Part shown: positions 1-64,000 of the stretch, piece by piece | Numbering within the stretch: position 1 is the stretch's first letter | Layout: the number at the start of each line of letters is the position of its first letter | Assembly (NCBI GenBank): GCA_017461045.1 | Contig: JAFTZJ010000054.1 | Location: 1-64,000 of the forward strand | Source of the DNA: Lachnospiraceae bacterium | GTDB taxonomy: Bacteria; Bacillota; Clostridia; Lachnospirales; Lachnospiraceae | Length of the DNA: 64,000 nucleotides | Direction of reading: 5' to 3' | The notes under the pieces: model-generated | Database searches by the model: none | Seen by the model: only the letters and a program-made list of their open reading frames with translations | What the model was told of the DNA's origin: nothing | Position numbers and translations under genes: made by a program

Positions 1-132
1 GTACAACACTCGCTTACCACATGGAGCTATTGGCTATAAGACTCCTGACGAGTATGAAGCAGAATACTGGGATCAGTATGAATAAATGCTGGTCCTATAA
101 ATTCTGTTAAAAAACGTGTCTAAATTATTGAC
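1..132 (+). mobile_element. Right end of an IS3-family insertion sequence (truncated by the window edge)
   Basis: The window opens inside the last codons of an IS3-type transposase. About 30 bases after its stop codon lies GTGTCTAAATTATTGAC (116-132), which has the look of the terminal inverted repeat of IS150-like elements. The other end is outside the window, so the inverted repeat cannot be confirmed by pairing. The exact outer base is uncertain because the expected terminal CA dinucleotide is not evident. Confidence 0.6.
2..85 (+). CDS. IS3-family transposase, C-terminal 27 residues (partial)
   Basis: Frame 2 from the window edge reads YNTRLPHGAIGYKTPDEYEA and continues a few residues to a TAA stop at 83-85. 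The pattern YN-x-R-x-PH-x-A-x-GYKTP-x-E is the hallmark C-terminus of the DDE integrase-core transposase (OrfB) of the IS3 family. It follows the catalytic Glu region of the rve domain. Only the tail is present, so whether the element is intact cannot be judged. Confidence 0.8.
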   Translation, partial: YNTRLPHGAIGYKTPDEYEAEYWDQYE

Positions 133-1853
133 TATACTGCATCAGACATTGTATAAGCATATTGTCTATCATCAATAAATATCCAATATCCTTCGTTCAA
201 TTCATCATACATTTCCGATGAAAAAACTATCATATCTGATGATATAGTCAGTTCCTCTGTAGTAGTAACGATATCTATTTTTCTATTATATAAACCATAT
301 CGTATTTCTGCAATATACGTTCCTGAACCTATAACAACAATATTTTCATCATCAACATTAGACATTTCTCTTGCAATTTCTACAGATGCACTAACTGCTT
401 TATATTGACCATCACATAGTTCCTTCCAGCAATCTGTTATTCTAATATAAAACAACACAGAACACAAAAAACAAAACACAACATAATACATTTTTTTGTT
501 TTTATACAAAATCCAAATAGACACCAATGTCAAAATCAAAAAAAGAAATATAGTTTCGTACAGATATTGTTTTTCCATGACCATTACATTAGAATACTCT
601 CGAACTGTTGTAAGTAGGGGATTGAATAACGTAGTTTGATGGATATCTTTCCCCACTAAATGGCCACATAATACGCGAATAAAAAATACTCCTGCTGCAC
701 AATCCACAAATAACGTTAATAGTACCATTTGCATTTTGTGCAACTCACATTTCTCTAAATAATATGCCATGCAAATATATATTAAAAAAACAAAAGGAGC
801 TCCATATCTAGAATATACTAGCCATTTGGCATCCCCATTATAAACTCCTTCAAATGAAATCAAGCATTGCGAAAAAATCATTCCCAACCAACAAAGTATT
901 CCCGTCAATAAAATTATAAATAAACTTCTATTTGCTTTAATATCTGAACGATAATATCTCAACAACAAAAAAATAGTTACTAATGCTAATGCAAAAACAC
1001 CAAAAGACAGATAAATATAATTCGATATATTAGATAGAACAACTACTATAAATTGTTTGATTTTATCTAAATCGGTTAGATGTTGTATAATCGAAATACG
1101 CCCCGCCATTGCTTCTGTGGAATTTGTAAGAACCTCTTTTCCAGAAAGCCAAACCGCTTTTTGTATATAATTTATAGCAATATTAATGAAATACGCTTCT
1201 ACACTACCAATCAAAATTAGAATCAAATAATTTACAAGCGACTTTTTGTAAACAATATGATATACAATAGCAGTAATCAATAGACCAATATAAACAATAA
1301 GACATCTGCTATGAATCAATAAACCTAATGGTAAAACTATTGCCAATAAAAGTGTCATAGCATTCTTCTTTTTCGTATCAGTAAGTTTACTCATTATTAT
1401 AATTGCCCAAAGTGTCCATAACATAAACGGAACTTCTGATAATATAAAATCTGAATATCGACAAATTGGTTCAAATACTAAAAATAGCATAACTGCGCTA
1501 ATACTAGACCAGTTACACATTTTGCATCGTTCATGTGCTAAATAGTAAATACCTAATGCTATCCCCCCCACAATAATATTATTAACCAGCAACATACTTT
1601 TATATAACAATACCGGCTCATCAATAAATCTCATTAAAGGGCTCAATAACATTGGATAAAAAAAACCATAGTAACTACCATGAGCCGCATAATTACTCCA
1701 ATCATATCCCGCAAACCACATTCCACCTGAAAGCATCAAAGTAGAATCTCCTGCCCAAGGAAAGTTATATATCAATAAATTACTGCATTTAAACAATATA
1801 ACTATTAGAAAAAGAAGCACATATACCATCTTTTCCTTAAAAACTATTTTCAT
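132..1853 (-). CDS. Multi-spanning membrane protein, probable GT-C type glycosyltransferase
   Basis: 573 residues with about a dozen hydrophobic segments spread from residue 10 to about 460 and a short soluble C-terminus. The first loop after TM1 carries acidic and aromatic residues (FPWAGDSTLML, about residues 31-41), as in polyprenyl-phosphate-sugar-dependent GT-C enzymes, but no diagnostic motif fixes the family. RBS GGAGTG precedes the ATG. It is the last gene of the leftward glycosyltransferase run. Its TAG stop lies at 132-134 and begins at the last base of the putative IS inverted repeat, so the native C-terminus may have been lost. The DNA is markedly AT-rich compared with genes beyond 15 kb. 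Function is inferred from topology and neighbours; an O-antigen polymerase-like role is an alternative. Confidence 0.6.
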   Translation of the reverse strand: MKIVFKEKMVYVLLFLIVILFKCSNLLIYNFPWAGDSTLMLSGGMWFAGYDWSNYAAHGSYYGFFYPMLLSPLMRFIDEPVLLYKSMLLVNNIIVGGIALGIYYLAHERCKMCNWSSISAVMLFLVFEPICRYSDFILSEVPFMLWTLWAIIIMSKLTDTKKKNAMTLLLAIVLPLGLLIHSRCLIVYIGLLITAIVYHIVYKKSLVNYLILILIGSVEAYFINIAINYIQKAVWLSGKEVLTNSTEAMAGRISIIQHLTDLDKIKQFIVVVLSNISNYIYLSFGVFALALVTIFLLLRYYRSDIKANRSLFIILLTGILCWLGMIFSQCLISFEGVYNGDAKWLVYSRYGAPFVFLIYICMAYYLEKCELHKMQMVLLTLFVDCAAGVFFIRVLCGHLVGKDIHQTTLFNPLLTTVREYSNVMVMEKQYLYETIFLFLILTLVSIWILYKNKKMYYVVFCFLCSVLFYIRITDCWKELCDGQYKAVSASVEIAREMSNVDDENIVVIGSGTYIAEIRYGLYNRKIDIVTTTEELTISSDMIVFSSEMYDELNEGYWIFIDDRQYAYTMSDAV

Positions 1854-1876
1854 AAATTACACTCCATATTTCTTAG

Positions 1877-2845
1877 CTATTGTATTGCATGATATATTTT
1901 ATAACATATACCAAACAAACGCATTTGTATCAAATAGAACAACAGTTTGTCCTTCTTTGTAAAATAGGAATTCTTTACAAATATCTTTTTGTTGTCTCTA
2001 AACTCCTGCATAATAAATCCATACATTTTAAACTTCTTATATAGCTTCTTCTGACTTAGTTTCCCTGCCAACCATAAAAGTACTTTACATCTAAAATAGT
2101 CACATTCTATTTGAAGTTCCGGATAGTCCTCTTCGATTTTTTTAACAAAAGACTTTGCATGCTCATAATACAAATAATCATTTTCACGTAAATCTCTATG
2201 CGTTTGGCTCTTCTTATTATAGTAATAATGATATCCGCACCATGGTTCATAGGCCACTTTTTTTGTATCGAGTAAAATTTTGTATTTATTTAAAAAGTCA
2301 TCATTATTATATGAATATATTTCAAAATTCTCTTTGATATTTTCTGTCAGATATATGGTGTATGGCATATTTCCATCCATATACTGCCCATTCAATAAAT
2401 TTTTGATAATTTCTTCTTTTTCTGTCCATATAACTTCATTTTTACTCTTAAATCCCAGAATACCATCATATCGTTCATAATTAAAACACAAACAATCAAT
2501 ATTATTTAACTCCATTTTATCTATACACTTTTCAAACAACTCGTCATCAACAAAATAATCATCACTGTCTAAAAAAGTAAGATATTTACAGTTTTCAACC
2601 ATTTCAATAGCTTTACGTCGAGCACAAAATACACCACTGTTTTCTATATCTAAATATACTACCCTTTCCTCTTTTAATCTAATTGCAGCTAAAACCTCTG
2701 ATGTATTATCACTACTTCCATCATTTACTATATAGGCTATCCAGTTAGGATAAGTTTGTTTCTGTATAGACTGAATACAACGTTCAATATAATCTTCTGC
2801 ATTAAACGCAGCAATAATAATAGCAATTCTATTCTCTTTACTCAT
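1877..2845 (-). CDS. Family 2 glycosyltransferase
   Basis: 322-residue GT-A fold enzyme. The N-terminus shows the GT2 signature: IAIIIAAFNAEDYIERCI at about 7-24, the nucleotide-binding NDGSSDNT at about 41-48 and the metal-binding FLDSDDYF at about 91-98. The C-terminal 200 residues are variable, and I see no membrane span, so it probably acts at the cytoplasmic face on a lipid-linked glycan. It overlaps the 3' end of the upstream GT4-type gene by 8 bases, which indicates translational coupling. The donor and acceptor sugars cannot be read from the sequence. AT-rich like its neighbours. Confidence 0.85.
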   Translation of the reverse strand: MSKENRIAIIIAAFNAEDYIERCIQSIQKQTYPNWIAYIVNDGSSDNTSEVLAAIRLKEERVVYLDIENSGVFCARRKAIEMVENCKYLTFLDSDDYFVDDELFEKCIDKMELNNIDCLCFNYERYDGILGFKSKNEVIWTEKEEIIKNLLNGQYMDGNMPYTIYLTENIKENFEIYSYNNDDFLNKYKILLDTKKVAYEPWCGYHYYYNKKSQTHRDLRENDYLYYEHAKSFVKKIEEDYPELQIECDYFRCKVLLWLAGKLSQKKLYKKFKMYGFIMQEFRDNKKIFVKNSYFTKKDKLLFYLIQMRLFGICYKIYHAIQ

Positions 2846-3989
2846 CAGTATCCACTAACTCCCTTAACATTCTACCAAAATCTCTATCCATTTTTTCACT
2901 TTCATATTGGCTTAAAAATAACTTCCTAACATCCTCTTCAAACGGTTTGAATCTTCCATTATTATAATATTCGTTTATTAAAACAGCATATTCTTCCGGA
3001 GTATTACATCTAGAAATTCCGTTCACATTCTCAATATTATATCCTTCCAAAGCCTCGTCACTTGCAAATATTCTTCGTCCAAACATCATTGCTTCCGCAG
3101 TTTTGACTTTCATACCAGCACCGTATCGAATAGGCATCACTACAGCAGCGTGTGCATAATAATAAACAGATGGTTCGTCAACACTACCAACTACTTTTAC
3201 ATTACTATTTTTTTCATATTGTTCTTTTTTAGCCTCAAACCCTCTGCCAACTATGACAAGTGTTATATTATCTAATTTAGGCAAAACATTGTTTATAAAC
3301 CATTCAATACCATCTTGATTGGGACCAAAAAGACTTCCAACAAACAATATTTCACGTCTGTATTCATCTTGTGTTTTACTTTCATCAAAACTATCTGCAA
3401 AAGTAATCGGAAGATAAAAATCAGTTTTTCTCCCATATAATTCATACATTCTATTTGAATCTCTTTCATTCAAACAAATCACTCTATCTGCCATTATTGC
3501 ATATTTGTCACTTCGTTTAGCATCCCAATATGCAGTCAAAAATACAATGCTTTCATTTTTTACTTTGTTATATACATAATCGGCTTCTATATTATGAAAA
3601 AACACAACAGTTTTATAACTACTTCTTCGTTTTATAATTCTACCCAAAATAGAACAATCTAAAAAAAGCAGATCAGGATCTACTTTGTCTATATAATTAT
3701 AAAAATTTGATTCTTTCCATGGAAAATAAATTCTACATCCAAGTAATGTAGCTAAAAATAATTTTCCATTACCACTAACCTTTTCAAGTATGTCAACTTG
3801 TAAACCCTCTGCACATTCCTCTGCATACTCTTTCTCTTCTGGTTTCACAAAAACGCATGCATGAACATTGTTTTCTCCAAAACACCTCTGAAGCATTCGA
3901 AAATGCTCTGCTGATGCTTTTACTCCGCCATTGCCTCTAATATCAAAAATATTTATTGTTGTAATAAATAACACTTTTTTGTTTGTCAT
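2838..3989 (-). CDS. GT-B fold glycosyltransferase (GT4-like)
   Basis: 383 residues. The N-terminal Rossmann domain starts KKVLFITTINIFDIRGNGG. The C-terminal donor-binding half has EILFVGSLFGPNQDGIEWF (about 212-230), VIVGRG and the KTAEAMMFGRRIFAS segment (about 292-306), where the conserved acidic residue that contacts the nucleotide-sugar ribose sits. This arrangement is typical of GT4 or Glyco_trans_1_4 enzymes. RBS AAGGGAT lies 6 bases before the ATG. It is separated by about 100 bases from the upstream GT2 gene and coupled to the downstream one. Likely adds one residue of the repeat unit in the cytoplasm; specificity unknown. Confidence 0.85.
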   Translation of the reverse strand: MTNKKVLFITTINIFDIRGNGGVKASAEHFRMLQRCFGENNVHACVFVKPEEKEYAEECAEGLQVDILEKVSGNGKLFLATLLGCRIYFPWKESNFYNYIDKVDPDLLFLDCSILGRIIKRRSSYKTVVFFHNIEADYVYNKVKNESIVFLTAYWDAKRSDKYAIMADRVICLNERDSNRMYELYGRKTDFYLPITFADSFDESKTQDEYRREILFVGSLFGPNQDGIEWFINNVLPKLDNITLVIVGRGFEAKKEQYEKNSNVKVVGSVDEPSVYYYAHAAVVMPIRYGAGMKVKTAEAMMFGRRIFASDEALEGYNIENVNGISRCNTPEEYAVLINEYYNNGRFKPFEEDVRKLFLSQYESEKMDRDFGRMLRELVDTDE

Positions 3990-4087
3990 TCGATAATCCC
4001 TTCTTGTACTATCAAAAAAATGATATTACCTTTCAATTAACTTAAATTATTTACGATAAACCATCAACATTCTTCCTATATAGATAA

Positions 4088-5038
4088 TCACCTATGTTCC
4101 ATTTTACACTCTATATCTCTAACTTTCAATTGAATCTCTTGCAATATCTTTCGATTTGCAGCCATAACATCAGCTAACAGGCCAAGCACCCAAATCATTA
4201 CAGCAATTAAAATCATCATACTACAAAGAATCAACGATTGAATATTTCCCTGTCCTAACCCCATGCACAACAATACAATGTATCGAATACCCAATCCAAC
4301 ACCTATTATAAACGGAAAAACGCCTAACGTTATAAAGAACCGCATCGGCTTGTACATAATATACGCACGAACAATCGTTAACATCGATTTCTTAATATAT
4401 CCAAACATACTGTTAAACAACCGAGATGGCCGAAGTTCTCCATTGGTCCGAATCGGAACAGATGTAATGGCAATCTTGGTTCGACCAGCTTGTACAATCT
4501 GCTCCAATGTATAGGTATATTCATTTACTACATTCATCTGCATAGCAGCTTCTCTGCTATATGCCCGAAAACCACTTGGTGCATCCGGTATATTAGTATT
4601 TGATGCTTTTCTAACTACCCAACTTCCTAAGTGCTGTAATTTCTTCTTTAACCATGAGAAATGCTCAGTTTGGTCAATTGGTCGCTCACCAATTACGATG
4701 TCTGCTTTCCCGTCTAAAATTGGGCGTACAATCTTCTCAATATCATCACCACAATACTGATTGTCTGCATCTGTATTTACAATAATGTCTGCACCGTTGC
4801 GAAGACACGCATCTAGACCTGCCATAAAGCCTTTTGCAAGACCTTTGTTCTGTTTGAAATTGACAATATGATGCACGCCCCAGTTCTGTGCTACTTCCAC
4901 TGTATTATCCTGACTACCATCATTGATAATTAAATACTCTATTACATCAATTCCATCAATATGCTTTGGCAAGTCATTCAATGCTACTTCTAATGTCTCT
5001 GCTTCGTTATAACATGGTATCTGAATAATTAGTTTCAT
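4088..5038 (-). CDS. DPM1/GtrB-like family 2 glycosyltransferase with two C-terminal membrane spans
   Basis: 316 residues. GT2 catalytic domain: IQIPCYNEAETLEVAL at about 5-20, NDGSQDNT at about 40-47, and the metal-binding segment VNTDADNQYCGDDI at about 86-99. Two hydrophobic hairpin segments follow at about 228-255 and 262-292. This layout matches undecaprenyl-phosphate glycosyltransferases, which make lipid-linked single sugars for use outside the membrane, although related enzymes add sugars directly. RBS AAGGAGAGG. It lies 15 bases downstream of the exporter ATPase, so it probably belongs to the Wzm/Wzt transcription unit starting at the promoter at 7864-7892. Confidence 0.85.
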   Translation of the reverse strand: MKLIIQIPCYNEAETLEVALNDLPKHIDGIDVIEYLIINDGSQDNTVEVAQNWGVHHIVNFKQNKGLAKGFMAGLDACLRNGADIIVNTDADNQYCGDDIEKIVRPILDGKADIVIGERPIDQTEHFSWLKKKLQHLGSWVVRKASNTNIPDAPSGFRAYSREAAMQMNVVNEYTYTLEQIVQAGRTKIAITSVPIRTNGELRPSRLFNSMFGYIKKSMLTIVRAYIMYKPMRFFITLGVFPFIIGVGLGIRYIVLLCMGLGQGNIQSLILCSMMILIAVMIWVLGLLADVMAANRKILQEIQLKVRDIECKMEHR

Positions 5039-5053
5039 TTGTAAGACCTCTCC

Positions 5054-6406
5054 TTATTGCACCTTCTCAACCTTTGTCTTCGAGAACATATCATAATAAC
5101 CTACTGTATTCTGCTCCGAAATAACTGTTATATTAATAACATCATATAATCGATTATATACTTGGAATTCACCATTCGCATATCCGGTACAACTAATGGA
5201 TAACAAGTATTCACCGCCTTGCAGATTCATATTCTGTGTAAAACTCGCAAGATAGACTTCACCGGATTTCGCCATATCCACATTCACCTTTTCATACATG
5301 GTATTTGTGCCGGTAATTGCAGTTCCATGCACATCCTTAAAAGTATAAGTAAAAATTGGATTACTAATATTTTCATGGAATCGAACCTTTGACAATATCT
5401 TAAAATCTGTTCCCTTTTCTATGTTGCTTGTTATATTCCCTTCCGCATCCAATACAGCAAAATCAATTATTTCCGCTGCACCATTACCATATGCATCTAG
5501 ATTTGGATTGATTTGATAAAAATTCTTCCACTGTTTATCATCTGATTGAACAATAGTCAATTTATCATTCTCTGCACCAGCCTGCACATCTTCCACAACA
5601 TTTCCTGTGTCATCATTGCTTATTTCTTCTGTTTTTATTCCATTATTTTCATCTTGATTAGACTCATCATATTGATTAACCAGTAATTTTTTATAAATAC
5701 TAATCATATCTTTAGGTGTACCTTCATTTAATTTTGTACCCTTATTCAACAAAACAACCCGATCACAATATTTACTGATACTACCTAAATCATGACTAAC
5801 AAATAATATTGTCTTTCCTAGTTTCTTAAATTCTTCGAATTTATTATAACACTTCGCTTGAAAAAATACGTCACCTACCGACAACGCTTCATCTACAATC
5901 AAAATCTCAGGATCAATATTAATTGCTACAGCAAATGCTAGTCTCACAAACATACCGGAAGAATATGTTTTAACCGGCTGGTTTACGAATTCTCCTATAT
6001 CTGCAAATGCAAGTATATCATCCAGTTTTGCATCTATCTCTTCACGACTAAACCCAAGCATCATACCATTTAAGTATACATTCTCTACTCCGGTATACTC
6101 CATATTAAATCCGGCACCCAGTTCAAGCAATGCCGAAATTCTTCCATTAATAATCACTTCTCCTCCGGTCGGATTCAATACGCCGGTAATAATCTTCAAA
6201 ATTGTTGATTTTCCAGCCCCGTTGGTTCCTATTATTCCGACACATTCACCTTTCTTTATGTCAAAAGATAAATCATGAAGTGCATAATGTTCCTTATACA
6301 TCTTTTGACGTGTCAGCCCAAGTGACTCTTTTAATCGATCAGATGGCTTATCATATAATTTATATAATTTGGTTACGTTTTGTACACGAATCACTACATC
6401 ATCCAT
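5054..6406 (-). CDS. wzt: Polysaccharide ABC exporter ATPase with carbohydrate-binding C-terminal domain (Wzt)
   Basis: 450 residues. The ABC domain occupies about 1-245: Walker A GTNGAGKST (about 60), signature YSSGM (about 147), Walker B ILIVDEAL (about 166) and switch His in VSHDL. An acidic linker rich in Asn, Asp and Glu follows, then a beta-rich domain at about 305-440 that fits Wzt_C. In Gram-negative O-antigen systems that domain recognises the cap of the finished chain. It pairs with the permease gene 15 bases upstream. The long form with a Wzt_C domain suggests that chain length or termination is coupled to export, in contrast to the shorter TagH of teichoic acid export. Cytoplasmic, membrane-associated. 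Confidence 0.92.
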   Translation of the reverse strand: MDDVVIRVQNVTKLYKLYDKPSDRLKESLGLTRQKMYKEHYALHDLSFDIKKGECVGIIGTNGAGKSTILKIITGVLNPTGGEVIINGRISALLELGAGFNMEYTGVENVYLNGMMLGFSREEIDAKLDDILAFADIGEFVNQPVKTYSSGMFVRLAFAVAINIDPEILIVDEALSVGDVFFQAKCYNKFEEFKKLGKTILFVSHDLGSISKYCDRVVLLNKGTKLNEGTPKDMISIYKKLLVNQYDESNQDENNGIKTEEISNDDTGNVVEDVQAGAENDKLTIVQSDDKQWKNFYQINPNLDAYGNGAAEIIDFAVLDAEGNITSNIEKGTDFKILSKVRFHENISNPIFTYTFKDVHGTAITGTNTMYEKVNVDMAKSGEVYLASFTQNMNLQGGEYLLSISCTGYANGEFQVYNRLYDVINITVISEQNTVGYYDMFSKTKVEKVQ

Positions 6407-6421
6407 TATTCTAACCTCTTG

Positions 6422-7813
6422 CTATAATACATCTGCAAAATGAATCTTTAGTTTCTTGAAAACTAAAACACCAAGCATCCAAATACCTAATGTTACTATC
6501 CAGAAATATACTGTCCAGAATACATTACCTATAATCCACTCTTTCGCTAGTAGTGCGGCACGGAATCCTTCTACAATATAATACATTGGATTTAATTTCA
6601 TTAAAAATTTTAATATCGGACTTTGCAAAATAGAAACATTCCACATAATCGGAGTAATCCACATTCCTATCTGCAAAACTATATTAATTATCTGTGTCAA
6701 ATCCCGAGCGAATCCTACCATCGCAGATGTCAGATAAGACAACCCTAACACTAATACAAAATTACATATTAACAAATAAACCACTTGTAATGTATATACG
6801 TTAGGAAAATATCCATAACACGCACATAATGCCATGATAAACATAATAAAAAACAAATGCACAAAAAAAGCAGAACATACTTTTACAATTGGCAAAATAT
6901 CAATATCAAACACAACTTTTTTTACCAAATAGTTATATTCTAATAATGCATTGGTTCCACCCATAATTCCTTCTTGGAAGAAAAACCACGGAACCAATCC
7001 GGACATTAACCATAGTACAAACGGAAAATCACTTACTTGTCCGGATTTTAATCCAACCTGAAATACAAACCAATAAACTGCAGTTGTAACCAACGGTTGG
7101 ACAAATGCCCAAAAAATACCTAGGTATGAACCTGCGTACTTTGTTTTGAAATCGTTTTTTGCCAAATTCCATACAATCTTACGATTACGATAAAACTCCA
7201 ACGGTACAGTAAATAACTTTTCTGCTTTAATGATTGCTATCACCGCAAGTATAACTATGCATGCACACAAAAAACATTTTATTATCATCCATACTGTATT
7301 CCATTTTTCGGTTACATAATCCAGAATCCCCCATTCTGATATATCCCATGCAATATATGGATCACCCAGTTGAGCCTCTATTATTATACCTTCCGATGAT
7401 GTCTTATGGACTACGTTATTATCTAATACAATTCGACTCCATAATTCATAGGGTATTGGCTGTCGTTCATTACCTACTCTCATTTCAAAATTAGTAATAC
7501 AAATAGTTGACTCTTCCTCACCAAAATCCATTCGAAAAGATATACTTTCTGCCGGAACATTGCACGTAATCACCTGTTCCTCTGTGTTAGACTCAAGTGA
7601 CATTTGCCCTCTCTGTTCTTCTGTATAATCAAATGGCTCTTGGTTTCCGAGCACATAATAGTATTGTAGTTCTGATAATCCTGTTGACTGAATTGATACT
7701 TCTAGTTGTACTTCACGATTGTCGACATTAGGTTGATACATAAATACACACGTACCAATAACACATGTAATTACTATCACAAAAACAACAATAAAAATCT
7801 TCTTTTTTGACAT
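6422..7813 (-). CDS. wzm: Polysaccharide ABC exporter permease with extra N-terminal extracytoplasmic domain (Wzm-like)
   Basis: 463 residues. The C-terminal 260 residues are an ABC2-type permease: the amphipathic coupling segment WNLAKNDFKTKYAGSYLG (about 208-225) is followed by six hydrophobic segments, as in Wzm/TagG. Ahead of it lie a TM helix at about 5-26, roughly 140 hydrophilic beta-rich residues predicted outside the membrane, and a second TM at about 172-192. Standard Wzm proteins are about 260 residues, so the N-terminal domain is an addition that could contact the emerging glycan. The gene is first in its operon, behind a consensus promoter, and precedes the Wzt gene. Confidence 0.9.
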   Translation of the reverse strand: MSKKKIFIVVFVIVITCVIGTCVFMYQPNVDNREVQLEVSIQSTGLSELQYYYVLGNQEPFDYTEEQRGQMSLESNTEEQVITCNVPAESISFRMDFGEEESTICITNFEMRVGNERQPIPYELWSRIVLDNNVVHKTSSEGIIIEAQLGDPYIAWDISEWGILDYVTEKWNTVWMIIKCFLCACIVILAVIAIIKAEKLFTVPLEFYRNRKIVWNLAKNDFKTKYAGSYLGIFWAFVQPLVTTAVYWFVFQVGLKSGQVSDFPFVLWLMSGLVPWFFFQEGIMGGTNALLEYNYLVKKVVFDIDILPIVKVCSAFFVHLFFIMFIMALCACYGYFPNVYTLQVVYLLICNFVLVLGLSYLTSAMVGFARDLTQIINIVLQIGMWITPIMWNVSILQSPILKFLMKLNPMYYIVEGFRAALLAKEWIIGNVFWTVYFWIVTLGIWMLGVLVFKKLKIHFADVL

Positions 7814-7863
7814 TCTATAATCCTACTTTCAAATAATTAAAAATAACAAAACGCATAAAAATC

Positions 7864-7892
7864 AGTATATATTCTTTGTCTTAAAGTGTCAA
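7864..7892 (-). promoter_or_regulatory. Sigma-A promoter for wzm-wzt and downstream glycosyltransferases
   Basis: On the minus strand, TTGACA (7887-7892) and TATACT (7864-7869) are separated by exactly 17 bases. The predicted start is about 50 bases before the wzm ATG. The close match to consensus implies strong basal expression of the exporter, separate from the GH5/protease unit upstream. Confidence 0.8.
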
Positions 7893-7927
7893 CGCTTCCA
7901 TCCACTTGCAATCTAAGTAAATGAATA

Positions 7928-8820
7928 CTACTTTGCTGTTCTTCCCTCAATTCTACCACATTGAATATAATGCACATAATATTGTCGCAAATCATTTCCA
8001 AACGCAACCTGTAAATCTACATATCGGTTCTTATACAATAATACATTAAACTTTGAAGACCCTTGTCTTCCTTCATTCATGCCACAACTTATAAAATGCA
8101 TCAAATACGCTTCATCATCTAAACCAAATGCACTTCGTAAATCCGCATACTTCTTTGAATAATATCCAACATTATATACCACGCTGTAATCTACACCATT
8201 ATAGGTTGTCAAACCGCCCTGCATAGTTGTAGTACCGGTTCCTATTCGCCCTTCTTTTTTGCCACAAATAATATAATGAATATAATATTGCCGCAAATCA
8301 TTCCTGAATGCCGCACGCAAATCATAATACTTATATGCGTATGACATTACATTAAATGACGAACACGCTTGTCTGCCTTCATTCATACCACAAGCCACAA
8401 AATGTTGAAGAGCACCAATATCATCATTACCATATACTTTCTTCAAATCACCATATTGGCCGATGTAATAATCAAAATTATATACTGCGCTATAGTCCAC
8501 ACCATCAAGCGTAGTCACCCTGCCAACTAAGGAACTATAATTCTTACCATCTCTTCCTTCTTTTTGTCCATTTATAACATAATGCATATAGTAATTCTTT
8601 AGATTCGTTCCAAATGCATTACGTAAATCCACATATCGGTTCTTATAATAGACTACATTAAACTCCTCATTTCCCTGTCTGCCTTCCTGCATACCACAAA
8701 GCAAAAAATGCTGTAATGCAGCATAATGATTTGTTCCGAAAGCAGCCTTAATGTCCGGATATTTCGTTACGTAATAATCATAATCGTACACAGCACTATA
8801 ATCCACGCCATCATATACTG
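7928..8820 (-). repeat. Six EGR surface-module repeats in the GH5 protein
   Basis: Three dyads. Module A has the form DGVDYSAVY-x3-YY-x3-Y-x-D-L..HF-x2-CGM-x-EGRQ. Module B has FNV-x2-Y-x3-Y-x-DLR-x-AF..YY-x-HYI-x2-G-x2-EGR. A Gly/Thr linker containing TTTMQGGLTTY precedes the third dyad. The modules resemble the short Tyr-rich HY..G..EGR modules seen in other bacterial surface proteins. I do not know a validated function for them. Confidence 0.85.
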
Positions 8821-10042
8821 TTGTTGGCGTTGATGAATAATTGGCCATTTCTTCCTGATACATCGGGCGTACTGTATTAATAAACCATGCACCTGTAGTA
8901 TTCAAATCACTATTCGTCCATCCATTTAACTTTGTACAAGAGCGAACGAACATAGCAGAGGATTCATTATTATTGGATAAATTCCAGCAGGCGAAGCTGA
9001 TATTGTAGTTCTTAAACAAATTCATCCATGTGTCTGCATTCCCTATGTCATAATTACCATTTCCCGAAGCATCACATATTCCAAACTCTGTACAAAAGAT
9101 TGGAAGACCTGCATTATGTGCCGTTACAACATATTGTCTTATGTTGTCATAATGGGTTGCCGAATAAAAATGTATAGAATACAAAATATTCGAAGCCTTA
9201 ACAGTCGCTGCACTTCCTGTTAACGACGGATTTATATCTCCGGCTGTAATTGGATTAGCTGCCGCTTCATCCACGCGCTGTGACCATTGAGGTGTACCTA
9301 CACAAATCAAAGCATTCGGTGCATTTGCTCGAATATAAGGAATAACTGTCTTTGCATAATTCTTCACTGTATTCCAATCGATATTATTGGGTTCATTGCA
9401 TATCTCATAGATTACATTCCCATGGTTCTTATACATTGCAGAATATTTACTAAAGAACGAGATTGCCTGACTCTGATACGTTGTTGGATTACCATCACTT
9501 AGAATATGCCAATCAATAATAACATACATGCCTAGTTGGGTTGCATAATCCACTGCGCTCTGTATGGTCGCATCCATACTCGAAGCATTCCCTTGGCAGT
9601 ATCCATTCTCAGCTGTATAGACCGGAATACGAATCAGATTCACTCCCCATTCATCCCGAAGAATTTGAAATGCTGATGGGTTCACATAATCCTTAAACGC
9701 AGTTGTACTACCATTAGTATGCTGGATTCCATGTAAGCTGACACCGCGCAGTACTACTGTATTTCCATATTGATCAACAATATTTGTTCCTGAAACAGAC
9801 AACTGTCCATGCATCTCATACGGAGTTGCATTGCATGTATAGTCTTCCACTCTTCCGGTCAAAGTATAATTACAAGTAACCGAAGATGCTGTTAGCGTTG
9901 TACTGTCAATTGTTTTTTCAGTTTCAACTTCTTCTGCATGTACATTGGTAGTACTCACATTCATGCATAGCAACATGAGTGCCAATCCCACTGCTACTAT
10001 ACTTCGTTTTTTAATTGTTCGAATCTTTCTGATTTTCTTCAT
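7928..10042 (-). CDS. Secreted GH5 glycanase (cellulase-like) with six C-terminal EGR repeats
   Basis: 704 residues from the ATG at 10042, which has GAGGA at suitable distance; an in-frame ATG at 10057 is less well placed. A signal peptide (KKIRKIRTIKKR, hydrophobic core, cut after VHA) precedes a GH5 catalytic domain at about 65-395. The acid/base Glu lies in IYEICNEPN (about 215) and the nucleophile Glu in FCTEFGICD (about 319). GH5 enzymes cleave beta-1,4-glucans or mannans, and the substrate is not fixed here. Residues from about 408 to the end are three tandem A-B dyads of 45-55-residue modules ending in EGR. The same array ends the protease 24-40 bases upstream. No LPXTG or SLH anchor is visible, so the repeats may hold it on the cell surface. 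Confidence 0.9.
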   Translation of the reverse strand: MKKIRKIRTIKKRSIVAVGLALMLLCMNVSTTNVHAEEVETEKTIDSTTLTASSVTCNYTLTGRVEDYTCNATPYEMHGQLSVSGTNIVDQYGNTVVLRGVSLHGIQHTNGSTTAFKDYVNPSAFQILRDEWGVNLIRIPVYTAENGYCQGNASSMDATIQSAVDYATQLGMYVIIDWHILSDGNPTTYQSQAISFFSKYSAMYKNHGNVIYEICNEPNNIDWNTVKNYAKTVIPYIRANAPNALICVGTPQWSQRVDEAAANPITAGDINPSLTGSAATVKASNILYSIHFYSATHYDNIRQYVVTAHNAGLPIFCTEFGICDASGNGNYDIGNADTWMNLFKNYNISFACWNLSNNNESSAMFVRSCTKLNGWTNSDLNTTGAWFINTVRPMYQEEMANYSSTPTTVYDGVDYSAVYDYDYYVTKYPDIKAAFGTNHYAALQHFLLCGMQEGRQGNEEFNVVYYKNRYVDLRNAFGTNLKNYYMHYVINGQKEGRDGKNYSSLVGRVTTLDGVDYSAVYNFDYYIGQYGDLKKVYGNDDIGALQHFVACGMNEGRQACSSFNVMSYAYKYYDLRAAFRNDLRQYYIHYIICGKKEGRIGTGTTTMQGGLTTYNGVDYSVVYNVGYYSKKYADLRSAFGLDDEAYLMHFISCGMNEGRQGSSKFNVLLYKNRYVDLQVAFGNDLRQYYVHYIQCGRIEGRTAK

Positions 10043-10081
10043 TTCCCTTTTCCTCATAGTCCTATTATAATTCGCGACTCG

Positions 10082-10980
10082 CTATACTGCTTTTCGACCT
10101 TCACTTTTTCCATTACTTATGTAATGCAGATAATACATTCTCAAGTTTGTCCCAAAGACATTTCTCAAGTCCGCATATCTATTTCTATACTTCACTACAT
10201 TAAATGTTGCTGAAGCCTGTCTACCTTCATTCATTCCCGAGCTAACAAAATGTACTAAATATGCCTCATCATCCAAACCACAGACATTTCTTAAGTCTGA
10301 ATATTTTTTTGCGTAATAACCTACATTGTATACCGCACTATAATCTACTCCATTATAGATTGTCAGTCCACCTTGCATGGTTGTAGTTCCCGTTGCAACA
10401 CGTCCTTCTCGCTTTCCACTATATATATAATGGAGATAGTATTGTCGCAAATCATTCTTGAATACTCTTCGTAAATCATAGTATTTATATGCATATGACA
10501 TTACATTAAATGAAGATATCGCCTGTCTGCCTTCTCGCATTCCATCATTCACGAAATGAATTAAATACGCTTCATCATCCAAACCACAGGTGTTACGTAA
10601 GTCTTTATATTTATTTGCATAGTAGCCTACTTGATATACTGCACTGTAATCCACCCCATTATAGGTTGTTAATCCTCCCTGCATGGTTGTGGTTCCCGTT
10701 GCGATACGTCCTTCTCGCTTCCCACTATATATATAATGGAAATAGTATTGTCGCAAATCATTTTTGAATACCCTTCGTAAGTCATAGTATTTATATGCAT
10801 AGGATGTTACATTAAACTCTACATTTCCCTGTCTTCCTTCATTCATTCCATGGTTCACAAAATGTGCAATAGTGGCTGAATCATTCTTTCCATATGCATT
10901 CCATATATCGTTATATTTTTCAACGTAGTAATTATAATCATAAACTGCACTATAATCAATTCCATTATATACCGTTGTTG
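10082..10980 (-). repeat. Six EGR surface-module repeats in the C1 protease
   Basis: Three A-B dyads like those in the GH5 gene. The B modules FNV-x-SYAYKYYDLRRVFKNDLRQ and the linker TTTMQGGLT are nearly identical between copies and between the two genes. This indicates recent duplication or gene conversion across the pair. The first A module, DYSAVYDYNYYVEKYNDI, is the most diverged. Confidence 0.85.
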
Positions 10981-12751
10981 GATTCAACTTCCCGAGAATC
11001 CGGAAGTTGGCAGATTGACTACCTGTATACTTTCCTTTCCCGGTAACAGTAACAGTTGCAGTTCCCATACGAATGTTATTCGTATAGCTCAATGTGTAAT
11101 CCACATTATTAACCAGATTCTTTCCATTGTAACTTACATGCGGAATCGGAAGAAGTTTGCTTCCTGTATATTCCTGGTCCGAAACAGTAATACTACAATC
11201 AGTAATTGATCGTACTGTATCATCTTCAACACTACTTGTGAAAGCTTTGATTCTTGGACACCATCCACTTGCCGAATCATACAAATCAATACAAAACTCT
11301 GGATAATACGGATAATTGTACAAATACATCTTATTTTCCTCTGTATAGCTAATGAATTCAATACAACCACCTGTTATTGTTCCATCTGCAAAATAAGTAA
11401 CACCACTGTCTGGCGACTCCACATTATTTAATGTAAAAACAACAGCAAATGTATCACCATTCTCAATTAATACCGGTTCATCTAATTCTATCGTATAATA
11501 TCCTGTATAAGTGGTAGTGCCGGTTACCGGAGTCTCTAACATCGGAGTTCCTTCCTTCGGATTTCCCGTTGGCGGATTCAGATATATCTGTACACTATAT
11601 TTAATATTATCATCCCACAGTGCAATGGATACCGCTTCAATTTGTTCATACTCAGAACCATTACATTCAAACACATTGGCGATAGAAGCACCGTCACTTA
11701 TTATACCATAACTGGTACCATATGAACCGTCATATTGATAGTTAAAGTCATAATTGTCTGCTTCCTCAAAGTAATAAGAAAACGCATCTTGATTCGACAA
11801 GCACAAATCCTCATAAGATATCCAAAAATAATCTATATAATTTCCCCAGCTATTCTTAATCAACCACGCACCATCACTGTTTGGTCTGCAGGATGCCTTG
11901 AAATTACTTGCACTATAAGTATCATCCCAACCTACTACCAATATGGCATGATTTGCTATATTACTTACATTTTGATAATACCCTTCCGTTGCTGCATTAT
12001 AGTAATTAATTTCATCCATGTATATGGAACTGGCAACGGAGCCGTTCTCCATAATTTGTCGTTTTACATCATCCATATCTTGCATAGAAATAATATATGT
12101 ATTCTGCATATGCGCAACATCATTAAAAGCCAAGCTGGAATCCAACGCGGATGTATTGGTCACATTCTCATATGGTGCTAATGATTCATCCGCACACCCC
12201 CGCCATGTGGCCAATGCAAACATACTGTAATAATTATTTCCTCCAACCTGCAAATAGGAATTATTTGTAACTGTAGTATAATCATTTTTCAAATATCCTA
12301 ATGGGTCTAATGCGTAATGATAAAAGAAATATGCAAACTGGTATTCTGATAAATCAATCTCATCAGCAGAATTAACTATTCCTTGTGACAGCAAGGAGGA
12401 TTCTGCAGCTCCCATTGCTGCAAATGCCCAACAAGTACCATATGGATTCTGATTCTTAACGCTGGTCACTCTTCCATATTCACGGGAATCATAACTGGAT
12501 GGTATCGTTGAATTGTATACTATGGTATTCATTCCGTTATCAAGGGCTTCATATGTATCAACTCTTATACCACTATCTATATATCCATAATTACTTACAA
12601 CCGCTTGTTCTTCGTCCTCAGTTACTAGTTCTTCACTGCTTACTTCCTCAGATGATTCATTCTCTACTTCCACTTCTGACGCATAGACAGTTTGACCACT
12701 CAACATTAACGCGGTAGCAATTGCCACGCCTAGAATCCAATATTTTTTCAT
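10082..12751 (-). CDS. Secreted papain-like (C1) cysteine protease with lectin-like and MBG-like domains and six EGR repeats
   Basis: 889 residues. A signal peptide ends near VYAS (about 25), followed by an acidic propeptide. The C1 peptidase domain spans about 85-330: the catalytic Cys is in YGTCWAFAAMGAAES (about 108), His in NHAILVVGWDD (about 267) and Asn in LIKNSWG (about 299). A beta-rich segment at about 340-505 matches the lectin-like domain that often follows bacterial C1 peptidases. An Ig-like/MBG segment at about 515-585 (YTGSKLLPIPHVSYNGK, GKGKYTGS) comes next, then three A-B dyads of EGR repeats to the end. It lies between a glycosyltransferase and the GH5 gene with 15- and 39-base gaps, so it is probably co-transcribed. 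It probably acts on cell-surface or host protein; substrate unknown. Confidence 0.9.
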   Translation of the reverse strand: MKKYWILGVAIATALMLSGQTVYASEVEVENESSEEVSSEELVTEDEEQAVVSNYGYIDSGIRVDTYEALDNGMNTIVYNSTIPSSYDSREYGRVTSVKNQNPYGTCWAFAAMGAAESSLLSQGIVNSADEIDLSEYQFAYFFYHYALDPLGYLKNDYTTVTNNSYLQVGGNNYYSMFALATWRGCADESLAPYENVTNTSALDSSLAFNDVAHMQNTYIISMQDMDDVKRQIMENGSVASSIYMDEINYYNAATEGYYQNVSNIANHAILVVGWDDTYSASNFKASCRPNSDGAWLIKNSWGNYIDYFWISYEDLCLSNQDAFSYYFEEADNYDFNYQYDGSYGTSYGIISDGASIANVFECNGSEYEQIEAVSIALWDDNIKYSVQIYLNPPTGNPKEGTPMLETPVTGTTTYTGYYTIELDEPVLIENGDTFAVVFTLNNVESPDSGVTYFADGTITGGCIEFISYTEENKMYLYNYPYYPEFCIDLYDSASGWCPRIKAFTSSVEDDTVRSITDCSITVSDQEYTGSKLLPIPHVSYNGKNLVNNVDYTLSYTNNIRMGTATVTVTGKGKYTGSQSANFRILGKLNPTTVYNGIDYSAVYDYNYYVEKYNDIWNAYGKNDSATIAHFVNHGMNEGRQGNVEFNVTSYAYKYYDLRRVFKNDLRQYYFHYIYSGKREGRIATGTTTMQGGLTTYNGVDYSAVYQVGYYANKYKDLRNTCGLDDEAYLIHFVNDGMREGRQAISSFNVMSYAYKYYDLRRVFKNDLRQYYLHYIYSGKREGRVATGTTTMQGGLTIYNGVDYSAVYNVGYYAKKYSDLRNVCGLDDEAYLVHFVSSGMNEGRQASATFNVVKYRNRYADLRNVFGTNLRMYYLHYISNGKSEGRKAV

Positions 12752-12766
12752 AGCATCTTCCTCCTT

Positions 12767-14950
12767 CTATTCCTTTATCGAAAAATCTTTCTTTTCCAAA
12801 CTCAAGTTCACGTTGTAGTACGGATCACCTTGCCGTAAAATCTGATTCCATCTACGAGTAAATAGCTGTATCTCTTGTTGATATCGAACCATTTTCTCTG
12901 TTGTATCATCACAACCTCTTGATTTTGACTCATAATGATAGAATTCTGCATATGGGTTATACACAACCAAGTATCCAGCTTCCCGAACTCTCAAGCAGAA
13001 ATCAATATCATTAAATGCCACTTGATATTCTTCTGACAAGCCTCCGACTTGCTCATATACTTTCTTTGGAATCATCATGCAGGCAGCAGTCACGGCTGAA
13101 TAATTCTGAATGCATTGAATACGATTCTGATACCCTGCATCATCCTTCTTTGCACCCAAGAAAGCATGTCCTGCAACACCACCATATCCGATGATTACAC
13201 CTGCATGCTGTATGGTGTCATCCGGAAAATATAACTTAGCACCAACAATTCCTACTTCTTTGCGCATAGCATGAGACAACAGTTCCCATAAACTATTCGG
13301 TTCTATCAATTCCGTATCGTTATTCAGCAAAAGAATATATTCACCTTGTGCATACTCTACACCAAAATTATTAATTCTCGAGTAGTTAAATCCACCTTCA
13401 TAATATATTACATGAATTCTTGCATCCTCTATTCGCTTGTAATACTCGAAGGTTTCCGGGTATTGGCTATTGTTTTCAATAATTATAATCTCATAATTGC
13501 GATACTCCGACTTTTCTAGGGAACGGATACATGTATCCAATTCTTCAATATGATCCTTGTTGGGAATCAATATAGAAATAAGCGGTTCCTCTTCCCACTG
13601 ATACTGTACGTGTTTAACTTCCTCTGTAATTCCTGTATCTTTCGGCATGTGAAATAACACCCGCGGGATATGTCCCCATACAACCGGTTGTTCAGTACAC
13701 TTCAAATAAAAATCATATATGCTTTCACTATCCGACAATAATCCGGAATCATATAAGTGCTTGCTAATAACACAAGCTTCTCCTATGTAGTTATAACTAC
13801 GCAATAAATCCGGATTATAATCCGGCTTGAAGTTCGGTTGCATGTATTGCTCCTGAGTCAGAATCACATCCGAATCCCCGTAAATCACTTCTGCATCCGG
13901 ATTCTCATTAATATATTTTGCACATTCGTATAATGCATTTGGAACTACTATTGCATCCTTTGGCACAATCACCACATAATCACAGTTTTCACATCCTACT
14001 TTCCAGTTCTTATAGGACTGTTTTCGAAACAACTCAAGCTCTTGTACACCAAATACGGGATATACATCCATAGTAGCTTTTGATTGTTCTTCAATCTTTC
14101 CATCTGATGGTTCACGATTTTTTAACCACTGATTGTATTGTTTTGTTTCAGAAAGAGCAATTGCCTTATGCTCATTTATACGATTCGCTATCCGTTCCTT
14201 CCATACAGTAACTGAATCATTGCTCAATGCCTTGACAATACGATATGAATAGTATTTCAATTTTCCCCAAAGACTTACCGAAGCCTGCTCTACCAATTCT
14301 TGATATTTTTGTTTCTCTTGCAAGGAAATTCTTTCTATAAGCATACCATTATCTGCCTGTAATCGTATGCTAATACAAGGTCGTTCCTTATGACAAAAAC
14401 GAATCTTATAATCACTGTACGCTAGATATCCATATTCCGGATAATAACAACGAACCTCTGCCCGCGGTTGCCATGCGATTCTAGCTTTAATTTCGCCTCC
14501 ATCTTCATCCAATAATGCAACCCGAATCGGTTGCGGCAATGAACAGGTTCCTAACAGCACGCATTCATCTCCTTCGAATCTACACTCAAGAAGTGTATGA
14601 TACCGCTTGCTTGCTTCCGTTATTTCTCGTGTTTTACAGGCCCATACTGCTTTATGTCCTGCTTCATCCGATAACTCCATTCGAAACAATTTTGATTGCT
14701 CGTAATACTCCGGCAACGTAATAATAACATGGATTTCCTCAAGACTTTCTACTTCTTCATACATATATTTTGCGGCCAGTTCCGGTCCTTTATATATGGA
14801 CACTTCTGTTGGTAATGATCTATGATCCAAATACCCTTGTACATCTAACGTGCTTGTATCCATTCCGCTGGCAACTGCAATAACAACATATTTATTCATT
14901 TCAACAGCGTGAAAACGTGTTTCCACAATCCGAAAGTCTTTATTCATCAT
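12767..14950 (-). CDS. Large family 2 glycosyltransferase with a partial first GT domain
   Basis: 727 residues. Residues about 1-230 form a beta-rich region without a recognised motif. About 305-440 look like the C-terminal half of a GT2 domain (FKPDYNPDLLRSYNYIG) that has lost its nucleotide-binding N-terminus. A complete GT2 domain begins at about 455 with EPLISILIPNKDHIEELD, ENNSQYPE and LLLNNDTELI, and ends in FNDIDFCLRVREAGYLVVYN. This second domain resembles rhamnosyltransferase/WbbL-type GT2 enzymes, fitting the divergent GDP-rhamnose genes next door. It is first in a unit with the EGR-repeat protease and glycanase. Two ATGs lie in tandem at the start (14950 and 14947). Confidence 0.85.
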   Translation of the reverse strand: MMNKDFRIVETRFHAVEMNKYVVIAVASGMDTSTLDVQGYLDHRSLPTEVSIYKGPELAAKYMYEEVESLEEIHVIITLPEYYEQSKLFRMELSDEAGHKAVWACKTREITEASKRYHTLLECRFEGDECVLLGTCSLPQPIRVALLDEDGGEIKARIAWQPRAEVRCYYPEYGYLAYSDYKIRFCHKERPCISIRLQADNGMLIERISLQEKQKYQELVEQASVSLWGKLKYYSYRIVKALSNDSVTVWKERIANRINEHKAIALSETKQYNQWLKNREPSDGKIEEQSKATMDVYPVFGVQELELFRKQSYKNWKVGCENCDYVVIVPKDAIVVPNALYECAKYINENPDAEVIYGDSDVILTQEQYMQPNFKPDYNPDLLRSYNYIGEACVISKHLYDSGLLSDSESIYDFYLKCTEQPVVWGHIPRVLFHMPKDTGITEEVKHVQYQWEEEPLISILIPNKDHIEELDTCIRSLEKSEYRNYEIIIIENNSQYPETFEYYKRIEDARIHVIYYEGGFNYSRINNFGVEYAQGEYILLLNNDTELIEPNSLWELLSHAMRKEVGIVGAKLYFPDDTIQHAGVIIGYGGVAGHAFLGAKKDDAGYQNRIQCIQNYSAVTAACMMIPKKVYEQVGGLSEEYQVAFNDIDFCLRVREAGYLVVYNPYAEFYHYESKSRGCDDTTEKMVRYQQEIQLFTRRWNQILRQGDPYYNVNLSLEKKDFSIKE

Positions 14951-14985
14951 CTTCTCAATACCTTATAGCAAAATTATTCATAATA

Positions 14986-14994
14986 ATTATAGCA
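14986..14994 (-). promoter_or_regulatory. Extended -10 promoter for the glycosyltransferase-protease-GH5 unit
   Basis: The minus strand reads TGCTATAAT, a TGn-extended -10 box ending 35 bases before the start codon at 14950. No good -35 box sits 17 bases upstream (TAGTAT), so the extended -10 would have to compensate. It is back to back with the manC promoter. Confidence 0.4.
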
Positions 14995-15022
14995 TTAATC
15001 CTTCAAAAATACTATGTTTTTC

Positions 15023-15051
15023 TTGTCTTTACTTTGTGGATATTGTATTAT
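15023..15051 (+). promoter_or_regulatory. Sigma-A promoter for manC-gmd-rmd
   Basis: TTGTCT (15023-15028), a 17-base spacer and TATTAT (15046-15051) lie 28 bases before the manC start. The RBS is GGAGG at 15068-15072. Confidence 0.6.
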
Positions 15052-15078
15052 AAACATATACATTTTTGGAGGTTTGTA

Positions 15079-16149
15079 ATGAAAAAGACAGTATTAATCA
15101 TGGCTGGTGGACGTGGTGAACGTTTCTGGCCAAAAAGCCGTAAGAACTTACCGAAACAGTTCTTATCTCTCACCGGAGACGGCAAAACCATGATCCAATT
15201 AACCGTAGAACGCATTTTACCTTTGGTAGATATGGAAGACATCTATATTGCTACCAATCGTGATTATAAATCATTGGTTCAGGAACAGTTGCCGGATTTG
15301 CCAGGGGAGAATATCCTGTGTGAACCAATCGGACGTAATACTGCTCCATGCATTGGCTTAGGAGCCATCCATATTTCTAAGAAATATGAAGATGCTGTTA
15401 TGATGGTATTACCATCGGATCACTTAATTAAGTACAACGATATGTTCGTAGATACCTTATCAAAGGGCTGCGCTATTGCAGAAAAGGGACCGAATCTGGT
15501 TACCATTGGGATCACACCGGACTATCCGGAAATAGGATATGGATATATCAAGTTTCTTCCGGAACAAAAAGATGGTGATGCTTATGCCGTTGACCGCTTT
15601 GTTGAAAAACCAAGCCTGGCAGTTGCCAAGGAATATCTGGCAACAGAACAATATCTATGGAACAGCGGTATGTTCATGTGGAAGGTATCAACTATCTTAG
15701 ATAATTTACAGCAATTTATGCCAAGTATTTACAGTGGTTTACAGACCATTAAAGCATCCATCGGTACTGCAGAACAGGATTCTGTATTAGAAACAGAATT
15801 CACTGCTTTCCCATCTGAGTCCATTGATTATGGCATCATGGAAAAAGCAAGTAATATCTATATTCTGCCGGGTACTTTCGGCTGGGATGATGTGGGTTCT
15901 TGGTTAGCCGTGGGACGTATTCGCAAGAACGATGATGAGGGAAATGTGGTAAGTGGTAACATTATTACGGTAAACACTTCCAATTGCATTATTGAAGGGG
16001 ATAAAAAATTAATTGCTACAGTAGGCCTTGAAGACCTGATTATTGTTGACACACCGGATGCAACCTTGGTTTGTGACAAGAACAGTGCCGGAGACATTAA
16101 GAAGGTACTGGAGCAATTAAAAAATGCAGATAGAGAAGAATATATTTAA
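15079..16149 (+). CDS. manC: Mannose-1-phosphate guanylyltransferase
   Basis: 356 residues. Forms GDP-mannose from mannose-1-phosphate and GTP. The nucleotidyltransferase signature MAGGRGERFWPKSRK..LPKQF is at about 7-28, with NRDY, EPIGRNTAPCIGLGA and the GWDDVGSW segment near residue 275. It ends at about 350 without the phosphomannose isomerase domain of type II enzymes. The start is the ATG at 15079, placed 6 bases after GGAGG; an upstream in-frame extension would overlap the divergent gene and lacks an RBS. It feeds gmd and rmd directly downstream (18-base gap). Its GC content is visibly higher than that of the glycosyltransferase genes at the left edge. Confidence 0.95.
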   Translation: MKKTVLIMAGGRGERFWPKSRKNLPKQFLSLTGDGKTMIQLTVERILPLVDMEDIYIATNRDYKSLVQEQLPDLPGENILCEPIGRNTAPCIGLGAIHISKKYEDAVMMVLPSDHLIKYNDMFVDTLSKGCAIAEKGPNLVTIGITPDYPEIGYGYIKFLPEQKDGDAYAVDRFVEKPSLAVAKEYLATEQYLWNSGMFMWKVSTILDNLQQFMPSIYSGLQTIKASIGTAEQDSVLETEFTAFPSESIDYGIMEKASNIYILPGTFGWDDVGSWLAVGRIRKNDDEGNVVSGNIITVNTSNCIIEGDKKLIATVGLEDLIIVDTPDATLVCDKNSAGDIKKVLEQLKNADREEYI

Positions 16150-17199
<1,050 letters not shown>

Positions 17200-17211
17200 G
17201 GAGTATTCCGA

Positions 17212-18150
17212 ATGAAAGCACTTATCATTGGAGCTGCCGGATTCGTTGGCAGTTATCTGATACAACATTTAAAAAACGATTTAAACTGGGATATTATTGC
17301 AACAAAGCTTCCCCAAGAATCCATTAATATTGAAGACATTACAGTATATGATTTGGATATCTTGAAGAAAGATAGTGTTCTCGAATTATTGCAATCTACA
17401 AAACCGGAAATGATTGTTCATCTGGCAGCACAAAGTTCTGTAGGAGTCTCTTGGAATAACCCTTCCCTTACTGTGGATATTAACATAAAGGGAAGCATCA
17501 ACGTTCTAGATACAGTACGGGAGTTGGATTATCAACCTCGTATTCTGCTAATTGGTTCCGGTGAAGAATACGGTCGTATTCTCCCAACAGAAACACCAAT
17601 TCAAGAAGACACCTTATTGCGTCCCGGCAACATCTACGCTGCTACCAAGGCTTGTCAGAATATGATTGGAAAAATCTATACAGATGCCTATCAGATGGAT
17701 ATTGTATCGGTTCGTGCATTTAACCACATTGGCCCAAATCAAGCACCACTTTTCGTAGTTGCAGACTTCTGCAAACAGGTCGCGGAGATTGAAGCAGGAC
17801 AAAAAGAGCCTGTTATCCATGTAGGGAACTTAAGTGCTAAGCGTGATTTTACCGACGTACGAGATGTGGTTCGTGCTTATGGTCTGCTTCTTCAACATGG
17901 TAAGTCCGGAGAAACCTACAATGTAGGAAGTGGTCACGCCATTGCGATTCAGGAAATATTAGATACCATTGTAAGACAATCAACTACATCCATTGAAGTG
18001 AAGGTTGACTCCGCAAAGCTTCGTCCGGTGGATGTGCCGATTATCGAAGCAGATACTTCTAAGCTTCACGCATGTACCGGTTGGACCCCGGAAATCCCTT
18101 TGAATGAAACGATTAAAGATGTATTAGAATATTGGAGAACTCAAATCTAA
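17212..18150 (+). CDS. rmd: GDP-6-deoxy-D-mannose reductase (GDP-4-keto-6-deoxymannose reductase)
   Basis: 312 residues. Reduces the Gmd product at C-4 to give GDP-D-rhamnose. GAAGFVGSYLIQHL is the NAD(P)-binding motif (about 7-20); GSGEEYG and YAATKACQN carry the catalytic Ser/Tyr/Lys set; FNHIGPNQ and NVGSGHAIAI are family-typical. There is no 3,5-epimerase signature as in GDP-fucose synthase, so Rmd is preferred over Fcl. It begins 12 bases after gmd and ends before a strong terminator. D-rhamnose is uncommon and occurs in A-band-like polymers, which agrees with the Wzm/Wzt exporter in this locus. Confidence 0.88.
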   Translation: MKALIIGAAGFVGSYLIQHLKNDLNWDIIATKLPQESINIEDITVYDLDILKKDSVLELLQSTKPEMIVHLAAQSSVGVSWNNPSLTVDINIKGSINVLDTVRELDYQPRILLIGSGEEYGRILPTETPIQEDTLLRPGNIYAATKACQNMIGKIYTDAYQMDIVSVRAFNHIGPNQAPLFVVADFCKQVAEIEAGQKEPVIHVGNLSAKRDFTDVRDVVRAYGLLLQHGKSGETYNVGSGHAIAIQEILDTIVRQSTTSIEVKVDSAKLRPVDVPIIEADTSKLHACTGWTPEIPLNETIKDVLEYWRTQI

Positions 18151-18180
18151 TATGCGTTTGATTATATTGCATACAAACTA

Positions 18181-18230
18181 GAAAAGGAATGAGACAACTT
18201 CGTAAAAAGAAAGTTGTCTCATTCCTTTTC
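18181..18230. terminator. Bidirectional rho-independent terminator between rmd and ugd
   Basis: A perfect 20-bp stem (18181-18200 with 18211-18230) encloses a 10-base loop. Its outer bases give an A tract on one side and TTTTCTT on the other, so it can stop transcription from both converging units. Confidence 0.92.
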
Positions 18231-18266
18231 TTATCTTCTAAAAATCTTTATCAACAGAATGATGTT

Positions 18267-19565
18267 CTACATTACGCATCTTCTACCGATCGAATCATAT
18301 ACCATTCCGGTTCCTTCAAAATCTGATACTTTATAGCAATTTCTACCATCAATGATAATTGCCTTCTTCATTAAGTCTTTATATAATCGAACATCAAATT
18401 GGGTTACAGCCTCCCACTCTGTAAAAATCAAGCACAGGTCTGCATCTCGAATAGTATCCTCAATGGTATCATAATACGCAATTCCTTCCGGAATCTTCTT
18501 CTTAAAGTTCTTAACACCTACCGGATCCCAAGCCTTTACCTTGGCGCCATCATCGATTAGAAGCGGTATATTCACAAGAGATGGTGCTTCCCGTAAATCA
18601 TCTGTGCCCGGCTTGAAAGTTAACCCTAATACAGCAACTGTCAGACCTTCGAAATCATCATAATACTTTCTTGCTTTCTTAATGAGCTTGAACTTCTGAC
18701 TTTCATTCACTTCAATGGCAGCCTTGATTGTCTTAATCTCATTATCATTGAAGCTTGCCAACCAACTTAAAGCCTTGGTGTCTTTCGGAAAACAAGAACC
18801 GCCATACCCAATACCGGATTTTAAGAACTTGTTACCAATTCGGGTATCATATCCCATACCTTCCGCAACATCTTCCACATCTGCTCCTACTATTTCACAC
18901 AAGTTGGCAATCTCATTAATATAAGATATCTTTAATGCAAGGAAATCATTGGATGCATACTTAATCATCTCTGCACTTCTACGATTAGTTACCAGCTTCG
19001 GTGCATCAAATCCTGCATATACACGTTTCAACACCTCACCTGCTTCCGGAGTCTCTACACCAATGACTATACGTGCTGCATGTAAGGTATCCCTTACTGC
19101 GGTACCCTGTGCTAAGAATTCCGGATTAGAAGCTACTGTCACCACTACATCCTTTGCCAAATGGCTCTGGATATAAGTTTCTACTTTATCATTGGTACCG
19201 ATTGGTACTGTGGACTTCACTACTACAACGCAATCCCGTTCTACAGATTCCGCAATCTGTCTTGCCACAGTATACACATAAGATAAATTGGCAGAACCAT
19301 CCTTCTTCTCCGGTGTACCTACCCCAATGAAAATTACTTCCGCATCCTGATATGCAGTCTTATAATCCGTTGTAAAGGTAAGACAATCCATACTTTCCTT
19401 CATGAGTTCCTCTAACCCCGCCTCATAAATGGGTGAAACTCCCTGTCGCATGATTTCTACCTTCTTCTCATCTACATCTACACATGTAACCTGATGTCCT
19501 TTACTTGCCAGACATACACCGGTTACTAACCCAACATAACCTGTACCTGCCACTGCAATCTTCAT
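18267..19565 (-). CDS. ugd: UDP-glucose 6-dehydrogenase
   Basis: 432 residues. Oxidises UDP-glucose twice to UDP-glucuronate with NAD. The N-terminal Rossmann motif is KIAVAGTGYVGLVTGVCLA; EVIFIGVGTPEKKDG, VVKSTVPIGTND and NPEFLAQGTAV are family blocks. The catalytic Cys lies in GYGGSCFPKDTKAL (about 258). The C-terminal domain has VLGLTFKPGTDDLREAPS. RBS AAAGGAGGA. The last gene of the long leftward unit, 1 base after the GT2 stop and before the shared terminator. Supplies a uronic acid, so the surface polymer may be acidic. Confidence 0.96.
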   Translation of the reverse strand: MKIAVAGTGYVGLVTGVCLASKGHQVTCVDVDEKKVEIMRQGVSPIYEAGLEELMKESMDCLTFTTDYKTAYQDAEVIFIGVGTPEKKDGSANLSYVYTVARQIAESVERDCVVVVKSTVPIGTNDKVETYIQSHLAKDVVVTVASNPEFLAQGTAVRDTLHAARIVIGVETPEAGEVLKRVYAGFDAPKLVTNRRSAEMIKYASNDFLALKISYINEIANLCEIVGADVEDVAEGMGYDTRIGNKFLKSGIGYGGSCFPKDTKALSWLASFNDNEIKTIKAAIEVNESQKFKLIKKARKYYDDFEGLTVAVLGLTFKPGTDDLREAPSLVNIPLLIDDGAKVKAWDPVGVKNFKKKIPEGIAYYDTIEDTIRDADLCLIFTEWEAVTQFDVRLYKDLMKKAIIIDGRNCYKVSDFEGTGMVYDSIGRRCVM

Positions 19566-19566
19566 C

Positions 19567-20274
19567 TTATTGTCCTCCTTTTATCCTCATGCCAAACAGG
19601 CGGAACAATGTCTTAATGTAACTGATAATAAATGGAATCAACCGACGTTTGGACTCTCCGTACAAACGCTTATTAAAAGATATTGGACTCTCGCCAATCC
19701 GAAACTCTTTCTTGCCAACCAAGAGCTTTAATTTCAGAAGTATTTCTTCCAACACATCATAATTGGTACAGGTTAACGTAATCTGCTTTAATTGCTCTGT
19801 TTTGTAGATACGATAATTGGTGGACATATCCTTCACCTTAATTCCCAAGCATACGCGATAGGCGGTATTCAACATCCACGACATAATCTGAGAACTCTTG
19901 GCATCAGAGGTTTGTCCTCCCTTTACATATCGTGACCCAATTACCACGTCATAGCCTTCCATAAACTTCTCATATATAGCCGGGATATGAGCTGGATCGT
20001 GAGAACCATCACTATCCAAAGCCAGCATCTTATCCATAGTAGCCATCTGAATTCCCTTACGATAAGCACCACCAAAACCCGGTTCTTCTTGATTGTAATA
20101 TTTGGCACCTACTTCTTCGCATAATTCTTTGGTATTATCCAAAGGTTCCTTGGTGTCAATTACAAGAAACTCATATTCTTCTCCGGTTTTCTCCAATGCC
20201 TCTTTTAGCTTTGGAAATAACACTCTTAAATTCTCTTCTTCTTTATATGCCAGAAGCATTACACTAATTCCCAC
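19567..20274 (-). CDS. Dolichol-phosphate mannosyltransferase-like GT2
   Basis: 235 residues from the GTG at 20274, which has AGGAGAG 6 bases upstream; an ATG 33 bases further up has no RBS. The GT2 domain covers the whole protein: GISVMLLAYKEEENLRVLFP, then the metal-binding LALDSDGSHDPAHIPAIYEKF (split as LALDSDGS and DPAHIP), GSRYVKGGQ and STNYRIYK. It has no C-terminal TM segment, unlike the GtrB-type genes in this locus, so it may use a soluble donor with a lipid acceptor. It lies between the epimerase and ugd genes; substrate unknown. Confidence 0.82.
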   Translation of the reverse strand: MGISVMLLAYKEEENLRVLFPKLKEALEKTGEEYEFLVIDTKEPLDNTKELCEEVGAKYYNQEEPGFGGAYRKGIQMATMDKMLALDSDGSHDPAHIPAIYEKFMEGYDVVIGSRYVKGGQTSDAKSSQIMSWMLNTAYRVCLGIKVKDMSTNYRIYKTEQLKQITLTCTNYDVLEEILLKLKLLVGKKEFRIGESPISFNKRLYGESKRRLIPFIISYIKTLFRLFGMRIKGGQ

Positions 20275-20326
20275 TTTTCGCTCTCCTCTTCTCTGTTTAC
20301 AACACATATATTGCTATATCACTTAT

Positions 20327-21247
20327 TTATACTTTTTGTTGTACAATAATATTTTCTATTCCCTTTTCAAACTCTACCTGTGGCAAAAAACCGGTATCAT
20401 TCTGTAATTGTCCGATATCTGCACACAAATACATTACCTGTTTTTCTCCATAAGGTACAGATCCCAATGCAAGTTCAGCACCGGGTTTAACAACATCACG
20501 GATGGTTTCTATGTATTCTTTCAACGGTTTTGCTTTACCACTACCCAATACATATATACTTCCATCTTTTCCTTGCTGACCAATCATTCGAAACGCTCTC
20601 GCTGCATCACCGCTATACAAATAATCCCACATTTGTTCTCCCTTGGTAAACTGTGGAACTTCACCACATTGCAGTTTCTGAATTGTAGACATAACCATGC
20701 TCTGCAATCCATCATTCGGTCCGTATATACTTAATATCCGCACCCAGATATGTTCTAAGCCCAATTGATGTGCATATTCTCGGCTCATCTGACCTGCACA
20801 CAGCTTTCCTATACCATACCCCATTTCCGGGAATGTCGGTGTGTCCGGTTGCAATGCACCTTCTACCCGTCCATATTCTGCCTGTGAACCGGCACCAACA
20901 AAAGTATGACAGCCAAAACGTTTTGCCACACCAACAGCATCTAATGCATATTGTACATTTCGGTTTTGCAGATACATATCGTTTCTGGCAGTCCCTGTAG
21001 TACCTTCCCATGCAAAATGATAGAATACATCATATTCTTTTCCTGTTGTATTCTCGATACCGGCTAATTTATCTAACGGACAATCCATTAATTTTACCAA
21101 CGGATGTTTTGGAATATTAGTATTCCGTGGTGAACCATCCCTTACAAATACAAGCACTTCTATATTATGATTAATGCATTCCTGTATCAAAGCCGTTCCC
21201 ACAGAACCTGTAGCACCGGTTATAATGATACGTTTGATTTCTTTCAT
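20327..21247 (-). CDS. NAD(P)-dependent sugar epimerase/reductase (possible CDP-sugar ketoreductase)
   Basis: 306 residues, extended SDR fold. RIIITGATGSVGTALIQE gives the GxxGxxG motif (about 6-23). AGSQAEYG and YGIGKLCAG (about 143-151) supply the active-site Tyr and Lys; RILSIYGPND and DYLYSGDAARA follow. It is closest in layout to reductases that finish CDP-3,6-dideoxyhexoses (abequose synthase) or to YerF of CDP-yersiniose synthesis. I infer that role because rfbFGH and a TPP enzyme share the locus. A 4-epimerase acting on another nucleotide sugar is an alternative. RBS TAGGAGAA. Confidence 0.75.
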   Translation of the reverse strand: MKEIKRIIITGATGSVGTALIQECINHNIEVLVFVRDGSPRNTNIPKHPLVKLMDCPLDKLAGIENTTGKEYDVFYHFAWEGTTGTARNDMYLQNRNVQYALDAVGVAKRFGCHTFVGAGSQAEYGRVEGALQPDTPTFPEMGYGIGKLCAGQMSREYAHQLGLEHIWVRILSIYGPNDGLQSMVMSTIQKLQCGEVPQFTKGEQMWDYLYSGDAARAFRMIGQQGKDGSIYVLGSGKAKPLKEYIETIRDVVKPGAELALGSVPYGEKQVMYLCADIGQLQNDTGFLPQVEFEKGIENIIVQQKV

Positions 21248-21257
21248 CTAAATTCTC

Positions 21258-22280
21258 CTAACGGCTTACTCTACCGGAGCCATCCCCTTCTGCTAATTTC
21301 AGAACCTCTTCTACAGATACCTGATTAAAATCGCCCTCAATGCTATGCTTCAGACAACTTGCTGCTACTGCGAATTCAATCGTTTTCTGGCAATCAAATC
21401 CCTGCATCTGTGCATATATTAAACCAGCACCAAAGGAATCGCCTCCGCCAACACGATCTACTATATGCATATCATATTCCCGACTTTGATAAAATGCGTT
21501 TCCATCATACAGCAAAGCCGACCACTTATTATCCGATGCACTTATGGATTTTCGAAGTGTAATGGCTACTTTCTCCAAATCAAACCGCTGACATAATTGG
21601 GTAGCCACACTTTCGTAACCCTTGGTATCAATTACTCCTGCCGTTACATCTGTATCATCTGCAGTTATACCAAACACATCTGCCGCATCTTCTTCATTAG
21701 CAATGACTACATCAATATAATCCATCAGTTGCCCCATAACTTTACCAGCCTGTTCTTTTGACCAAAGTTTCTTACGATAATTCAAATCACAACTGATTTT
21801 TATCCCTTTTTTCTTCGCAACCTTACATGCATTTTCACAGATTTTTGCAACATTTTCACCTAATGCAGGTGTAATACCGGTAAAATGAAACCATTCTGCA
21901 TCTTCGAAAATTACATCCCAGTCGAAATCATTTACATCGGCTTCCTGAATAGAGGAATGTGCACGGTCATAAATTACTAATGACGGTCGTTGACTGGCAC
22001 CTTTTTCCAGATAATAAATACCGATACGTTCACCGCCGCGTACAATCTGCCGTGTATCCACACCGTATCTTCGCATTGAATTTACGGCAGCATCGCCAAT
22101 TTGATGACTTGGTAATTTAGTTACAAATGCAGTATCCAATCCATAATTTGATAACGAAACAGCAACATTTGCTTCCGCTCCGCCATAGGTTGCTCCAAAT
22201 GATTCCGCTTGCACAAAACGATAATATCCTTCCGGCGCTAATCGCAACATCAATTCTCCAAACGTTACTACCTTTGCCAT
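21258..22280 (-). CDS. PfkB-family sugar kinase, 2-keto-3-deoxygluconate kinase type
   Basis: 340 residues of ribokinase fold. Start motif VVTFGELMLRLAPEGYYRF; sugar-binding YGGAEANVAVSLSNYG (about 32-47); the catalytic Asp and anion hole in DRVGGGDSFGAGLIYA (about 273-288). The N-terminal pattern is that of KdgK, which phosphorylates 2-keto-3-deoxygluconate. No other pectin or uronate catabolic gene is nearby. It is embedded 15 bases after an aldolase gene in a nucleotide-sugar cluster, so it more likely phosphorylates a keto-deoxy sugar intermediate made for surface glycan synthesis. The true substrate is unknown. Confidence 0.8.
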   Translation of the reverse strand: MAKVVTFGELMLRLAPEGYYRFVQAESFGATYGGAEANVAVSLSNYGLDTAFVTKLPSHQIGDAAVNSMRRYGVDTRQIVRGGERIGIYYLEKGASQRPSLVIYDRAHSSIQEADVNDFDWDVIFEDAEWFHFTGITPALGENVAKICENACKVAKKKGIKISCDLNYRKKLWSKEQAGKVMGQLMDYIDVVIANEEDAADVFGITADDTDVTAGVIDTKGYESVATQLCQRFDLEKVAITLRKSISASDNKWSALLYDGNAFYQSREYDMHIVDRVGGGDSFGAGLIYAQMQGFDCQKTIEFAVAASCLKHSIEGDFNQVSVEEVLKLAEGDGSGRVSR

Positions 22281-22295
22281 TTTACTCTTCCTCTC

Positions 22296-23876
22296 CTATT
22301 CTACAGTTCCATAATGAGTCGGTGTTAAGAACTGCAACTGAATCTTCTTCTTAATTTGTTCCATTTCTGCCGAAATTAATCGATTACGTTTCTCTGCTTC
22401 AGTTGAAAAATCATAGTCCAAATTCCGGTCGAAATAATCTCCGTTTTGAATTCCGGAGTAGCCGTCCATTCCTGCAATACGAACCTGTTTTACACCGATT
22501 GCAATCAACAGTTTCAATGCCATTACACCTGAATTATCAATAATCTCTGACTCTGCTGAGGTATAACTTGCAAAATTCACCATATAATCATATTGCTCTG
22601 CCTCTTTCATATTCGAGGTAATAATACAGGTTGCATTTGTCTTTCCTTCTATTTTGTTATAACGACGCATATTACTGCTAAAAATATACTGAATCGGGTA
22701 TTCTTCTTCTGCAAAATTTACCGCAATTACCACTGTGTCCGGTTCCTGTAATGCTTTTTCAATAACAGCCTTACAATCCAATAAGCTTTTCCCCGGTGCC
22801 AACAGTAAAACATTCTTACCATCAAATTCCGCTGACAGCTTCTTGATAGTCTCTCTGTCATCAATAAAACTCTCTTGATATTCCCGATAATACTTTTCTG
22901 CCTTCTCTTTGCTGAAATTGGCTTTTTCTTCCTTTGGAATACTCCGTAACAATTCATTGAAGGAACGAACTGTTAAGCTATCCTTTTCTTCTAAATATAC
23001 TGCATAATTCGGATGACAGCCTGCATTTGCCGACAGATATAGCGGCAAAGAATACCCCCAGAATTTCGCTTTATAAATATCATTCAGATACTCATCCATA
23101 ATTTCCAACATAGGTTCAATGCGATAATGAGTATCATAATTCTCATTCATATACTCTGCAAACAATTCCAAATTCAAATTGCCGGCACCACGTCCCATAC
23201 CAAATACACATGCATCGATACAGATATCCCGTTTCAAATTCAGCTCTACTAATGCCTCTGCATTACCAAATGCCTGTTGCAAATTATTATGAGCATGATA
23301 ACATAAGGCAATTCCTTCTGCCATATTATTATCTGCCAGATATGCCAAACGAAGAAATTGTTTCCGTTTAATCAAACCAAATGTATCAACAATGGTCATT
23401 GCATATGGACGTAGCACATTAAATCGCTCAATTGCCTCAATGAACTCCTTGTCCGTATACAAATCCGTTCCAACAAAATTCACAAACAACATATACCCCA
23501 ATTCCATAATCCGCTGACAATAGGTATATGCTTCTTCTATTTTGTCTTTCTTAAAAATCACTCGAATTCCTTCAATCGAAGTACCATCACAAGGTGTAAT
23601 ACGTTCCAAAGGAATCGGAGCACTCATATCCAACATTCCTACATAAATCATTTTCTCCGCTTTCGGCTGTATTACATCCCTTATAGACTCTATATCAGGA
23701 AATACGGCACGGTCTTTATCATAGGTATCTCCTTTAATAAATCCCACTTCATACATTTCAATTCCGGTTTGTACAATCTTTTGACTAAATCCTTTTATCG
23801 TCTCTTCTCCAAAACGCCAGTCATTTACATAACCGCCATCTCTGAGTGTACAATCCAGCAAACTAATTTTTCCCAT
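22296..23876 (-). CDS. HMGL-type aldolase with an extra C-terminal domain
   Basis: 526 residues from the ATG at 23876, which has AGGAGG 6 bases upstream (an in-frame codon at 23894 lacks one). Residues about 1-290 form a TIM barrel of the HMG-CoA lyase/4-hydroxy-2-oxovalerate aldolase group. LLDCTLRDGGYVNDWRF carries the metal Asp and catalytic Arg; LCYHAHNNLQQAFGNAEAL gives the HxH metal ligands. A C-terminal domain at about 355-515 has a Rossmann-like start (DGKNVLLLAPGKSLLD) and an end, VKQVRIAGMDGYSG, that resembles proteins which handle surface-sugar intermediates. It is paired with the TPP enzyme gene 26 bases upstream. It may make or cleave a carbon-carbon bond in an unusual sugar; substrates unknown. 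Confidence 0.8.
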   Translation of the reverse strand: MGKISLLDCTLRDGGYVNDWRFGEETIKGFSQKIVQTGIEMYEVGFIKGDTYDKDRAVFPDIESIRDVIQPKAEKMIYVGMLDMSAPIPLERITPCDGTSIEGIRVIFKKDKIEEAYTYCQRIMELGYMLFVNFVGTDLYTDKEFIEAIERFNVLRPYAMTIVDTFGLIKRKQFLRLAYLADNNMAEGIALCYHAHNNLQQAFGNAEALVELNLKRDICIDACVFGMGRGAGNLNLELFAEYMNENYDTHYRIEPMLEIMDEYLNDIYKAKFWGYSLPLYLSANAGCHPNYAVYLEEKDSLTVRSFNELLRSIPKEEKANFSKEKAEKYYREYQESFIDDRETIKKLSAEFDGKNVLLLAPGKSLLDCKAVIEKALQEPDTVVIAVNFAEEEYPIQYIFSSNMRRYNKIEGKTNATCIITSNMKEAEQYDYMVNFASYTSAESEIIDNSGVMALKLLIAIGVKQVRIAGMDGYSGIQNGDYFDRNLDYDFSTEAEKRNRLISAEMEQIKKKIQLQFLTPTHYGTVE

Positions 23877-23902
23877 TTCAAACCTCCTAAGCATAACACT
23901 TG

Positions 23903-25747
23903 TTATGCCTCTTCCACCGGCTTAATATACAAATTCTCCAACAATTCTTCTCTTGGCAGGAATGGTGCCAAATCCTCTAACGGCGGGCTAACCAAGGTTC
24001 CATCCGGTAATCGCTTGGTACTACTCTTCGGCTCCCATACCTGAACTGTATCCGTAAATATTTCACAGAACGCAAAACCCGGTTGCTTCAGGACTTCTTC
24101 TACTACTGTCTTCATTTCGTCATTGCTATGGGCACTATAATACGGATAACCAAATGCTTCCGCAATCTTCTTATACTCAGGGAATGACAAGTCTTGCGAC
24201 TCCGGTCCGATTCCTATTTTGCAATGGTCAGCAAACAAATTATTCTGTGTCAGACGGATTGAATGATAACCTTCGTTGTTAATCAAAAAAACCTTGATTG
24301 GCAAACGATTCGTTACAATTGTCTGTAATTCCTGCAGATTCATCATAATAGAACCATCACCTTCCAGACAAATGGTTTCCTTTCGTCCTCCTGCTATACA
24401 TAATCCGATTGCTGCCGGCAAACCATATCCCATACTGGCTACTGCACTATTAATAATAAATCTGGTACCTTTCTTTATCATATAATTCTGGTGTCCTACT
24501 ACACAACAAGCACCATTCGATACCGCAGTCAGACTATCCTCCGGTAACTGACTACTTAGATGACGAATAAATGCAAATACATTGGCAGTTCCTTCATCTG
24601 CATCCCAATGTCTCTGTAAAGTAACCGGATACTTCGCTTTCCAATTCTGACAGATTTCCAACCACTCTTGATTCATAAATACTGTACCGGTTTCTTTTTC
24701 CAAACAAGCATTCATAGTGTGCAGAAAATCTTTTGCATCTGCCCATACCGGCATATCAACATGGATGGTATGCTTCTTCATCTCTGCCGCATCTACATCC
24801 ACCATAATCACTTCAGCTTCCCGTGCCCAAGTGTTAAAGCTATAACCGGTTTGACGAATGGAAATTCTGGTTCCGATTGCTAATAACAAATCCGCATTCT
24901 GTACTGCAAAATTACCGGCTCTGTCACCCATATTACCGCCACGGCCTACATACAATGGATGTTCGTCTTCAATCAAATCCACACTATTCCAATAGGTTGC
25001 AATCGGTACATTCAACACTTCAATTGCTTTTCGAAATTCTTCAAATCCACCGGATAAGCGAACACCTCCACCAGCATAGATTACCGGTCTTTTTGCTTTA
25101 CGAAGCTTCTCAATAATTGTTTCTACCACTTCCACAGATACCTTTGGTGGCAATGCTGCATCATCCTCAGTTGGGTCGTATCCTTCTAATTCATCGGTTT
25201 CAATATATCCACCTTGGAAATTTACCGGAACATCAATCCAAACAGGTCCCGGACGACCGGTGGTTGCCAAATGCCATCCCTTTTCCAATGCATAACGAAT
25301 CTGCTTTGGATCTTCAATCATAGTTGCATATTTACACATTGGTTCCACAGACTTTACAATATCATATTCCTGATCACCAACTGCACGTAGTGGCAGACCA
25401 TCTGTAAACTGCTGTGCATATCTGGCTGTGGTATCATAACGAACCTGTCCGGAAATAACGAACATCGGAATTGAATCTAACCAACCACCCACAACACCGG
25501 TAATTGCATTCGTACCACCCGGTCCGGTTGTTACACATAATGCAGCAATCCGATTATCCAAGCGGGCGTACGCTTCTGCCGCAATGGCACAAGCCTGTTC
25601 ATGATGGTTGTAGGTTACTTTTAATCCTTCTTTATGTCCGAACGCATCATTCAAATGCATGGCACCACCGACTACTACACTAAAACAATCCGTCACACCA
25701 TGTGCTACCAAGAAATCTGCTATATAATCTGCCAAACGTTGTTTCAT
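23903..25747 (-). CDS. Thiamine-diphosphate enzyme of the acetolactate synthase fold (YerE-like candidate)
   Basis: 614 residues with the three-domain layout of acetolactate synthase large subunits. The cofactor-activating Glu is E50 in YNHHEQACA; the central domain carries KRPVIYAGGGVRLSGG; the TPP-binding segment GDGSIMMNLQELQT (about 462) ends in INNEGYHS. Family members transfer a two-carbon unit from pyruvate to an acceptor. In Yersinia, YerE adds it to C-4 of a CDP-3,6-dideoxy-4-keto-sugar. Placement among rfbFGH, a sugar kinase, an aldolase and an SDR reductase, and absence of an IlvN regulatory subunit or other branched-chain amino acid genes, argue for sugar branching here. A catabolic role (IolD-like) is an alternative. 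Confidence 0.82.
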   Translation of the reverse strand: MKQRLADYIADFLVAHGVTDCFSVVVGGAMHLNDAFGHKEGLKVTYNHHEQACAIAAEAYARLDNRIAALCVTTGPGGTNAITGVVGGWLDSIPMFVISGQVRYDTTARYAQQFTDGLPLRAVGDQEYDIVKSVEPMCKYATMIEDPKQIRYALEKGWHLATTGRPGPVWIDVPVNFQGGYIETDELEGYDPTEDDAALPPKVSVEVVETIIEKLRKAKRPVIYAGGGVRLSGGFEEFRKAIEVLNVPIATYWNSVDLIEDEHPLYVGRGGNMGDRAGNFAVQNADLLLAIGTRISIRQTGYSFNTWAREAEVIMVDVDAAEMKKHTIHVDMPVWADAKDFLHTMNACLEKETGTVFMNQEWLEICQNWKAKYPVTLQRHWDADEGTANVFAFIRHLSSQLPEDSLTAVSNGACCVVGHQNYMIKKGTRFIINSAVASMGYGLPAAIGLCIAGGRKETICLEGDGSIMMNLQELQTIVTNRLPIKVFLINNEGYHSIRLTQNNLFADHCKIGIGPESQDLSFPEYKKIAEAFGYPYYSAHSNDEMKTVVEEVLKQPGFAFCEIFTDTVQVWEPKSSTKRLPDGTLVSPPLEDLAPFLPREELLENLYIKPVEEA

Positions 25748-25749
25748 CT

Positions 25750-26700
25750 CTATATCTCCTCATCGTTAAAATTCAAACGTTCTTCTTCTACTACCAATGG
25801 TCGGTTCATCATTCGTTCATTAATGCTTAATACATATTCTCCGATTAAACCAATGAAGAATAACTGTATGGAACCAAGTATAAACATACCAATCAAAATC
25901 GGCGCCATTCCGGCTTGGAAACTGTCCCACATTACCAATTTCAAAATCAAATAAATCAATGCCAGCAGCATACTCAGTGCACCACACCCGCACCCGGCAA
26001 AAGTTGCAATCCGCAAACCTATTTTAGTATAAGAGGTAATGCTTAACATAGCTGCATCGTACAATGTATAAAAATTGTTATGAGTCTTACCCGCTCTTCG
26101 TTGCGGTTGAACATACGGTATTTCTTTCCGTTTAAATCCAAGTTCCGCTACAATTCCTCGTAAAAACGGCTTTGGATCCTTCAAATCACGTAATACATTT
26201 ACAAATTCCTTATCGTACAAACCAGAACCGGTAAAGTGTTCAATCTGCTCTACATCAGAAAACTTCTTTATCATTCTATAATAGATGCTTCGTAGCAAAT
26301 ACATGATTTTATTCTCTTTACTGCTTGTCTTAATACCGATTACTATCTTATAACCATTTTCCCATTCCTTAATATATTGCGGAATTAATTCAATCGGATC
26401 CTGAAAATCACATACCATAGAAATGGTACAGTCACCGGTTGTCTGTAAGATTCCATAATAAGGAGAATTGAACTGGCCGAAGTTCTTAGCATTAAATATG
26501 GCTTTAATATTCGAATTCTTACTACATATCTCACGTAACAACTCTCTGGTACGATCTCTCGAATCATTATCGATAAATACCAATTCGTAATTATAATTCG
26601 TTAACTCTGTTTCAAACAAGTTAACAATTGCCTCACTCATTGGCACTACATTCTCTTCTTCGTTATAACAAGGAATTAATATGCTAATTGTCTTTTTCAT
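25750..26700 (-). CDS. GtrB-like undecaprenyl-phosphate glycosyltransferase
   Basis: 316 residues from the ATG at 26700; a GTG 15 bases upstream is in frame but lacks an RBS. GT2 domain: ISILIPCYNEEENVVPM, FIDNDSRDRT, NFGQFNSPYYGIL and the metal site VCDFQDPIELIP. Two TM segments follow at about 225-255 and 262-290, then the GEYVLSINERMMNRP tail. This is the GtrB/YfdH/ArnC architecture that loads a sugar on undecaprenyl phosphate. Together with the GtrA-type and GT-C genes upstream it could form a three-part decoration system. It overlaps nothing but is only 2 bases from the TPP enzyme start. Confidence 0.88.
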   Translation of the reverse strand: MKKTISILIPCYNEEENVVPMSEAIVNLFETELTNYNYELVFIDNDSRDRTRELLREICSKNSNIKAIFNAKNFGQFNSPYYGILQTTGDCTISMVCDFQDPIELIPQYIKEWENGYKIVIGIKTSSKENKIMYLLRSIYYRMIKKFSDVEQIEHFTGSGLYDKEFVNVLRDLKDPKPFLRGIVAELGFKRKEIPYVQPQRRAGKTHNNFYTLYDAAMLSITSYTKIGLRIATFAGCGCGALSMLLALIYLILKLVMWDSFQAGMAPILIGMFILGSIQLFFIGLIGEYVLSINERMMNRPLVVEEERLNFNDEEI

Positions 26701-26750
26701 TTCTCTACGCCTCACATCATCGTATAAAAGTTCAATATTACCATAAACAT

Positions 26751-26778
26751 ATCATATTTTACCCTTATTTGCAATCAA
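26751..26778 (-). promoter_or_regulatory. Sigma-A promoter for the GtrB-like to ugd unit
   Basis: The minus strand reads TTGATT (26773-26778), a 16-base spacer and TATGAT (26751-26756), about 50 bases before the GT2 start and directly after a terminator. It would drive a seven-gene unit down to 18267. Confidence 0.55.
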
Positions 26779-26789
26779 TACACATGAAC

Positions 26790-26829
26790 AAAACGGGAGC
26801 CTTTGGTTGATACCAAATGCTCCCGTTTT
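26790..26829 (-). terminator. Rho-independent terminator after the GT-C gene
   Basis: Stem AAAACGGGAGC/GCTCCCGTTTT (26790-26800 with 26819-26829), with an inner TTTGGT/ACCAAA pairing. It starts 4 bases after the stop of the leftward GT-C gene. The minus-strand exit is TTTTG, a short T run. Confidence 0.82.
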
Positions 26830-26832
26830 ATT

Positions 26833-28089
26833 CTATGAATTCGTCTTCAAAAGTTTTCGTTTCACACGTGTAGAATTATCTCCTATGTTATAATACAAAA
26901 TCATTCCCAAAAGCAATGCTGCATTAATTACAATCTGTATACCTATTCCATGAGGTGCCAACATATAGTAATATGCCTTTGGTATCATTAATAGACCATT
27001 CAAAACCAAATAAATTATGTCAACTGACTTCTTTTCACTCTTATCTGCAATTAAAAATAATACAATCGCCGGAAATAAGAATGTTAAATTATAGTCATAG
27101 GAATTCGGTATTAAGAATACCATTAAAGCCGTCATAGCCATCACTCGCTTCCATGCCAGCTTTTCTCTCCATACGTTCCACAATGTCCAAAGTGCTAACG
27201 CACTTCCAACCACAAAATATATCCGCATTACATGCACATTTTCAGGCACAATCAGATTATTCCATAATACGAATGGTAACCTTAAAATAGACGACAATCC
27301 AACGCTAAAGTATACATTTGGAACTTCATTAGTATATCCGCCTCCAAAAGCAAATAAGGCACAGATAATCTCTTTAATATTCTGAATATATCCACCCTTA
27401 AACATAATAAGTGTCAATGCTGAAGTTATAAAAACGGTTCCGCATGCAATCAATAATGGTTTCCATTTCTTATCCAAGAAGAAGATAAAAAATATCAATA
27501 AAGGATAAATCTTAATAGCTGCTGCCAACCCTAGAAAAATCGCTGCCGCTGTATCATTTTTGTCATAATAATAAGCAAAAAACAAGTAACATACAATTGC
27601 TACCAGCAAATAATTCCCTCGATCCAGCATCCATACATATGGTGCCGTAAATATCAGAATCCAAACCACAGGCGGAATCAATATCTTATGCTTGAACAAT
27701 TCCTTTTCCCGCAGAAATATTATACATAAAAACACGAAAATAATAGCTGTAAACATTCCAATAAACAGAATAAAAGAAATCTTTCCTTCCGTGGTATACA
27801 CGATTTCATACGGAATATAGGTCTTATAATCTGCCATTAATGAAAACAAATACGCAATTGCCAAAATCAATGGTGGATACGTAGAATAATAATCTACATA
27901 CGGTCTCAATCCGGTAACCATCTGATTTACGTTAAAGAAATCCATATACTGGTCAACCGGAAAGAATAAAAAGCTACCATGAGGATATACCATTCCGTTC
28001 TTTCGTACAATCCATGAAAAAATTCCAAAACATATATAGCCTGCAAGAATAATCATGATAATTGTCCAGATTTTCTTTTGTCGTTGCAT
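26833..28089 (-). CDS. GT87-like integral membrane mannosyl/glycosyltransferase
   Basis: 418 residues with about ten TM helices. After TM1 comes a long extracytoplasmic loop with FFPVDQYMDFFNVNQ and VDYYSTYPPL, the position of the catalytic acidic residue in GT-C enzymes of the DUF2029/GT87 group. The segment KIYPLLIFFIFFL near residue 195 is also typical of that group. It would use a polyprenyl-phosphate sugar to decorate a glycan outside the membrane. Tight spacing to the GtrA gene (5 bases) suggests they work together. Donor unknown. Confidence 0.75.
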   Translation of the reverse strand: MQRQKKIWTIIMIILAGYICFGIFSWIVRKNGMVYPHGSFLFFPVDQYMDFFNVNQMVTGLRPYVDYYSTYPPLILAIAYLFSLMADYKTYIPYEIVYTTEGKISFILFIGMFTAIIFVFLCIIFLREKELFKHKILIPPVVWILIFTAPYVWMLDRGNYLLVAIVCYLFFAYYYDKNDTAAAIFLGLAAAIKIYPLLIFFIFFLDKKWKPLLIACGTVFITSALTLIMFKGGYIQNIKEIICALFAFGGGYTNEVPNVYFSVGLSSILRLPFVLWNNLIVPENVHVMRIYFVVGSALALWTLWNVWREKLAWKRVMAMTALMVFLIPNSYDYNLTFLFPAIVLFLIADKSEKKSVDIIYLVLNGLLMIPKAYYYMLAPHGIGIQIVINAALLLGMILYYNIGDNSTRVKRKLLKTNS

Positions 28090-28094
28090 GATTC

Positions 28095-28613
28095 TTATAA
28101 CTCCTCTTTACTCTTTTTCTTCTGTCTATACGCCCAAAACTTGTTAATGCAGAAGTTAATCGGTATGGTAATTACCATATTCAAGAATGGTGCAATGGAT
28201 ACTGCCACATCCCCTCCGGTCATAGTCAGTCCAAAGTTACCAAGCCAGCCTGCTACCGGCTCCAGATACTGTCCGATATTCAACACATTGATCCATAGAA
28301 TCAACAACACTTCCGTTAAAAACAAACCGGAAAATGCATAGGATGCATAGGTTTTTAACAATACCTGCCACCATACCCGATGCTCTCCTTCTTCGGATTC
28401 CTTGAATACGAACCGGCTTTGCCAGAAGTATGCATTCAATACACTAATAATAAATCCTACGATATTTGCTACATGCACATTGGTATGAAACACGTAATAG
28501 CACAAGGAATAAGTTGCATAGGATACAACCGTATTAGATACTCCTACTAAACCAAACTTGATAAACTGCCACAGGGCAGCAAGGCCCTTTTTCTTTTCTT
28601 CTTTATTGCTCAT
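28095..28613 (-). CDS. GtrA-family membrane protein (lipid-linked sugar flippase)
   Basis: 172 residues from the ATG at 28613; a GTG four codons upstream is possible. GtrA family start ALWQFIKFGLVGVSNTVVSY, then NIVGFIISVLNAYFWQSRFVF, and four TM helices in all. GtrA proteins are thought to flip undecaprenyl-phosphate-linked glucose or other sugars for GtrC-type transferases. Here a relatively long hydrophilic loop (GEHRVWW) and the extension before TM4 are seen. Located between rfbH and the GT-C gene, consistent with transfer of a CDP-derived deoxysugar. Confidence 0.88.
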   Translation of the reverse strand: MSNKEEKKKGLAALWQFIKFGLVGVSNTVVSYATYSLCYYVFHTNVHVANIVGFIISVLNAYFWQSRFVFKESEEGEHRVWWQVLLKTYASYAFSGLFLTEVLLILWINVLNIGQYLEPVAGWLGNFGLTMTGGDVAVSIAPFLNMVITIPINFCINKFWAYRQKKKSKEEL

Positions 28614-28654
28614 TTTTTCTTCCACATCATTCTACATAGTATTCAGAAGCAATT

Positions 28655-29992
28655 CTACTGAATTGCTTCCTTAATGGTCTTTGCCATATAATCAATCATT
28701 TCATCGGTCATTCCCGGATAAACACCTACCCAGAAGGTCTCGTTCATAATACGATCTGTATTGGTTAATTCACCCACTACACGATAACCTTCTCCGGTCT
28801 TACGCATATCATCAAAGCATGGATGCTTAATCAGATTACCTGCGAATAACATACGGGTCTGAACACCATGGTCTTCCACGTACTGAACTACCTTATTACG
28901 GTCTACACCTTCCTTACATGTAATCAGGAATCCAAACCAGCTTGGTCTTGAATTCTCACATGGTTCCGGAAGAATTAATTTATCTTCAGTTCCTGCCAAA
29001 GCCGCCTTCAAACGGTCAAAATTATGACGACGACGCTCTACAAAGCTTGGGAACTTTACAATCTGTGCACAACCGACTGCAGCCTGCATATCTGTTGCCT
29101 TTAAGTTATATCCAAAATGAGAATAAACATACTTATGGTCATAACCTAATGGCAATTCTCCATACTGCTTATCGAAACGATGTCCACATAAGTTATCACA
29201 ACCGGATGGACATACACAATCTCTTCCCCAATCACGGAAGGAACGGATACACTTATTCAGTAATGGGTTGTTCGTATAAACGGCACCACCCTCACCCATA
29301 GTCATATGGTGTGGAGGATAGAAGCTGGAGGTTCCGATATCACCAATGGTTCCGGTGAATTTCTCTTCTCCGTCAATAGTATACTTTGAACCCAAAGCAT
29401 CACAGTTATCTTCTACTAACCATAGGTTATGTTTGTCACAGAATTCCTTTACTGCCTTCAAATCAAAAGGATTACCTAAGGTATGTGCTACCATAACTGC
29501 CTTAGTCTTCTCCGAATAAGCTTCTTCTAACTTCGTTACATCAATGTTATACTGTGGAATCGTTACATCTACGAATACCGGTACTGCACCAAACTGAATG
29601 GCAGGTGCTACTGTAGTTGGGAAGCCGGCTGCGACTGTAATCACTTCATCTCCACGCTGAATTGCACGTTCTCCTAATAATGGAGAGGTTAACGCCATAA
29701 ATGCATTTAAATTAGCAGAAGAACCAGAATTCACTAAGGAACAGAACTTTACGCCCAGGTACTCTGCAAACTTCTTCTCGAATTCATCGGTATAACGGCC
29801 TGCTGTTAACCAGAATTCCAATGCACTGTCTACTAAATTACACATTTCTTCATGTCCATATACACGGGATGCATATGGAATACGGTCTCCTTCTTGGAAA
29901 GGACCCTTTTGATTGTGATAGGTATCGCAGTAATCTGCTACCATATCCAATATCTGCTTCTTTGCCTGATCTTCTGTCATATTTTCAAACAT
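28655..29992 (-). CDS. rfbH: CDP-6-deoxy-4-keto-glucose 3-dehydrase (E1)
   Basis: 445 residues. PMP- and iron-sulfur-dependent dehydrase that removes the C-3 hydroxyl of CDP-6-deoxy-4-keto-glucose. It has the DegT/aspartate aminotransferase fold, but the usual PLP lysine is replaced by His in SSFYPPHHMTMGEGG (about 227), the hallmark of E1. The cluster C-x-CPSGCDNLC (about 258-267) supplies the [2Fe-2S] ligands. VNSGSSANL and DNCDALGS bind the cofactor. It needs an electron-transfer reductase (E3, ascD/ddhD type), which is not in this window. RBS AAGGAG; 65 bases after rfbG. Confidence 0.96.
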   Translation of the reverse strand: MFENMTEDQAKKQILDMVADYCDTYHNQKGPFQEGDRIPYASRVYGHEEMCNLVDSALEFWLTAGRYTDEFEKKFAEYLGVKFCSLVNSGSSANLNAFMALTSPLLGERAIQRGDEVITVAAGFPTTVAPAIQFGAVPVFVDVTIPQYNIDVTKLEEAYSEKTKAVMVAHTLGNPFDLKAVKEFCDKHNLWLVEDNCDALGSKYTIDGEEKFTGTIGDIGTSSFYPPHHMTMGEGGAVYTNNPLLNKCIRSFRDWGRDCVCPSGCDNLCGHRFDKQYGELPLGYDHKYVYSHFGYNLKATDMQAAVGCAQIVKFPSFVERRRHNFDRLKAALAGTEDKLILPEPCENSRPSWFGFLITCKEGVDRNKVVQYVEDHGVQTRMLFAGNLIKHPCFDDMRKTGEGYRVVGELTNTDRIMNETFWVGVYPGMTDEMIDYMAKTIKEAIQ

Positions 29993-30057
29993 TTTTCTAA
30001 TCTCCTTGTCTTCTCATTACTATCTTGCATATTAACAATATTATAATTGTATATATC

Positions 30058-31128
30058 TTACTTTTCGTTATTCATATAGTCTTCAATCTGCTTGTCCATA
30101 ATCGCAGGAATGTCTCCATTTGCAAAATACACCTTGGTCCATTCCACCACCTTGTCCAATGCCTCGGATACATTCCAACGTGGTTTCCACTTGAAGGTCA
30201 TCTTAAGCTTCGAACAATCCAGCTTCAAGAAATTCGCCTCATGAGGACCTCCATCATACTGATTGATCCAGTGCATACCATCTCCCCATTTGGCACAGAA
30301 CATATCCACAATGTCTCCGGTAGTTACACAATCCAAATCATCCGGTCCTACATTATAGTAATCCGCATATTTTCCGTCTTCATACTGCTTCTGGGCAATC
30401 ATCAGATATGCCATAACCGGTTCCAAGACATGCTGATATGGACGTGTAGAATGCGGATTCCGCACCACAATCGCTTCCTTCTTACCGGCTGCCCGTACAC
30501 AATCCGGAATAATCCGGTCATTGGCAAAATCTCCGCCACCGATTACATTACCGGCTCTGGAGGTAGAAATCGCTACCCGACCATCCTCAAAAAAAGAACT
30601 CTTATAACTATGGGTTACCAACTCCGAACAAGACTTACTGTTAGAATATGGATCATAACCATCTAATGGCTCATTCTCGCGATAGCCCCATTCCCATTCA
30701 TTGTTCTTGTATACTTTATCCGTTGTAACATTCACAAAGGACTTTACGCAGTCATTCAAACGGATACACTCCAGAATATTCACCGTACCCATAACATTGG
30801 TTTCATAGGTATATACCGGATCCTTGTAGGAATCCCGTACAATTGGCTGTGCTGCCATATGAATTACAATCTCCGGCTGTGCTTCTGCAAATACCTGCTT
30901 TAGCTTCTCTAAATCCCGGATATCTCCAATTATAGAAGTCATCTGTTCTTCCACTCCACACATGGAGAATAGATTCGGATTGGTTGGTGCTTCCAGAGAG
31001 TATCCTGTAAGAATTGCTCCGGCATTCACTAATACACGGCTCATCCAAGAGCCCTTAAAGCCTGTATGTCCGGTTAATAATACATTCTTGCCTTTATAAA
31101 ATCCAAGGTCTAAACCATTTGCTTCCAT
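30058..31128 (-). CDS. rfbG: CDP-glucose 4,6-dehydratase
   Basis: 356 residues, extended SDR. Converts CDP-glucose to CDP-6-deoxy-4-keto-glucose. NAD motif NVLLTGHTGFKGSWMSRVL (about 15-33) is specific to this subgroup. HMAAQPIVRDSYKDP, NVTTDKVYKNNEW and DPYSNSKSCSE (Tyr/Lys pair) follow. RAGNVIGGGDFANDRIIPD is also diagnostic. RBS GGGAGGA. Starts 3 bases after rfbF, so the two are translationally close. Second step of the CDP-3,6-dideoxyhexose pathway. Confidence 0.96.
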   Translation of the reverse strand: MEANGLDLGFYKGKNVLLTGHTGFKGSWMSRVLVNAGAILTGYSLEAPTNPNLFSMCGVEEQMTSIIGDIRDLEKLKQVFAEAQPEIVIHMAAQPIVRDSYKDPVYTYETNVMGTVNILECIRLNDCVKSFVNVTTDKVYKNNEWEWGYRENEPLDGYDPYSNSKSCSELVTHSYKSSFFEDGRVAISTSRAGNVIGGGDFANDRIIPDCVRAAGKKEAIVVRNPHSTRPYQHVLEPVMAYLMIAQKQYEDGKYADYYNVGPDDLDCVTTGDIVDMFCAKWGDGMHWINQYDGGPHEANFLKLDCSKLKMTFKWKPRWNVSEALDKVVEWTKVYFANGDIPAIMDKQIEDYMNNEK

Positions 31129-31131
31129 TTT

Positions 31132-31911
31132 CTAGTCCTCCCACACCTTCCAAGGTGCTTTTCCGTCTGCAATCATTTCTTCTAACTGATTCTTATCTCT
31201 GGTGGTATCCATACACTTCCAGAAACCATCGTGGGTATATGCTTTCAACTGTCCTTCCGATGCCAATTTCTCCAGTGGTGCCTTCTCAAATACGGTTGTA
31301 TCCCCTTCGATATAGTCGAAAATCTCCGGATTCAATACCATATAACCACCATTGATTACACTTCCATCCCGGTCTGACTTCTCTCGGAATTTATGAATAG
31401 TTCCTTCCTTGTCAATGTCCAATACACCAAACTGCTGTCCCACATTTACTGCGGTCATGGTTGCAATCTTACCATGCTCTTTATGGAACTTCACCAATTC
31501 TTCCAGATTCACATTGGCAACTCCATCTCCATAGGTTAACATAAATGGTTCGTTTCCAATATACTTTTTAATACGCTTCACCCGTCCTCCGGTCATAGTG
31601 TTCAATCCGGTATCTACCAAGGTTACCTTCCATGGTTCTGTGTAAGTCTTATGCACTTCCATAGCACCATTCTCTGTAAAATCAAAAGTAATATCACTGG
31701 TATGCAAATAATAATCTGCAAACCACTCCTTAATTACATGCTGCTTGTAGCCACAGCAGATAACAAATTCGTTATATCCATATGACGAATAGTATTTCAT
31801 AATATGCCAAAGAATCGGCTTACCACCAATCTCAACCATTGGCTTCGGCTTCAAATAACTTTCTTCGCTGATTCGGGTGCCGAATCCACCGGCTAACAAT
31901 ACGACCTTCAT
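31132..31911 (-). CDS. rfbF: Glucose-1-phosphate cytidylyltransferase
   Basis: 259 residues. Forms CDP-glucose from CTP and glucose-1-phosphate. Nucleotidyltransferase signature VVLLAGGFGTRISEESYLKP (about 3-22), PMVEIGGKPILWHIMKYYS, TGLNTMTGGRVKR and LTYGDGVANVN are all typical of RfbF. RBS AGGAGG. First gene of the CDP-sugar unit, behind the promoter at 31991-32019; followed by rfbG, rfbH, gtrA and a GT-C gene up to the terminator at 26.8 kb. Confidence 0.97.
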   Translation of the reverse strand: MKVVLLAGGFGTRISEESYLKPKPMVEIGGKPILWHIMKYYSSYGYNEFVICCGYKQHVIKEWFADYYLHTSDITFDFTENGAMEVHKTYTEPWKVTLVDTGLNTMTGGRVKRIKKYIGNEPFMLTYGDGVANVNLEELVKFHKEHGKIATMTAVNVGQQFGVLDIDKEGTIHKFREKSDRDGSVINGGYMVLNPEIFDYIEGDTTVFEKAPLEKLASEGQLKAYTHDGFWKCMDTTRDKNQLEEMIADGKAPWKVWED

Positions 31912-31990
31912 AATGCGTACCTCCTATAATCAATGTATTGCTCTTTATCAGAGCCCATAACTATCCCATTTTTACCCATACATAAATAAC

Positions 31991-32019
31991 ATTTTACACC
32001 ATTCGACATAGGATGTAAA
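31991..32019 (-). promoter_or_regulatory. Sigma-A promoter for rfbF-rfbG-rfbH
   Basis: Minus strand TTTACA (32014-32019), 17-base spacer, TAAAAT (31991-31996), about 80 bases before the rfbF start. The 5' leader is fairly long, but I see no conserved RNA element in it. Confidence 0.6.
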
Positions 32020-32064
32020 CCAAGTTTTCCTTCATGAACAAATCTACATATTTTCTTAAGATTC

Positions 32065-33942
32065 TTACCGCTTTTCCTGATACAACATATTTACTTGGAC
32101 TCCATCCATACGATTCTCATCCGATTGCACAATGTCATATTCTCCTTCTAATTCATAGATTGCATAATCCATTCCCTGTTTTACCAATGTCCACTCCAAA
32201 GGTACTTCCTGTTCTTCAAAACCTTCCAAATAGACTCTGGGATTCTCAATCCAAACATGACTGAAATCCGTACCGGATTCGTTAAGTTCCAACTCTGTAC
32301 ATCGACCCATAATCAATGCTCTGCGTTCCTCTTCCGCCATATTGAATATTCCGTAGTATTCTTTTTCCTGATACTGTCTCATATCATATACATCCAACAC
32401 ACCCAACTGCTGCATACACAAACTAGCTACATCCTCTCGTGTAGATGCTAATATACGCCTTCTGGCGAATTTGCTATAAAACGCACTAACATTATTATTA
32501 TCGTATATATATGTCGTTGTTCCAAAAACAATTCTATCATCCCGATTCTCTATCTCGTCGAAGAATCCTGCTTCTGCCGCATTCGTAATAGTATCCTGCG
32601 GATATTTTCGAAATCCATTCATATATTCAACACCAGCTCTGCCGCTAACCAGATTCAATATGATAATGCAAGTCGCTAAAGCCACACAACCGGAAACCAC
32701 AACATATGCGGCCATTTTCTTCTGTACCCTTTGTATAATCAAGTAACTAATATCCGCAACAACAATTGCAACACCTATACTCTGCATATATGCCGGCAAA
32801 TGACCGCTGCACCAACCTAACACTTGTTGATACTTTGACGAAACCGCAATTAGCATTCCCGGGAAAATAAATACAATCAACCCAAGCCCTATGATTGTTA
32901 AATGATTGAGTTCTTGCTTTTCACTTCTTTCCGCTTTTTCTCCTGTTGATATAGATTTACATAACATTTTCTTGCTAAACACGAACCAAATGCATGCTAT
33001 GAACAGTATAATTGCCAAAATATCCCATACTTGTATATGTGCCAGTATATCTCGCATTGTATACGGATATACATCCGAATACGGATCACAATATCGTAAA
33101 CCTGAACAAATATATCGTCCTAACGGAAAACAGGTAGAGCACTGCTTTAACAGGGTTACCACTATGGCCTGAATAGAAATATGAATGGATATTCCTTGAT
33201 ATGTACTCTCCTGTATAAATAATCTTGCAATTACATTTGCAATACCCATTCCCAAAAAGACAATCAAATTCGGCAAACATAGTTTTAATGCCCGCGTCCA
33301 CTTCTTCTCCTGTAACAGAATCACCCATAATATCGCAAACATAAACACAAATGCAACTTCATAGGTACCAAGGGCCAGAAAGAAAAGTACCGGACTCAGA
33401 ATCGCATATATTTTTTTCTTCTTTTCTTGATATTTTAGTAAACACCACAAAGATAAGAAACACCATAATACCACCATCTGAATCAGCATGTGATAGCAAT
33501 ACAGACCACTGTCGAATTCCGGTGTCAACTGAAGAAATAGTGGAAACAGAAGCATAAACAAGTATTGCAGTACATCACTTTTGCTAATGCTTCTTACACA
33601 GAATCCACATATGACACTATTAATCCATGTCGTACCTAATATACAAGCTTTATATGCTGCTACGGATGGAACCAGATAGAACAATAATGCCATATAATTA
33701 GAAAATGGGAACACTCGTCCCAATTTTAGCCATACACCAAATTGATTCCAAGTAAGCTCCCATGCATTCGTTCCTGCAAGATACCGTTCTGCCTGAATAT
33801 TGCTATTCCACATGTCATCTGCTGACAATCCACTTTCACATATAACACGAAAATAAAGAACGTAAAATAGGAATATTGCAATCTGCATTGCAATACTCCT
33901 TCTACTGTACAAGAATTCTTTTATATTCACCTTGCTATTCAT
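32065..33942 (-). CDS. Large GT-C type membrane glycosyltransferase (GtrC/glucosyltransferase-like)
   Basis: 625 residues. About 11-12 TM helices up to about residue 430, then a soluble extracytoplasmic domain of about 180 residues. Directly after TM1 comes GLSADDMWNSNIQAERYL (about 38-55), whose Asp-Asp pair is in the position of the metal/catalytic acids of GT-C enzymes. The C-terminal part includes YEVAFVF and TTYIYDNNNVSAFY. The arrangement fits membrane transferases that add side-branch sugars to surface polymers after export. RBS GGGGAAG 6 bases before ATG; 24 bases after the next membrane gene. Confidence 0.7.
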   Translation of the reverse strand: MNSKVNIKEFLYSRRSIAMQIAIFLFYVLYFRVICESGLSADDMWNSNIQAERYLAGTNAWELTWNQFGVWLKLGRVFPFSNYMALLFYLVPSVAAYKACILGTTWINSVICGFCVRSISKSDVLQYLFMLLFPLFLQLTPEFDSGLYCYHMLIQMVVLWCFLSLWCLLKYQEKKKKIYAILSPVLFFLALGTYEVAFVFMFAILWVILLQEKKWTRALKLCLPNLIVFLGMGIANVIARLFIQESTYQGISIHISIQAIVVTLLKQCSTCFPLGRYICSGLRYCDPYSDVYPYTMRDILAHIQVWDILAIILFIACIWFVFSKKMLCKSISTGEKAERSEKQELNHLTIIGLGLIVFIFPGMLIAVSSKYQQVLGWCSGHLPAYMQSIGVAIVVADISYLIIQRVQKKMAAYVVVSGCVALATCIIILNLVSGRAGVEYMNGFRKYPQDTITNAAEAGFFDEIENRDDRIVFGTTTYIYDNNNVSAFYSKFARRRILASTREDVASLCMQQLGVLDVYDMRQYQEKEYYGIFNMAEEERRALIMGRCTELELNESGTDFSHVWIENPRVYLEGFEEQEVPLEWTLVKQGMDYAIYELEGEYDIVQSDENRMDGVQVNMLYQEKR

Positions 33943-33966
33943 ATATCTTCCCCATTCTCATTCATA

Positions 33967-35721
33967 CTAGTAAAAACTATAATATGCTTTCATGCCATCT
34001 ACATGCTGAATATAATCATCGGCTTGTGATTCAAGCATCACTTCCATTGCCGTTCTCTCATCAGGCAAGTATGCATTCCAATCAATATATACACCTGCGA
34101 ATCCTACTTGTTTCATTTCCTGCAATTGTTCTTCCAAGCTCAACTGGCTCAATGCACTCATCCACTGATTTCCTTCTCTACCGGCTAAAGAACCGTAAGA
34201 CCATTTTAAATCATTCGAATGGATGTATCCCATAAAATGTGCATAATCCGGCATGTTTTGGATTGCTCCGTTTTCCGGATACCGCATGTATGGTAATTGA
34301 TAAATCATGGCACCGTCTATTTCAGCATTTTCAATTGCTTGAATAAATTCTCTATCCTGATAAAATCGTTCTTCTTGATACTGATAACTTTCAGGCAATA
34401 CCGTTGTAGTCTGATCGTAAATACCAAATGCCAACAACCCAAGCATTCCCAATGCAAATATTCCTTGATACCATTTCTTCTTTTCCAATTTATTATAAAA
34501 ACTTTGTAACAGTTCTGCTATTGCAATCAAGGAAAACATTGCTATAAAAATCGAAAAACGATTATAACAACGAATTGCACCGGTTACAAAAGATAAAATA
34601 ACCGCATATCCACCAATTGTACCAAACAAAACAGCTGCCAAATTAAATACTGAGCCAATTCTCAGATTAGACTGTCGATCCACCTTGTGGTGAACAAACA
34701 GCACTATGCAAAGAACAACAAAGCCAATCGACATAATAACGCCTAGGGACGCCATGCCATTTTCATTTACCAACGGATAGTAAGTATCATAAACTTCTCT
34801 TACTTTTGCAAAGAAACCAATTCTATGATTAGGAATCGGAAGGAACAACTGAACAATCTTTAATGCATATAATTCTGCACCTTCTCCTCCCTTGGCAGCC
34901 ACAGCCTCTGCCCGCCCGTTTTGCATCCAATAAACAACATTCGGCAATGCACCAACAAGTAATGTAAGTATAACTACGCCTACACATAACCCAGTCTGTC
35001 GAAGTTTCTTCCAACCATCACCATTTAGCAAACGATACATCGCTACTACACATAAAAAGAAACACATAAAAAACGCATAATAAATACCGGTTAAAGCCAT
35101 TAGCATTAATGTGATCATGCGAAGGATATTGGAAACCGTTAACCAGCCTTCTTTGTCCTTTTGAAATACCATTTTTCCTTTGGCGAACAACTGCTCCTCT
35201 TTCATCAATCGATATAGGTATAACACCATAAGTGGCACCATAAAATACATTCCCAAATACAAGTGGCCGGTTCCACGCAACATATGATACGGCACAAATG
35301 CATACAGTATTGCCAACGGAAGAGCAATTACATCCGATATGTTCAATTTCTTTAATGCGTATAATGCTGTAATACCGATTAAAAAATAAGCACTTAAATA
35401 GAATAAATTATATCCCAGGACCCAATTTCCTGTTAATGAAACAAACATTTGCTCAATTACACTTAATAACAGTTCCATTGTTGTAGCATCATAATTTTCT
35501 ACTCCATATGGTGCACCAATAGACGGATTACTATAAATCCACCCATGCTCCAACATGGATTTCGCTGTCACTAATCCGGTAATATTATCACCACTAGATA
35601 CATAATCAATTGGAACTTGTGATAAATTTGCCCCTTTTAAACCTAATGTCAGATATACAATAATGCCGATAAATACCATCAGCACGACATATTCAATATA
35701 CGTTTCTTTTTCTCTTTTCAT
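33967..35721 (-). CDS. Multi-spanning membrane protein, probable GT-C glycosyltransferase
   Basis: 584 residues from the ATG at 35721, with AAGGGA 6 bases upstream; an in-frame TTG at 35745 would overlap the neighbour and has no RBS. It has about 12 TM helices to about residue 430 and a soluble C-terminal domain of 150 residues. The first loop holds VPIDYVSSGDNITGL, an acidic site after TM1 as in GT-C enzymes. The C-terminus QVGFAGVYIDWNAYLPDE resembles that of other YfhO/GT-C-like surface-glycan proteins. Function is inferred from topology and its place between two glycosyltransferases. Confidence 0.65.
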   Translation of the reverse strand: MKREKETYIEYVVLMVFIGIIVYLTLGLKGANLSQVPIDYVSSGDNITGLVTAKSMLEHGWIYSNPSIGAPYGVENYDATTMELLLSVIEQMFVSLTGNWVLGYNLFYLSAYFLIGITALYALKKLNISDVIALPLAILYAFVPYHMLRGTGHLYLGMYFMVPLMVLYLYRLMKEEQLFAKGKMVFQKDKEGWLTVSNILRMITLMLMALTGIYYAFFMCFFLCVVAMYRLLNGDGWKKLRQTGLCVGVVILTLLVGALPNVVYWMQNGRAEAVAAKGGEGAELYALKIVQLFLPIPNHRIGFFAKVREVYDTYYPLVNENGMASLGVIMSIGFVVLCIVLFVHHKVDRQSNLRIGSVFNLAAVLFGTIGGYAVILSFVTGAIRCYNRFSIFIAMFSLIAIAELLQSFYNKLEKKKWYQGIFALGMLGLLAFGIYDQTTTVLPESYQYQEERFYQDREFIQAIENAEIDGAMIYQLPYMRYPENGAIQNMPDYAHFMGYIHSNDLKWSYGSLAGREGNQWMSALSQLSLEEQLQEMKQVGFAGVYIDWNAYLPDERTAMEVMLESQADDYIQHVDGMKAYYSFY

Positions 35722-35731
35722 CTTTTTTCCC

Positions 35732-36991
35732 TTATAATTCTTCAAACCGGTTGCGAATCATATTAACCGCCTGTTCCATACCAAGTTTATTTTCAATATA
35801 TCGTTTTCCATCTTTTTTTATCTTTTCGTAATAAACAGTATCATTTACTAACCGTTTCATATATTCTGCTGCTGTATCCACGTTTGCATCTGCCCAACGT
35901 GCCCCCTTCTTATAAGGCGGTGTATTCTTCTTTAATGTTATAAATGTATAATCCACCATACAGGCAACCTCTTCATTCATGAATTCTGTGTTCGAAGACC
36001 AGTTGGTGGCAATACACGGCGTTCCGTTCAGCATTGCCTCTGCCATAACCAAACCGAAGCCTTCTGCCCGATGCAAAGATACGAATACATCTACAGATTT
36101 AATAAGACTATTTACAACAACCTTATCCATAATTTCTGTTAAGTAATAGATGTTTTTGTATTCACCCAAGGATTCCTTTACTGCTTTTAAGTCTTCTTCT
36201 CTTGGATTATTCATTTTTAATACCAGACCAACGCTTTCATCACTTGGTGAAAATGCCTTCTGGAATGCACGAATCGCACCTAATGGATTCTTTCGTTCCA
36301 TTGTACTATTCGTGTCGTACATAGCTAAGAACAAAAACTTATCCTCCGGCAATCCGAAGTATTCTCGACTGTATCGTTCATCCGTTGGTGCTTCAACGCA
36401 ATACGGAATTGTATAAACCGGTTTATTCGTTACTTTACGAACACTTTCACTTGCAAACTCGGAAGGAGTCCACACTTCATCAACTAATAATAATGCCTTT
36501 TCCCAGTTTTTCGGAAATTCTTCCAATTCCCACAACCAAAACGCTATGTTATATCTACTATTCCATATTTCTTTATCTAGACTACTGGTGTATGCCATTA
36601 CCAAATCTAACGGCTCTATATGAAATATATTCACACCATATGGAGTATCCTCTTGAATTTTAGCATCCCAACTATGATCCTCAGCACGCAAAGCTCCATC
36701 CAAAAGAAAATCTTTAATTGTATATGAAATTCCTGTATGCTCTAATTCATTTGCAAGTAATCGACAGCTTTGTCCTAACCCAATCTCTGCCCGAATGCAT
36801 CCTATCAAATTAATTCCTGTCGGATACACGCCTTTTTCATATGGAATACGTTCGCTATTTTTTAATACTCGTTCCAAGCTACGTTCTTGTAACCAGTCCT
36901 TCACATATCTCAACAATCCCATCGGTAAGATTTTTACCAATATCGGACGCATTTTTTCTGACAAATTAATAATCTTCTGCGATAAGTTCAT
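35732..36991 (-). CDS. Family 4-like glycosyltransferase
   Basis: 419 residues, GT-B fold. Donor-domain features: FLFLAMYDTNSTMERKNPLG (about 222-241), KNIYYLTEIMDKVVVNSLI and VFVSLHRAEGFGLVMAEAML (about 305-324), the last containing the E-x7-E pattern of GT4. The acceptor half has INLIGCIRAEIGLGQSCRLL. RBS is weak: GGAAGAG lies about 17 bases upstream. First gene after the promoter at 37072-37100; followed by two membrane transferases with 10- and 24-base gaps, forming one unit. Confidence 0.87.
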   Translation of the reverse strand: MNLSQKIINLSEKMRPILVKILPMGLLRYVKDWLQERSLERVLKNSERIPYEKGVYPTGINLIGCIRAEIGLGQSCRLLANELEHTGISYTIKDFLLDGALRAEDHSWDAKIQEDTPYGVNIFHIEPLDLVMAYTSSLDKEIWNSRYNIAFWLWELEEFPKNWEKALLLVDEVWTPSEFASESVRKVTNKPVYTIPYCVEAPTDERYSREYFGLPEDKFLFLAMYDTNSTMERKNPLGAIRAFQKAFSPSDESVGLVLKMNNPREEDLKAVKESLGEYKNIYYLTEIMDKVVVNSLIKSVDVFVSLHRAEGFGLVMAEAMLNGTPCIATNWSSNTEFMNEEVACMVDYTFITLKKNTPPYKKGARWADANVDTAAEYMKRLVNDTVYYEKIKKDGKRYIENKLGMEQAVNMIRNRFEEL

Positions 36992-37071
36992 AATTTACAA
37001 CCAACTCTTCCATTATTTTCTGATAATTGTATCCAGTTAATGCCTTATTGTTACAGGGCATTCTTATTTGT

Positions 37072-37100
37072 ATTATACTTGAATTCTATACCGCAATCAA
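37072..37100 (-). promoter_or_regulatory. Sigma-A promoter for the GT4-membrane transferase unit
   Basis: Minus strand TTGATT (37095-37100), 17-base spacer, TATAAT (37072-37077). The predicted start is about 70 bases before the ATG at 36991. The leader contains a small AATGCC/GGCATT hairpin. Confidence 0.7.
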
Positions 37101-37132
37101 TAAACAATTGCCTTACTGCAGCATAGGTTTTT

Positions 37133-38041
37133 CTATTCTATTTCTTTACAAGTCCCTTTCTCCAACAGCAATTCGGGATAATAAGACAGCTTCGCTTTTC
37201 GTAACCCTTCTACCCCCAGATCTTCTTCTCGGTTTACATACACATAGTCTTGCAGTTCGTGCAGAACAAACTGCTGGTTTATCATTGGGTACGCTCCCTG
37301 TATGTCTGCATAAGCCTTCTCAAAACTGACATCAAAGGTGTCTGCCGAAATGGGGCTGCCAAGGGTAAATGCCACCACCCCCTCTTTCGTTCGCAACAGC
37401 CCGCCTCGCATATGAAGTTGTCGGAAGTTCCGTAGTGCACGAACAACCAAATGAAACTCTTCCTGTTTTTCGTCATCTTCCTTGCAGCAGTTGGCGCGAC
37501 ACCAGTTCTTAGCCATTGCTACACATGCTTCTACATTTTCTTCTGACAAGGTCTCATATGTCCATTCCGGGTGTTGCTCTTGAAAACGTTTGATGTGATT
37601 TCGCTTACCGTGAAGCTTCTTACCGGATAAATTTGTTAATTTCTCACGATTGTATATATAATCTGCCCAATCCCGCTCATAGGTTATCTCAAATCGACCG
37701 GGATACCAGTTTTCAATATTTTCATACATAACCGGTTCTATTAATCCGAACCAAGGCGTTTGTCCCAAACCTTCAAAATATTCCAACTCCATATCAAATA
37801 TACGCCGTTCCGTCATTTCATTTTCTGCTCCGATCGGATAGGATAATCGTACTTTCCCATCCTCTGTAACGTGCTTAGATATCAATACCTGCTCACAAAT
37901 AGCATATTCCATATGGTAGAATTCTGCCCACAACATAATATTGGATATACTGAATTCACAGCCCGGATAGCGGTTATTCTTCAGTATATTCCGGAACACT
38001 TCTACATCGTCCATAGTTGGTTTTTTGAATACAAATTCCAT
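37133..38041 (-). CDS. DUF2156 (phosphatidylglycerol lysyltransferase C-terminal domain-like) protein
   Basis: 302 residues made of two GNAT-like halves as in the LPG_synthase_C/DUF2156 family. KRNHIKRFQEQHPEW, GVVAFTLGSPISADTFDVSFEKA and the C-terminal LRKAKLSYYPELLLEK match the family pattern that ends in SY-x-P-x-x-x-x-x-K. MprF uses this fold to move lysine from tRNA to lipid, but stand-alone forms without the membrane flippase domain have unproven substrates. It is divergent from pfk and next to the surface-glycan locus. RBS AAGAGGA. Confidence 0.85.
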   Translation of the reverse strand: MEFVFKKPTMDDVEVFRNILKNNRYPGCEFSISNIMLWAEFYHMEYAICEQVLISKHVTEDGKVRLSYPIGAENEMTERRIFDMELEYFEGLGQTPWFGLIEPVMYENIENWYPGRFEITYERDWADYIYNREKLTNLSGKKLHGKRNHIKRFQEQHPEWTYETLSEENVEACVAMAKNWCRANCCKEDDEKQEEFHLVVRALRNFRQLHMRGGLLRTKEGVVAFTLGSPISADTFDVSFEKAYADIQGAYPMINQQFVLHELQDYVYVNREEDLGVEGLRKAKLSYYPELLLEKGTCKEIE

Positions 38042-38117
38042 AGTGTTTTTCCTCTTTCTTTACTAAATCATTACAATAACCCATTTTTTATAAAAGTGCA
38101 AATTTCTCGCTTTTCCG

Positions 38118-38145
38118 TTGACCTTTTTCATAAATCGTTTATACT
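38118..38145 (+). promoter_or_regulatory. Sigma-A promoter for phosphofructokinase
   Basis: TTGACC (38118-38123), 16-base spacer, TATACT (38140-38145), followed by RBS AAGGAGA at 38164-38170 and the ATG at 38179. Confidence 0.75.
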
Positions 38146-38178
38146 AAAGGAAGTACAACAGACAAGGAGAATGAAATC

Positions 38179-39420
38179 ATGTCGAATATGCAACCAAAGA
38201 ATTGTATTGTTGCCCAATCCGGTGGTCCTACCGCTGCTATTAATGCCAGTCTGGCTGGTGTGATTCAAGGTGTATTTTGTAGCGAGGAATTCGATACCGT
38301 ATATGGTTCCTTGAACGGAATTCTTGGCATCTTAAATCAACGCTATATGAATCTAACTGAATTAAGCACACAGACACCGCAATTTATCGAGACGCTGAAA
38401 ACCTCGCCGGCTATGTACTTAGGCTCATGCCGATACAAACTTCCGGATTACAAAGAGGATGACGAGCCGTACCGACAGATTTTCAAATTCTTTGAGAAAA
38501 TGAATATTCAGGCATTTTTCTATATTGGCGGTAATGATTCCATGGATACCGTTATGAAGCTTGGACACTACGGCAAACGAATCGGAAGTCCGGTTTCCAT
38601 TATTGGAATCCCTAAGACGATTGATAATGATTTATGTGTCACCGATCATACGCCGGGTTATGGTTCTGCTGCTAAGTTCGTAGCCTCTTCTTTATTAGAG
38701 ATTTCCCACGATACTTTCATTTATGCAGTCAAGAGTGTAACCATTGTTGAAATCATGGGACGAGATGCAGGTTGGCTGACTGCTGCCGCTGCCTTGGCGC
38801 GTAACAGCTATAATGCAGCACCACATTTAATTTATTTACCGGAGGTTGCGTTTTCTAAAGAAGCCTTTCTGGATGATGTCGAGAAGCTGTTAGCCGTTCA
38901 GAACAATGTAATTGTTGCAGTTTCGGAAGGTATTCGGGATGAAGAAGGCAATTATATCAGCGCTACGGAGGCTGCCGCAGATACGTTTGGCCACAGCCAG
39001 TTAAGCGGTACAGGAAAAGCATTAGAATATATGGTTAAGGAGCATCTGGGTGTAAAGGTGCGTTCCATCGAATTGAATGTTTTACAGCGTTGTGCTTCCC
39101 ATACAGCGTCTCTGACTGACTTGAATGAATCTTTCCAATTAGGTCAAAAAGCCGTGGAGGGTGCTGAGCAAGGACAGACCATGTGTATGCTGACTATGCA
39201 CCGCACTTCCCAAAATCCATATTGTATTAACATTCACTTCTCTTCTGTAGACGATATTGCCAATCAGGCAAAGTCTATTCCGCGAGAATGGATAAACGAA
39301 GCCGGAAATGATGTAATGCCGGAGCTTTTGGAATATATGAGACCATTAATCCAAGGAGAACCCGACTTAAAATATCAGAATGGTTTGCCAATTTATTTAC
39401 CAGTTGACCATTTGTTGTAA
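38179..39420 (+). CDS. pfp: 6-phosphofructokinase, pyrophosphate-dependent type
   Basis: 413 residues. Phosphorylates fructose-6-phosphate. Two sites predict the phosphoryl donor. GGNDSMDT (about 117-124) has Asp where ATP enzymes have Gly (GGDGS). PKTIDNDL (about 145-152) has Lys where ATP enzymes have Gly (PGTIDND). Both point to pyrophosphate. MGRDAGW (about 193) and the N-terminal AQSGGPTAAINASL are conserved in the family. It is longer than the 320-residue ATP-PfkA. Monocistronic. PPi dependence would make glycolysis reversible at this step; inferred from residues only. Confidence 0.9.
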   Translation: MSNMQPKNCIVAQSGGPTAAINASLAGVIQGVFCSEEFDTVYGSLNGILGILNQRYMNLTELSTQTPQFIETLKTSPAMYLGSCRYKLPDYKEDDEPYRQIFKFFEKMNIQAFFYIGGNDSMDTVMKLGHYGKRIGSPVSIIGIPKTIDNDLCVTDHTPGYGSAAKFVASSLLEISHDTFIYAVKSVTIVEIMGRDAGWLTAAAALARNSYNAAPHLIYLPEVAFSKEAFLDDVEKLLAVQNNVIVAVSEGIRDEEGNYISATEAAADTFGHSQLSGTGKALEYMVKEHLGVKVRSIELNVLQRCASHTASLTDLNESFQLGQKAVEGAEQGQTMCMLTMHRTSQNPYCINIHFSSVDDIANQAKSIPREWINEAGNDVMPELLEYMRPLIQGEPDLKYQNGLPIYLPVDHLL

Positions 39421-39481
39421 TTCTTCTTGCATATAAATATATTTTACAGATATCAGATCAAATTAATTTGTAAATTTTTAC

Positions 39482-39510
39482 TTGACCAAAACCTCTTATC
39501 TATGTATACT
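39482..39510 (+). promoter_or_regulatory. Strong sigma-A promoter of the coiled-coil gene
   Basis: TTGACC (39482-39487), exactly 17 bases, TATACT (39505-39510), and an A/T-rich upstream stretch with a 12-bp palindrome CAAATTAATTTG at 39459-39470. The -10 box is inside the left arm of a longer palindrome. Confidence 0.75.
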
Positions 39511-39527
39511 GATGTTATACATAGATA
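39497..39527. promoter_or_regulatory. Perfect 12-bp inverted repeat over the -10 box (operator candidate)
   Basis: TATCTATGTATA (39497-39508) and its exact reverse complement (39516-39527) are separated by 7 bases. The pairing extends outward after one mismatch: CCTC at 39492-39495 with GAGG at 39529-39532, which includes the RBS. The left arm lies within the promoter, so most of it would not be transcribed from this start site. It is therefore better explained as a DNA operator than as an RNA hairpin. Confidence 0.6.
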
Positions 39528-39540
39528 GGAGGTGATTTTA

Positions 39541-40176
39541 TTGTCTTTAACAAAAGAAGATTTACTTGCAATTGCACAGGTCATTGATGAGAAATTGGAT
39601 GAAAAGCTCGAAGAGAAATTAGAAGAGAAACTCCAACCAATCCGCGAACAATTAAATCGTCTTGAGCAACGCATAGAAAAGTTGGAACAACGTATGGACG
39701 CCATCGAACTCCGTATGGACAAGTTGGAAGCTCGCATGGATGCTCTCGAACAACGTATGGACAAGCTCGAAGCTCGCATGGATGCTCTCGAACAACGTAT
39801 GGACAAGTTGGAAGCTCGCATGGATGCTCTCGAACAACGTATGGACAAGCTCGAAGCTCGCATGGATGCTCTCGAACAGCGTATGGACGCCATCGAACTC
39901 CGTATGGACAAGCTCGAAGCTCGCATGGATGCTCTTGAATTCCGCATGGATAAGTTGGAGGTACACATGGATCAAAGCGAAGAGAAATTAATTCGTTTAA
40001 CAGGCTTTGCCGAACTCGATTTTTTACCACGCTTACAGAACATCGAATCTTGCTATACAGCTACACATCACAGATATGTAGCTACCGTAGATCGCATTGA
40101 AAGCATGCAAACGGACATTGGAATAATTAAAGAAATTCTCATCAAGCATTCTGAGGTTCTTCAGTATCTGGCATAA
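39541..40176 (+). CDS. Coiled-coil protein with tandem 14-residue repeats
   Basis: 211 residues from a TTG start at 39541, 6 bases after AGGAGGTG; a GTG at 39532 is inside that RBS. N-terminus SLTKEDLLAIAQVIDEKLDEK, then about 100 residues of heptads made from RMDKLEARMDALEQ, and a C-terminal helical part with LPRLQNIESCY and a TDIGIIKEILIKHSEVLQ tail. The whole protein is predicted to be a long parallel coiled coil with very regular salt bridges. Proteins with this N- and C-terminal pair are common hypotheticals in Lachnospiraceae. No known function; it could be a length ruler, scaffold or regulator. Confidence 0.85.
   Translation: MSLTKEDLLAIAQVIDEKLDEKLEEKLEEKLQPIREQLNRLEQRIEKLEQRMDAIELRMDKLEARMDALEQRMDKLEARMDALEQRMDKLEARMDALEQRMDKLEARMDALEQRMDAIELRMDKLEARMDALEFRMDKLEVHMDQSEEKLIRLTGFAELDFLPRLQNIESCYTATHHRYVATVDRIESMQTDIGIIKEILIKHSEVLQYLA
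39712..39942 (+). repeat. 42-bp tandem repeat coding RMDKLEARMDALEQ
   Basis: Four contiguous units (39712-39879) and a fifth at 39901-39942 after a 21-bp RMDAIEL spacer. Units 1 and 3 have AAGTTGGAA where units 2 and 4 have AAGCTCGAA, so the real period is 84 bp. Near identity at the DNA level suggests recent expansion and copy-number change between strains. Confidence 0.92.
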
Positions 40177-40178
40177 CT

Positions 40179-40231
40179 AAATAAGAGGTACGAGTGATTA
40201 CACATTCTCAAATCATTCGCACCTCTTATTT
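40179..40231. terminator. Bidirectional terminator between the coiled-coil gene and the GH3 gene
   Basis: Stem 40179-40199 pairs with 40211-40231 (19 of 21 bases), loop of 11, followed by TTTTTG on the plus strand. It sits 3 bases after the coiled-coil stop codon and 4 bases from the end of the convergent GH3 gene. Confidence 0.88.
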
Positions 40232-40234
40232 TTG

Positions 40235-42514
40235 TTATGCATTTAACTTTTTCAGTAATTCTTCTACATATTCTCTGGAAATCTTACCATTTGAAAAGCT
40301 TGGCAGGCTCTTCATTGGCATTTCTCTGGTCTGCGCTTCCATCATGGCATCCATGCTTTCTCCCAGCATTTTTTCTCCATCCGTATCAAACACACTATCA
40401 CACATACGCTTCAATTCTGCAATTTCATCCTTGAATTCTTGATTGCTATATAAATCTCCAAGTATGGTATTCATGGTATAAACACGTTTCAGTTTCTGCA
40501 CCGGCGTTACATATACGGATGCTTCCAAGCGGATATCTCGTGAGGATGCACCTACTAAAAGCTTGAATTCTCCTTCTTCCGTATACCAACCTTTTCCTTC
40601 CGCATCATAGTAGGCCCATGCCCGTTTTCCAAGGGTAAATGTCACTGATTTACTTTCACCCGGTTCCAAAGCAACTTTTTCAAAGCCTTTTAATTCTTTT
40701 ACCGGACGAATCACTTGACTTTCTACATCTTGCACATACAACTGAACAACTTCCTTGCCAAATCGCTTGCCGGTATTGGCTACAGTCACTGTCACCTCCA
40801 AGGTCTCTTCATCCGTAATCTGTTCTTTATTCACTTCTATGTCGGTATATTCGAAGGTTGTATAACTCAATCCGTGTCCAAATGGGAATAAGACATCCAT
40901 ATTCTTTTTGTCATAATATCGATATCCAACAAAAATTCCTTCTTTGTATTCTACCTTGGTTGTACTTCCCGGAAAATTCAAATACGATGGATTGTCTTCC
41001 AGTTTTATAGGAAATGTTTCCGGCAACTTTCCGGATGGATTGGTCTCGCCAAATAAGATATCCACCGTTGCTTCACCAACACCTTCGCCCCCTAAATATG
41101 TTTCCAAAACCGCTTTTACATCATTTATCCATGGCATTTCTATTGGAGAACCATTATGCAATACCACAACCGTATTGGGCTGAATCTGTGCTACCGCTTG
41201 GATTAACTGGTTTTGAATTTCCGGAAGCCGCATATGCTTTCGGTCAAAGGCTTCGGATTCATATACATCCGGAAGTCCTGCATAAATAACAGCCACCTCC
41301 GCATTTTTTGCCGCTGCAAGAGCATCATTGAATCTTTGCTTTTCCAGGCGTTTCTCATCTTCACTTACTGCGTCCCGTGTATCAAAGCCGGACACATAAG
41401 TTACATTCTCCATGGTTTTCACCTGTTCCAAAGCAGATGACCAATTCTTAGCATTTACATGAGAACTACCACCTCCTTGAATTCGAGGTTTCTCAGCAAA
41501 TTTTCCAATCATTACTACGGATTGTTCCTTGGATAACGGCAGAATATCTGATTCATTCTTCAATAAAACCATACATCCCTTTGCGATTTCAACTGCCAGT
41601 TTATGGTCTTCTGTTCTATCCCATACTGCACTGTCGTTTCGGTTTTCTTTATAGGTCATAATTCGACTAACGATTCGCTCACAGGAATCATCTAGGACAG
41701 ACTCTGCCAAGTTTCCGTTCTTTACTGCCTCAACCAGCATTACATCTGTAGTTCCGCCACTTCCCGGCATTTCAAGGTCCACACCGGCTTCCAAGCCGAT
41801 TACTCTGTCATTAATTGCTCCCCAGTCTGTTACAACAAGGCCTTCGTAGCCCCATTCATCTTTCAGCACATCTTTCAACAACCATTTATTTTCCGATGCA
41901 AAAGTTCCATTAATTCGATTATAGGAACACATGACAGCCCAAGGTTTTGCCTCTTTTACCGCCTCCTCAAAGGCTGCCAGATAAATCTCTCGCAGTGTTC
42001 TTTCATCTATCTCCACATCAATAGACATTCTTCGTGTTTCCTGATTATTCGCCGCAAAATGCTTAATACAGGCTCCCACATGCTTGCTTTGCACTCCTTG
42101 AATGTGCGATGCTGCAATCTGACCGGACAGATACGGGTCTTCGGAATAGTATTCGAAATTCCGTCCGCAAATCGGACTCCTCTTAATATTGGCACCCGGT
42201 CCCAACAGAATACTAATATTTTCAGCCTGACAAGCATTTCCCATAGCCGCACCCGCTTGGAACATAGCATCCCGGTCAAAGGATGCTGCTTCCGCACAAG
42301 AACCCGGAAAACAAACCGCCTCAATACTGTCATTGATATTATCACTATCTTCCCGTTGCTTTCGCAATCCATTTGGACCGTCACATACCATCACTTCCGG
42401 TACACCCAAACGCTCCACCGATTTCAAACGCCAAAAATCCTTACCGGAACACAAGCCCGCCTTTTCTTCTAAAGTCATCTGGGATACTAACTTCTTTGCT
42501 TCTTCTCTCGTCAT
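40235..42514 (-). CDS. bglB: GH3 beta-glucosidase
   Basis: 759 residues, no signal peptide, so cytoplasmic. Two-domain GH3 catalytic core: the substrate-binding VMVCDGPNGLRKQ near residue 40, KHFAANNQETRR, and the nucleophile Asp in YEGLVVTDWGAIND (about 230). The alpha/beta sandwich domain holds VVMIGKFAEKPRIQGGGSSH and DVYESEAFDRKHM. A fibronectin III-like domain lies at about 575-650 (LEVTVTVANTGKRFGKEVVQLYVQD). A further 100 residues follow that domain and end EYVEELLKKLNA. Hydrolyses beta-linked oligosaccharides taken up by the cell. RBS GGAGGAG. Confidence 0.94.
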   Translation of the reverse strand: MTREEAKKLVSQMTLEEKAGLCSGKDFWRLKSVERLGVPEVMVCDGPNGLRKQREDSDNINDSIEAVCFPGSCAEAASFDRDAMFQAGAAMGNACQAENISILLGPGANIKRSPICGRNFEYYSEDPYLSGQIAASHIQGVQSKHVGACIKHFAANNQETRRMSIDVEIDERTLREIYLAAFEEAVKEAKPWAVMCSYNRINGTFASENKWLLKDVLKDEWGYEGLVVTDWGAINDRVIGLEAGVDLEMPGSGGTTDVMLVEAVKNGNLAESVLDDSCERIVSRIMTYKENRNDSAVWDRTEDHKLAVEIAKGCMVLLKNESDILPLSKEQSVVMIGKFAEKPRIQGGGSSHVNAKNWSSALEQVKTMENVTYVSGFDTRDAVSEDEKRLEKQRFNDALAAAKNAEVAVIYAGLPDVYESEAFDRKHMRLPEIQNQLIQAVAQIQPNTVVVLHNGSPIEMPWINDVKAVLETYLGGEGVGEATVDILFGETNPSGKLPETFPIKLEDNPSYLNFPGSTTKVEYKEGIFVGYRYYDKKNMDVLFPFGHGLSYTTFEYTDIEVNKEQITDEETLEVTVTVANTGKRFGKEVVQLYVQDVESQVIRPVKELKGFEKVALEPGESKSVTFTLGKRAWAYYDAEGKGWYTEEGEFKLLVGASSRDIRLEASVYVTPVQKLKRVYTMNTILGDLYSNQEFKDEIAELKRMCDSVFDTDGEKMLGESMDAMMEAQTREMPMKSLPSFSNGKISREYVEELLKKLNA

Positions 42515-42564
42515 TTACACTCCTCCTAATACACAAAAAAATTCCGTTCTATTTCACTATCTTG

Positions 42565-42573
42565 ATTATAACA
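42565..42573 (-). promoter_or_regulatory. Extended -10 promoter of the GH3 gene inside a small palindrome
   Basis: The minus strand reads TGTTATAAT, a TGn-extended -10, with no clear -35. It is flanked symmetrically as CTTG-TTATAAT-CAAG, a possible repressor half-site pair. Confidence 0.4.
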
Positions 42574-42631
42574 AGTTTTTCCCTTATGTACCATACAATA
42601 TACGGCTTATTATTACAACATTCCTCAGTCT

Positions 42632-42658
42632 GCATATTATCCGCTTATTTGCCCATAC
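42632..42658 (+). promoter_or_regulatory. Sigma-E-like sporulation promoter for the coat genes
   Basis: GCATATT (42632-42638) fits the sigma-E -35 pattern KMATATT. CATAC (42654-42658, followed by TAG) partly fits the -10 CATACAHT. The spacing is 15 bases, and the next gene's RBS lies about 20 bases downstream. No sigma-A promoter is evident here. Confidence 0.45.
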
Positions 42659-42693
42659 TAGTAATTGAAATTTCAAAAAGGAGAATGGGAACT

Positions 42694-42879
42694 ATGAGTA
42701 ATTTATCAGAACTTGAATTACAGAACCTACGTCACTTAATCGGCGGTTATGAAACCAGTCACTGTAAAATGAAGGCATATGCGGAACAAGCAACCGACCC
42801 GCAGGTTAAGACATTTTTTGAGGATGCTGTCACTTGTTCTATGGAGAATAAGCAGACCTTAATGAAATTCTTAAATTAG
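42694..42879 (+). CDS. Small spore coat-like protein (CotF-related)
   Basis: 61 residues, starting at the second of two close ATGs (42694); the first is only 1 base from the AAGGAG box. Sequence starts SNLSELELQNLRHLIGGYET and contains two helices, as in the four-helix ferritin-like CotF fold split over two genes. The next gene, 13 bases downstream, supplies a longer related helical pair. Together they resemble the small CotF-type coat proteins of Clostridia. Assembly into the spore coat is inferred from the family, not shown by the sequence. Confidence 0.7.
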   Translation: MSNLSELELQNLRHLIGGYETSHCKMKAYAEQATDPQVKTFFEDAVTCSMENKQTLMKFLN

Positions 42880-42892
42880 GAGGGAGCAAACG

Positions 42893-43135
42893 ATGGAAGA
42901 AAAAATTATGGTAGCAGATGCCTTAGAAGGTATCAACTCTGAATTAAAGAAATATGCGGATATGATTCCTCAGACAGAAAATAAGGAATTAAAGCAGACC
43001 TTAAAGCAGTTCCGCAACGCAGCAGAAATGTCACAGGAACAGATTTATTCTATTGCCAGAGAACGCCAGTATTATGTACCTGCGGCTAAGGCAACTGAAG
43101 ATGAAGTTGCTCATGTACGCAACTTATTTTGCTAA
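42893..43135 (+). CDS. CotF-like spore coat protein
   Basis: 80 residues: EEKIMVADALEGINSELKKY, LKQTLKQFRNAAEMSQEQIY and the C-terminal motif ARERQYYVPAAKATEDEV. The YY-x-PA-x-x-A-x-x-x-E pattern is typical of clostridial CotF-domain proteins. RBS GGAGGGAG. Second gene of a two-gene unit behind the sigma-E-like promoter and before a strong terminator. Supports an endospore-forming organism. Confidence 0.78.
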   Translation: MEEKIMVADALEGINSELKKYADMIPQTENKELKQTLKQFRNAAEMSQEQIYSIARERQYYVPAAKATEDEVAHVRNLFC

Positions 43136-43169
43136 TCTGATTTACTAAAATCATTCGAACAAATTAACC

Positions 43170-43219
43170 AAGAAAAGCTCTGTCAGATTCTATATTCAGA
43201 ATCCGGCAGAGCTTTTCTT
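43170..43219. terminator. Terminator after the coat genes, usable from both sides
   Basis: Stem AAGAAAAGCTCTG..CAGATTCT against AGAATC..CAGAGCTTTTCTT (43170-43191 with 43198-43219, two mismatches), followed by TTTTCT on the plus strand. Confidence 0.85.
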
Positions 43220-43260
43220 TTTCTAACGCTTATAATCTACATTTTTAATTGTATTTCATT

Positions 43261-43887
43261 CTAGTCTTCGTAGTCACCGGTGATAATCGACATATAGTAA
43301 ATCACATGTGTTTCCGGATCGCCTTCAACAGAATAAAACCAGTCGCTGGTCGGATTTCCATTATCATCTTTCAAAATAGCGATATAACTGCTACGATTTT
43401 CATTACTGGTGATTGCTGTGTTATAGCGATTTGGAGTATTTTGATCATATGCTTCCAAATCTTCTACTGTGGATACACCTAATGTAATTCCGCCAGGTCC
43501 TACTACGGTTGTATGCTCCGGATCTACACCGATGTGGTCAAACCCCTCATCTTCAGACACCACCGGAGTTGTTTGTAAATAGCCAATCACATCATCAGTT
43601 GTAGTACGAACTTCAATGGTACTATATCCGTCAGACAAATAATAACTGTGATATGTATCCCATTCGTTCACCTGCAATTCTTCAGTAAAACCGGTTACTT
43701 CCTCAAATTCATCAATAGTTGTTTTTCCTAATACAACCACGCCACCGTTAATTTCTAATACACCTTCGGTCCAATCCTTACAATCTTTCGGATTGCTTGC
43801 TTTTGAGCCGGCACCGCCGCAGCCAACCAATGACAAACACATTGCCGTTATTAAAACTGCAGTCATTCTCTTCAACATCTTTTTCAT
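43261..43887 (-). CDS. Lipoprotein of unknown family, paralogue of the upstream gene
   Basis: 208 residues from the ATG at 43887 (RBS AAGGAGAGG; an in-frame start 21 bases upstream lacks one). Signal peptide with lipobox LSLVGC, then Cys-Gly-Gly. The mature part holds two blocks shared with the next protein: CKDW-x-EGV-x2-INGG-x-VV (near 38-55) and EHTTVVGPGGITLGVSTVED (near 125-144). It is therefore expected on the outer face of the membrane. I do not recognise a domain. It ends in VIYYMSIITGDYED. About 29 bases separate it from its paralogue, so they are co-transcribed. Confidence 0.82.
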   Translation of the reverse strand: MKKMLKRMTAVLITAMCLSLVGCGGAGSKASNPKDCKDWTEGVLEINGGVVVLGKTTIDEFEEVTGFTEELQVNEWDTYHSYYLSDGYSTIEVRTTTDDVIGYLQTTPVVSEDEGFDHIGVDPEHTTVVGPGGITLGVSTVEDLEAYDQNTPNRYNTAITSNENRSSYIAILKDDNGNPTSDWFYSVEGDPETHVIYYMSIITGDYED

Positions 43888-43916
43888 TTTTCCTCTCCTT
43901 AAATACATATGTATAA

Positions 43917-44513
43917 TTAGTTTTCAATTGTCAATGACATCTCATAAACAATTCTAGTTTCGTAATCTCCGATAACACTGTATAAGAATCCATCTACTAA
44001 ATCGAAATCTCCCTTTTTCTTACCAGCAATATAACTACATATACCATAATCCTCATCATCATCTATCGAACCACTGTAACGATCCTTGATATTCGCATCA
44101 TAAGCCGCTACATCTTCTACTGTAGATGAACCAACTGTAATTCCGCCAGGTCCAACAATTGTAGTATGTTCTAAATCAAGATTATCTTCATCCATATAAT
44201 AATCACTGGCAAAGAAGTTATATACAGTGCCGTTTTCATCCGCTGCCACCTGAATTTCACTATATCCATCTGACAAATAATAGTACGAAGTATCTGAATA
44301 CTCACTCAATTCTACCACCTCGTCAAAACCGGTTGCTGCCATAAAATCATCAATATTCGTCTTACCGATTACAACAATTCCTCCGTTAATAGACATAACG
44401 CCTTCATCCCAATCCTTACATGCTTCCGGGGTCTTTGCTCCGCCACAACCTGTCAATGACAGACACATTACGGATAATAAAATAGCTACCGCTTGTTTCA
44501 TTGTTCTCTTCAT
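43917..44513 (-). CDS. Lipoprotein of unknown family, first of a tandem pair
   Basis: 198 residues. Signal peptide with lipobox LSLTGC. Mature blocks: CKDWDEGVMSINGGIVVIG, then TSYYYLSDGYSEIQV, then EHTTIVGPGGITVGSSTVED; each has a counterpart in the downstream paralogue. The block GGIT-x-G-x-STVEDV-x-AYD suggests a small repeated fold that depends on the GxS turn. RBS AAGGAGGA. Promoter at 44567-44597 with activator-like direct repeats. A role in envelope sensing or surface binding is possible but not shown. Confidence 0.82.
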   Translation of the reverse strand: MKRTMKQAVAILLSVMCLSLTGCGGAKTPEACKDWDEGVMSINGGIVVIGKTNIDDFMAATGFDEVVELSEYSDTSYYYLSDGYSEIQVAADENGTVYNFFASDYYMDEDNLDLEHTTIVGPGGITVGSSTVEDVAAYDANIKDRYSGSIDDDEDYGICSYIAGKKKGDFDLVDGFLYSVIGDYETRIVYEMSLTIEN

Positions 44514-44566
44514 ATCATATCCTCCTTGTATTCTTTCCTTATTTTGCTCAATGGCATATCGTAGGA

Positions 44567-44597
44567 ATTATAACACAGAAATCACGGAATGATTCAA
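44567..44597 (-). promoter_or_regulatory. Activator-dependent-looking promoter of the lipoprotein pair
   Basis: Minus strand: TGTTATAAT, an extended -10 (44567-44575), and a TTGAAT -35-like box (44592-44597) with a poor 19-base spacing. That spacing is what one expects where an upstream activator is needed. Confidence 0.45.
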
Positions 44598-44600
44598 CAA

Positions 44601-44633
44601 TGCGACAAGCGGTAGCTAAATGCGATAAACGGT
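44601..44633 (-). promoter_or_regulatory. LytTR-like direct repeats upstream of the lipoprotein promoter
   Basis: On the minus strand ACCGTTTATCGCA (44621-44633) and ACCGCTTGTCGCA (44601-44613) repeat with a 20-base period, two helical turns. The second ends 3 bases before the -35-like box. ACCGTTTAT fits the LytTR consensus fully; the second copy has one mismatch. Confidence 0.5.
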
Positions 44634-44639
44634 GTCGTT

Positions 44640-45515
44640 TTATACAATTTTCTTCGTCCATGCAAGTGCCAAAGCACCCGGTCCTATATGACAAGCAACA
44701 CTTAGGGATAATGGATCAATGTGAATCTCATATCCCGGAAATTCCTCTGCCAGCTCTTCTGCCCACTTTGCAGCCTCTTCATGATTCTGGGTATGTGCCA
44801 TCTGAAGGTATGGTGCATTTTCAGCATCTGCACTTGGAATTTCTCCTAAGTTCTCTGTAATATCCTTCTTGACTGCATTTACCATCATCGTTTTGGCTGC
44901 TTTTATATTTCTTGCCTTAGCAAATGCATCCAGTTTCTCACCATGAATCTGCAATACCGGCTTCAAACGTAAAATCTCTCCGATGGCAGCTGCTGCCGGA
45001 GTCACACGTCCGCCTTTTTTCAAATATTTCAAGGTATCTACCATTATATAGATACTGGTGTCCATTTTGGTTTCCATTAAGATAGCTTCAATCTCTGCCG
45101 CCGTCTTTCCCTGGTCTGCCAACTTCTTTGCATCGATTGCAGACTGTCTCTGGGTGACAGATATTCTCTGATTATTCACAACTACTACTCTGCCATCGTA
45201 ATCTTCTGCAAGCATCATAGCAGTCTGACAAGTACCGCTCAAGCCGCTGGACATTGGAATACAAACAATCTCATCGTACTCCTTTAGTATCTCATCCCAT
45301 TGCTTGGTTACCGATTCCGGAGACGGCTGAGATGTAGCAATCTCTGTATCATTCTGCAAATTCTCATAGAAGGCTTCCTGAGTTAATGAAATATCCTCTA
45401 AGTATTCCTGTTCATTCATAAAGAATGGCATAGGCAAAACAAAAATACCTAATTCCTTCGCTTCTTTTTGGGTAATACCACTGTTACTATCTGTAATAAC
45501 CGCTACCTTACTCAT
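44640..45515 (-). CDS. DegV family fatty acid-binding protein
   Basis: 291 residues. DegV fold: VAVITDSNSGITQKEAKELG at the N-terminus, SQPSPESVTKQWDEIL, the conserved IPMSSGLSGTCQTAMMLAEDY (lipid-carboxylate binding) and LKYLKKGGRVTPAAAAIGEIL. Family members (FakB) present bound fatty acids to the kinase FakA. No fakA is in the window, so function as FakB or as a general lipid carrier remains open. RBS GAGAGGAA. Confidence 0.93.
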   Translation of the reverse strand: MSKVAVITDSNSGITQKEAKELGIFVLPMPFFMNEQEYLEDISLTQEAFYENLQNDTEIATSQPSPESVTKQWDEILKEYDEIVCIPMSSGLSGTCQTAMMLAEDYDGRVVVVNNQRISVTQRQSAIDAKKLADQGKTAAEIEAILMETKMDTSIYIMVDTLKYLKKGGRVTPAAAAIGEILRLKPVLQIHGEKLDAFAKARNIKAAKTMMVNAVKKDITENLGEIPSADAENAPYLQMAHTQNHEEAAKWAEELAEEFPGYEIHIDPLSLSVACHIGPGALALAWTKKIV

Positions 45516-45678
45516 AATTCGTTCCTCTCGTTTTATCTTATTCTGTTACGTTACTCACAACTTTATACGGATTCACAATATAACATCATGAATCCGTAAC
45601 TAGTGTATAATATTCCATTCTTAAAATCTACTAATTTTTTCCCTTTTTTCGTACACTTCAATAGAAATGTCCAATTTT

Positions 45679-46503
45679 CTAGCCATTATACCTTTGACGC
45701 ATAGCTTCGTACATAAGAACTGTAGCTGCCGTCGCTGCATTTAAGGATTCCACCTGCCCTACCATCGGTATTTGAATCTGTTGATTCGCCATAGCAGTTA
45801 ATTCTGCTGTTAAGCCATTTCCCTCATTACCAATGAAAAAACAACATGGTTGCCGGTAATCATATCCATAGAAGACCTGACCCTTCAGGTGGGCAGCATA
45901 ACAGGCAATCCCCTGTTCCTGTAGCCATGAAACTCCTTGGTAAATATCCTCCTCATAACAAAATGGCATACGAAAAATAGCACCCATAGTAGAACGTACC
46001 ACCTTAGAATTATAGACGTCCACTGTGTCTTTGCTCATCATAATTCCTGTCACTCCGGCACCCTCTGCAGTTCGAAGAATAGTACCAAGATTTCCCGGAT
46101 CCTGCACATTTTCAAGCACTAAGATACATGGAACTTCTTGTCTTCTACACTCTGTCATTTCTGTACTATTTTCTGAGTTTATTATACCACCAAGCAGGTC
46201 CTTTCGTTGATAAACTCGTTGTTGTACAATTGCCAAGACACCCTGAGGAGTCTGTGTATCAGATATTTCCCGAAATACACCGTTACTTACCACCTCATAT
46301 GTCTCACCCTCTATCCAGTTTTCCGAAAGCTGTTCCTGCCACTCTTCTGTTACATAGGCCTTTACCAGATATTGCTGTGGTATTTCCCGAAACATACGAA
46401 TTCCTTCCACCAGAAACACCTGTTGTTCCCGTCTGGCTTTGTTGCTTTTCTGGAGTTTGATTATATTCTTAATCTGTTGATTTGATGTACTGGTTATCAT
46501 CAT
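45679..46503 (-). CDS. SpoU/TrmH-family RNA 2'-O-methyltransferase
   Basis: 274 residues. N-terminal substrate-binding part starts TSTSNQQIKNIIKLQKS and RREQQVFLVEGIRMFRE. The SPOUT catalytic domain has LVLENVQDPGNLGTILRTAE (motif 1), FIGNEGNGLTAEL (motif 2) and IPMVGQVESLNAATAATVLMYE (motif 3), which form the trefoil-knot SAM site. It methylates rRNA or tRNA ribose; the exact target cannot be read. Start overlaps the dnaE stop by 4 bases, so translation is coupled. Confidence 0.92.
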   Translation of the reverse strand: MMITSTSNQQIKNIIKLQKSNKARREQQVFLVEGIRMFREIPQQYLVKAYVTEEWQEQLSENWIEGETYEVVSNGVFREISDTQTPQGVLAIVQQRVYQRKDLLGGIINSENSTEMTECRRQEVPCILVLENVQDPGNLGTILRTAEGAGVTGIMMSKDTVDVYNSKVVRSTMGAIFRMPFCYEEDIYQGVSWLQEQGIACYAAHLKGQVFYGYDYRQPCCFFIGNEGNGLTAELTAMANQQIQIPMVGQVESLNAATAATVLMYEAMRQRYNG

Positions 46504-49500
46504 TTCCGTTCCTTTACAATTACATTTTCCTCGCCCAGCATAGCACGCAACATTTCCAAGCCCGCACTATTTGCCCGAATTCCGAACTGAGCCGGCAGAT
46601 TCTTTCTCAGTTTTCCTTCTTTGATATAGATTTTTATCATAGAACTTCCCGGATACTGGTCAATAATATCATACATTCTGCCTTCCATGGAATCATATTG
46701 CTCTCTGGTTTCGAATTGCAACCATGCATCCTTCGGTATATCATCAAAGGCAATTGCTTTGCTAAATAATAATTTTGCCTCATCCTCAGATACAGATGCC
46801 CGACCGGTTATAAATAATTTCGCATCCTGCTGCAAAATACTCCGATTCTTTTCAAAATCCTTCGGAAATACGACAACTTCAACGGTTCCATACATATCCT
46901 CTAAGGTTACAAATGCCATATTCTGATTGTTCCGGGTCAGTTTCAAGGTCACAGCCGAAACCATACCGCCAATGGTATACATTGCTTGATCCCTTACATT
47001 GGTATCCCCGGTGTCTTCATCCAGCACAAAATCCATAGAGGTAGCATCTGCCTGCTTTTGAATTAATTCCAGATAATCCTCTAATGGATGACCGCTGACA
47101 TACACACCCAGCACCTGCTTTTCAAATGCCAGTTTTTCTTCCTTTTTGTAATCCTCTACATCCGGCATCTTTACTTCAAAGCTTTCCTTTTCCTCTTCAC
47201 CCAGAAAATCCAGAAGGCTCATTTGTCCGGCCATTGAATTCTTCTTGCCGGCATTGATATTTCCAAGAATCTGCGGATATACCATCATTTTCTGTCGACG
47301 ATTACCTTCCAAAGCATCAAACGCACCTGCCAAAATCAGGTTTTCAATGGTCCGTTTATTCACTTCTTTTCCCGGCATACGCTCTAAGAAATCCTGTAAA
47401 TTCTTGTATGGGCCGTTGGCTTCCCGTTCCCGTACAATTTCGTCAATTACGTTACGTCCAATATTCTTAATGGCTGAGAGACCATATATCATTTTGCCGT
47501 CTTTCACTGAGAATTCTGCTACACCTGCATTAATATCCGGTGGCAATATCTCGATTCCCATTTGTCGGCATACGTAAATATACTCGGTTACTTTCCCGGC
47601 ATTTTCAATATAAGACGTCATCAGTGCCGCCATGAATTCTACCGGATAATAGTATTTCAAATACGCAGTCTGGTATGCAACTACTGCATAGCAGGCTGCA
47701 TGAGATTTATTAAATGCATACTTCGCAAAATCTGTCATTTCATCAAAGATTTTATTGGCAACCGTCTCCGAAATACCACGATTCACACAGCCCGGAACTC
47801 CTTCTGCTTCATTTCCGTAGACGAAATTCTTGCGTTCCTGCTCCATGACATCCGCTTTCTTCTTAGACATGGCACGACGCACCAAATCACTTCGTCCTAA
47901 CGTATAACCCGCAAGCTCCATAACAATCTGCATTACCTGCTCCTGATATACAATACAGCCATAGGTCGGTGCCAGAATCTTCTCTAATTCCGGTGTGTCA
48001 TATTGAATCTGGGAACGGTTATTTTTACCCTGAATATAGGCAGGTATGAAATCCATAGGACCCGGACGATACAAGGAAATACCCGCAATTACATCTTCCA
48101 GATTCTCCGGCTTTAATTCTGTCATAAAGGACTTCATGCCGGCACTTTCCAACTGGAATACACCTTCTGTTCGTCCGGAGCTAATCAATGCATATACATT
48201 CGGATCGTTATAATCAATGGCGTCCATAGAAAATGACACCTCACCATTCTTGGTTATCATGTCACAAGCATCCTGAATCACCGTCAATGTACGCAGTCCC
48301 AAGAAGTCCATTTTTAACAAGCCCAACTGCTCAATGGTGGTCATGGTAAACTGTGTGGTAATAGCATCATCACCACCCTTAGACAACGGTACATATTCAT
48401 CAATGGATTCCTGTCCGATTACGACACCGGCTGCATGCATGGAAGTATTCCGCGGTAACCCTTCCAGCTTCATTGCCATATCAATCAGATATTGAATCTG
48501 TTCATCTTCCTCGTACATTTTCTTCATGTCCGGACTTACCTGTAAGGCAAGCTCCAAGGTCATGTTCAAATCCTGCGGCACAGCCTTTGCTACTGCATCC
48601 ACCATGGCATATGGCATATCTAATACACGGCCAACATCTCGCAAAACTGCCCGTGCTTTCATGGTACCAAAGGTAATAATCTGTACTACCTTTTCTTTTC
48701 CGTACTTTTCTACTACATAATCAATAACTTCCTGTCTGCGAACATAACAGAAGTCAATATCAATATCCGGCATGGATACACGTTCCGGATTCAGGAATCG
48801 TTCGAACAGTAAGCTATAACGAATTGGGTCAATATCTGTGATTTCCAAGCAATAAGACACAATACTTCCCGCTGCCGAACCACGTCCCGGCCCTACCGGT
48901 ATTCCGTGTTCCTTAGCGTAATGGATAAAGTCCCATACAATCAGGAAATAATCCACATATCCCATCTGTCGAATGGTATTTAATTCATAATCCAAACGCT
49001 CCCGCAAGGTATCTGTCACCGGCTGATACCGACGTTCTAAACCTTCTTCGCAGAGATGCTTCAGATATCCAAATGCATCAAAAGGCTCTGGCACATCGAA
49101 CTTCGGCACCTTCTGCTCACCAAATACGATTTCTACATTACAACGTTCCGCAATGCGATGGGTATTCTCCAATGCGTCCTTGGCATATGGGAACAAGGCA
49201 AGCATCTCTTCCGGTGATTTCAGATAATACTGTCCTCCGTCATATCGCATACGGTCTTCATCTTTGACCTTCTTATTGGTCTGAATACACAAAAGAAAAT
49301 CATGTGCTTCTGCATCCTCTGCATGCACATAATGAATATCATTGGTAGCAACCATTGGAATTCCAAGTTCCTGATGCATCTTAAGCAGCTCCGTATTCAC
49401 CGTGCGCTGATCCGGAATTCCATGGTCCTGTAACTCCAGAAAATAATTTTCTTTTCCAAAAATTTTCTGATATTTCAATGCCGCCTCTCTGGCTTCTGCA

Positions 49501-49955
49501 AGAAATCCTCTTCGAATCTGCACTGCCACTTCGCCGGCAAGACAAGCACTTAAGGCAATAATTCCTTCATGGAATTCTTCCAAGACTTCCATATCCACAC
49601 GAGGTTTATAATAATACCCCTCTGTAAAACCACGAGACACAATCTTCGTCAGATTCCGATATCCGATATCATTCTCTGCCAATAATACCAAGTGGTAATA
49701 ACGGTCTTCTCCCTTTCCGGTTTCCCGGTCAAATCGGGAATCCGGTGCCACATATACCTCACATCCGATGATTGGTTTGATACCTACTTCCCGGCATGCC
49801 CGATAGAAGTCAATAACACCATACATAACACCATGATCCGTAATGGCAATACTGTCCATCCCCAGGTTCTTGGCCTGTGCTACTAATTCTTTTATTTTAC
49901 TTGCTCCGTCCAACAGACTATACTCTGTATGGACATGTAAATGTGTAAATTCCAT
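46500..49955 (-). CDS. dnaE: DNA polymerase III alpha subunit, DnaE type
   Basis: 1151 residues. N-terminal PHP domain: HLHVHTEYSLLDGASKIKE and AITDHGVMYGVIDFY. The polymerase catalytic acids are in MPDIDIDFCYVRR (about 395); GPGRGSAAGS (about 355) and SKKKADVMEQER lie in the palm and fingers. A helix-hairpin-helix region (about 870) and an OB-fold (about 1000-1075, TIGGMVSAVTLKLTRNNQNM) follow. Lacks the 3'-5' exonuclease insertion of PolC, so this is the DnaE-type polymerase that in Firmicutes works with PolC, probably in primer extension and repair synthesis. Confidence 0.97.
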   Translation of the reverse strand: MEFTHLHVHTEYSLLDGASKIKELVAQAKNLGMDSIAITDHGVMYGVIDFYRACREVGIKPIIGCEVYVAPDSRFDRETGKGEDRYYHLVLLAENDIGYRNLTKIVSRGFTEGYYYKPRVDMEVLEEFHEGIIALSACLAGEVAVQIRRGFLAEAREAALKYQKIFGKENYFLELQDHGIPDQRTVNTELLKMHQELGIPMVATNDIHYVHAEDAEAHDFLLCIQTNKKVKDEDRMRYDGGQYYLKSPEEMLALFPYAKDALENTHRIAERCNVEIVFGEQKVPKFDVPEPFDAFGYLKHLCEEGLERRYQPVTDTLRERLDYELNTIRQMGYVDYFLIVWDFIHYAKEHGIPVGPGRGSAAGSIVSYCLEITDIDPIRYSLLFERFLNPERVSMPDIDIDFCYVRRQEVIDYVVEKYGKEKVVQIITFGTMKARAVLRDVGRVLDMPYAMVDAVAKAVPQDLNMTLELALQVSPDMKKMYEEDEQIQYLIDMAMKLEGLPRNTSMHAAGVVIGQESIDEYVPLSKGGDDAITTQFTMTTIEQLGLLKMDFLGLRTLTVIQDACDMITKNGEVSFSMDAIDYNDPNVYALISSGRTEGVFQLESAGMKSFMTELKPENLEDVIAGISLYRPGPMDFIPAYIQGKNNRSQIQYDTPELEKILAPTYGCIVYQEQVMQIVMELAGYTLGRSDLVRRAMSKKKADVMEQERKNFVYGNEAEGVPGCVNRGISETVANKIFDEMTDFAKYAFNKSHAACYAVVAYQTAYLKYYYPVEFMAALMTSYIENAGKVTEYIYVCRQMGIEILPPDINAGVAEFSVKDGKMIYGLSAIKNIGRNVIDEIVREREANGPYKNLQDFLERMPGKEVNKRTIENLILAGAFDALEGNRRQKMMVYPQILGNINAGKKNSMAGQMSLLDFLGEEEKESFEVKMPDVEDYKKEEKLAFEKQVLGVYVSGHPLEDYLELIQKQADATSMDFVLDEDTGDTNVRDQAMYTIGGMVSAVTLKLTRNNQNMAFVTLEDMYGTVEVVVFPKDFEKNRSILQQDAKLFITGRASVSEDEAKLLFSKAIAFDDIPKDAWLQFETREQYDSMEGRMYDIIDQYPGSSMIKIYIKEGKLRKNLPAQFGIRANSAGLEMLRAMLGEENVIVKERK

Positions 49956-49972
49956 AACAACCTCTATTCTAA

Positions 49973-50533
49973 CTATTTACGGCGTTTGTTCTTAAGTACA
50001 TCTGTCCGAATATACTGAAAGGTCTTCGTTTCTCCTTCCTCTGCCAACATGCGAAGAAGCTTCTCTAACAGTGCTCTTGTGTTAGGATGCATTGGGTATT
50101 TGTCCTTTCCCCGTTGGTAATAAGCCAAAGGGGCACCCGGTGTATACGTATCCGGATTATAATTCTTACTTGCGGCAATCCGGTCACAAAACATCTCTAC
50201 TACATAATTTACCGGCATTTCCATACCTGCTATCCCTTCATCCGGATTCAGGCTATAGTCAATCCAATATTCCAAATGGTGTTTATTTCTCCCCTTGTGA
50301 TGCAACCAGGCGGTTGTATAGCCCTTTGCTTCCCGTTCCGCATTATTAGGGCTTCGATTCCCCTGATAATACTTCACACCAATCGAAAACTCTGCCCATG
50401 AGTATTTGGATAAATCATGTAACAGTCCCTGTTTATATAATCCGCATTGAAAACAATGCTTCATAACCAGCCATTTATGATGATTAATTGTCTTGAGATG
50501 TGAAAACCATTTCATTGATTCATTACTCCTCAT
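49973..50533 (-). CDS. DUF5662 family protein
   Basis: 186 residues. HD-like arrangement of conserved residues: INHHKWLVMKHCF, LLHDLSKYSWAEFSIG, AWLHHKGRNKHHLEYWIDY. The pattern is that of DUF5662, a family sometimes mislabelled as catalase. Conserved His/Asp pairs suggest a metal-dependent hydrolase, function unproven. RBS AAGGAA. Located between the HD-GYP-like gene and dnaE. Confidence 0.82.
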   Translation of the reverse strand: MRSNESMKWFSHLKTINHHKWLVMKHCFQCGLYKQGLLHDLSKYSWAEFSIGVKYYQGNRSPNNAEREAKGYTTAWLHHKGRNKHHLEYWIDYSLNPDEGIAGMEMPVNYVVEMFCDRIAASKNYNPDTYTPGAPLAYYQRGKDKYPMHPNTRALLEKLLRMLAEEGETKTFQYIRTDVLKNKRRK

Positions 50534-50548
50534 GTTTCCTTATAAAGA

Positions 50549-50585
50549 AGATGTGAGTGAAGCATTCCTGCCTCGCCTCACATCT
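50549..50585 (-). terminator. Probable terminator after the HD-GYP-like gene
   Basis: Stem AGATGTGAG (50549-50557) with CTCACATCT (50577-50585); on the minus strand it is followed by TCTTTAT. The loop is long and the T run is imperfect. Confidence 0.5.
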
Positions 50586-50592
50586 GACACTT

Positions 50593-51684
50593 TTATTGAT
50601 TCAAATATTGTTCTAATGTAGAATCGTCTACAATAATTCGATTATCCATAGTCTTCATCAAGTCTTTGATCTGTAATGTAGCTGCCGCCCGTTCTGAACT
50701 TAAATCATAGACCTGATTCTTATCAAAGCTTAACACAATTGGTTGCAATGGATTCTTATCATTCTCCCGAATTACTAAGCCCCGCTCCCGATTCGTTAAT
50801 TCAACACATACACCCGGTGAAAGGATTCGAATGCTGTCCAGCAACGCCTTTACCACCATCTCATCAAAGTTTCTCGAATTATCCAGCAAGCTTCGTACCA
50901 CCTGCACTTCTGAACTTGGCTCTTCATACAGATTCATGGCTGTCTTTACATCGTAATAATGTGCTACCTGAATAATACGAACACCCCAAGGAATATTCTT
51001 ACTTACAACCTCAGCCGTATAATCATAATCCTCCTGACAGCCCTTGACCAGACGCTTCACGCTGGTATTAATGTCAATATTGTCATTAATAATATTATAT
51101 CCATCAATCTGTGCTTTTCGGAACATCTGATATTCTTCTGCGGAAAAATCATCCGTCTTATTCTGCATCTTTGTCGGAAGAAGCAAACGGCCCACATCAT
51201 ATAACAACGCTGCCACTACAATATTCATCTGCTCTGAATTATCAATATGCAGCTTGTGTGCCATTAATGCCGCCAGAATTGCTACATTCAATGCATGCTT
51301 GTATACATAATCCTCCGGGCTACGCAGATTCTGGGTGAAATTAATCTTGTGTGCCAGATTTCCATACATCCGTACAATCTGGTTGGCCAGTACCATCAAT
51401 TCGCCCGGCTTCTTGCCTTCTTTAATCGCCTTCAAATCATCCTTAATACTGAATACTGCCATGGTCTGGAACCGTTCAAATTCAATATCCTCAGCAGTCA
51501 TTGGTGGCAATGGCTCTGCCGGTTCTAAGATATACAATCCGATTAAACCGAAATTCTTTACACTATAAATACCCTGTAATGTTAACTTTGTGTTTCGCTC
51601 ATACAACAAAACTCCATTCTTATTATAAATCGGTTTTGCCAGACGCATTCCAACCTTCAAATCATCTGTTGGTACGAAAATCAT
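50593..51684 (-). CDS. HD-GYP-related protein with degenerate active site
   Basis: 363 residues. N-terminal beta region of about 60 residues (VGMRLAKPIYNKNGVLLYE), as found before HD-GYP domains. The HD-GYP-like region includes YVYKHALNVAILAALMAHKL, where the first His is kept. The central motif is AALLYDVGRLLLP, so His of the HD pair is Tyr and the following Lys is Arg. The GYP segment is not recognisable (CQEDYDYTAEVV). Loss of metal ligands predicts no cyclic-di-GMP hydrolysis; it may be a binding or scaffold protein. RBS AAAGGGGG. Confidence 0.8.
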   Translation of the reverse strand: MIFVPTDDLKVGMRLAKPIYNKNGVLLYERNTKLTLQGIYSVKNFGLIGLYILEPAEPLPPMTAEDIEFERFQTMAVFSIKDDLKAIKEGKKPGELMVLANQIVRMYGNLAHKINFTQNLRSPEDYVYKHALNVAILAALMAHKLHIDNSEQMNIVVAALLYDVGRLLLPTKMQNKTDDFSAEEYQMFRKAQIDGYNIINDNIDINTSVKRLVKGCQEDYDYTAEVVSKNIPWGVRIIQVAHYYDVKTAMNLYEEPSSEVQVVRSLLDNSRNFDEMVVKALLDSIRILSPGVCVELTNRERGLVIRENDKNPLQPIVLSFDKNQVYDLSSERAAATLQIKDLMKTMDNRIIVDDSTLEQYLNQ

Positions 51685-51813
51685 GGTAACTGCCCCCTTT
51701 CACATATTTCCCCGAAACATCTTCATTTATCATATCATTTTTCCAGATTTCTGTCTATAAAAAAGCACCGGCTCCTGCCATTCCTTTTTCCATACTATTT
51801 AACGAAAAAGTGA

Positions 51814-51842
51814 TTGAAATTTCACTATAAATATAGTATTAT
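51814..51842 (+). promoter_or_regulatory. Promoter of tRNA-Thr
   Basis: TTGAAA (51814-51819), 17-base spacer, TATTAT (51837-51842), 14 bases before the mature tRNA 5' end. Confidence 0.65.
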
Positions 51843-51856
51843 ATTGCTGTTGATTT

Positions 51857-51929
51857 GCTGGAATAGCTCAGTCGGTAGAGCACTTCACTCGTAATGAAGG
51901 GGTCGAGGGTTCAAGTCCCTTTTCCAGCT
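51857..51929 (+). tRNA. tRNA-Thr (anticodon CGT)
   Basis: 73 bases. Acceptor stem GCTGGAA/TTCCAGC with discriminator T; D-arm GCTC-AGTCGGTA-GAGC; anticodon stem CTTCA/TGAAG around loop CTCGTAA, anticodon CGT; T-arm GAGGG-TTCAAGT-CCCTT. CCA is not encoded and a T run follows directly, serving as terminator. Reads ACG threonine codons. Confidence 0.95.
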
Positions 51930-51951
51930 TTTTTTATTTGCCTTTTTATAC

Positions 51952-53247
51952 TTAGAAGTTCCACAATCCATAAATCGGAACATTCAAGCGTCCCTTATGG
52001 AAACTTAGACTCTCTAATGAAATTCGAATCGCCATTCGGTTGCCGTATTTCTGATGGAACACCTTCAAGTTCTGTGCCTTGGTTCGAATGGTTGTCTGCA
52101 CATCAACCGGAATTACTTCCCCATCGTCTTCAAATATGAAATCAATTCTTGCTGTGGCATCAGATGTCCAGAAGAACAATTCTTTCACATTGGCATTCAG
52201 GGTTAATTCTGCCAATACCAACTGTTCTGACAGAATTCCGTTCATAGCATCAAAAATGTCATTATTCAATGCAGCATCCTTTGCTACAATTCCTGCCACA
52301 TTTCGCAATAAACCATGGTCTAAATGATACAATTCAAAAGACTTCCGTTCAATGTATTCTTCAATCGGTGCAATTCCCTTGGATACCTTATGGATTTTCC
52401 GTACATATCCGGCATCTACCAGCCATTGTACCGCACCTTCGTATTCCCGGGCTCTTGCCTTTACATCAATGACGCCATACATGAACTTCTTATTATCCTT
52501 GGTTAACTGCTCTGGAATACTATCCCATACCTGCAAAATCTTCTTAACAAGCAGTTTCGGTGCATATCGCAGAATATCATCCCGTAATTCCTGCAAAATC
52601 CGGTGTTGAATAATATCAATTTTGCCCATATCCCGATGCTTGATAAAATCCAAAACCACCTCCGGCATTCCGCCGGTAATATAAAAGTACCGCAAATAAT
52701 CCATAAGCATTGGGCGCAAATCATCTGCAATTCCGCTTACCTTCTCTTGCTCAATGATTCTGCATAATTCCTGTGCCTTATTTGCAATCAGGAATTCTTC
52801 AAAGGTCATTGGATACATTGTTTTAATAAGAATCTCTTCTTCAACCAGATTCTCTGCCGGCAAACTTCCCACCCAGGAAGCAATCATAACAATCGGAAAT
52901 TGTTGGCGTTGTCTTGCGTATTGCAATACTCCGGCAAATAAGTCTTCTTCCACCTGTACATCATCAAATATAATCAATACCTCTTTAGGATTCACCGTCG
53001 CCATATCAATATCCGTCAGTACCTTCAACTGTTCGTCAATGAATTCCGGTCGATTTGGTACCATGAATAATTCCCGCAGGATAGTATCCTTCTCGAACTC
53101 AATATGTATAGTTTTCGCATAGAATGCTTCTGCAAAATCTCTTACGCACCATGTTTTTCCAACACCTCTTGCTCCCTTTAACAACAGAAGCTTCTCGGCA
53201 CCGCTTTCCTGCCATGCAGCCAAATCATTTACCATATTTCGATACAT
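51952..53247 (-). CDS. AAA_14/DUF4143 family ATPase
   Basis: 431 residues. N-terminal ATPase of the AAA_14 group: Walker A LLLKGARGVGKTWCVRDF (about 21-38), Walker B VLIIFDDVQVEEDLF, and an Arg-rich sensor region. The C-terminal DUF4143 domain (about 205-400) holds MYGVIDVKARAREYEGA and the nuclease-like IDFIFEDDGEVIPVDVQ (D..E.K-like core, last residue Gln). These proteins are frequent in gut bacteria and of unknown role, perhaps linked to mobile DNA. Lies directly beside tRNA-Thr, convergent to it. RBS AAGGAGGA. Confidence 0.88.
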   Translation of the reverse strand: MYRNMVNDLAAWQESGAEKLLLLKGARGVGKTWCVRDFAEAFYAKTIHIEFEKDTILRELFMVPNRPEFIDEQLKVLTDIDMATVNPKEVLIIFDDVQVEEDLFAGVLQYARQRQQFPIVMIASWVGSLPAENLVEEEILIKTMYPMTFEEFLIANKAQELCRIIEQEKVSGIADDLRPMLMDYLRYFYITGGMPEVVLDFIKHRDMGKIDIIQHRILQELRDDILRYAPKLLVKKILQVWDSIPEQLTKDNKKFMYGVIDVKARAREYEGAVQWLVDAGYVRKIHKVSKGIAPIEEYIERKSFELYHLDHGLLRNVAGIVAKDAALNNDIFDAMNGILSEQLVLAELTLNANVKELFFWTSDATARIDFIFEDDGEVIPVDVQTTIRTKAQNLKVFHQKYGNRMAIRISLESLSFHKGRLNVPIYGLWNF

Positions 53248-53343
53248 GATGGATCCTCCTTTTCTAAAATCACTTAATCCTAAGCAAATAATATCACGGA
53301 CACCGAACCTTGTAAAGAAATTCTTCTAAAGCCGTTTACACAA

Positions 53344-53380
53344 CAAAAAAACGGATTCACAGCTTACACTGTAAATCCGT
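53344..53380 (-). terminator. Terminator after the Sel1-repeat gene
   Basis: Stem ACGGATTCACAG/CTGTAAATCCGT (53351-53362 with 53369-53380, one mismatch) followed on the minus strand by seven T residues (53344-53350). Confidence 0.88.
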
Positions 53381-53390
53381 CCTTATAATC

Positions 53391-56240
53391 TTATTCGTCT
53401 AACTTGCCAATGGATAAGAATCCATTTTCACCGGTTGCAAGCAATCGTGATAAACCAACTGTTTGATTTGCACGATCTCCGGTTGCAATGTATGTAGCTC
53501 CGCTTTCCACCAAGGAATTAGCCAATTCAAATACCTTGTCTTTGAAGCCAAGCAATTCAATTTTGCTTTGAGAACTCATCTTGAATAAATATTGGTTCTT
53601 AGCACTTACTAACAAAATACTGAATGTACATACATCTCCATTGGTATTGGTCATAGCCGAACCAATCATTCTGGAGTTTACTACCATAATATCTGCATTC
53701 TCTACGTGTATGTACTCGCCAAGAATCAACTTATATACCTTCAGGAATTCTTCCTCAGCATCTGCCTGTACAGGCATTTCTGCTACCGCGAATTCTACCA
53801 CAGAATCCGCAATCTTAATGGTTCCTCCGTCATCATCAATAACGGCTGTATATTCCTTCGGAATTGATAATTTGAAGAACTTATTATCAATTACCTTGTA
53901 GCCTTCCCGTTCATGCACCTGATGGTACAACAAATCCGGGAATGCCCGCTCTAAGCGATTCATGGAAATCAAAGCATCTTCATTGCACTTCCGAGCCATA
54001 TCTCGCAAATTCTCATACAAACGAATGGTTGCTTCTGTCATGCTTGGTTCCAGTTCTGCAATCTTTTCTACAGAAGGAGCATAACCGTTCATGGCTGCCT
54101 TGTAATAAATCTTAAGCATTTCTTCCTTCGGAAGTCCCTGCTTTGCTTTTTCTTCTACAACTTCACATAAATATTCGTTATCAAAGCCTTCATAGCCTAA
54201 ATCCAAAGCCCGCTCCAATAACTTCTTACCGATTTCGCCATCCCGTAAATCGCCTTCCTTTTCTCTTTCGCGTATGATAACACCATAGCGGTAAAAGGCT
54301 TCTGCACTTCCTAAATTACATGCAGTCTTAAAGGCTTCATCGATTTCACGTTCACTGGCAAGATAAAATACCTGATTGCGCTTTTTGATTGCAACCTGTA
54401 ATGCTGTATCTGCATTACCTTCTTCAATCTCTTTTTCCCAACGGTTAACAGCTAATTGCAGTTCTTCACCGTTTAATGACTCAATATCTTCAATGTAAGC
54501 GGCAGCTTCTGGAATACCATTTTCTGCTGCACGTCTAAAGTACTTCAATGCCAGACCGCCATCCCGCTTGGTCTGAAGGATTCCATAGTAATATAGACGA
54601 CCTAAGTAGAACGGTACACGCTCATGCTCTAATTCATCTGCCTTTTCATACCAGTTCAATGCCTTAATATAATCCTTCTTGTGTTGTTCATAAATCGTTC
54701 CAATTAAGAACGCCAAATCCGAATCTGAATTTGCATCAAACAACTGCTTTGCTAGTGACAAAGCCTTCTCGTAATTAATATACGGACTGTCCTCGTCATA
54801 ATATAACTCGATTAACAGATAACTTGCTTTCTTACTTCCTACGTTCAATGCCTTACGGGCAAATTCCATTGACTTATCATACTGTCCCAAGAAATAGTAG
54901 AATACTGCCTCACTATAGTACTGTTGGTCTTTCCGGTTGGCGCTTTCGTCACTGATTACCGTTGGATCAACAAAGGCAAAGGAATTGGCAATCTCGAAAA
55001 TAATTTCTTCGTACTGCTCAATAATTTCCATGGTTGCACATACAAACTTAATACATGCCATACGGTTTCTCTGCTGGAATGCAAAGGTAACAATACCATG
55101 TTCCATTTCCTTGTGATAATAGGTAGCACAAAGACCATCTGCATACTCCGTTACATATTCCTGAATATTTAATTCATAATCCAATACGTCATTATCGTAT
55201 CGTAAAAACAGTTCCAAGTCACGGGTAGATTCCTTAGGAATACTATCGTAAGTCACATAAATAGCAAAATCTTTGTAGGACTCATTCGGTGCATAATACT
55301 CCGTTTCCTCTTCTTCATTCACAACCTTTACCCAATCCTTTGGAAGCTTGTGAATATAACCCTCTACTTCATCATGTACATATGTATATTGATATTGTAA
55401 TTTCGAACCATCAATGGTTTTGAAACGATATTCAATGTTCTGAGACTTCCGTCGTTCAGAAATCTTGGTATATAATTTTTCTTTTTCTTCAAATTCAATA
55501 CTGTCGGTATTATTTAAGGCATAGTCAACACGTTCAAATGCAGCCTGTCCCTGCTCGTCACCCATTTCTGAAAGTTTCTCATAATAGGTTCTTGCCTTTT
55601 CCAGATTGACTTCAATTATGGTATCACCACGATTACCAAAAGAGTCGTACTTATAAAGACCTTCCTCGTAAATACTACCAAGCTTTAACAAGGATGCACG
55701 ATCCTTTAATGTTGCACCTTTTTCTAAATAAGACAAGCTCTTACTATAGTTATTACGATTCAACAAGTCTCTTGCAACCTTAAAATAAATCTCTCCGTCC
55801 GGTTCCAGCTTTAACAGACGCTCATAATAACCAATGGACTTTTCCGGATTCATCTGAACCGTAGAATTGCTATAACTACCGGTTTCATACATCTCTCCCA
55901 AAATCCGAAGTGCCTGACAGCCATAATACACATATTGTTCTGTGGATTCTACCACTTCCGCTGCTTCCTCCAGCTTCTCAATTGCATCCAAAGCCTTTCC
56001 CTGATTCAACATATCAATTGCCTCGGTTACAGCTGCCTCTGCCGGATTTGCTGCCTTTTTCTGTTTGCTTCCGCCAATGGAATTAATAAGATTGTCAATA
56101 AATCCGATTTTACCAAAAGCAATTACCAGTGCCAGAATTATTAGCAGGATACCAACCAGTAATCCTACTCCGCCTCTTAATAGGACAATCAGCAAAACTC
56201 CTATTAAGGTCAATCCACCGGCAATAATATACTTCTTCAT
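53391..56240 (-). CDS. Membrane-anchored Sel1/TPR-repeat protein with two PsbP/DUF1795-like domains
   Basis: 949 residues. Two adjoining TM segments at about 4-45 anchor it. TPR/Sel1-like helical repeats run at about 65-240 (EKSIGYYERLLKLEPDGEIY) and 440-740 (ALKYFRRAAENGIPEAAAYI). Between them, at about 275-420, is a beta-rich domain with HKLPKDWVKVV and a final helix IFEIANSFAF. A second such domain lies at about 785-920 (FFKLSIPKEYTAVIDD..VFELANSLVES). Both resemble PsbP/Mog1/DUF1795 folds. Possibly a scaffold for envelope proteins; no known orthologue recognised. Ends before a strong terminator. Confidence 0.8.
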   Translation of the reverse strand: MKKYIIAGGLTLIGVLLIVLLRGGVGLLVGILLIILALVIAFGKIGFIDNLINSIGGSKQKKAANPAEAAVTEAIDMLNQGKALDAIEKLEEAAEVVESTEQYVYYGCQALRILGEMYETGSYSNSTVQMNPEKSIGYYERLLKLEPDGEIYFKVARDLLNRNNYSKSLSYLEKGATLKDRASLLKLGSIYEEGLYKYDSFGNRGDTIIEVNLEKARTYYEKLSEMGDEQGQAAFERVDYALNNTDSIEFEEKEKLYTKISERRKSQNIEYRFKTIDGSKLQYQYTYVHDEVEGYIHKLPKDWVKVVNEEEETEYYAPNESYKDFAIYVTYDSIPKESTRDLELFLRYDNDVLDYELNIQEYVTEYADGLCATYYHKEMEHGIVTFAFQQRNRMACIKFVCATMEIIEQYEEIIFEIANSFAFVDPTVISDESANRKDQQYYSEAVFYYFLGQYDKSMEFARKALNVGSKKASYLLIELYYDEDSPYINYEKALSLAKQLFDANSDSDLAFLIGTIYEQHKKDYIKALNWYEKADELEHERVPFYLGRLYYYGILQTKRDGGLALKYFRRAAENGIPEAAAYIEDIESLNGEELQLAVNRWEKEIEEGNADTALQVAIKKRNQVFYLASEREIDEAFKTACNLGSAEAFYRYGVIIREREKEGDLRDGEIGKKLLERALDLGYEGFDNEYLCEVVEEKAKQGLPKEEMLKIYYKAAMNGYAPSVEKIAELEPSMTEATIRLYENLRDMARKCNEDALISMNRLERAFPDLLYHQVHEREGYKVIDNKFFKLSIPKEYTAVIDDDGGTIKIADSVVEFAVAEMPVQADAEEEFLKVYKLILGEYIHVENADIMVVNSRMIGSAMTNTNGDVCTFSILLVSAKNQYLFKMSSQSKIELLGFKDKVFELANSLVESGATYIATGDRANQTVGLSRLLATGENGFLSIGKLDE

Positions 56241-56288
56241 AAACGTTCCCTCATTTCCGTTAAAAATTCTTAATCCGTTTATCTACAT

Positions 56289-57098
56289 CTACAAATAGTT
56301 ATTATATAAAGCTCCTGTTAATGCACTTGCATAGGTTGCATTACTTGTATATGTGGAATCCGATTTTGCCGCACTGGAAGCTACCCGTTCAAGTTCTGCC
56401 GCATTCTGATAGGTCTTACCTACTACTGAAACCGAACCTTGGAGCATACTCTTGGCATCTAACATGTCTGCTTTCTTAAAAGCATCTTCATCCACTGCCA
56501 AAGTATCATCTTCCTGAATCGTAATTCCCAATTCTTGAAGGAACTTCTCATATGTTGCCATATCTTCAATCATATCAAGTCCTTTATCCAATACCGATGC
56601 ATTATCAGACTTGGCAACCTGTGAAATCATTGCATTGTAATCATCAACAAAATCCTTAACTGCCTTATAAATCTTATCGGTATCATATTCATAACCGGTG
56701 GTTCCATCTGGATTGGTTACTTCTTTCTTTCTAAATAAAGAATCAGAACCTTTCTGCATCAACGCATCTGCAGAAGTCATCAAACTATCTGCCTTAGTGC
56801 TTAACTCAACCATGGTTTTCTTTTCTACGCTTGCAGAAACTCCTGCATTTGTTCCAACCGTTGCAGTGGAATCTTTTTTATTCTCGGTCTTATTCGCACC
56901 TTTAACTTCTTCGGTTTCTCCGGCCTGCTTTGCATAGTACGCTTTCACCAAAGTCCGATAGGAACCGTTTTTAATTGCTGCATAATCACCGATAGACGAT
57001 GCAATTGTATTATACATGGAGTTACTTGACTGATTCCCCAGCATACTGTTAAAAAAGCTGGCACTGGAATCTGAATTTAATCCATAAAACATTGCCAT
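56289..57098 (-). CDS. Helical protein of unknown function with FliD C-terminal-like region
   Basis: 269 residues from the ATG at 57098 (AAAGGGG 9 bases upstream; the ATG at 57104 is too close). The Ser/Asn-rich N-terminus (SASFFNSMLGNQSSNSMY) and Lys/Glu/Thr linker are low complexity. About 105-215 contain KTMVELSTKADSLMTSADAL and YKAVKDFVDDYNAMISQV, the pattern seen in the C-terminal helical part of flagellar cap protein FliD. No export signal, hook or flagellin gene is nearby. It may be a free-standing surface or secretion-linked protein; function not assignable. Confidence 0.7.
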   Translation of the reverse strand: MAMFYGLNSDSSASFFNSMLGNQSSNSMYNTIASSIGDYAAIKNGSYRTLVKAYYAKQAGETEEVKGANKTENKKDSTATVGTNAGVSASVEKKTMVELSTKADSLMTSADALMQKGSDSLFRKKEVTNPDGTTGYEYDTDKIYKAVKDFVDDYNAMISQVAKSDNASVLDKGLDMIEDMATYEKFLQELGITIQEDDTLAVDEDAFKKADMLDAKSMLQGSVSVVGKTYQNAAELERVASSAAKSDSTYTSNATYASALTGALYNNYL

Positions 57099-57130
57099 AA
57101 CCATTCACCCCTTTACATTATATGGTTCTA

Positions 57131-57385
57131 TTACGCCTGTAAAAAATCTGCAATTCCTTCGATTGCTTCTGCCTCATCTACACCGTCACAAGAAACTAAC
57201 AATTCGTCGCCTTGCGTTAATGCAATGCTCATCATACCCATAATACTTTTGGCATTAATCTTCTTATCCTCCAACTCCAAGTAAATCTTACTTTCGTATT
57301 GGCTTGCCACCTGCACAAACATTGCAATTGGCGGCTTTGAGTCCGGACCTTCTTTGATATTAACGACCATCTTTTTCGTTGTCAT
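57131..57385 (-). CDS. HPr-like protein with Asp in place of the catalytic His (Crh-like)
   Basis: 84 residues from the ATG at 57385 (RBS AAGGAGAG). HPr fold over the whole length. The PTS phosphorylation site GLHARPA is changed to GPDSKPP, putting Asp at position 15 where His is phosphorylated by enzyme I. The regulatory site AKSIMGMMSIAL keeps Ser47, the counterpart of HprK target Ser46. This matches the logic of Bacillus Crh, which has Gln15. It probably cannot carry phosphate for sugar uptake but could act as a co-repressor partner after HprK action; hprK is 4 kb away. Confidence 0.85.
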   Translation of the reverse strand: MTTKKMVVNIKEGPDSKPPIAMFVQVASQYESKIYLELEDKKINAKSIMGMMSIALTQGDELLVSCDGVDEAEAIEGIADFLQA

Positions 57386-57455
57386 ATGATTCTCTCCTTG
57401 TAATTCCCTGGTTTTTAACATAAATCGTCATTATAAACCTAATACTTTAACTTTC

Positions 57456-57484
57456 ATTATGCCATTCAAATTTATTTCTGTCAA
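57456..57484 (-). promoter_or_regulatory. Promoter for the HPr-like gene
   Basis: Minus strand TTGACA (57479-57484), 17-base spacer, CATAAT (57456-57461), about 70 bases before the start. It separates this gene from the whiA-rapZ unit. Confidence 0.65.
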
Positions 57485-57497
57485 TTCGACTTTTCTT

Positions 57498-58424
57498 TCA
57501 GTCAGAAATTGACGTTTTTCCCTGTCTTATTTCATCCGCAAGTTCACTTAGTTTTCGCAACCGGTGATTCACTCCGGATTTACTTACTTTCGGTTCTAAC
57601 AGCTCCCCTAATTCCTTCAAGGATAACTCAGGTTCCTGTAACCGTAATTCCGCCACCTGACGCAGTCCTTTATTCAGACTACCGAAGCCCTTTGTTTGTT
57701 CAATATAACGAATATCTTCCAGCTGTCGTTGAGCCGCCGTTAGCGTTTTATTAATATTTGCTATATCACAATTCACTTTTCGGTTAGTCTGATTTCGTAC
57801 ATCTTTTAGAATCCGTACATTTTCCATCTCCATAAGTGCCTTGTGTGCTTCCATAACGTTCAATGCATCTACAATCAGAGAACCTTCCTTTAGATACACC
57901 ACATGATACTTCTTACGTTGAACGATTTTCGCTTCGATTTCGAAGAATTTCAGTATCTCACGGATATCCTCTGCCAACCACAGTTGCTCACATGCTATTT
58001 CAAAATGATAAGACTTTTCCGGGTTGTTTACGGAGCCACTGGATAAAAATACTCCACGCAAAAATGCCCGTTTACAACAATCTTTCTGAATCACCAAATA
58101 ATTCAATCCATTTTCCGGCGTCAACTTACAGGCTTGTCGAATCTGCTTACTTATTTCTTCATCTAACACAACTGCTTCATATACGGTTGCATTCTTATGT
58201 TCCATATAGGTCCGTACCCGAACCTGACAAGGAACTCCGAATAACCGATACACAAAGATGCAAAACTTCTTTGCTACCCGAAAGTTCTCTGTTCGCAAAT
58301 AAATATATGGCGTCCATTCAGTGGAACAACTCAACAACAAAGCAGTCAACTCCGCAATTCTGCAATGTCTTGCTCCCGGTACTTGTTGTACCAGTTCTTC
58401 TTTTACATCTGAGGAGAATGACAT
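57498..58424 (-). CDS. whiA: WhiA sporulation/division regulator
   Basis: 308 residues from the ATG at 58424 (AAGGGGTG upstream; a GTG at 58433 is also in frame). N-terminal homing-endonuclease-like domain: FSSDVKEELVQQVPGARHCR, AFLRGVFLSSGSVNNPEKSY. C-terminal helix-turn-helix: LRQVAELRLQEPELSLKELG and VSKSGVNHRLRKLSELAD. WhiA binds DNA and affects cell division and chromosome segregation in Firmicutes. Starts 5 bases after rapZ, so the two are coupled. Confidence 0.96.
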   Translation of the reverse strand: MSFSSDVKEELVQQVPGARHCRIAELTALLLSCSTEWTPYIYLRTENFRVAKKFCIFVYRLFGVPCQVRVRTYMEHKNATVYEAVVLDEEISKQIRQACKLTPENGLNYLVIQKDCCKRAFLRGVFLSSGSVNNPEKSYHFEIACEQLWLAEDIREILKFFEIEAKIVQRKKYHVVYLKEGSLIVDALNVMEAHKALMEMENVRILKDVRNQTNRKVNCDIANINKTLTAAQRQLEDIRYIEQTKGFGSLNKGLRQVAELRLQEPELSLKELGELLEPKVSKSGVNHRLRKLSELADEIRQGKTSISD

Positions 58425-58429
58425 TCCTT

Positions 58430-59302
58430 TCACCCCTTCGTTATCGCATCCTTGCCTATATCTCTGTGTTCAATCCGCACACTCTTATCTGCAGACAACA
58501 AACTACGATATAATCCATTTGCCAAAGTAACTGAACGATGCTTTCCGCCTGTACAGCCAATGGCTACTACTAATTGGTTCTTGCCTTCTTTTTTATAATT
58601 CGGTATTAAGAATTGCATCATATCCTGCAATTTCTCAAGAAATATTCCGGATTCCGGTGCATTCATAACGAAATCCTGTACCGGCTTTTCATTACCGGTC
58701 AAAGGCTTCAGCTCCGGTACATAATACGGATTCGGCAAAAAGCGGACATCAAATACCAGATCCGCATCTCTTGGAATTCCATACTTAAAGCCAAAGGATA
58801 CAATGGTAATGATAAAATTACCATAATCCTGATTCTCTACAAATATCTTCTCTAATTCGCTCCGACACTCTCTGGTTAACAGATTGGAGGTGTCGATGAT
58901 ATAACTTGCCATCTGCCGTAGAAATCCGATTTTCTGGCGTTCCTTCTCAATACCGCTTTCCACACGTCCGGAACGTGCCAACGGATGCGCCCGCCGCGTT
59001 TCCTTGTAACGCTTCACAATCACTTCATCAGAAGCATCTAAAAAGAGAATTTCAAATGGATATCCTTGGGATTTTAATTCATCCAAATAACCGGAAAGAC
59101 GTTCGATTCCATCACCACTTCGAATATCCACTCCAATTGCAACATTATTAACTTCTGTTCCGGAATCATATGCAATTTCAGCAAATTTCGGAATTAATTC
59201 TACAGGTAAATTATCTACGCAGAAATATCCAAAATCTTCTAAATTCTTCAGAGCCGTACTTTTACCGGCTCCCGACATTCCTGTTACAATTACAAATCTC
59301 AT
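58430..59302 (-). CDS. rapZ: RapZ/YvcJ nucleotide-binding protein
   Basis: 290 residues. Walker A VTGMSGAGKSTALKNLEDFG at about 5-24; GIDIR..SG motif as VDIRSGDGIERL; SFGFKYGIPRDADLVFDVRF and the C-terminal AIGCTGGKHRSVTLANGL. In E. coli RapZ controls glmS mRNA decay; in Bacillus YvcJ binds and hydrolyses GTP and affects competence, so the role in this organism is not certain. Ends 5 bases before whiA; yvcK, which lies between them in Bacillus, is absent. Confidence 0.95.
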   Translation of the reverse strand: MRFVIVTGMSGAGKSTALKNLEDFGYFCVDNLPVELIPKFAEIAYDSGTEVNNVAIGVDIRSGDGIERLSGYLDELKSQGYPFEILFLDASDEVIVKRYKETRRAHPLARSGRVESGIEKERQKIGFLRQMASYIIDTSNLLTRECRSELEKIFVENQDYGNFIITIVSFGFKYGIPRDADLVFDVRFLPNPYYVPELKPLTGNEKPVQDFVMNAPESGIFLEKLQDMMQFLIPNYKKEGKNQLVVAIGCTGGKHRSVTLANGLYRSLLSADKSVRIEHRDIGKDAITKG

Positions 59303-59330
59303 GTTATTTCCTCAGTTCTTTCATTCTTCT

Positions 59331-60251
59331 TTAAGAAACAAATTCTCCGATTCTTCGTACTTCCGGTTCTAAGGTAACCTGAAACTGTTCTTCTACCCGG
59401 CTTACCACATCGTTCATCAGTGTAACAACATCCTTTGCTGTCGCCTCCCCACGATTAATCACAAAGCCGCAATGCTTTTCCGAAACCTGTGCACCTCCGA
59501 CCCGATATCCTGCCAGACCCGCATCCATAATCAGCTTACCTGCAAAATGTCCTTCCGGACGCTTGAAGGTACTACCTGCACTCGGAAATTCCAGCGGTTG
59601 CTTTTCCCTGCGTGCTTCATTTAGTTCCTTCATTTTTGCTACTATCTCTTCTGCTTCTCCAGCTTGTAATTGAAGCTTCACTTCCAATACGATGTAATTC
59701 ATCTTGGAAACGATACTTTCCCGATAACCGAATTCCATCTGGTCTTCCGGCAGAATCTGTATCTTACCATCCGGAGAAAGCAATGTCACACACTCTATAA
59801 TGTCCTTCATTTCTCCACCGTATGCACCGGCATTCATCATAACAGCTCCGCCAATGGTTCCCGGTATTCCGGCTGCAAATTCCATCCCCTTCAGGGAGTG
59901 TTCCAATGCAACATTTGCAACCTTACTAAGCATACAACCGGCTTGTACCCAAATGGTCTCATCTTCTCCTACTTCAATTCCGGAAAACTCGCTCCCAATT
60001 TGAATAACAACACCACGAATTCCATCATCACCAACTAACAGGTTGCTTCCGTTTCCAATCACATAATACGGAATTGCATGTTCATCACACCAAGCAATTA
60101 CTGCTTCAATTTCTGCAATGCTGGTTGGTTTTACCAATACATCTGCATTGCCACCGATTCGAAATGTTGTATGTTTTTTCATAGGTTCATCAAAGAAAAT
60201 CTGTTCTTCATTTAAGACTTCCCGTATGCTTCCTAATATGTCACCTTCCAT
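59331..60251 (-). CDS. murB: UDP-N-acetylenolpyruvoylglucosamine reductase
   Basis: 306 residues. FAD enzyme that finishes UDP-N-acetylmuramate for peptidoglycan. KKHTTFRIGGNADVLVKP, GNGSNLLVGDDGIRGVVI, GIPGTIGGAVMMNAGAYGGE (FAD binding), FPSAGSTFKRPEG with the catalytic Ser, and GGAQVSEKHCGFVIN. The length and motifs fit the short type II MurB. Cytoplasmic. About 30 bases upstream of rapZ; likely same unit. Confidence 0.96.
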   Translation of the reverse strand: MEGDILGSIREVLNEEQIFFDEPMKKHTTFRIGGNADVLVKPTSIAEIEAVIAWCDEHAIPYYVIGNGSNLLVGDDGIRGVVIQIGSEFSGIEVGEDETIWVQAGCMLSKVANVALEHSLKGMEFAAGIPGTIGGAVMMNAGAYGGEMKDIIECVTLLSPDGKIQILPEDQMEFGYRESIVSKMNYIVLEVKLQLQAGEAEEIVAKMKELNEARREKQPLEFPSAGSTFKRPEGHFAGKLIMDAGLAGYRVGGAQVSEKHCGFVINRGEATAKDVVTLMNDVVSRVEEQFQVTLEPEVRRIGEFVS

Positions 60252-60317
60252 AGCAATCCTTTCAACTATAATTTGTACTAATTTATGTTATATGTTTCCC
60301 ATTCATGCTTACTTGAC

Positions 60318-61256
60318 TTAACCAAGAATCAGTTTTGCACCACCATAGATTCCCGCGTCATTACCAAGTGTTGCCAATTCAAACTTGGTTCCCTTGCATG
60401 CATGGAATGCATACTTTTCAAAATAACGTGAGGTAGTATCAATCAACACCTTACCTGCCTTAGATACTCCACCACCAATTACGAATACCTCCGGATCTAC
60501 AACACAAGCAATCTGTGCCAATGCGCGTCCTAAGCACTCGCCATGCTCTTCTACCATATCCTTTGCCAACTCGTCGCCTTCCTTTGCTGCATCGAATATT
60601 TCTTTCGCAGAAATATACTGCACGCTCCGCAATCTGGAAGGAGCATCTGTATTATTTAATAAAATCTTTGCCTGTCTAACAATACCGGTTGCAGAAGTAT
60701 ACTGCTCTAAGCAACCCTTCTTGCCACATCCGCAGGTTTCGGTTTCATCATCCTTCACCTGAATATGTCCGATTTCTCCACCGGCACCGTTAACGCCTGC
60801 CAGCATTTTGCCGCCAAGGATAATACCGCCGCCAACACCGGTTCCTAAGGTAACCATAACGATATCAGAGTAACCCTTACCGCCACCTTGCCACATTTCG
60901 CCCATGGCTGCCATGTTAGCATCATTACCGGCCTTTACCGGTAATCCGGTTAATTTACTTAATTCTTCTTCTACATTGAAAATGCCCCAACCAAGGTTTA
61001 CGCACTTCAATACAGTTCCGTCCTGCTTTACAGGTCCCGGAACACCCATACCGATACCTGCTACATCTGCTTTGTCAATTGAGCTTTCACACAATTTATC
61101 ATCAACAGACTCAGCCACATCACTTAAAATGTAACGTCCGCCTTCATCCTTTCTGGTTGGGATTTCCCACTTCTTTAATAATTCACCTTCTACTGTAAAA
61201 ATACCAATCTTTACGGTTGTTCCTCCGATATCTACACCTACTGCATACTTAGCCAT
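60318..61256 (-). CDS. glcK: Glucokinase, ROK family
   Basis: 312 residues. ATP-dependent glucose kinase. YAVGVDIGGTTVKIGIFTVE at the N-terminus; GIGMGVPGPVKQDG; GNDANMAAMGEMWQGGGKGY; and the zinc site CGCGKKGCLEQYTSATG typical of ROK proteins, with VTLGTGVGGGIILGGKM. No N-terminal DNA-binding domain, so an enzyme and not a repressor. RBS AAAGGAGGA. Next to hprK, consistent with glucose-driven carbon control. Confidence 0.94.
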   Translation of the reverse strand: MAKYAVGVDIGGTTVKIGIFTVEGELLKKWEIPTRKDEGGRYILSDVAESVDDKLCESSIDKADVAGIGMGVPGPVKQDGTVLKCVNLGWGIFNVEEELSKLTGLPVKAGNDANMAAMGEMWQGGGKGYSDIVMVTLGTGVGGGIILGGKMLAGVNGAGGEIGHIQVKDDETETCGCGKKGCLEQYTSATGIVRQAKILLNNTDAPSRLRSVQYISAKEIFDAAKEGDELAKDMVEEHGECLGRALAQIACVVDPEVFVIGGGVSKAGKVLIDTTSRYFEKYAFHACKGTKFELATLGNDAGIYGGAKLILG

Positions 61257-61304
61257 TGTTATATCCTCCTTTATTTCATTCGTTATTATTTTAATCGAAT
61301 AGTT

Positions 61305-62237
61305 TTATTCTGATTTCTTCTGCATATTACCGGTTACACGGTTATATAATTCCTGTGCTGCATTGTAGCCCATCTTCTTCTGACGATGATTAACTGCTGC
61401 CGACTCAACAATAATTGCAATATTACGACCCGGACGAATCGGAATCGAATGACTGACCACCTGATTACCAAGAATCTCTGTATACTGGTCTGTTAATCCC
61501 AATCGGTCATATTCGGTATCCTTGCTCCATTCCTCCAGCTTAATTATCAAGTCAATGGATTCAGACATTTTAACACATTCTACACCAAACAAGGTTTTAA
61601 CATCGATAATACCGATACCTCGAAGTTCGATAAAATGTCTGGTAATATCCGGTGCGGAGCCTACCAAGGTCTCATCACTTACCTTTTTAATTTCAACCAC
61701 GTCATCAGAAACCAAACGATGTCCACGCTTAATCAGCTCTAATGCCGCCTCGCTCTTACCAATACCACTTTCGCCCATGATCAAGATACCTTCACCATAA
61801 ACGTCTACCAAAACACCATGTAAGCTGATTCGTGGTGCTAACTCAACGTGCAGCCAACGTACCGCTTCATGAACAAACGAAGATGTGGTTGAATTGGAGG
61901 TTAAAATCGGAATTCCATACTCTCTTGCCACATCAATGATAAACTCATGAGGCTCCAAGCCACGGCAGAAAATCAAACACGGAATCTTATAAGAAAACAA
62001 CTTCCGAAAAATCTCCCGATTCTCTTCCTCTGTATGCATATTAGCAATATATGCATGCTCTACGTTTCCGCAAATCTGAATCCGATTTGCATCAAAATGT
62101 TCAAAAAAGCCTGCTAACTGAACCGCCGGTCGGTTAATATCCGGATCCGTAATCATAATCTTGTCCGTATCAATTTCCGGCAAATGGTTCACTAAATGTA
62201 ACTTTTCAATCAACTTTGTTAATGAAACTTCGTACAT
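61305..62237 (-). CDS. hprK: HPr kinase/phosphorylase
   Basis: 310 residues from the ATG at 62237 (AAGGAG 6 bases before; upstream in-frame codons have none). N-terminal domain about 1-130; Walker A GILIMGESGIGKSEAALEL (about 148-166); the HprK signature ELRGIGIIDVKTLFG; C-terminal IPIRPGRNIAIIVESAAVN. It phosphorylates HPr/Crh on the regulatory Ser in response to ATP and fructose bisphosphate, and reverses this with phosphate. A likely target, the HPr-like protein, is in the same gene neighbourhood. Confidence 0.96.
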   Translation of the reverse strand: MYEVSLTKLIEKLHLVNHLPEIDTDKIMITDPDINRPAVQLAGFFEHFDANRIQICGNVEHAYIANMHTEEENREIFRKLFSYKIPCLIFCRGLEPHEFIIDVAREYGIPILTSNSTTSSFVHEAVRWLHVELAPRISLHGVLVDVYGEGILIMGESGIGKSEAALELIKRGHRLVSDDVVEIKKVSDETLVGSAPDITRHFIELRGIGIIDVKTLFGVECVKMSESIDLIIKLEEWSKDTEYDRLGLTDQYTEILGNQVVSHSIPIRPGRNIAIIVESAAVNHRQKKMGYNAAQELYNRVTGNMQKKSE

Positions 62238-62348
62238 AGCCTTCTCCTTACTATTCAATCTCTCTGCCCTTCGGCAGTTAACAGCATCTGTACCATGCAC
62301 AGACGCTCATCCATTTATTTTACCACAATTCCATTACCCTTGCATTAG

Positions 62349-64000
62349 TTAAATTTCATTTACCTTATCCTCTTCATGAAAAAACGAATGTACCGCTATA
62401 GCACTCCGTTCATTCATATTCGGCACCTGCTTTAATTCATCTACAGAAGCCTGGCGAATAGCATCTATGGTCTTAAAATGCTGCATTAAGGCTTTCCGCC
62501 TTGCCGGACCAATTCCTTCAATGTCATCTAAAATGGACTTCACCTGGGTTTTGCTTCGCAATAGCTTATGGTATTCAATTGCAAATCGATGGGCTTCATC
62601 CTGAATTCGGGTAATCAAATCAAAGGCTTCATTCTTCGGTGGAAATGCAATCTCCTGATTGTTATAATATAACCCTCTGGTTCGGTGATTGTCATCTTTT
62701 ACCATACCGCATACAGGAATATTCAAATGCAACTCATCCAATACACGTAGTGCCACATTCACCTGTCCGCGACCGCCATCCATCATAATCAAATCCGGAA
62801 ACCGATTAAAACTACCCAGCTCCTCTGCCATGCCTTCCTCTGCCATCTGACGCTGTTCCTCTTTTCCATGAAGAAACCGACGTGTAAGGGTCTCCTCCAT
62901 ACTTTTGTAGTCATCCGGTCCGGTAACTGTTCGCAAACGGAATTTGCGATAATCACTCCGCTTTGCTTTTCCACCTTCGAATACCACCATAGAGGCCACT
63001 GCATTTACACCACTAATATTAGAAATATCAAAGGCTTCTATACGCTCCGCCTTTTCAATTCCAATCAAATCCGCAATTTCCTGTGCCGCTCCTGCAGTAC
63101 GTGTTTCTTCTCGCTTCAGCTTCTCTAAATCCTGACGCAATACTAAGGCTGCATTATCCTTTGCCAGTTCAATGAGCTTATGCTTCTCGCCCTTCTGCGG
63201 AGTAAGGATATGCACTCTCTGTTCCCGCTTCTGGGATAACCAATACTCCAGCAGTTCCCGTTCTGCCACCTCTGTTTCCAGCAATAGTTCCTTCGGCACA
63301 TAAGGGGTTCCCGCATAGTATTGCTTTACAAAGGCTGCCATGGTTTCCTCCGGTTGCTCTGCTTCTACACCTGCCATATGAAAATGCTCTCTTCCAAGCA
63401 ATTTACCATCTCGAATAAAGAATATGGAAACCACTGCTTCCTTGCCTTCTACTGCCATAGCCACCACATCCCGGTCTACGGCATTGGTATTCGTATTGGT
63501 AATTCGCTGCTTACCTACAATGTGATTGACGCTTTCTATCATATCCCTGTATTCTGCTGCCTGCTCGAATTCGTATTCCGCCGCTGCCGCCTGCATTTTC
63601 TCCTCTAATCGGGCAATTACCGGCTTCGTATTACCATTTAAGAAATCCAGTACTGCTTCTATATTTTTCCGGTATTCTTCTTCTGATATATATCCCTGAC
63701 AAGGTGCCGGACATTGCTTCATCTGATAATACAAGCAAGGTCGCTCCTGCCCCTGTTCCTTCGGAAGCTTCTTATTACATGAACGAATATGATATAACTT
63801 CTGAATCAATTCAATGGTATCCCGCACTGCCCCACTACTGGTAAATGGACCAAAATACTTTGCCTTATCCCGTTTAATCTGCCTGGTCAACAAGACTCTC
63901 GGATACGGTTCTTCTACAGTTACCTTTATAAACGGATAGGTCTTATCATCCGTTAACATGGTATTGTATTTCGGCGCATATTCCTTAATCAGGTTATTTT
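62349..64000 (-). CDS. uvrC: Excinuclease ABC subunit C (5' end beyond window)
   Basis: About 550 codons are present; the coding frame stays open to the right edge ([13 protein letters not shown] upstream of an internal Met), so the true start is outside. GIY-YIG remainder: [18 protein letters not shown] and [15 protein letters not shown]. Cys-rich [23 protein letters not shown] domain AARLEEK-like helix near [13 protein letters not shown]-terminal endonuclease region [20 protein letters not shown] and [13 protein letters not shown]; HhH domain [18 protein letters not shown]. Cuts on both sides of UvrB-bound damage. Confidence 0.96.

Follow-up and report, generated by a model that had tools for sequence, protein, structure and literature searches.

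Which sugar would be made by a block of leftward genes in which a CDP-3,6-dideoxyhexose pathway lies beside a thiamine-dependent enzyme, an aldolase and a sugar kinase? The block occupies positions 18267..31911 of the window, the 64,000 nucleotides of DNA that were analysed (Lachnospiraceae bacterium, GCA_017461045.1, contig JAFTZJ010000054.1, 1-64,000 of the forward strand). The reading preferred here, with a probability of about two in three, is that it forms a cassette for a 3,6-dideoxyhexose bearing a long, hydroxylated carbon branch on C4, in which the aldolase likely makes the donor and a YerE-like enzyme likely grafts it.

Gene content of the block and the predicted acceptor sugar

The genes named in the initial annotation all lie where it placed them, and all those described below are on the minus strand. 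Three match curated families above cut-off: rfbF (31132..31911; TIGR02623, 396.2 bits, cut-off 300.25), a glucose-1-phosphate cytidylyltransferase that would make CDP-glucose; rfbG (30058..31128; TIGR02622, 446.2, cut-off 278.45), a CDP-glucose 4,6-dehydratase; and rfbH (28655..29992; NF011936, 729, cut-off 423), a CDP-4-keto-6-deoxyglucose 3-dehydrase of the E1 type. The chemistry of these families is established, and together the three enzymes would produce CDP-3,6-dideoxy-4-keto-glucose, as the annotation had held. In the RfbH sequence, HHMTMGEGG stands at the site that holds the PLP lysine in aminotransferases, and RDCVCPSGCDNLCGHRF contains cysteines; both motifs are marks of an E1-type dehydrase. 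No reductase that would supply RfbH with electrons is apparent among the genes of the block.

Next come a GtrA-type, flippase-like membrane protein (28095..28625; PF04138), a GT87 membrane glycosyltransferase (26833..28089; PF09594) and a PgfS/ArnC-like GT2 glycosyltransferase (25750..26715; PF00535; NF047588 at 170.3 bits, below the cut-off of 500), relatives of which are found near the thiamine enzyme in many loci. The GT2 protein is predicted to transfer the sugar to polyprenyl phosphate, after which the GtrA protein would flip it and the GT87 enzyme would place it on the cell surface. A second GT2 glycosyltransferase (19567..20307; PF00535) and a UDP-glucose 6-dehydrogenase-like gene (18267..19565; TIGR03026 above cut-off) form the cassette flank, the latter being outside the CDP route.

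Between these groups lie four genes whose domains agree with the initial description of a TPP enzyme, an HMGL-type aldolase, a KDG-kinase-like PfkB protein and an SDR in the same leftward block: the TPP (ThDP) enzyme (23903..25747; PF02776, PF00205, PF02775), the aldolase (22296..23894; PF00682, 52 bits, cut-off 29), the kinase (21258..22280; PfkB domain) and an extended SDR (20327..21247; PF01370 Epimerase). The successive intergenic gaps are 8, 15 and 10 bp.

A YerE-like ligase and a candidate source of its donor

The best solved relative of the TPP enzyme is JanthE, a ketone ligase of YerE-like type (PDB 8rph; 3.3e-132, 38% identity over 602 residues), followed by 5ahk (2.1e-66), which we take to be the pyruvate-type PpYerE. 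In a tree of 38 rows, among which IolD was not included, the window enzyme groups with JanthE and 32 others (support 100/99), apart from plant AHAS, the IlvB of the same genome, 5ahk and the enzyme of locus L063. A grouping with amino-acid acetolactate synthases, which the initial annotation had named as contrary to its pathway, was thus not found. Long branches are flagged in this tree; 5ahk itself falls with L063 and the AHAS rows, a split made unsure by these branches and by midpoint rooting. The window enzyme shares with JanthE the DGTLVSPPLEDL tail, Y297 and K567. It differs in its cofactor motif, GDG...N (G458 D459 G460 N485, JanthE numbering), where JanthE has CDG, and at V121, Y268 and P293 of JanthE, which are replaced by D, M and R; the arginine at position 293 is also present in AHAS and 5ahk.

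The donors of ErwE, the enzyme of erwiniose synthesis, are 4-hydroxy-2-oxo acids, pyruvate not being used, and MMAR_2332, from the caryophyllose pathway, has a similar preference (both according to the available excerpt of PMC12247030). JanthE accepts 4-hydroxy-2-oxovalerate with benzaldehyde (available excerpt of PMC12188165). The gene of the window enzyme lies in one block with rfbF, rfbG and rfbH, genes for CDP-3,6-dideoxy-4-ketohexose, and its product would be a YerE-like ligase adding the acyl unit of a donor to C4 of the CDP-ketosugar.

Structure models and fold searches divide the aldolase into a DmpG-like TIM barrel (residues ~7-320) and a C-terminal domain whose fold may be MptE-like or akin to GT42 sialyltransferases (~322-532). 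Sequence profiles of the latter give MptE-like matches only, and these are weak; none of the 23 PDB sequences matched at E up to 10 is a sialyltransferase. Profile matches of the aldolase are 3dxi, 8ih7 and 1nvm, and its fold also matches DmpG-type aldolases and 3dxi. The motifs TLRDGG and HxHNN are invariant in 38 aligned aldolases, as are H200 and H202 within this set, and recur in 58/67 and 62/67 copies, respectively, of a wider set. The barrel and the metal-binding HxH motif are common to DmpG, whose fold is one that makes 4-hydroxy-2-oxo acids. However, the match to the 4-hydroxy-2-oxovalerate aldolase family TIGR03217 (43.3 bits) is below the cut-off of 286, a tyrosine presumably occupies the position of the catalytic histidine of DmpG, the DmpG communication domain (PF07836) is not reported, the C-terminal domain is additional, and no DmpF occurs among the scanned window proteins.

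The aldolase is the likely maker of the donor acid. It would join pyruvate and an aldehyde into a 4-hydroxy-2-oxo (2-keto-3-deoxy) acid; the YerE-like enzyme would decarboxylate this acid and put the hydroxyacyl unit on C4 of the CDP-ketosugar; and the new ketone would be reduced by the SDR in the role of YerF, itself an SDR-type reductase. The best solved match of the SDR is 2pk3, a GDP-6-deoxy-D-lyxo-4-hexulose reductase (6.1e-14), and its relatives come after the TPP enzyme or the aldolase in many loci. The earlier proposal is partly supported, namely in a YerE-type reaction on CDP-3,6-dideoxy-4-ketohexose with a special acyl donor, likely supplied by the aldolase, and so in a longer branch.

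Linkage across genomes and the alternatives

The neighbourhood search suggested by the initial annotation was run on 299 genomes of the family. An aldolase lies within 10 kb of a TPP enzyme in 33/71 copies, against a chance expectation of 0.34 (assuming 3 Mb genomes), and 13 of these 33 pairs are separated by a gap of 640-738 bp; of 40 distant aldolase copies, 25 have a HAD-type gene within three genes. rfbH is present in 78/85 TPP-positive and 21/214 TPP-negative genomes. Genomes with close aldolases have the TPP enzyme in 20/24 cases (12/16 by search plus 8 in locus) and rfbH in 21/24 (13/16 plus 8). Against the linkage, four genomes with a close aldolase lack the TPP enzyme at 1e-100, and in three loci (L007, L010, L013) the aldolase is among housekeeping genes, as judged by eye. 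Moreover, the four genes from TPP enzyme to SDR match one 5.47 kb stretch of a clostridial contig (L006; 68.9% DNA identity) and their order recurs in L006, L008, L011 and L023, so the grouping is not due to chance.

A simpler product would be plain CDP-yersiniose, the TPP enzyme using pyruvate as YerE does, the SDR acting as YerF, and the aldolase and kinase being unrelated neighbours. Seven loci (L098, L099, L100, L103-L106) combine rfb genes, the TPP enzyme and an SDR (lacking in L105) without an aldolase, and their TPP enzymes, one of them (L098) 87% identical to that of the window, match it at five JanthE active-site positions. At 1e-60 no aldolase was found anywhere in six of these seven genomes, the other (G453) having one elsewhere; at the search threshold 51/85 TPP-positive family genomes lack it, a count uncorrected for kinship. 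The aldolase is therefore not obligatory, and the donor cannot be read from the five residues, so that some other acid could serve the window enzyme. The arginine shared with AHAS and 5ahk also fits a pyruvate-type enzyme. In spite of this, the aldolase begins 8 bp past the TPP gene in a pair that recurs, the TPP enzyme is placed, in a split that is unsure, on the JanthE side of the tree and not with 5ahk, and a cassette found at the same place in congeners also holds an aldolase. Plain yersiniose is thus considered unlikely.

Alternatively, the product of the aldolase could be a free ulosonic acid which, once activated with CTP, goes into some other surface sugar; distant relatives of the aldolase appear to work in this way. 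Such relatives lie beside a cytidylyltransferase and a KdsC-type or other HAD phosphatase (L003, L055, L057, L058, L059, L062) or a cytidylyltransferase only (L061), as named by BLAST and additionally checked in L055, L057, L003 and L059. One close aldolase, that of L016, is three ORFs from a PF02348 gene in a genome without the TPP enzyme at 1e-100. Two copies, those of L003 and L096, are near both a cytidylyltransferase and the TPP enzyme. Nevertheless, rfbH and the TPP enzyme are the common pairing for close aldolases, and a Pfam scan of 30 window proteins gave no PF02348 match, making this alternative very unlikely.

The kinase matches 2afb, which we take to be the T. maritima 2-keto-3-deoxygluconate kinase, over residues 3-340 of 340 (416.7 bits), although it is placed in a sugar-nucleotide cassette rather than in uronate catabolism. 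It does not reach the cut-off of the KdgK equivalog NF052444 (53.1 bits, cut-off 400) and scores 606.1 of 700 bits against NF041633, an aldolase-kinase fusion of which it matches the kinase half. The initial annotation had held that the aldolase/kinase pair occurring elsewhere without CDP-sugar genes would count against it, and this is partly so: kinases of this type are present in 56/120 family genomes, the window's included, some beside KDPG-aldolase-like genes, and more distant aldolases also occur with CMP-sugar genes. The kinase lies beside 5/28 close aldolases, counting the window; the window kinase is 66-69% identical to other cluster kinases and 74% to a kinase whose neighbour is a KDPG-aldolase-like gene, and the cluster kinases do not form one clade.

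Could aldolase and kinase then serve to break down 2-keto-3-deoxy sugar acids, as a short catabolic route that sits in a polysaccharide locus by chance? KDG-type kinases of 66-74% identity do lie beside KDPG-aldolase-like genes, named by eye, in L107, L130 and L133. The window aldolase, however, has an HMGL-like match only in the Pfam scan and none to the KDPG-aldolase family, and the order of kinase, aldolase, TPP enzyme and SDR is kept in four other genomes. In addition, searches found no further kinase of this type in the genome of the window, which is 67.5% complete, and none at 1e-70 in that of the congener G314, which is 99% complete; the kinase was therefore likely acquired together with this locus. 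A catabolic route is highly improbable.

In the preferred reading of a long-branched sugar, the KDG-type kinase suggests a six-carbon donor resembling 2-keto-3-deoxygluconate, hence a five-carbon branch. The kinase may phosphorylate the end of this donor, leading to a phosphorylated branch or pulling the reversible aldol reaction forward. This step is the least certain and weakest part of the proposal, and we lean slightly against it.

Different cassettes at one locus and relation to known branched sugars

In four congeners the position taken in the window by TPP enzyme, aldolase and kinase holds an aldolase-phosphatase-TPP enzyme cassette, and the flanks are the same; the flanking GT2 glycosyltransferase (19567..20307) is 84-90% identical in them. 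Members of one genus thus differ in the cassette that they carry at this position. Another locus, L053, holds rfbF-G-H, DmpF (345.7, cut-off 282.25), DmpG (360.3, cut-off 286), a TPP enzyme and an SDR and is, by its predicted products, an independent solution to donor making. The linkage thus points to three sets of genes as candidates for making the donor (aldolase and kinase, aldolase and phosphatase, DmpF and DmpG) and so to new carboligations yielding tertiary alcohols that can be tested directly.

A broader, tentative view, to which slightly less than even weight is given, is that these loci make surface monosaccharides of a new class, with about eleven carbons, in gut bacteria of Gram-positive type. 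The 2-keto-3-deoxy acids would come from a single aldolase family whose members are fused to a sialyltransferase-like domain that binds cytidine nucleotides; some would be activated with CTP (ulosonates) and others would be donors for YerE-like ligases acting on CDP-ketosugars. Whether the branch is phosphorylated, long or short would depend on the partner enzyme, be it a kinase, a phosphatase or an aldehyde dehydrogenase, and whole interchangeable cassettes would replace one another at a single locus among members of a genus, in the manner of serotype cassettes.

To our knowledge, the yersiniose pathway has no donor-making genes beside its ThDP gene, whereas in the window the aldolase adjoins that gene and the kinase comes next, in an order that recurs elsewhere. 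We know of no kinase in the erwiniose pathway. In the CDP-yersiniose pathway of Yersinia pseudotuberculosis (YerE/YerF), a ThDP enzyme adds an acyl unit to CDP-3,6-dideoxy-4-keto-glucose (available excerpt of PMC12247030). RfbF, RfbG and RfbH of the window, all above cut-offs, would provide this same acceptor. However, yersiniose is formed from pyruvate and has a two-carbon branch, whereas the window has an aldolase and a KDG-type kinase besides, and the nearer relative of its ThDP enzyme is JanthE. ErwE of Pectobacterium atrosepticum takes 4-hydroxy-2-oxo acids, a donor source for which is not given in the excerpt of PMC12247030; the window has a predicted DmpG-like source. Caryophyllose is a 3,6-dideoxy-4-C-(1,3,4,5-tetrahydroxyhexyl)hexose whose branch is deoxy at C2' (available excerpt of PMC5706390), as a pyruvate-aldol donor would give. 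This sugar of the Mycobacterium marinum lipooligosaccharide (MMAR_2332) is the same kind of product as predicted for the window, in a different host and envelope. Long-branched sugars have been described from Gram-negative, spirochaete and mycobacterial envelopes (in the available part of a review); their predicted reach is here extended to Lachnospiraceae and other clostridia, whose surface sugars matter to phages and host.

The predicted sugar block and its polysaccharide locus

The genes on which the initial annotation based a branched CDP-3,6-dideoxy sugar pathway were all present in the leftward block (18267-31911). RfbF, RfbG and RfbH (genes at 31132..31911, 30058..31128 and 28655..29992, minus strand) scored above the NCBIfam cut-offs, and RfbH carries the stretches HHMTMGEGG and RDCVCPSGCDNLCGHRF, which we take to be hallmarks of the E1 dehydrase. 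On the same strand lie genes for a candidate YerE-like thiamine (TPP) enzyme (23903..25747), a two-domain DmpG-like aldolase of HMGL type (22296..23894), a PfkB kinase (21258..22280) and an SDR, the predicted branch-ketone reductase (20327..21247), separated by 8, 15 and 10 bp, respectively. The block further contains a GtrA-type protein, GT87, two GT2 enzymes and a UDP-glucose dehydrogenase-like gene.

The surrounding polysaccharide locus includes an ABC exporter with a Wzt C-terminal domain (5054-7813) and a GDP-mannose branch, in which gmd reaches 487.2 against TIGR01472 (cut-off 415). The ManC-like, Gmd and SDR genes at 14917-18150 suggest that a GDP-6-deoxyhexose such as GDP-rhamnose is also used to build the same polymer. 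The stretch between the exporter and the glycosyltransferases (7928-12751) encodes a cellulase-like GH5 enzyme and a papain-like C1 protease that bears a lectin-like domain.

Aldolase and thiamine enzyme across genomes

Co-occurrence was counted in 299 genomes of the family, about one per genus, with thresholds of E <=1e-60 for the aldolase and 1e-120 for both the TPP enzyme and RfbH. The three were present in 65, 85 and 99 genomes, respectively. Aldolase and TPP enzyme occurred together in 34, the aldolase only in 31, the TPP enzyme only in 51 and neither in 183 (Fisher p 3.2e-6, kinship uncorrected). For TPP enzyme and rfbH, 78 genomes had both, 7 only the former, 21 only the latter and 193 neither, an odds ratio of 102, again uncorrected for kinship. 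Thirty-three of 71 aldolase copies have a TPP gene no more than 10 kb away; for 28 of them the distance is at most 1.2 kb, and for 13 of these it is 640-738 bp. The chance expectation for pairs within 10 kb is 0.34, assuming 3 Mb genomes. The association had been much weaker in a broader set of 196 genomes from the order, sampled earlier: 11 carried the aldolase and 17 the TPP enzyme, and both were found only in the window genome and in G051, on separate contigs in the latter.

Strict one-to-one coupling of the two genes is rejected, 51 of the 85 genomes with the TPP enzyme being without the aldolase at threshold. The strongest point against fixed coupling is the existence of aldolase-less loci with nearly the same TPP enzyme. 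In the gene maps of 40 stretches of the family, as in those of close and distant aldolase loci and of congeners, genes were labelled solely from a best BLAST hit or a motif. The 40 stretches fall into three builds: rfb genes with the TPP enzyme but lacking the aldolase (L098-L100, L103-L106); the window type, TPP enzyme-aldolase, with or without the kinase; and rfb genes-aldolase-HAD phosphatase-TPP enzyme-SDR (e.g. L067-L070, L083), the phosphatase of L068 being a HAD_2 protein. Since L067-L106 were picked for aldolase-TPP pairs or high TPP identity, only the 299-genome counts are free of that choice.

Close aldolases (54-78% identical to that of the window) were compared in 25 loci from 24 genomes, one of which (L003 = G196 = G483, bacterium 1XD42-76) also belongs to the 299-genome set. 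A TPP gene of window type lies within the compared stretch in 18 of the 25, the L012 copy being a piece at a contig end; at genome level, the TPP enzyme is found in 20/24 and rfbH in 21/24. The kinase accompanies four of these aldolases (L006, L008, L011, L023), each time directly 3', and a HAD-IIA-type phosphatase adjoins two, in L004 (Desulfosporosinus sp. BG) and L027. Three aldolases of 67-71% identity (L007, L010, L013) sit amid housekeeping genes (by eye, mutS/mutL, uridine kinase-like and EF-G-like) in genomes with rfbH elsewhere, and in the L016 genome, where the aldolase is near a cytidylyltransferase, neither TPP enzyme nor rfbH was found.

A HAD-type gene lies no more than three genes away in 25 of 40 distant and 2 of 27 close aldolase copies (window excluded), and a kinase in 0 and 4, in a count that includes many loci chosen for a nearby TPP gene and omits L089 (the same place as L003) and the short duplicates L001, L002, L028-L038 and L065. 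Distant aldolases accompany a cytidylyltransferase together with a HAD phosphatase, KdsC-type or other, in L003, L055, L057, L058, L059 and L062 (these partners were checked further for L055, L057, L003 and L059), and a cytidylyltransferase without phosphatase in L061. Aldolase, cytidylyltransferase and phosphatase together are what a pathway to a CMP-activated 3-deoxy-ulosonic acid would be expected to have, and this neighbourhood fits an aldolase making 2-keto-3-deoxy acids, often phosphorylated. Pfam and PDB sequence-profile searches with the aldolase C-terminal domain were uninformative, and a phage search for the aldolase gave nothing useful. Relatives of the aldolase are also found next to rfbH and a split transketolase, both in L063 (G017:C36:1-19000) and on NZ_CP090010.1 (L066), a plasmid of Desulfobaculum bizertense. 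The aldolase frame of L063 continues, by eye, into a GT2-like part (1066 aa), and the TPP enzyme of L063 clusters with 5ahk.

Probable kinase recruitment and cassette exchange

The window kinase looks like a recruited KDG-type kinase, because it aligns along its entire length with KDG kinase 2afb (416.7 bits), because no second gene of this type was found in the window genome (67.5% complete) and because of its place in the kinase tree. There, cluster kinases of four other genomes, themselves a strong group (100/100), join it weakly (89/79). The kinases of L130 and L133, which adjoin KDPG-aldolase-like genes, fall inside the four-kinase group, and a separate clade of cluster kinases is thus rejected. 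The congener G314 (99% complete) had no such kinase at 1e-70, and a literature search on KDG-kinase residues gave nothing useful. The substrate is likely a 2-keto-3-deoxy acid, and we infer the place of the kinase in the route.

RfbH is found in seven of the eight genomes of the genus, that of the window included. Four congeners (L136, L138, L068, L139) retain the flanks, with protein identities of 89-96% for rfbH and 84-90% for both gt2b and gt2a; between them lie gtrA-aldolase (35-36%)-HAD-TPP enzyme (49-50%)-SDR. In a fifth (L137) the locus is cut off at the aldolase; the compared stretch of a sixth (L140) contains rfb genes and no TPP enzyme. Window and L136 DNA are 77-83% identical in 15064-20273 and 82% identical in 28119-31927, with a single 210-bp match listed in 21040-25166, and L006 matches 20358-25753 in one continuous piece (68.9%). 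Because the congener flanks match while the interior differs, and the interior matches L006 as one piece, the branch-making genes would appear to have been swapped as one unit while the core stayed in place.

The thiamine enzyme and known branched-sugar routes

Among solved structures the TPP enzyme is closest to 8rph (3.3e-132), followed by 5ahk (2.1e-66) and plant AHAS (2.8e-62). The entry 8rph is JanthE (PMC12188165). This YerE-like ketone ligase and the window enzyme are 38% identical over 602 residues. The phylogeny proposed in the initial annotation bears out a separation from amino-acid acetolactate synthases: in a midpoint-rooted tree of 38 rows, with long branches flagged and IolD absent, the enzyme groups with JanthE and 32 others, opposite plant AHAS, the genome's own IlvB (L002), 5ahk and L063 (both sides 100/99). 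Acetolactate synthase identity is rejected by this tree. Single stops inside some TPP matches are not read as decay, because the frames of L041, L042 and L068, on inspection, stay open along almost the entire match. A plasmid search for the TPP enzyme at 1e-80 gave nothing useful.

In L040 (G166:C25:36001-56000), a TPP enzyme 71% identical to that of the window lies among flagellar genes (by eye FlgL-, FliW- and FliD-like), a hint of flagellin glycosylation. In L021, L045, L047 and L050 a C-methyltransferase-like gene, with a Methyltransf_14 C-terminal domain in L045, follows the SDR, and these loci may methylate the branch or the ring.

The window enzyme retains the tail DGTLVSPPLEDL, Y297 and K567 of JanthE, but V121, Y268 and P293 of the latter are replaced by D, M and R. 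These residues are rejected as a donor code: D121, M268, R293, Y297 and K567 occur in aldolase-less loci too. The sole aligned row with V121, Y268 and P293 of JanthE is L053 (G051:C106:1-17998), in which rfbF-G-H, a split transketolase, DmpF, DmpG, the TPP enzyme (38%), SDR and GT2 form one run, apparently a complete erwiniose-like route in a clostridium. Among the matches listed from the open-access literature, no description of an aldolase supplying the donor of a YerE-like enzyme was recognised, which is not proof of its absence from print. Judged from its genes, the block is best read as a putative route of the erwiniose/caryophyllose kind in which an aldolase of its own would make the donor, and caryophyllose is a precedent for such branches (PMC5706390).
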